Origin: a virus | Reading direction: 5' to 3' (one strand) | DNA: 20,813 nt | Virus record (IMG/VR): IMGVR_UViG_3300025112_000239 | Span: 1 to 20,813 of that record | Part shown: piece by piece, positions 1 through 20,813 of the stretch | How the letters are laid out: every line of letters starts with the position of its first letter | Position numbering within the stretch: position 1 is the stretch's first letter | Position numbers and translations under genes: made by a program | Notes under the pieces: model-generated | What the model was told of the DNA's origin: nothing | The model's database searches: none | Seen by the model: the letters and a program-made list of their open reading frames with translations, nothing else

Positions 1-1
1 T

Positions 2-481
2 ATTAAATATAACGATATGAGCGGCGACATTTCAAATGGTCAAATTATCGTAACAACTGAACAAGTAGAAAAAATAACAGCTATATTTCAAGAACTTTTT
101 GCTGTTGGATTTCAAATTCAAGAGATTTCGCCTATTAACAAATATGGTGGAGATGATAAAAAGAGCATGCGCGCAAATAATACTTCTGCTTTCAATTGTC
201 GAGCAACCACCGGTGGCTCAAGCTTCTCTCAGCATAGTTATGGCGAAGCTCTCGATATTAATCCGATGTTGAACCCATATGTCAAAGGTAGCACGGTAGA
301 TCCGGAAGAAGGCAAGCCATATGCTACAAAAACTGCTGCAGAGCGAGACGAGCTTGCAAAAACACAACCGGGCATAGTTACATCTGATATTGCAGCAATT
401 TTTATAAAACACGGATGGCAATGGGGGGGCAACTGGAGAAGCCTTAAAGATTGGCAACATTTCTCTGTAAATGGTAAGTGA
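2..481 (+). CDS. M15-family peptidoglycan peptidase, 5' end missing
   Basis: Zinc peptidase of the M15 (D-Ala-D-Ala carboxypeptidase-like) family, which cuts peptide bonds in peptidoglycan; in this context it is probably the virion or baseplate wall hydrolase. Numbering from the ATG at 17, the segment NNTSAFNCR (54-62) precedes the metal motif SQHSYGEALDINP with likely zinc ligands His73 and Asp80. The C-terminal GWQWGGNW (133-140) and DWQHFS (145-150) supply the third ligand His148 and a likely catalytic Asp145. All expected active-site residues are present, so the enzyme should be active. The reading frame is open to the left edge (codons from base 2: I-K-Y-N-D before the first Met), and those residues fit the strand that usually precedes GQIIV in this family. 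The ATG at 17 is therefore probably internal, and the peptidase may be the C-terminal domain of a longer tail protein. The gene ends with TGA at 479-481. The family call is secure; the role in the virion is inferred from neighbours. Confidence 0.88.
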   Translation: MKYNDMSGDISNGQIIVTTEQVEKITAIFQELFAVGFQIQEISPINKYGGDDKKSMRANNTSAFNCRATTGGSSFSQHSYGEALDINPMLNPYVKGSTVDPEEGKPYATKTAAERDELAKTQPGIVTSDIAAIFIKHGWQWGGNWRSLKDWQHFSVNGK

Positions 482-522
482 AAGGTGATAAACTATTTTT
501 AGATAATAGTAAAGGAAAATAA

Positions 523-1599
523 ATGGGTAAAAAACCAATATATACCGACCAGTTGAAGGCGGCTAAACAACAGTTAATGAAAGCCGGCGTTTCAAAAGAA
601 GACGCAGACGCTATGATGGATCGAGCCGGCTGGGATCCTAAAAAATTAATAAATGATCCCTTTTTCAAACCTAAATTGATCCCACAAGATAGTGGCTTAT
701 ATCATACTTTTGTACAGGCGCCCCCCATAGTTTTTAAGCAAGCCGACAATGAAGTTATATACCCCGCCAAATCAGCGCAAGCACAAATTGTATTTGGTAC
801 AGATCGAGGAGACTCCACACGTTCAGGGTGGGGAGCTAAAGGCTCCCAACGTTGCGCCAGTATTGATTTGGTTGTTGGTAGAATGGCTAGTGTTCGCAAA
901 GGCAAAGGTCCAAAGCTAGGCGGCGATGGAAATGCGCTTGTTGATAATAGCTTTGTTTCTGATGCAGCCAGAATCTATATTAGCCAATTAACAGATATTG
1001 ATAAGAATTTTGGAATAACAGAAGGGGCATATGGAGATCAGCATCAACGTTCTGGCATAGGTATCAAGGCTGATGGTGTTAGAATTATCGGCAGAGAAGG
1101 AATAAAAATAGTTACGGGGAAGGCTAACAATTTTACTGGTTTGGGTATGGCTGGTGAACGCAACTCTTTAGGTGGCAAAACTAAACAACCAGCGCCTCCA
1201 ATTGAGCTAATCGCCGGAAACAACTCAGAGACCAAAGAAGTATTTGGTGGACTATTTAACACACCAGAAATGTATAATAATTTACAAGGCGTGGCAAGAG
1301 GAGAAAACACAGTAGAATGTTTTAGAGATCTAGCTGAAATTATTGATGAAATGTGGAGCGCAGTATTCAACTTTATGATTTATCAGATAATTTATAATGC
1401 CGCAATTGGCCCAGCATTATCTCCTCTTCCTGCGGCTCCAATAGTGGCAAGTGCTGCTTCAGCAGCTATTACAGCACACATAAACTTTTCACTTAATCCT
1501 CTTTATCATACGCGAACCAATAAAACAATGTGGGAACTCAATCACTTACAACGTGCAGGTTATCGCTACGTCGAAAGTAGGAATGTTTTTTCAACATAG
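523..1599 (+). CDS. Phage structural protein, candidate spike/hub-associated beta-repeat protein
   Basis: 358-aa protein, probably part of the tail tip or baseplate centre. The N-terminus (1-50) is charged and helical, with a small KAGVSKEDADAMMDRAGWD segment. The middle is beta-rich. Residues 177-199 carry short alternating strands (GIGIKADGVRII, then GREGIKIVTG) of the kind seen in the beta-helical needle of gp5 and VgrG spike proteins, though only a few repeats are visible. Around 285-320 is an Ala-rich hydrophobic stretch, and the C-terminus (WELNHLQRAGYRYVESRNVF) is compact and aromatic. A good Shine-Dalgarno AAAGGA (511-516) sits 6 bases before the ATG, and 41 bases separate it from the peptidase gene. 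It ends with TAG. From memory the middle and C-terminal blocks resemble structural proteins of marine T4-like phages, but I could not search. The gene is surely real; the spike role is inference from the repeat style and its place next to the wall hydrolase. Confidence 0.6.
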   Translation: MGKKPIYTDQLKAAKQQLMKAGVSKEDADAMMDRAGWDPKKLINDPFFKPKLIPQDSGLYHTFVQAPPIVFKQADNEVIYPAKSAQAQIVFGTDRGDSTRSGWGAKGSQRCASIDLVVGRMASVRKGKGPKLGGDGNALVDNSFVSDAARIYISQLTDIDKNFGITEGAYGDQHQRSGIGIKADGVRIIGREGIKIVTGKANNFTGLGMAGERNSLGGKTKQPAPPIELIAGNNSETKEVFGGLFNTPEMYNNLQGVARGENTVECFRDLAEIIDEMWSAVFNFMIYQIIYNAAIGPALSPLPAAPIVASAASAAITAHINFSLNPLYHTRTNKTMWELNHLQRAGYRYVESRNVFST

Positions 1600-1601
1600 G
1601 A
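1598..1601 (+). promoter_or_regulatory. Ribosome binding site overlapping the upstream stop codon
   Basis: AGGA at 1598-1601 lies partly inside the TAG stop (1597-1599) of the 358-aa gene, 7 bases before the ATG at 1609. A ribosome terminating on the upstream gene covers this site, which suggests coupled translation of the 2163-aa protein. Confidence 0.5.
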
Positions 1602-1608
1602 TTTAAAT

Positions 1609-4600
1609 ATGGCTGACGAAGAAATAGTAATAGAAAAAAAATCATCGTTTTTATATTATCAAGATAAGAATCGCGATGGATTAATTGATGTCTGTGAAGA
1701 TCTGGTGGATGTTGAAGAAACACCTGCATGTCTTCCATGTTCTCCTAATCCTAATGCGCTTGTGCCTGATTGGCGTAACAAAACTATTGATGAGCCGTTT
1801 CTCAATGAGAAAACATGCGAATATCAAATTACAGTTAAAACCAAATATTCGAATACGGCGCCAGAAGAAATAATAACAAGTTCTGAAGAAAATCAAGATG
1901 CTATTGATGCCGAAATGGAAGGTCGATTTGATCAATATGTTGAAGCTGCCATAAAATCTCTTTTAAGTGTATACGACAAAGACGACTCTGATGAATCAAA
2001 AGCTATAGTTCAAGATGCAATTGAATACACCAAGTTTTCTTTAGATCCTCGTCCTCTTTCTAGATTAAAGCTTTTGTATTCTGTACCTTTTGATGTTTTA
2101 AACAATCTTCCCGATGCAGAACCAGAAGACGAAGATGCCGACGAAGATGATGAAGACGCCGGCGACACAACTGTGGTGTATATGGCTAATGACTTAAAGC
2201 CGCGTTTAATTAAAGTTCGAAAAAGTTTAAATCTCTATAATCGGTATTTAAAGGTGTACCGCGCGATGGAAGGAGGGAACGTATATATTGATGAATCTCA
2301 CTTTACTGCACAAACAGGAGCCAATACCGGCACAAAAATACCAAAAGTTTTTCCATTAGACTTATATGGTGATGCTGGATTTTTTCCAACTTCGTTATTA
2401 GGAAAAACTATAGTACAGTTAGATAAGTTTTTAGTAGCAAAAAACTATAATTTACCAGGCGTGGGAGGCTTAAAGGGGTCTCGTAACGATAGAGTTGTCA
2501 AGATGGAGTTTAAATTTAGTGAAAAGTTTAAACTTAAACGATTAAAAATATGGACGGAAGGTTGTGGCGAGAAGCCGATAATGTTTAATAAAAAGCTCGA
2601 TCCTCTTCGTTCACAATCTGCATGGAAAGACCCGACTGCCATGGCGTATTTTGCTCGTTTAGAAGCGATGGAAACTGATCTCACGGCGAGAACCCCAAAA
2701 CCATGGCTAGAGTTTATTAAAGAACATACCTATCCTCTTGTGTATGATACTACAAATCCATTAGATTCGAATACTGATCCAGAAAATACTATTGGTAGTT
2801 GTATAGCTGACAATTTGGCCAAAGAAGCAAAACAACTTGGTCAAGATATTCTTGATGATGTATTCGGGATTGGAGATGCGATTGCTGCTGCTTTTCATAA
2901 AAATCTATGTCGTACTTCTTTAGGAGAGGTTATTGAAGACGATATTGAGCTAGGAAAAATATACGATCCAAATAGCAAAACTACAAAAAGTTTATATGCC
3001 ATGGCCCAAGAACAGGCTTTTAAACAGCTTGAACAAGATGATCAAGTTTTTATGCATTTGTGCGCTAGAATATTAGGCATCACTACTGGCGCAGGCGAAC
3101 CAAATGCTGCGATGGATATGATTTGGAAAGAGGGATTTGACAAGATTAAACTTTGTGGTTTATTTGATTTATTAATGGATGCTATTGGTTGTTTATTGGG
3201 GGGTATGGAGCTTGAGGCGGCATTGGCTAGTATGTTAAAAAGTGCCTTTCAATCAATGGGAGTTGACAACTTTGGTGATTTGTTTATTGGATTACCACCA
3301 GAGAAGCAACAAGAGCTAGATGCTTTAGTTCAAAAAAAGCTTGAAAGCGGAGATGTGTTCAAAGAAGGTTCTGTTAATCAACAGACATCTGATACGATTG
3401 CGGGCACGCTAGAATGGACAAAGCCATGGGAAGCATTATCAGAGGATGTTACAGAGGCCGAAAAAGAAAAAATGACTTCAGAACAGAAAAAGGCCGCCCG
3501 CAAGGCCGCGCGAACGGAAAGACAGAACAAAAGAAAAGAATCAATGGCCGAAACGATGACAGCTTCAGAAATGCAGGAAACATCTGAATCAAGTCGCAAG
3601 ACACTATCGCAACAGTTTGATGTCGGCTCCGAAGAAAACCAAAGTAAGCTTAGCCCTAATGTTTTAATGGAAGCATATTTCTTAGCCATATTGGAGATAT
3701 ACCAGGATAATCTTCTTGATTTGCTTGATAAACTTAATAGTTTTCCTGGGGCCCCAATTGTAAGTAAACTCCTAGCGATGTTAGATTGTCCGCGCCCGCC
3801 GCTCTTTAATCCTAGCTTTATGGATTTTATTAAAGATATTGAGCTTCCGTTTTGTAGAAATATGAACGACATTACTCTTCCAAGACTAGAGAATCCTTTT
3901 GGGTGGCTTCCAAAAATAAAAGATATTATCGCCATCCTTTGGTACGTAATGAAGATTGAGATTAACAAATTAATCATGAAAATTTTAATGAAATTATTGG
4001 TCAAGATTTGTGAATTAATTGGAAATGCGCTTTGTAAAGCACTAGAAGCCACCGGCGCCATGGCAATGGCATTAGCCGGCGGCCAAGGTAGAGATGGTGT
4101 TGCTACTATTATTAAAAATGCAATATGTGGCGAAGATGCGGATAAAGAACAAGTTGAAGACACTATTATTGATTTATTTGATTCTTTGGGCAACGGCGCA
4201 TCTTCTTTGGCGGATCGTGATCAAATATTGGGAATGGCCGAAGATCTTTCGTCGGGCACTACACAAACAGAAATGATGAGTGCTTTTTTGGGTGATCCAT
4301 CACAAGAATTTTTAGATATTTTTGAAACAATTATCGAATATGAGTATCCAGATTTACAAGATGCATTTCCGAATCAGGATAAAATAGGTAATTTCTGTGC
4401 TAATGTGGGCAATTTAATGCCACTAGATTTTAAAGAACAGATGCAGAACGCTGTTGATAATCCAGCGGGCCCCCCAATGCCAGCCAATCCTTCTCTTTGT
4501 GCCACGCCAGAACAAATCGAAGATTTTAAAAATCTAAGATGTCAACTGTTGTCTGGGCGCGCCACCAAAGAACAATGTAATAAGATGTTTGATGAGCTTC

Positions 4601-7600
4601 CCACCGCTCAAGACTTAGATGATTTGGGAGCTATTCTTCAAAAAGGAATCCCAAACTATCTTTCTGACAATATGCCGCCTTTGGTTTCCGATCCTGGATG
4701 CGATAACGGCTTAATTCCATTTGAGTCTGAAGAGCAGAAAGCTGTTGTATCGGCAGCATTAGGCGGAGATCTTGAACAATTAAAGATTGCTTTCTCGTTT
4801 GATATACTTGGTAATGGCCCTGGCGAAAAAAAATGGGGATTAATCAATATGGTTCTTTCTGATACAATGGGAATGCCATATACAGCACACCAACGAAGAG
4901 TTTTTAACAGAAAAAAATGGGTTGATTTTTATATAGATGAGAGCGACACTCCCGACTTCGAAGCGGAAACCCGCGTAGCCAACGTTATGAAACAAAAGGG
5001 AGCCTACCCACAAGAAGTGGCAGGACATTTAAGAGATGAGCTAACAGCATTGGACACCACATTTATTTCAACTAATGATTATCAAGATGATAAACCCTAT
5101 AAAAAATCATTTGATTCTTTGAATATCGGCAAGCATGGCAAAAGTATAGATTTATTAACGTTACCGGATTTAGGATATAACTATGAAACATTAGTGGACT
5201 ATGAAGCAGAGAATATCGTCTTTGTTGAAAAAGCCAGAAAGGAAACTGCCGATGCATCATTGTCTTTTAGGGATAATGCCAAAGGAGATACCGATCAAGA
5301 TTTCTCCTTTGGATTTGATATGGAGTTTTTTCTTTCCGATCTGATGTTGACTACCGGTTCATATGCCGCACAGCGACCCGGTGATAATGCTAGAATTAAA
5401 ATCACAAATAAATTTAATGCTAATGCAGATTTAGATTTTTCTACATTACCATTTATGACAGGAGCAGAAAGAAGGGACATGAAAAAGGAAGCGAAAGACG
5501 CAGGTATTATTTCTGAGTTAAAGTTCGAATTCTTAACTGTCGATGACACACTTGATGGTGCGGATTTGGACAGTTATACAGAATTTTTGTCTACCTTTGA
5601 ATCAAAATCTTCTTATATGCCGCAAATCATACTTTTAAAGGAAATTTTAAATGATAATGGAGCTAGTTTATCAAATAGCGAAATTAAAACATTCCATGAT
5701 ACGTTTATGTCTAGTATTTTTTCGACTTTCGCTACAGAGATAGCAGAAAACGAAGCTGCATTTACATACGGTGCGGTATTTGATGGTCTAGTCAAAGAGG
5801 ATGTTGAATATGTCAACGAGGATGGTGAAGATTATCATGACGCTACAAACGAAGATGGGGATCCTATTACGAATTCTGATATGATTTTAGGCGTCAGTAG
5901 AATGCAATATGAAGTTGATAATGGCCAACGCGACGACGAAAATAGAGTTTTTTACTTAGACCCGGCACAATATGGTGGCTCATATATGAACCCGCCGCTG
6001 TACATAGCTCCGTTACCAAATGAAGGGTGGCTTGGTTTTGTAGATGTAATGTTCCCCGAGATAAGTCCATGTAAACCACAAAGAACTGATTTGATTGATT
6101 TTGAAGATATTCAGAGTAGAATAGATGAAATTTATCCATCTTTGCCGGAAGATGAAAGATTAAAATCTGATCCAGATTGTATCAAAGAACTTCCTTATGA
6201 AAGAATCTTGGAAAGATCATCTGTAGCAGCAATTGAGGGACTTATAACGGCCGCAATCCGAATATTCGTAAGTGTACATTTTATTAAAGCCATAGCAACA
6301 TTTACGAAGTTCTATCCTAAGTTTACTGAAACTTATAGTTCACTTTTCGCGCAATATATTGTTGAAGATATGGAAAGACATTTTAAGAGCGCACAAAAAG
6401 CTGGTTGGGAATTTTTCAATCCTTTTAAAGATAGTGAATTTTGGTATGCGTTTCTAGAGCAGTCTGTTCAGACTTATGCAAGAAGAGTTGATAGTGAGGG
6501 AATTACGCCGCCAACAAGCACTTATGATGCTTTGGCCAATTTAAGTCGAAAGGTAAAAAAATATGACTATCCTTATCGTCCCGATCTACAGGAAGCGAAA
6601 GGGCTAACTGCTGGTCTTGCCGCAGCGGCAGCAGTGACGGTTGCCACTGGGGGCGTTGCCGCCGGCGCCGCCGCCGCTGTTGGTACCGCCGCAGCAAATG
6701 CCGCCACTGAAGGTGGACGAGTGAGTCTCTTTACTACTTTAAAAGGATATCGATCAACTTTAAACCTAGAGGCTGTCCAAGAAACAGAAGAGGATGCTAA
6801 GCTGGTACTTAAAGAGTTGGTTAATGAACAATTAAATTATATGGGTGAAAAGTTTATCGAGAATCTAGAGATTGTTGGAATGACGCCTGATGTTTTTGAT
6901 TTGGATTATTATGTTTTCGAAAATTTAACACAAGGTAGCAGCCTAACATTAGGACAGGATATAAAAGAAGAGGTTGTTAATCTCCCAACTGAAGAATCCG
7001 AAGAAACTGAAGAGCTATATACTGCCGGTAGTGAATTCTCAAATACTGAAACAGGAGAGATGTACACGGGATATTATCACGTTACAACAGATGAGAATGG
7101 CGACACGACATATATGGCAGGAGAGTTCCACACAGAGGAGGCTCATGCAACACTTCGACCATTAGCAAATCAGGTAATTGTTCCAATTGGAGATGTAGAA
7201 GATTATGGATATGAACCCGAAGACAACGAAGAGCAACCATTTTTGATTGAGAAATACATAAGTATCAACGGCACAAAATATTCATCTGATGATGCTATTG
7301 ATATTATCATGGGAAATGATGGAACTTTATTATTGTCCGATGTTTATCCAGGTACTTTAGAACATGTTCTTAATGAAGCTGGAGGAGTGGTTGGGTTGAC
7401 CGGAGAGTTAGGAGTTAGATATGGATTACAATTTTCAGTAGTGATCGGAGGAGAAGCACATCCAGCTACAACTGTAGAAGTAGATGCGCTTGATTTAGCG
7501 ATTAATCAAACTCCTCCATTTGAAGGAGAGAGTAAGCTTTTATTGTGTCTAATTAATATGTTGAAAAATGATAGTGTATATAAACTTGTAGCACAATATG

Positions 7601-8100
7601 TCTTTCCAATGAAAAAAATGCTGGCAACGTTGGCAATATATAATAGCGAGGCTTTCTTGCCGTCTATTGGAGAAATCACAGTAGCCGAAGATGCAGCATA
7701 TGGCGCCGAAGCCTCCGATATTGATGGAAAGCCAGGGATGAAAGTTGTGATAGATGACGACGGAAACTTAACCACAGAGGCCACCGCTGAAGGATGGGCG
7801 AATGTCAAAGACCGTGCATCTAGTCCTTTCAACTTTGTTAGAGAATGGGACAACTGGGATCAAGTATTGTTAAGAAAATCAAAAAGTAGACTAAAGAAGC
7901 TCTTTAAGCCACATTATAATTCTAGAGAATTTGATCCCGGAGATGACAAAACAGATAGTCCAGGGAAAATTCTTTTAAATAGCTTACGTGAATCTTTCAA
8001 GTTTCCTGCTGGTATGCAACTACTTCCATGGTGGAAGCGTAGGCTTGTTCGGCCCAATCCTTTTAATTCTAAGGGAGAACTTTGTGAAAAGGAAGATTGA
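1609..8100 (+). CDS. Very large virion (baseplate/tail) protein of unknown function, EF-hand-like N-terminus
   Basis: 2163-aa protein, not assignable to a named function. Features in order: an EF-hand-type loop at 19-30 (Asp19, Asn21, Asp23, Gly24, Asp27, Glu30), then Cys41 and Cys44 in CxxC spacing and Cys70. An acidic run follows at 169-186. A charged helical region near 610-680 is rich in Glu, Lys and Arg. A hydrophobic block with several predicted amphipathic helices lies at about 772-825 (LWYVMKIEINKLIMKILMKL). Cys residues are scattered throughout, several near Pro. There is an Ala/Gly-rich stretch at 1665-1703, and the C-terminus is basic (WWKRRLVRPNPF near the end). From memory, blocks such as FMDFIKDIELPFCRN and CKPQRTDLIDFEDIQ resemble huge virion proteins of T4-like marine phages; this is unverified. 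It lies between the spike/hydrolase genes and gp25, so a baseplate or tail role is likely. It ends with TGA, 26 bases before gp25. No signal peptide is visible. A tape-measure role is not favoured because the long uniform coiled-coil pattern is missing. Confidence 0.7.
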   Translation: MADEEIVIEKKSSFLYYQDKNRDGLIDVCEDLVDVEETPACLPCSPNPNALVPDWRNKTIDEPFLNEKTCEYQITVKTKYSNTAPEEIITSSEENQDAIDAEMEGRFDQYVEAAIKSLLSVYDKDDSDESKAIVQDAIEYTKFSLDPRPLSRLKLLYSVPFDVLNNLPDAEPEDEDADEDDEDAGDTTVVYMANDLKPRLIKVRKSLNLYNRYLKVYRAMEGGNVYIDESHFTAQTGANTGTKIPKVFPLDLYGDAGFFPTSLLGKTIVQLDKFLVAKNYNLPGVGGLKGSRNDRVVKMEFKFSEKFKLKRLKIWTEGCGEKPIMFNKKLDPLRSQSAWKDPTAMAYFARLEAMETDLTARTPKPWLEFIKEHTYPLVYDTTNPLDSNTDPENTIGSCIADNLAKEAKQLGQDILDDVFGIGDAIAAAFHKNLCRTSLGEVIEDDIELGKIYDPNSKTTKSLYAMAQEQAFKQLEQDDQVFMHLCARILGITTGAGEPNAAMDMIWKEGFDKIKLCGLFDLLMDAIGCLLGGMELEAALASMLKSAFQSMGVDNFGDLFIGLPPEKQQELDALVQKKLESGDVFKEGSVNQQTSDTIAGTLEWTKPWEALSEDVTEAEKEKMTSEQKKAARKAARTERQNKRKESMAETMTASEMQETSESSRKTLSQQFDVGSEENQSKLSPNVLMEAYFLAILEIYQDNLLDLLDKLNSFPGAPIVSKLLAMLDCPRPPLFNPSFMDFIKDIELPFCRNMNDITLPRLENPFGWLPKIKDIIAILWYVMKIEINKLIMKILMKLLVKICELIGNALCKALEATGAMAMALAGGQGRDGVATIIKNAICGEDADKEQVEDTIIDLFDSLGNGASSLADRDQILGMAEDLSSGTTQTEMMSAFLGDPSQEFLDIFETIIEYEYPDLQDAFPNQDKIGNFCANVGNLMPLDFKEQMQNAVDNPAGPPMPANPSLCATPEQIEDFKNLRCQLLSGRATKEQCNKMFDELPTAQDLDDLGAILQKGIPNYLSDNMPPLVSDPGCDNGLIPFESEEQKAVVSAALGGDLEQLKIAFSFDILGNGPGEKKWGLINMVLSDTMGMPYTAHQRRVFNRKKWVDFYIDESDTPDFEAETRVANVMKQKGAYPQEVAGHLRDELTALDTTFISTNDYQDDKPYKKSFDSLNIGKHGKSIDLLTLPDLGYNYETLVDYEAENIVFVEKARKETADASLSFRDNAKGDTDQDFSFGFDMEFFLSDLMLTTGSYAAQRPGDNARIKITNKFNANADLDFSTLPFMTGAERRDMKKEAKDAGIISELKFEFLTVDDTLDGADLDSYTEFLSTFESKSSYMPQIILLKEILNDNGASLSNSEIKTFHDTFMSSIFSTFATEIAENEAAFTYGAVFDGLVKEDVEYVNEDGEDYHDATNEDGDPITNSDMILGVSRMQYEVDNGQRDDENRVFYLDPAQYGGSYMNPPLYIAPLPNEGWLGFVDVMFPEISPCKPQRTDLIDFEDIQSRIDEIYPSLPEDERLKSDPDCIKELPYERILERSSVAAIEGLITAAIRIFVSVHFIKAIATFTKFYPKFTETYSSLFAQYIVEDMERHFKSAQKAGWEFFNPFKDSEFWYAFLEQSVQTYARRVDSEGITPPTSTYDALANLSRKVKKYDYPYRPDLQEAKGLTAGLAAAAAVTVATGGVAAGAAAAVGTAAANAATEGGRVSLFTTLKGYRSTLNLEAVQETEEDAKLVLKELVNEQLNYMGEKFIENLEIVGMTPDVFDLDYYVFENLTQGSSLTLGQDIKEEVVNLPTEESEETEELYTAGSEFSNTETGEMYTGYYHVTTDENGDTTYMAGEFHTEEAHATLRPLANQVIVPIGDVEDYGYEPEDNEEQPFLIEKYISINGTKYSSDDAIDIIMGNDGTLLLSDVYPGTLEHVLNEAGGVVGLTGELGVRYGLQFSVVIGGEAHPATTVEVDALDLAINQTPPFEGESKLLLCLINMLKNDSVYKLVAQYVFPMKKMLATLAIYNSEAFLPSIGEITVAEDAAYGAEASDIDGKPGMKVVIDDDGNLTTEATAEGWANVKDRASSPFNFVREWDNWDQVLLRKSKSRLKKLFKPHYNSREFDPGDDKTDSPGKILLNSLRESFKFPAGMQLLPWWKRRLVRPNPFNSKGELCEKED
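1663..1698 (+). other. EF-hand-type calcium-binding loop (within the 2163-aa protein)
   Basis: Residues 19-30 read DKNRDGLIDVCE. This fits the 12-position EF-hand loop: Asp at 1, Asn at 3, Asp at 5, Gly at 6, Ile at 8, Asp at 9 and Glu at 12. Only one loop is seen, and the flanking helices are short, so it may be a dockerin-like or isolated calcium site. Calcium binding is inferred from the pattern alone. Confidence 0.65.
6601..6717 (+). other. Ala/Gly-rich low-complexity segment coded by GC-rich DNA
   Basis: Residues 1665-1703 of the 2163-aa protein are almost entirely Ala, Gly, Val and Thr with no charged residue before the final Glu-Gly-Gly. The DNA here is locally GC-rich (runs of GCC and GGC, e.g. 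6658-6679), unlike the AT-rich flanks. It could be a small-residue membrane helix pair, a glycine-zipper segment or a flexible linker inserted between two charged helical regions. Confidence 0.6.
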
Positions 8101-8110
8101 ATCTAATTAT

Positions 8111-8117
8111 AAAGAGG
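8111..8117 (+). promoter_or_regulatory. Ribosome binding site of the gp25 gene
   Basis: AAAGAGG at 8111-8117, 9 bases before the ATG at 8127, supports this start. The 26-base gap (8101-8126) holds nothing else: there is no hairpin with a T-run and no promoter that I can recognise. Confidence 0.6.
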
Positions 8118-8126
8118 TAAAACAAA

Positions 8127-8495
8127 ATGTCTTCATTTAGTGTTGCACTTCCATTAGAGTTAGACGACAGTGACGGCTTTGTAATGTTGAAAGACGTTAA
8201 AAGCTTAATCAAACAAAATTTTAAAATGCTTTTATTGACTAATCCAGGCGAAAGAGTAATGGAACCTGATTTTGGAGTAGGGATTAAGCGTTTTTTGTTT
8301 GAGAATTTTGGCTCTGGAACCGAGGCGCAGATAGATACAAAAATTAGAGAACAAGTAAATATCTATTTACCTGTTATAAAAATACTACGTATTTCTTTTG
8401 GAGTTAGTAATCCGGATCATAATCATTTGGGATTTTCCATAACTTATTCTATTCCGGACATAGGGCTCAGAGATTTATTAGAATTTACTATTTAA
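8127..8495 (+). CDS. gp25: Baseplate wedge protein gp25 (GPW/gp25 family)
   Basis: 122-aa protein of the gp25/phage P2 W family (T4 gp25 has 132 aa). In contractile tails gp25 sits in the inner baseplate, joins the wedge to the first sheath ring and starts sheath assembly. The N-terminus is a short beta segment (SVALPLELDDSDGFVMLKD). The family core follows: LLTNPGERVMEPDFG (36-50), with the Glu-Arg-Pro type signature (Glu42, Arg43, Pro47) and Phe49-Gly50, then the helix IKRFLFENFG (53-62). The C-terminal half is helix then beta strands, ending in a hydrophobic strand (LLEFTI). Length, motif and neighbour gp6 all agree. It ends with TAA, 17 bases before the gp6 start. The same family occurs in type VI secretion (TssE) and in extracellular injection systems, but the T4-style gp6 next door favours a phage. 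Confidence 0.9.
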   Translation: MSSFSVALPLELDDSDGFVMLKDVKSLIKQNFKMLLLTNPGERVMEPDFGVGIKRFLFENFGSGTEAQIDTKIREQVNIYLPVIKILRISFGVSNPDHNHLGFSITYSIPDIGLRDLLEFTI

Positions 8496-8512
8496 AAGAA
8501 GAGGATTTATAA

Positions 8513-10309
8513 ATGTCAGATGATCAAAAAAAGATTATTCCAATTGATTATACTCATAGGGAATATTCTAGTATCCGCCGCGACTTAATGGAAATTGCTG
8601 AAAGACACTATCCAGATAGTTTTCAGGATTTTAGCGAAGCATCTTTTGGCTCTTTGATGTTGGACGCTGTTGCTTATATTGGCGATCAATTGTCATTTTA
8701 CCTAGATTATAATGTTAATGAATCCTTTTTAGATACTGCTTATCAATATAGCAATGTTCTTCGACATGGTAGAATTTTAGGATATAAAAACACTGGACGC
8801 CCCTCAACTTATGGAACGGTTGCTTTGTATATTATTATACCATCATCAAACACTGGTATAGGACCTGATACAGCATATATTCCAGTTTTAAAAAGAGGAA
8901 CGCGTTTCACATCCACTACTGGATTAAACTTTCTTTTAACAGAAAATGTAGATTTTGCGGATCCAAAACTCCCGGTAGTTGTGGCTCGCGTCGATACTGA
9001 TACTGGGGCCCCAACTCATTATGCTATTAAGGCATATGGGAATGTTGTTTCTGGCTATTATAACCAACAAGAGATAGAATGTGGCCCGTATGAAAGATTT
9101 AAAAGAATAAAACTGGCAAATACAAATATATCAGAAATTATTTCTGTTTTGGATTCTCAAGGAAATGAATATTTTGAAGTAGATTATTTAGCTCAAGATA
9201 TGGTTTTCAAAGAAATCTCAAATACTAATTTTAGAAGTGATAATGTGCCGTCTATTTTAAAGCCTTATCTAGTATCTAGAAAATTTATTGTTGAAAGAGA
9301 TAGATTTTCGACGTATTTGCAATTTGGAAGCGGAAAAGCTGGAGAGAGTGATGTCGTGGCCGATCCACAATCAGTTGCTATAGATGTGTTTGGAAAAAAC
9401 TATATCACAGATACAACTTTTGATCCAACGAGACTCTCAAAAAATATTACGTATGGTATTGTTCCATCTAATACTACGTTGACAATCGTTTATAGAATAA
9501 CAAATCCGACAAATGCTAACGTTGGGGCCAACTCAATAACAGGAATATCAAACAGCGAATTTGATTTTAATGATCGTGCCTCTTTAGCTTCTAGCACGGT
9601 TCAAACAGTTATTAATTCTTTAGAAGTGAGCAATGAAGAACCAATTATTGGAGACGTTTCTAATGCTTCGACGGGCGAATTAAAAAGAAGAATTTTTGAT
9701 ACTTTTCCAACACAAAATAGAGCAGTTACACAAGCAGACTACGAGAGTTTGGTTTATAGAATGCCGGCTAAATTTGGCGCTATAAAGAGGTGTTCAGTTC
9801 AACGAGATCCAACTGCTAATAAAAGAAATTTAAATATGTACGTGCTTTCTGTTGATCAACAAGGTTTTTTAACACAAGCTAATTCAACCATTAAAAATAA
9901 TTTAAAAACATGGATTGATCGTCATAGAATGATAAATGATACAGTTGATATTTTAGATCCATACATTATTAATTTGGGAATTGAATTTATTGTTAAGCCT
10001 ACTAATAATGCAGACAAATATCTTTTGCTCAATGCATGTGTCGCCGCGCTAAAAAAGAAGTATTCTGTACCGTTTTTTATTGGAGAGCCAATTTCTATTA
10101 GTGATATATACACCACTTTAAACAAGGTATCTGGAGTGTTAGATGTGATAAAAGTTAAGTTGGTGACTAAAACAGGCAGTAATTATTCCGGAGTAGATAT
10201 CGAAATCAATAAAAACCTATCTCCAGATGGTTCTTCCTTGATTGCTCCAAAAAATGCGATTATTGAAATTAAATATCCACAAACCGATATTAGAGGAAAG
10301 ATTAGATAA
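8513..10309 (+). CDS. gp6: Baseplate wedge protein gp6 (baseplate J-like)
   Basis: 598-aa protein, close in length to T4 gp6 (660 aa). gp6 dimers form the ring that holds the baseplate wedges together and changes diameter when the sheath contracts. The N-terminal part (about 10-110) has the gp6-type pattern: DYTHREYSSIRRDL, then FSEASFGSLMLDAVAYIGD and LDYNVNESFLDTA. The middle is beta-rich. A baseplate J-like segment follows, with the signature RAVTQADYESLVYRMPAKFG at 403-422, then an alpha/beta C-terminal domain that recurs in wedge proteins (LGIEFIVKP and the strands after it). The Shine-Dalgarno AAGAGGA (8499-8505) is 7 bases before the ATG. The stop TAA (10307-10309) shares its last A with the next start (TAATG), so the downstream protein is likely translationally coupled. 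The assignment as gp6 rather than P2-like J rests on the N-terminal region and length. Confidence 0.87.
   Translation: MSDDQKKIIPIDYTHREYSSIRRDLMEIAERHYPDSFQDFSEASFGSLMLDAVAYIGDQLSFYLDYNVNESFLDTAYQYSNVLRHGRILGYKNTGRPSTYGTVALYIIIPSSNTGIGPDTAYIPVLKRGTRFTSTTGLNFLLTENVDFADPKLPVVVARVDTDTGAPTHYAIKAYGNVVSGYYNQQEIECGPYERFKRIKLANTNISEIISVLDSQGNEYFEVDYLAQDMVFKEISNTNFRSDNVPSILKPYLVSRKFIVERDRFSTYLQFGSGKAGESDVVADPQSVAIDVFGKNYITDTTFDPTRLSKNITYGIVPSNTTLTIVYRITNPTNANVGANSITGISNSEFDFNDRASLASSTVQTVINSLEVSNEEPIIGDVSNASTGELKRRIFDTFPTQNRAVTQADYESLVYRMPAKFGAIKRCSVQRDPTANKRNLNMYVLSVDQQGFLTQANSTIKNNLKTWIDRHRMINDTVDILDPYIINLGIEFIVKPTNNADKYLLLNACVAALKKKYSVPFFIGEPISISDIYTTLNKVSGVLDVIKVKLVTKTGSNYSGVDIEINKNLSPDGSSLIAPKNAIIEIKYPQTDIRGKIR
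10292..10297 (+). promoter_or_regulatory. Ribosome binding site inside the gp6 gene
   Basis: AGAGGA at 10292-10297 lies within the last codons of gp6, 11 bases before the ATG at 10309. With the TAATG overlap it explains how the next gene is started without any intergenic gap. Confidence 0.5.
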
Positions 10310-11880
10310 TGGCCATTAAAAAGTATATTGCCGATGCGGATACAACTATAGTTAACGCTTTTCAATCTGATTTATCTACGCGCGCCACTGGCTCCAACGC
10401 CGGCGAAGCAGATGTTCTTGAAACGTTTTCGATTTATGGTAGACAGTCCACTAGTTCCGCTGAGCTTTCTAGAATTCTAATTAAATTTCCAATAACAAGC
10501 ATAACTACAGACAGAACTAATGCTGTAATTCCCGCTAGCGGGAGCGTTAGTTTTTATCTTCGTATGTTCAATGCAGGCCATTCTAGAACGGTACCAACTG
10601 ATTATAAAATAAGTGTTTCTGCTGTATCTCAATCTTGGCAAGAAGGGGAGGGTTTAGCTTTAGAGCTTGGACAGTACAAAGATCTTACGAGAGGAAATCC
10701 CGGCGCCAACTGGATGAGCGCTTCGAACACAACGGCATGGACGACGGTTGGAGGCGATTATTTAACAGGTTCAGCCACTGCTGTTAACTTGATTTTTTCT
10801 AAAGTTGTCGATCAATCTTTTACAACTGGATTAGAAGATATAGAAGTTGACGTTTCGGATTTTGTTGAAAAATGGATAGCTGGAGCAATTGGCAATTATG
10901 GCTTTGGTGTTTTTCTTTCTTCTAGCTATGAAGCATATTTCTCTAGTTCGACTGCGTTGCCCACGGGAAGTGTACTTCAAAATGTAAATGGCGCCACAGA
11001 TTCATATTATACGAAACGATTTTTTGCAAGAGGCTCACAGTATTGGTTTAAGCGCCCAGTACTTGAAGCTCGCTGGGATGATTCGGTTAAGGATAATCGT
11101 GGTGGTTTTTATTATAGTAGCTCACTGGCGCCCGCGTCAGAGAATCTTAATACAATTTATTTGTACAACTATGTTAGAGGAAGATTAAGAAACATTCCCG
11201 TTATTGGAACTGGAGAAATTCTAGTTAGTCTTTTCTCTGGTTCGTATGATAATAGCTCTCCTTCGGGATCAAAACTTGTACTACACAATGGTAAATATAA
11301 TGTAACTGGTGGTTACGTTTCCACAGGTATTTATTCGGCATCGATTGCAATTACTGCAGCTTCTACTCCTTTAACAGCACTATATGATGTATGGCATAGC
11401 GGAAACGTTGGTGAATCTACAACTGGTGTAGAATATTTTACCGGTTCTATGACGCCGCTTTCGTTGAATGGCGCCCAGTCTGCTGCTAAGCCGGTTTATT
11501 ACTTGAATATTACTAATCTAAGAGATAAATATCGTGCGGACGAAACCGCGAGGTTCAACTTATATGTAAGAAATAAATATTGGAATCCAACTATTTATAC
11601 AGTGGCGCAGTCTTCGCCGCCAACTACAACAATACCTAGCGCATCGTATAGAGTTTACAGAGTATTGGACTCATACGAGGCTGTTCCTTATGGAACTGGT
11701 AGCGATTTACACACTGTATTATCATATGATGTTTCTGGAAATTATTTTGATTTTGACATGTCTCTATTAGAGCCAGGTTATGCATATGCACTTAAATTTT
11801 CTTTTTATGATTCTGGATTACAAAGTTGGATGGAGCAAAACGAAGCTTTTAAGTTTCGAATAGAAGATTATGAGTATTAA
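10309..11880 (+). CDS. Beta-rich virion protein with DNRLRE-like N-terminal domain
   Basis: 523-aa protein, probably an outer baseplate or fibre-attachment component. Residues about 6-205 match the DNRLRE style, a jelly-roll module common on bacterial surface proteins: IADADTTIVNAF (6-17), SRILIKFPITSI (54-65), SWQEGEGL (109-116), GNPGANW (129-135) and VDVSDFVEKWIAGAIGNYGF (180-199). The middle (about 280-420) is rich in Ser, Gly, Thr and Tyr and looks like repeated beta sandwiches. The C-terminal part (about 400-523; YYLNITNLRDKYRADETARF, then MSLLEPGYAYALKFSFYDSG) recalls virion proteins of T4-like marine phages, from memory only. It overlaps gp6 by one base and the following gene by 11 bases, so the three are probably made in fixed proportion. 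It lies where T4 has gp7, but shows no recognisable gp7, gp8 or gp9 similarity. Carbohydrate binding is possible but unproven. Confidence 0.7.
   Translation: MAIKKYIADADTTIVNAFQSDLSTRATGSNAGEADVLETFSIYGRQSTSSAELSRILIKFPITSITTDRTNAVIPASGSVSFYLRMFNAGHSRTVPTDYKISVSAVSQSWQEGEGLALELGQYKDLTRGNPGANWMSASNTTAWTTVGGDYLTGSATAVNLIFSKVVDQSFTTGLEDIEVDVSDFVEKWIAGAIGNYGFGVFLSSSYEAYFSSSTALPTGSVLQNVNGATDSYYTKRFFARGSQYWFKRPVLEARWDDSVKDNRGGFYYSSSLAPASENLNTIYLYNYVRGRLRNIPVIGTGEILVSLFSGSYDNSSPSGSKLVLHNGKYNVTGGYVSTGIYSASIAITAASTPLTALYDVWHSGNVGESTTGVEYFTGSMTPLSLNGAQSAAKPVYYLNITNLRDKYRADETARFNLYVRNKYWNPTIYTVAQSSPPTTTIPSASYRVYRVLDSYEAVPYGTGSDLHTVLSYDVSGNYFDFDMSLLEPGYAYALKFSFYDSGLQSWMEQNEAFKFRIEDYEY
11862..11866 (+). 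promoter_or_regulatory. Weak ribosome binding site deciding the start of the giant gene
   Basis: AGAAG at 11862-11866 is only 3 bases before the ATG at 11870, which is a poor arrangement. An in-frame TAG at 11861-11863 rules out an earlier start, and the next in-frame ATG is far downstream. Start at 11870, inside the end of the previous gene (stop at 11878-11880), therefore most likely depends on translational coupling by an 11-base overlap. Confidence 0.45.
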
Positions 11881-14800
11881 AAAACTTTTTGAGTCTACAG
11901 ACAAATCAACAAATTACCTTTCTGACACTACTGAAAAAGAAGTATTTGAAGAAGTAGAGTCGGCAAGAAACGTTGAAGCAATTGCTGAAAAGCAAAAAAC
12001 ATATATACCACATGTAGATTATTCCGATCCAAGCAATTTTGTTAAGTATGGTTCTGCGTATCTATATTACAAATCTGCAATAGAAAGAATTATCGATTAC
12101 TATCCATATGATGGTTCAGATGCAGAAGTAAATGAGTTTTATAATAAATCATTAGATATTGAAAAATATATATTCAATAATCACTATCCACGAACAAATG
12201 GTTATGCTGTTTTAAGTTCTCAGGGGTGGGGCACCAAGACCCTCACTAGTGGCAGCTATAGCAATTCAGATAGTGATGAATATATTACCTTTTATGGTGG
12301 TCCCTCAAGCGGGTCATACACAACTTTGGCCGACGCCTTTTCTAATCCAACAAACAATAAGCCGGCCCAATCAACCATATATGATACCGACATATATACA
12401 ACTGCAAAACTACCAACTGACTATGGCCATGGCACCAGAGAGTCAAACCTAAAATCAGATTTTGACAAGGGAGTTACGGTTGAGTTTTGGTTTAAGACTG
12501 GCTCAGTAGCCAGCGCCGGCAAATCTCAGAAACAAGTAATATTTGATATGTGGAACAATGTTGCAACATCCAGCGCCGATTATGGACGAATTACAATTGA
12601 TTTTCAGGCAAACGCAGCAGGCACCCCATTTCGTATTACGGCTCAGTCTGGTAGTCCAGAAACTGCAAATTTTAAAGGCATCCAGGGACAATCGATTGGC
12701 AACAATATCACAATAACAACTATAAGTGATTGGAAACATTATGCATTTGTTTTTTATAACACGGGCTCTGGGCAAAAAGACCCCAATGATCATTTACGGC
12801 CCCCAGGTTCTAATGAGGATCTAGTTGTCAAGTTATACGTTGATGGTGTCTTAAATGATACCAACTTATATATATCGTCTAGTATGGCCGGCGGTGGGCC
12901 CACCGGCAATGGCGCCATTGGCGAACTTAACTCTAAGAATATGGTTGGAAGAATTGGCGCTCTGCAAACTGCACCTTCGGGAACTGTTACGCCCACATCT
13001 TTGTTAACAGAGATGGCCGGATTTGGCAAGCTAAGTGGCTCAATTGATGAGTTCAGATTTTGGAAGGTTAGGCGAAACTCTCATCAGATTGCAAAGAACT
13101 GGTTTACTCATGTTCGAGGCGGAACTAATACTGATATCTCTAATACAACTCTTGGCGTTTATTATAAGTTTAATGAAGGTATCACCCAAACATCGAGTAT
13201 CGATAGTAATGTTTTAGATTATTCTGGAAGAATCACGAATGGTACATGGACTGGATACGTTGCAGATTCTAGAAATATTGGTTCTGCAATAGTTTCTGCT
13301 AGTGCTGCTTCTTCAGAATATAAAGATCCGATTATCAGAACCTACCATCCTGACGTTGCAAAACTAAAATCTGGATTATTGAATAGCGGATCGTATCATG
13401 ATTCAACTAGTATTTCTTCTGTAGTGAGTCTTCTTCCAAGTTGGATTATAGAAGACCAAGAAAATACTGATGGAAACATTCAAAAGCTTTCTCACATTCT
13501 TGGCGCATATTTTGATAAACTTTATCTTCTAATTTCGCAAGTTCCAAAATTTAGAAACCAAACTTATACGAGCGCCTCACATTCGCCTTTGCCCTTTGCG
13601 CAGCACATGCCTCAATCGCTGGGATTATATACTCCTGAAATATTTGTTGATTCAGATATATTGGAACGATTTATGAATCGTACTCAGACAAAAATGTTTG
13701 AAGGCGATTTAACAGAAACCAAAAACCTAATTTATTTAAACCTTTATAACAATTTAGCTAATATCTATAAAGCCAAAGGAACTGAAAAAGCCATTCGAAA
13801 TGTATTTAGTTGTTTTAATATCGATGAAAACATAGTAAAATTAAATGCATATGCCGATAATCAAGTCTATGAACTAAAGAACAATCTTGTTCAAACTCTT
13901 GTTAATAAATCATCAATAAACTTTAGCCAGAATAATCACGAAGGAGTGGTATATCAAGCTGTTAGTGCTTCAAACCCTAATGCTCGTGGATATATTTCTG
14001 GTAGTTCCAAGGGCACTGTACATGTTGCAGAGGGTGCTGAAGATAAATATGGTTTTACCGTGGAAACAGATATTCGCTTCCCCAGCTTCAGAGTGTCTGA
14101 TCCGATTGACAGAAACTTTGAGGAAGTCTCTTTGTTTGGCATGGGCACTGTTTATGCTACAGGCGCCGCCGGCCACAATGGTACCAATACTACATGGTTG
14201 GGTGGTTATGGCAGTGCCTCTTATGATTATACCAACTTTCAAGTATTTGCTGTTCGTGATACTCCTTATTCAAAAAACGTTTATTTTAAAATATCTTCTT
14301 CATATGCGCCAAACTATTTTCCAACGTTGACAAGTAGTGTTTTCTTTGGTGTTTATGACGATCAGCGTTGGAATATTTCTGTTCGACTAAGGCCGCAAAA
14401 TCCTTTTATTAATATTGTGTCTGGTGCTGTAAGTCCTAGTTATGATCTGGTTTTCCAAGGTGTTAACTCAGAACTTGGGACTATTCAGAATAGTTTTACG
14501 ATGACTGCTTCTCTACCCCAGACCAATGCCCGCAATATTTTAAGAGCCCCAAAAAGGTTATATGCCGGCGCCAGAAAGACAAATATTACCGGTACAGTAT
14601 TACAAAAGTCTGATGTTTATTTCAGCAATATTAGATATTGGGGAAAATCTCTTGAAGATAGAGATTTAGAACAACATATATTTGATATTCAAAATCGTGG
14701 AATATCGGGTTCATATCAACATATCTCTCCGAAAGATCCCAATCTGGGCAATGCGGATGTGCTTAACTCCAATATGTTGGTATTAGATTGGAGCTTTGAT

Positions 14801-17800
14801 GATGTCACCGGCTCCAGTGATACTGGCAACTTTTATGTAACAGATATGAGTTCCGGCTCTGTAGAGTTACAAAACAACTATGGATGGGTTGGTAAGTTAT
14901 ATGGTTATCAACATACTGGCTACGGAACTGCTTTCTCAACTTCATCTAAGGATGTTGTACCTACTGAAAAAGTAAACTCGTATAAATTTATAGATCCCGA
15001 AAGAGTCATTTCTTCGGATATGATTCAGATTGTTTCTGAAGATGAAAAAGTTTTCGGAGTTCATGAGGTTAAACCAGATTACATTTATTCTTTAGAAAAA
15101 AGTATGTATAATGCTATTTCGGAAGAAATGCTTACTTTCTTTGCTGGAGCGGCGGATTTTAATAATATTATTGGAGAGCCAGTTAATCGATACCGTGATA
15201 GATATAAGACTATGGAAAAACTCAGAGAGATTTTCTTTAGAAGGGTTTCTGATGTAAAACAAGTAGAAAAATATATGGCCTATTACAAGTGGTTCGATGA
15301 CGCTTTGGCCGAAATAATTGAACAACTAATTCCAGCTTCTTCTGGATTTGTTGGAAACTCTCTCAATATCATTGAGAGCCATGTGCTAGAAAGAAACAAA
15401 TATCAAACAAAGTTTCCAACATTAGAATTTAAAGCCGATGACCCAGGTGGAATAATAACAGGATGGGAGTTTAACCAATGGAACTGGATTGAAAACGGCG
15501 TCCCCATACCTACCTCTCCACGTAAAACTGGAGAACGTAAAGATTTTTGGCTGAAAAGGGCAAAGAGAGATTCGCCTGAAATCACAACCGGCACTGCTTC
15601 GATTGATAACACAAGAGAATTGTACCGCCGCGTTAGCTGGTCCGTACCAACTTTAACAGCTAGCAGTCCGCTTCTGAGTTCATTCAACGGCTCGACGTAT
15701 GTTGGAGATAATTACAAAAGCGAGGTATTTGCTAAGACTTATAACTTAGAGATTGGCAATCCTCGTAGTCGTGATAATCACTATCGCACTTTTAAGGCCG
15801 GCACTAACTTCACTGATAATAAAAACATTCACTTTACTTATAATGCAGTTTATCCGGCCGGCCCCGTTAATACTGAGAATAATGTGTTTGTTCCAACAAA
15901 TGTTTTATTAGGCTTTGCTGAAGATATGACGCCACTCCCAGAAACTAATGATTGGGAAATTGATAATCGTTTCAAAACGCTTGTTAAAAGATATATTCCG
16001 ATTAAGCACGGTAGAGATTATAAAGGCGGCCTAGGCTACAGTAATGTTAAATCATCTTTTGCTTTCCCTTTTAATATTATCAGTTCTTCTGTAAAAACTG
16101 GATATAACAAGTATGTCATTGATACTGTAACAAACAGCATAGAAATTACAAATCTTCATCATGATACATATGGGGAAGATATGGAAATACCCCTGCAAGG
16201 ACCATTTACAAATTATGCTGTAGGCGGACATCAATCAAGACATGTTAGGCTAAACACTGGTTCTGACAACTACAGAAATCGTCCCGAAGCATGGAAACTA
16301 ATTCTCGGTGGTTGTCCTCTAGGTACTGGTGCTCTTGGTCTTGCCGGCGCAGATTATCCTTGGCCAGAAGCCAACACTAAAGGCGACCGTCCATATCCGA
16401 TGACCGCTTCACAAAAAGCTGTTTATTATCGCGACGAACTGGCAAAAAGACCAGTAAATATTCGCAATATTCATCTTGCAACCAGTTCTAATGGCACTAT
16501 TTTAGGCAACTATGATCAGTTATATGATGTAGTGAACTCAGTAGGAGCTTTCTTAACGCCAAGAAGGTTTGTTGATCAGCGCCCAGACTTTACTCAAGTG
16601 TTTAATAGCGGTGTAGATGTTAAAAAAGCAAATATTGTTGGCAACTTTATGGGCCTACGTCGGACAGACGCTGGACATTTTGATTTTGGACTAACATATG
16701 CACCTACTCAATTTACGGGTTCTGGGCAAAATAGAACCATAATAGTGGGACGCTTCCGCCACCAAGGCGGTCCAGAGGTGATGTCTCGTGGATTTCAAGA
16801 TATTCGCGGATCCGAATACTCACAATATAACGCATTTAACTATCGAAATTTAACTGTCCTTAAACCATCTCAGGGTCCAGCCGGGACAATTTCGGAAGCA
16901 ACTGGTGCCGGCATACCGGGTATTAAGGTTTTCGACATTCATAAGAAAGACTATGGCTTGTATTCTCATTTGGCTCGTCATACTGCAAGATTTGGAAGAG
17001 ATAGCTTGGTGTACCCTGGATCCGATGGTTTGGCGCGAGATCCTTATAATTTAAATAAATCATTTATGGAATATGGGGGGTTTGGTGCATATCGCTCAGA
17101 AAACACTTTGCAAGCTTGGTGGAGATTAAAGGAAAATGTATCTTCTGCCGGAACTGTTCCAAATGCCGCCGATGGCAGCACCGCAGCTACGGATGGTGCA
17201 TTTGATGCTTCTGGGGATCGACCAGCATATTCGAGAACATTGTTTCCTTCTAAGTATGTTCAAACTGCCAGTTGTACTTTTGATGGGAGCGATGATGGTG
17301 TAAATGTCGGAGGCGCCGGAACTTGGAATGCGATTATAGGTACTACGGCTGCTTCAACTAAGAAGATAACGCTATCTGCTTGGGTGTTTAAAACTGGCGA
17401 TGGAGGTGGAAATCTTGGTCGCATAGCAGATTTTGGCTCCACCGATCTTGCGATATATACTACTAGTACGGAACAAATTTATTTTCTAGCAAAATGGAAC
17501 GGCAACAATGCAGTTTATTGGAAAACCGATGCTGGAGCATTTTCATTAAATACTTGGAGTCATATCGTCGTTACATATGATGCTGCTGATTCCTCTAATG
17601 ACCCAAAGATATATGTTAATGGCGTTGACCAAAATGCTGCATATTCTAGCGGAACTCAAACTGGAGCTTATTATGGAATCCAAACTGGGAATTCTTATAT
17701 AGGAAACAGAAACGACGGAGCTAGAGCCTTTGCAGGACAAATATCAGATGTTGCTGTTTGGAATTCTATATTATCTGCTGATGAAATTAAAGCAATATTT

Positions 17801-20800
17801 AACGCCAGTAAATTACCTGACCAATTTGGAGCAGGAGCATCTTCCGACGATTTCCCAGGGTTTCACAAAGTTCATAGAAATAGAAAAAGAACATTCAGAA
17901 TAACCAATGATGGCGCCCTATCTGATCCTAAGACCGTAAAAATTATATCATCATCGCAATATGATAATTTTTATGTGCAACACCAGATTCCCAGGTCAGA
18001 TAAACAATATTCGTGGTTTACCGGTTCTTTGGGAACAGAGTCTTGGACTGATTTAAGATATGCATCCTTTGCGCCTATTCGAACCGCAACAGAAGGATTT
18101 TATTCAACTTCGGCTGGTTATATTCCTTATTTTAATTTTGTTACTTCTAGCTTCCTTTACGGAGCAACAAAAAATTCTGTTCCATACACCTATATTATAC
18201 AACCAACAAATAGATTAAATACAATTATAATTGATCCTGTTTCGGGAGCTACTGATAATCTTATAGGCTTTGGTAATGTTACAGGCTTGACCCCCAAACG
18301 CGAAGGTGGAGTGAGATATTTTAATGGCGATATAACTGCTAGTTTTAATACCCCGACCGATCCATTTTCGCCACGGAGTGCAAATTATTTTAATGCCCTT
18401 ATGGCACACAGAGGTAATACTTTTGGTTGGAATTGGAAGAAAAACAGACAGTCTAATAATCCGATTCTGCTCAAAGAAAGGAAAGATAACGCAATAACAG
18501 CAATATCTGGTTCAGATAACAAATTAGTTAAATATAGATTAACGCCAGTTTCTATGAAGGGCCGCCCAACTTATGTTAACTTTTTAGTTGATGGCACAAA
18601 TAATGCGACTCTTAAGGCAACTAATAATAATCTTGAGATATTTTTTGATGAGAACAGATTAGACGAACTGTGTTTCTCATCATTAGGAGAAATTACAACA
18701 CCTTTTGATGATGCATGGGACACGCTTAAAGCAAATAGTTACACTGTAAATTGGGTATTATATAGTGAAGCACTATATCCTTCATTATATAATGAGTTTT
18801 ATACTTCTTCTATTAATAGAATTGCATATGATAATAGGTACTGGCGAGATCTTCGTACTGATAGAGATTTTGTTGGTTTTAGGAATGCAACATCTTTTAG
18901 TCAATCATTGGGGCGCATGTCTAATAACGTGCTTAGTATCTCTCAAAGTTGTTGGCCATTAGATGCACAAACTGATTTTCTTACAAGAACAGAACCACCT
19001 TTAGGTTCTACGTGGGCATATAACGACGTTTTAATGTTGTCCGGTGGTGCTGGAGAATTACAAAATAATTATTTTCACGCCTTCCCAACAGTGCCCTTTG
19101 TCACAAAGGACTTCCTAACAGTCGGCTCTGTCACCAAACAACGCAAAAAGGTTAAATCTCTTTCACCCGGCGCATTATATGCCAGAAAACACATGAATCT
19201 TCATCCTCATTCTGTTGTTGCTCCTAGTGGCATAGAAATACCACAACGACCGGTCGAAGTTGCTAAATCGTTAAATGATATATATGCAATGAAATATTGG
19301 ATCGCGACCGGCTCTGGCGTTATGAGCGCCCACCCATCTAAATATTATATTCAACTATATGCCGGCGAAGCTTACTGGGATGCGCCAGCAAATGCTGGTA
19401 TTCTTGTCAAAGACGGCACCGCCACGACATTTGAATCTCGCCCTTCAAAGCCTTGGTTTAGCAAGTATGAAGATTTTGGACACGATTTGAAATTGATAGC
19501 AAAAGATTTCACGGTGGTTCCAGAGTTTAGAATCAGCGAACACGTTGATGATTATTTGAAGCATGGGCTGTTTAATAAAGGGAAATTTGATACATTTGAA
19601 ATTCCCGGTACAGGTATTAATAGCTCTAATTCTACATTTTATAAAGATTATTCTAATTCAGATTTTATGAATAACTTTTTAAATATAAAAGAACAAACAT
19701 CTTTGGCCGGCGCGGAGATTAAATTAGTGTGTAGTGCTGCAATTAGGCTTAATCCATACAAGGGATTTTATCCGGCCCAGCGAACTTTAGATTTGGTATC
19801 ACAATTTTCACGTTCATTTGCCGGCGGCTTCGAAGCAACAGGAAGCGATGTCTTCTCTTTGATTGGCACGACTTATCCTAGAGGGGGTACCTTCACCTCG
19901 AATCAGAACCCGCCCACTCCTCGACAATTAATTAGACAACAGGGAGGAGCTTTGAGGCCTCTTATGCAATCGTTATTCGCACCAGGAATTTTATATAATT
20001 CTATCAAATCCGGAATGGCGGTAGACTATCCAATAGTTAGCGTTTCGGGAGCCAAATATAATGCTTTTTATGGGCTCTCAATGAAGGACTATAACGCCTT
20101 GGCCGATCCCGGAGGCAAGGACGACTACCCCGACTATATCGCCGGCGCAGCAGATGCAAGTCGATCTTTTTGGGCTATTACGTGCGATCCTTACGCTGAC
20201 GCAGGAAAGACTACAGGTTGGGACGGATCCGGCTCTTTCTTTGATTTTAGGATCCCTTTTGAAGCTATTATAGAGCCAGGAATAACACTTAATAATGTAG
20301 CAATAATTGATATGGAGCCACATCCATCAGCGTCATTGAATGTAACAGCGTCTATGAGTCTTAAAAACGCAGATAAAACATATTCTAAAATGGCTAGCAA
20401 TTTCTTTGGAGAGGTTGGAAACTTCTTTTTAAAGGATAAAACATATACGAAATTACAATCAGGTATTGTTAGCGATGATTTAAAATTCAAGAGTGGTAGT
20501 GTGTATGGCGCCAGATTAAAAATGAGACGTAGTTTGAGTGGTTCACGAACTTATACTATGGAATCTGGCGCGTATGATAGTAATAATTCTAATGTGCCCT
20601 ATTCGGATATCGGAGGAGCTTTATTTACTGGTGCCGCCGGCGTTGCCACGAACTCTAGAAAATTTTATAAAGGAAGCGGATATCCTCTTCCGCAAGATCC
20701 GCGCCAAAATGAATCTCTTTATGAGACATTTACAATGTACAGCAGACCATCAGCATTTGGGCCAAATTTAGCCGGCCGGCCAACAGGCTCTGAAGGTACT

Positions 20801-20813
20801 ATGGCAACAATTG
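11870..20813 (+). CDS. Giant LamG-containing virion protein, 3' end missing
   Basis: Open reading frame of at least 2981 codons, with no stop before the right edge. Approximate order: an N-terminal helical segment ending FNNHYPRTNGY (to about 115). A LamG-like jelly roll follows at 195-440 (VEFWFKTG, WKHYAFVFY from 288, GSIDEFRFW at 390-398, YYKFNEG at 431-437). Next comes a helical block at about 535-670 (LSHILGAYFDKLYLLI; KAKGTEKAIRNVF). A second, weaker jelly roll spans 725-980 (SNIRYW at 919-924, LDWSFDD at 972-978). A conserved-looking helical block lies at about 1085-1190 (EPVNRYRDRYKTMEKLREIFF; SHVLERNKYQTKFPTLEF). A canonical LamG domain lies at about 1800-1980. Mixed beta regions run to the edge. 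Ser, Thr, Gly, Tyr and Asn dominate; no signal peptide or membrane helix is seen. Its place after gp25, gp6 and the DNRLRE protein makes it a candidate outer baseplate, gp7-position or host-contact protein. An alternative is a giant tail-fibre-like adhesin. Confidence 0.8.
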   Translation, partial: MSIKKLFESTDKSTNYLSDTTEKEVFEEVESARNVEAIAEKQKTYIPHVDYSDPSNFVKYGSAYLYYKSAIERIIDYYPYDGSDAEVNEFYNKSLDIEKYIFNNHYPRTNGYAVLSSQGWGTKTLTSGSYSNSDSDEYITFYGGPSSGSYTTLADAFSNPTNNKPAQSTIYDTDIYTTAKLPTDYGHGTRESNLKSDFDKGVTVEFWFKTGSVASAGKSQKQVIFDMWNNVATSSADYGRITIDFQANAAGTPFRITAQSGSPETANFKGIQGQSIGNNITITTISDWKHYAFVFYNTGSGQKDPNDHLRPPGSNEDLVVKLYVDGVLNDTNLYISSSMAGGGPTGNGAIGELNSKNMVGRIGALQTAPSGTVTPTSLLTEMAGFGKLSGSIDEFRFWKVRRNSHQIAKNWFTHVRGGTNTDISNTTLGVYYKFNEGITQTSSIDSNVLDYSGRITNGTWTGYVADSRNIGSAIVSASAASSEYKDPIIRTYHPDVAKLKSGLLNSGSYHDSTSISSVVSLLPSWIIEDQENTDGNIQKLSHILGAYFDKLYLLISQVPKFRNQTYTSASHSPLPFAQHMPQSLGLYTPEIFVDSDILERFMNRTQTKMFEGDLTETKNLIYLNLYNNLANIYKAKGTEKAIRNVFSCFNIDENIVKLNAYADNQVYELKNNLVQTLVNKSSINFSQNNHEGVVYQAVSASNPNARGYISGSSKGTVHVAEGAEDKYGFTVETDIRFPSFRVSDPIDRNFEEVSLFGMGTVYATGAAGHNGTNTTWLGGYGSASYDYTNFQVFAVRDTPYSKNVYFKISSSYAPNYFPTLTSSVFFGVYDDQRWNISVRLRPQNPFINIVSGAVSPSYDLVFQGVNSELGTIQNSFTMTASLPQTNARNILRAPKRLYAGARKTNITGTVLQKSDVYFSNIRYWGKSLEDRDLEQHIFDIQNRGISGSYQHISPKDPNLGNADVLNSNMLVLDWSFDDVTGSSDTGNFYVTDMSSGSVELQNNYGWVGKLYGYQHTGYGTAFSTSSKDVVPTEKVNSYKFIDPERVISSDMIQIVSEDEKVFGVHEVKPDYIYSLEKSMYNAISEEMLTFFAGAADFNNIIGEPVNRYRDRYKTMEKLREIFFRRVSDVKQVEKYMAYYKWFDDALAEIIEQLIPASSGFVGNSLNIIESHVLERNKYQTKFPTLEFKADDPGGIITGWEFNQWNWIENGVPIPTSPRKTGERKDFWLKRAKRDSPEITTGTASIDNTRELYRRVSWSVPTLTASSPLLSSFNGSTYVGDNYKSEVFAKTYNLEIGNPRSRDNHYRTFKAGTNFTDNKNIHFTYNAVYPAGPVNTENNVFVPTNVLLGFAEDMTPLPETNDWEIDNRFKTLVKRYIPIKHGRDYKGGLGYSNVKSSFAFPFNIISSSVKTGYNKYVIDTVTNSIEITNLHHDTYGEDMEIPLQGPFTNYAVGGHQSRHVRLNTGSDNYRNRPEAWKLILGGCPLGTGALGLAGADYPWPEANTKGDRPYPMTASQKAVYYRDELAKRPVNIRNIHLATSSNGTILGNYDQLYDVVNSVGAFLTPRRFVDQRPDFTQVFNSGVDVKKANIVGNFMGLRRTDAGHFDFGLTYAPTQFTGSGQNRTIIVGRFRHQGGPEVMSRGFQDIRGSEYSQYNAFNYRNLTVLKPSQGPAGTISEATGAGIPGIKVFDIHKKDYGLYSHLARHTARFGRDSLVYPGSDGLARDPYNLNKSFMEYGGFGAYRSENTLQAWWRLKENVSSAGTVPNAADGSTAATDGAFDASGDRPAYSRTLFPSKYVQTASCTFDGSDDGVNVGGAGTWNAIIGTTAASTKKITLSAWVFKTGDGGGNLGRIADFGSTDLAIYTTSTEQIYFLAKWNGNNAVYWKTDAGAFSLNTWSHIVVTYDAADSSNDPKIYVNGVDQNAAYSSGTQTGAYYGIQTGNSYIGNRNDGARAFAGQISDVAVWNSILSADEIKAIFNASKLPDQFGAGASSDDFPGFHKVHRNRKRTFRITNDGALSDPKTVKIISSSQYDNFYVQHQIPRSDKQYSWFTGSLGTESWTDLRYASFAPIRTATEGFYSTSAGYIPYFNFVTSSFLYGATKNSVPYTYIIQPTNRLNTIIIDPVSGATDNLIGFGNVTGLTPKREGGVRYFNGDITASFNTPTDPFSPRSANYFNALMAHRGNTFGWNWKKNRQSNNPILLKERKDNAITAISGSDNKLVKYRLTPVSMKGRPTYVNFLVDGTNNATLKATNNNLEIFFDENRLDELCFSSLGEITTPFDDAWDTLKANSYTVNWVLYSEALYPSLYNEFYTSSINRIAYDNRYWRDLRTDRDFVGFRNATSFSQSLGRMSNNVLSISQSCWPLDAQTDFLTRTEPPLGSTWAYNDVLMLSGGAGELQNNYFHAFPTVPFVTKDFLTVGSVTKQRKKVKSLSPGALYARKHMNLHPHSVVAPSGIEIPQRPVEVAKSLNDIYAMKYWIATGSGVMSAHPSKYYIQLYAGEAYWDAPANAGILVKDGTATTFESRPSKPWFSKYEDFGHDLKLIAKDFTVVPEFRISEHVDDYLKHGLFNKGKFDTFEIPGTGINSSNSTFYKDYSNSDFMNNFLNIKEQTSLAGAEIKLVCSAAIRLNPYKGFYPAQRTLDLVSQFSRSFAGGFEATGSDVFSLIGTTYPRGGTFTSNQNPPTPRQLIRQQGGALRPLMQSLFAPGILYNSIKSGMAVDYPIVSVSGAKYNAFYGLSMKDYNALADPGGKDDYPDYIAGAADASRSFWAITCDPYADAGKTTGWDGSGSFFDFRIPFEAIIEPGITLNNVAIIDMEPHPSASLNVTASMSLKNADKTYSKMASNFFGEVGNFFLKDKTYTKLQSGIVSDDLKFKSGSVYGARLKMRRSLSGSRTYTMESGAYDSNNSNVPYSDIGGALFTGAAGVATNSRKFYKGSGYPLPQDPRQNESLYETFTMYSRPSAFGPNLAGRPTGSEGTMATI
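12452..13187 (+). other. LamG/concanavalin-like domain 1 (within the giant protein)
   Basis: Residues about 195-440 follow the LamG order: a strand with VEFWFKTG (204-211), WKHYAFVFY (from Trp288), a strand KLYVDGV (321-327), the closing strand GSIDEFRFW (390-398), and then YYKFNEG. The fold binds sugars or proteins in other families. The ligand here is unknown. Confidence 0.7.
12892..12920. repeat. Two adjacent 14-bp perfect palindromes
   Basis: CGGTGGGCCCACCG (12892-12905) and CAATGGCGCCATTG (12907-12920) are each perfect inverted repeats with no loop, one base apart. They lie in codons for a Gly/Pro/Asn-rich turn of LamG domain 1. In RNA they would fold poorly without a loop; as DNA they are symmetric sites. 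No function is shown. Confidence 0.9.
17222..17818 (+). other. LamG/concanavalin-like domain 3, canonical (within the giant protein)
   Basis: Residues about 1785-1983 are a textbook LamG jelly roll (laminin G 3 type): CTFDGSDDGVNVG (from Cys1802), ITLSAWVFKTG with Trp1838, NTWSHIVVTYD with Trp1896 and His1898, KIYVNGV (1913-1919), then GNRNDGARAFAGQISDVAVW and the closing helix LSADEIKAIFNAS. It is the clearest domain in the giant protein and a candidate glycan-binding site on the virion. Confidence 0.85.

Follow-up and report, generated by a model that had tools for sequence, protein, structure and literature searches.

A putative two-gene tail-tip module with an exchangeable wall-enzyme cassette beside T4-type baseplate genes of uncultured phages

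In T4 phage, one gene product, gp5, carries both a lysozyme and a needle. The stretch of DNA analysed here—hereafter, the window—raises the question of whether the same task can be divided over two genes and carried out with a different enzyme. The window is a viral record of 20,813 bases (IMGVR_UViG_3300025112_000239) with the gene order M15 peptidase, 358-aa protein, 2163-aa protein, gp25-like protein, and gp6-like protein, all encoded on the plus strand. The M15_4 peptidase domain occupies positions 2–481. The 358-aa protein is the spike candidate and has its own gene at 523–1599, as judged by its ORF, relatives, alignment, and model. The two ORFs are separated by a spacer of 41 nt, in which the ribosome-binding-like hexamer AAAGGA can be read directly at 511–516, just 5' of the ATG. 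The 2163-aa protein (1609–8100) lies between the spike gene and the gp25 gene, and an ORF of 2109–2446 aa stands at its place in eight listed relatives. It is followed by a gp25-like baseplate wedge protein (8127–8495; PF04965, E 4.5e-14) and a gp6-like one (8513–10309; phrog_6, E 1.2e-17). Because of these two wedge genes, the spike locus is assigned to a contractile-tail baseplate operon. The far part of the window (11870–20812) encodes a 2981-aa protein that is open at its 3' end and features a Laminin_G_3 domain at residues 1826–1974 (E 2.2e-21).

The enzyme of the window is by its profile a member of the M15_4 family: The ORF matches PF13539 (Peptidase_M15_4) with an E value of 6.7e-22 and a score of 78.3 bits (cut-off 25), with near-full coverage of the model. 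The residues H78, D85, and H153 are present—the first two in the motif HSYGEALD (pattern H..G.A.D, residues 78–85, positions 233–256) and the last in the motif QHF (residues 152–154, positions 455–463)—and we take them to be the metal-site residues of the M15 family. A peptidase function on peptidoglycan is putative. The ORF is open at base 2; hence, it is a fragment and not callable as a complete separate enzyme gene. The initial annotation had described an M15 gene directly preceding a gene with needle-like repeats, and of this description the family and the adjacency stand, but the first gene is cut at its 5' end. Close relatives of this M15 protein were not found in viral contigs by a pattern scan and exact matching, so the N-terminus of the window's enzyme is not recoverable. 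By phmmer, it matches none of the other upstream proteins and groups with none at E < 1e-3. From the architecture of the relatives described below, the fragment is the putative C-terminal half of a larger protein, with an OB domain presumably ahead of the M15 domain.

Relatives of the 358-aa protein occur in 175 stretches of IMG/VR viral contigs; the best 80 of these 175 and the window form the 81 loci analysed. The nearest relative of the window is locus L010, with a spike that is 70% identical in the best segment. A search of 50,697 phage records gave no relative of the window's protein; a diverged spike of the family and one of its upstream proteins likewise had no match there. A pattern-limited scan of GTDB bacterial and archaeal genomes was negative as well. 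Among the openly licensed papers listed by full-text searches, the titles and abstract starts contain no description of this split or of a cassette exchange. PMC12619734 deals with uncultured phages of aquatic habitats whose core includes gp25, gp6, and a putative peptidase.

The gene order around the spike is conserved. Wherever at least 8 kb of downstream DNA is available, which is the case for 65 loci including the window, gp25 and gp6 follow, with gp25 located 6.3–7.8 kb 3' of the spike. With mechanically chosen start codons, the upstream gene and the spike gene are separated by 1–45 nt in 54 of 66 loci and by 60–100 nt in eight, and they overlap in four. None of the 81 spike ORFs is longer than 420 aa; thus, no fusion of spike and enzyme was seen, with three ORFs (L042, L056, and L074) being 5'-open at contig ends and not judgeable in this respect. 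Large related contigs of 104–203 kb carry one copy of the spike in each of 11 cases. The PAAR profile (PF05488), which may be insensitive, has no match in these 11 contigs, which are possibly fragments. A separate gp5-like protein elsewhere in the genome, a possibility raised by the initial annotation, did not appear as a Gp5_OB match in the proteins of the window, in 50 representatives of the upstream proteins, or in 12 large related contigs, possibly fragments as well, but this negative is weak because the profile misses the OB domain predicted here too. In two further loci, the DNA 5' of the module (L004:206–6821 and L008:1–6570) features, as judged by eye, long runs of genes resembling nucleotide-sugar epimerases, kinases, and synthases.

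What the window probably lacks at its 5' end can be appreciated in the relatives. An ORF of at least 110 aa lies upstream of the spike in 72 of the 81 loci (window included), and these ORFs form 57 clusters. An N-domain is common to 62 of the 67 upstream ORFs that are not 5'-open, as defined by a match to at least three other clusters; the remaining five failed this test. BLAST matches between upstream proteins, counted in both directions and at no more than 70% identity, end by residue 220 in 2255 of 2635 cases. The C-termini of 51 cluster representatives, the window included, fall into 22 homology groups. The enzyme of the relatives is the C-terminal part behind the shared N-domain, and the split, hence, runs between OB plus enzyme on one side and spike on the other. 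The proposal of a split gp5 function in the initial annotation is partly borne out in that enzyme and spike candidate lie on separate genes (no fusion in 81 loci, three of them not judgeable), but it needs revision in that the enzyme of the relatives does not stand alone but follows a predicted OB domain.

The shared N-domain was modelled with AF2 for the upstream protein of L010. Overall, this model has a mean pLDDT of 63.8 and a pTM of 0.41, with a poor C-terminal part. The N-domain itself reaches ten-residue pLDDT means of 76–96 over residues 11–160, except for 60 at residues 61–70, and is followed by a linker (residues 189–235) with pLDDT below 50. The VIA-align rows for residues 41–168, which we take to be OB folds, include a P1 baseplate chain (9vzk_q; Z 6.9, rmsd 3.0, 77 residues), an A-1(L) baseplate chain (8kea_D; Z 6.3, rmsd 8.9, 104 residues), and T4 gp5 (1k28_A; Z 6.2, rmsd 4.6, 90 residues), the latter placing residues 40–170 of the model on residues 6–127 of gp5. 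These OB matches lie at Z 6–7.5, a range that can reflect a common arrangement according to the tool, and T4 gp5 ranks 50th in a list with translation factors and ribosomal chains on top. Foldseek against the PDB returned weak ribosomal matches only, with a best E value of 0.025. An OB fold for the shared N-domain of the relatives is, hence, a well supported prediction, and a gp5-type OB fold is a plausible one for the L010 N-domain, with other OB folds not told apart from it by the model.

Some loci deviate from this architecture. L036 (391–1128) features an OB-only ORF of 173 aa and then approximately 215 nt without a notable ORF before the spike, so that either the enzyme has been lost or its gene is disrupted. 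In L009 (1–1272), an OB-type protein is followed by an additional 104-aa VanY-like ORF (E 0.04) before the spike, which may reflect a disrupted enzyme gene or one that has been split once more. The 602-aa upstream protein of L041 (2302–4110) carries the shared N-domain and a long hydrophobic C-terminus without a wall-enzyme match; by eye, this C-terminus resembles what we take to be the linker region of polymorphic toxins.

The C-terminal parts belong to several enzyme classes. The 57 cluster representatives minus seven fragments give 50 upstream representatives, among which Pfam matches at E 0.01 were obtained for VanY (13), M23 (4), Amidase_2 (4), M15_4 (3), Phage_lysozyme2 (3), DUF2272 (3), and SLT (1), the latter being weak with a best E value of 0.0036. 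Individual Pfam scans covered two batches of 10 of these representatives and some others. The matches of L014 and L068 lie below Pfam's own cut-off, and two families are matched by L015. Pfam lists DUF2272 as uncharacterised; one protein with this domain, L007, has an additional match to a PHROG endolysin (E 5.2e-05). At least 20 of the 50 representatives are without a Pfam wall-enzyme match at E 0.01—L010 among them, whose C-terminus is M15-like by a regular-expression motif and its cluster only. The statement of the initial annotation that the enzyme class is unlike that of T4 holds for the window with M15, and the relatives vary further, with M15/VanY, M23, Amidase_2, DUF2272, Phage_lysozyme2, and, weakly, SLT. 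The idea of M15 as the special swap was dropped, VanY and M15_4 together being the commonest class among the upstream representatives. The cassettes of L025 (8430–9884), L033 (2451–3899), and L072 (8330–9814) have a common WSEGCQV-like motif, which resembles what we take to be the active site of YkuD transpeptidases; L025 and L033, scanned singly, have no Pfam match.

The distribution of these classes was mapped onto a quick tree of the spike with SH-aLRT support only. With labels that mix Pfam matches, phmmer clusters, and motifs, and with 14 of 61 rows unlabelled and not counted, the enzyme class changes at least 19 times over the 47 labelled rows, the minimum being seven. Shuffled labels gave a mean of 22.2 changes, with 19 or fewer in four of 200 shuffles, so the label is somewhat clustered. 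Restriction to Pfam-named classes, that is, removal of motif-only and unnamed groups, left 36 rows—some labelled only via a phmmer cluster with a Pfam-matched member—and 14 changes against a minimum of five. The starred branches alone force four changes for DUF2272; three each for M23, Amidase_2, and Phage_lysozyme2; and eight for M15.

Close pairs indicate that the exchange is local. In L047 and L064, identity amounts to 88% over the initial 600 aa of downstream sequence, 76% for the spike, and 52% for the OB part, and their C-termini—of the DUF2272 and the SLT type, respectively—give no alignment. C-termini are likewise not alignable between L050 and L064 (M23 versus SLT type; spike 81% identical), L075 and L076 (Amidase_2 versus Phage_lysozyme2; spike 70%), and L013 and L024 (unclassified versus M15; spike 77%), whereas pairs of the same class, for example, L037 and L077 or L039 and L043, do align in this part. 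Taken together, the loci point to repeated exchange of the enzyme cassette within a two-gene tail tip rather than to a single replacement of lysozyme by M15.

The second gene encodes a protein with a conserved but short repeat region. In 61 aligned sequences including the window, K182, D184, R187, and G199 are invariant, and I179, A183, G190, R191, E192, G193, K195, I196, and T198 are conserved to at least 90%. These residues belong to the octad-like stretch GIGIKADGV/RIIGREGI/KIVTG at residues about 177–199 (positions 1054–1119), which comprises approximately 2.5 octads. Similarity at a lag of eight residues has a z of 2.5 over 28 alignment columns and 1.9 on the window sequence alone (residues 176–200), and lag 15 is about equal to lag 8 (z 2.2 versus 2.5). 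No octad signal was found over residues 60–245 (z 0.8). The same lag-8 test gives a z of 7.1 for T4 gp5 at residues 428–575 and of −0.6 at residues 174–339. The needle-like repeats of the initial annotation are thus present and conserved, but the repeat is short and weak, so needle-like denotes here a conserved patch of some 2.5 octads and not a long regular needle. A long T4-style needle built from such repeats was dropped as a candidate in view of the weak lag-8 signal.

The AF2 monomer of the 358-aa protein is of moderate quality, with a mean pLDDT of 73.4 and a pTM of 0.55. It features a β-rich core (positions 781–1068) with predicted strands at residues 87–93, 112–118, 149–157, and 176–182, and a C-terminal helical hairpin (positions 1303–1545) with helices at residues 261–298 and 305–341; ten-residue pLDDT means are 71–87 in the core and 73–93 in the hairpin. 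In the repeat patch, a strand is predicted only at residues 176–182, and the model is poor at 191–210 (block means of 53). The trimeric β-helix on which the initial annotation had proposed to check the fold is neither shown nor excluded by this monomer. Pfam and PHROG give no family match for the window's protein, and PHROG gives scattered weak matches for the 61 aligned sequences, with at most two members each and a best E value of 0.00068. A search of PDB sequences with the first profile of the family had no match; a deeper profile returned two designed coiled coils, which were rejected as coiled-coil similarity. The VIA-align rows of the model, a search that barely probed its β part against the PDB, concern the helical residues 250–356 only and were rejected as a common arrangement. 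In BFVD, one strong viral match was obtained (A0A516LBS8; E 2.4e-15, TM 0.45), with an uninformative name.

A link to isolated phages comes from the neighbouring genes. The isolates with the best gp6 matches are Microcystis phage Mel-JY01 and Flavobacterium phage immuto, which encode a single protein between a homologous late-sigma-like gene and gp25/gp6. By eye, this protein has an OB-like start, then a β-repeat part, and then a helical C-terminus; a PHROG scan identified no enzyme family in it. The repeat part of the immuto family has a z of 3.9 at lag 7 and of 2.5 at lag 8. With hhalign, this one-piece family matches the window family at residues 253–284 of the hairpin region with E values of 0.0018 and 0.0013 and a probability of 15–19%, a match of approximately 32 helical columns. 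This match scores 33.9; the highest score among 60 column shuffles was 26.4, and the reversed profile reached 26.7. Profile comparison of the N-domains of the two groups gave no match. The match suggests common descent but does not prove it.

The M15/358-aa pair is best explained, with a probability of roughly 0.65, as a two-gene cell-puncturing module at the tip of a contractile phage tail whose baseplate genes are of the T4 type, the enzyme of the module being an exchangeable cassette. The observed parts are the M15 fragment, the two ORFs, the conserved synteny, the N-domain shared by the relatives, and the differing C-termini of close relatives, and they would work together in the following way. 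The first gene, cut in the window, would encode a collar domain with an OB fold that is joined by a flexible linker to a wall-degrading enzyme (an M15 peptidase in the window); the second would encode the needle or spike with a β-rich shaft and the C-terminal helical hairpin, probably as a trimer located in the virion. The OB ring would sit on the hub with the spike below it and the enzyme tethered beside the spike by the linker. Sheath contraction would drive the spike through the outer membrane of the host, where there is one, and the enzyme, anchored via its OB domain, would breach the peptidoglycan. The break that T4 introduces post-translationally between lysozyme and β-helix would, hence, already be laid down in the DNA, and recombination would have repeatedly replaced the enzyme, with the OB domain, the spike, and the baseplate genes staying in place.

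Two other readings of the parts were weighed against this module. An ordinary M15 endolysin encoded beside tail genes, with the 358-aa protein as an unrelated baseplate part, would agree with the labels of the PHROG matches of the M15 fragment, seven of nine being endolysin, and with an incomplete window ORF in which no OB domain is seen. It is, however, quite improbable, as the gene at this position encodes a fusion of N-domain and enzyme in the relatives, its place next to the spike gene and gp25/gp6 persists across changes of the enzyme, and in L010 the shared N-domain is followed by a C-terminus that is M15-like as judged by motif only. The 358-aa protein could also be another component of the hub or baseplate center, for example, a collar or a hub adaptor, with the real needle elsewhere; the few octads with their weak lag-8 signal, the long C-terminal helices, and the poorly modelled repeat patch would fit such a role. 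We consider this unlikely, given the single copy in each of the 11 large contigs, the lack of PAAR (11 contigs) and Gp5_OB (12 contigs) matches—with the reservation of possible fragments and insensitive profiles—and the weak profile match to the C-terminus of the Mel-JY01/immuto OB-spike together with the matching gene neighborhood.

A further alternative concerns the origin and is compatible with the two-gene module: The module may derive from a one-piece OB-spike protein like those of Mel-JY01 and A-1(L), into which an enzyme domain was inserted behind the OB part together with a new gene break, and not from the splitting of a T4-type gp5 with three domains. The isolates with the best gp6 matches do combine the OB-like start and the spike in a single protein, in which no enzyme was detected, and in Mel-JY01 a chitinase gene adjoins the one-piece spike gene, but the order of OB, enzyme, and spike equals that of T4, and none of the 81 loci is an intermediate. 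We regard this origin as somewhat less likely than not.

The two-gene module has a wider implication, which we regard as an even call: The maturation cut of T4 would be hard-wired in the genomes of widespread uncultured phages, and the enzyme would be a cartridge swapped among at least five Pfam classes (M15/VanY, M23, Amidase_2, DUF2272, and Phage_lysozyme2) and a weaker SLT type, plausibly tracking the chemistry of the host wall. With OB-enzyme collar and needle as separate genes, no protease would be needed. If true, this would be a natural case of the two maturation products of T4 gp5 being made separately, which makes the reason for a design of one chain that is then cut testable. The loci would also represent an inventory of wall enzymes compatible with a single tail-tip socket, which may record adaptation to host walls in uncultured phages and reveal the enzyme chemistries open to a contractile tail. 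According to one review (PMC6116005), virion-carried endopeptidases are almost exclusive to phages of Gram-positive hosts; the many peptidase cassettes found here would bear on this statement.

Compared with known systems, the window's enzyme shares with peptidase family M15 the Peptidase_M15_4 profile and the H..G.A.D and QHF motifs and is, from its relatives, likely fused to a tail structural domain. Mel-JY01 and immuto resemble the window family in the homologous late-sigma-like gene upstream, in gp6 downstream, and—by eye and by periodicity—in the β-repeat part and the helical C-terminus. They differ in having the OB-like start and the spike in one ORF without a detected enzyme, the chitinase of Mel-JY01 being a separate gene. 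Anabaena phage A-1(L) features the central spike gp25, with OB and β-spike in one protein, and the hub gp15 (PMC10966104). A-1(L) has an OB fold and a β-strand spike at the center of the baseplate and tail-tip wall enzymes including a peptidase, parts that are also proposed for the window family; unlike in the window family, its enzymes sit in the hub protein, and OB and spike form one protein (PMC10966104).

T4 gp5 has the same predicted parts in the same order as the relatives—OB, linker, wall enzyme, and needle—and both lie among baseplate genes. Its domains are OB (residues 1–129), lysozyme (174–339), and β-helix (389–575) (PMC4576200). It is one gene product, whereas the window and its relatives have two genes; cleavage of gp5 between Ser351 and Ala352 leaves T4 with the same two pieces (PMC3004832). 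The T4 enzyme is a lysozyme acting on glycan, that of the window an M15 peptidase, and those of the relatives belong to M15 or to one of several other classes. The gp5C part of T4 consists of eleven octads of the VXGXXXXX type in a long triple-stranded β-helix with a lag-8 z of 7.1; the window has approximately 2.5 octad-like repeats with a z of 2.5, modelled as a monomer only. T4 has a PAAR tip protein, and PF05488 was not matched in the 11 large related contigs, possibly fragments. Alignment to T4 gp5 with hhalign gave E values of 0.54–0.55, that is, no detectable sequence homology. As the sequence tests for gp5 membership fail, the module is not filed as a member of the gp5 family. With the order of OB, enzyme, gene break, and spike in the relatives equal to that of T4, it probably works like gp5.
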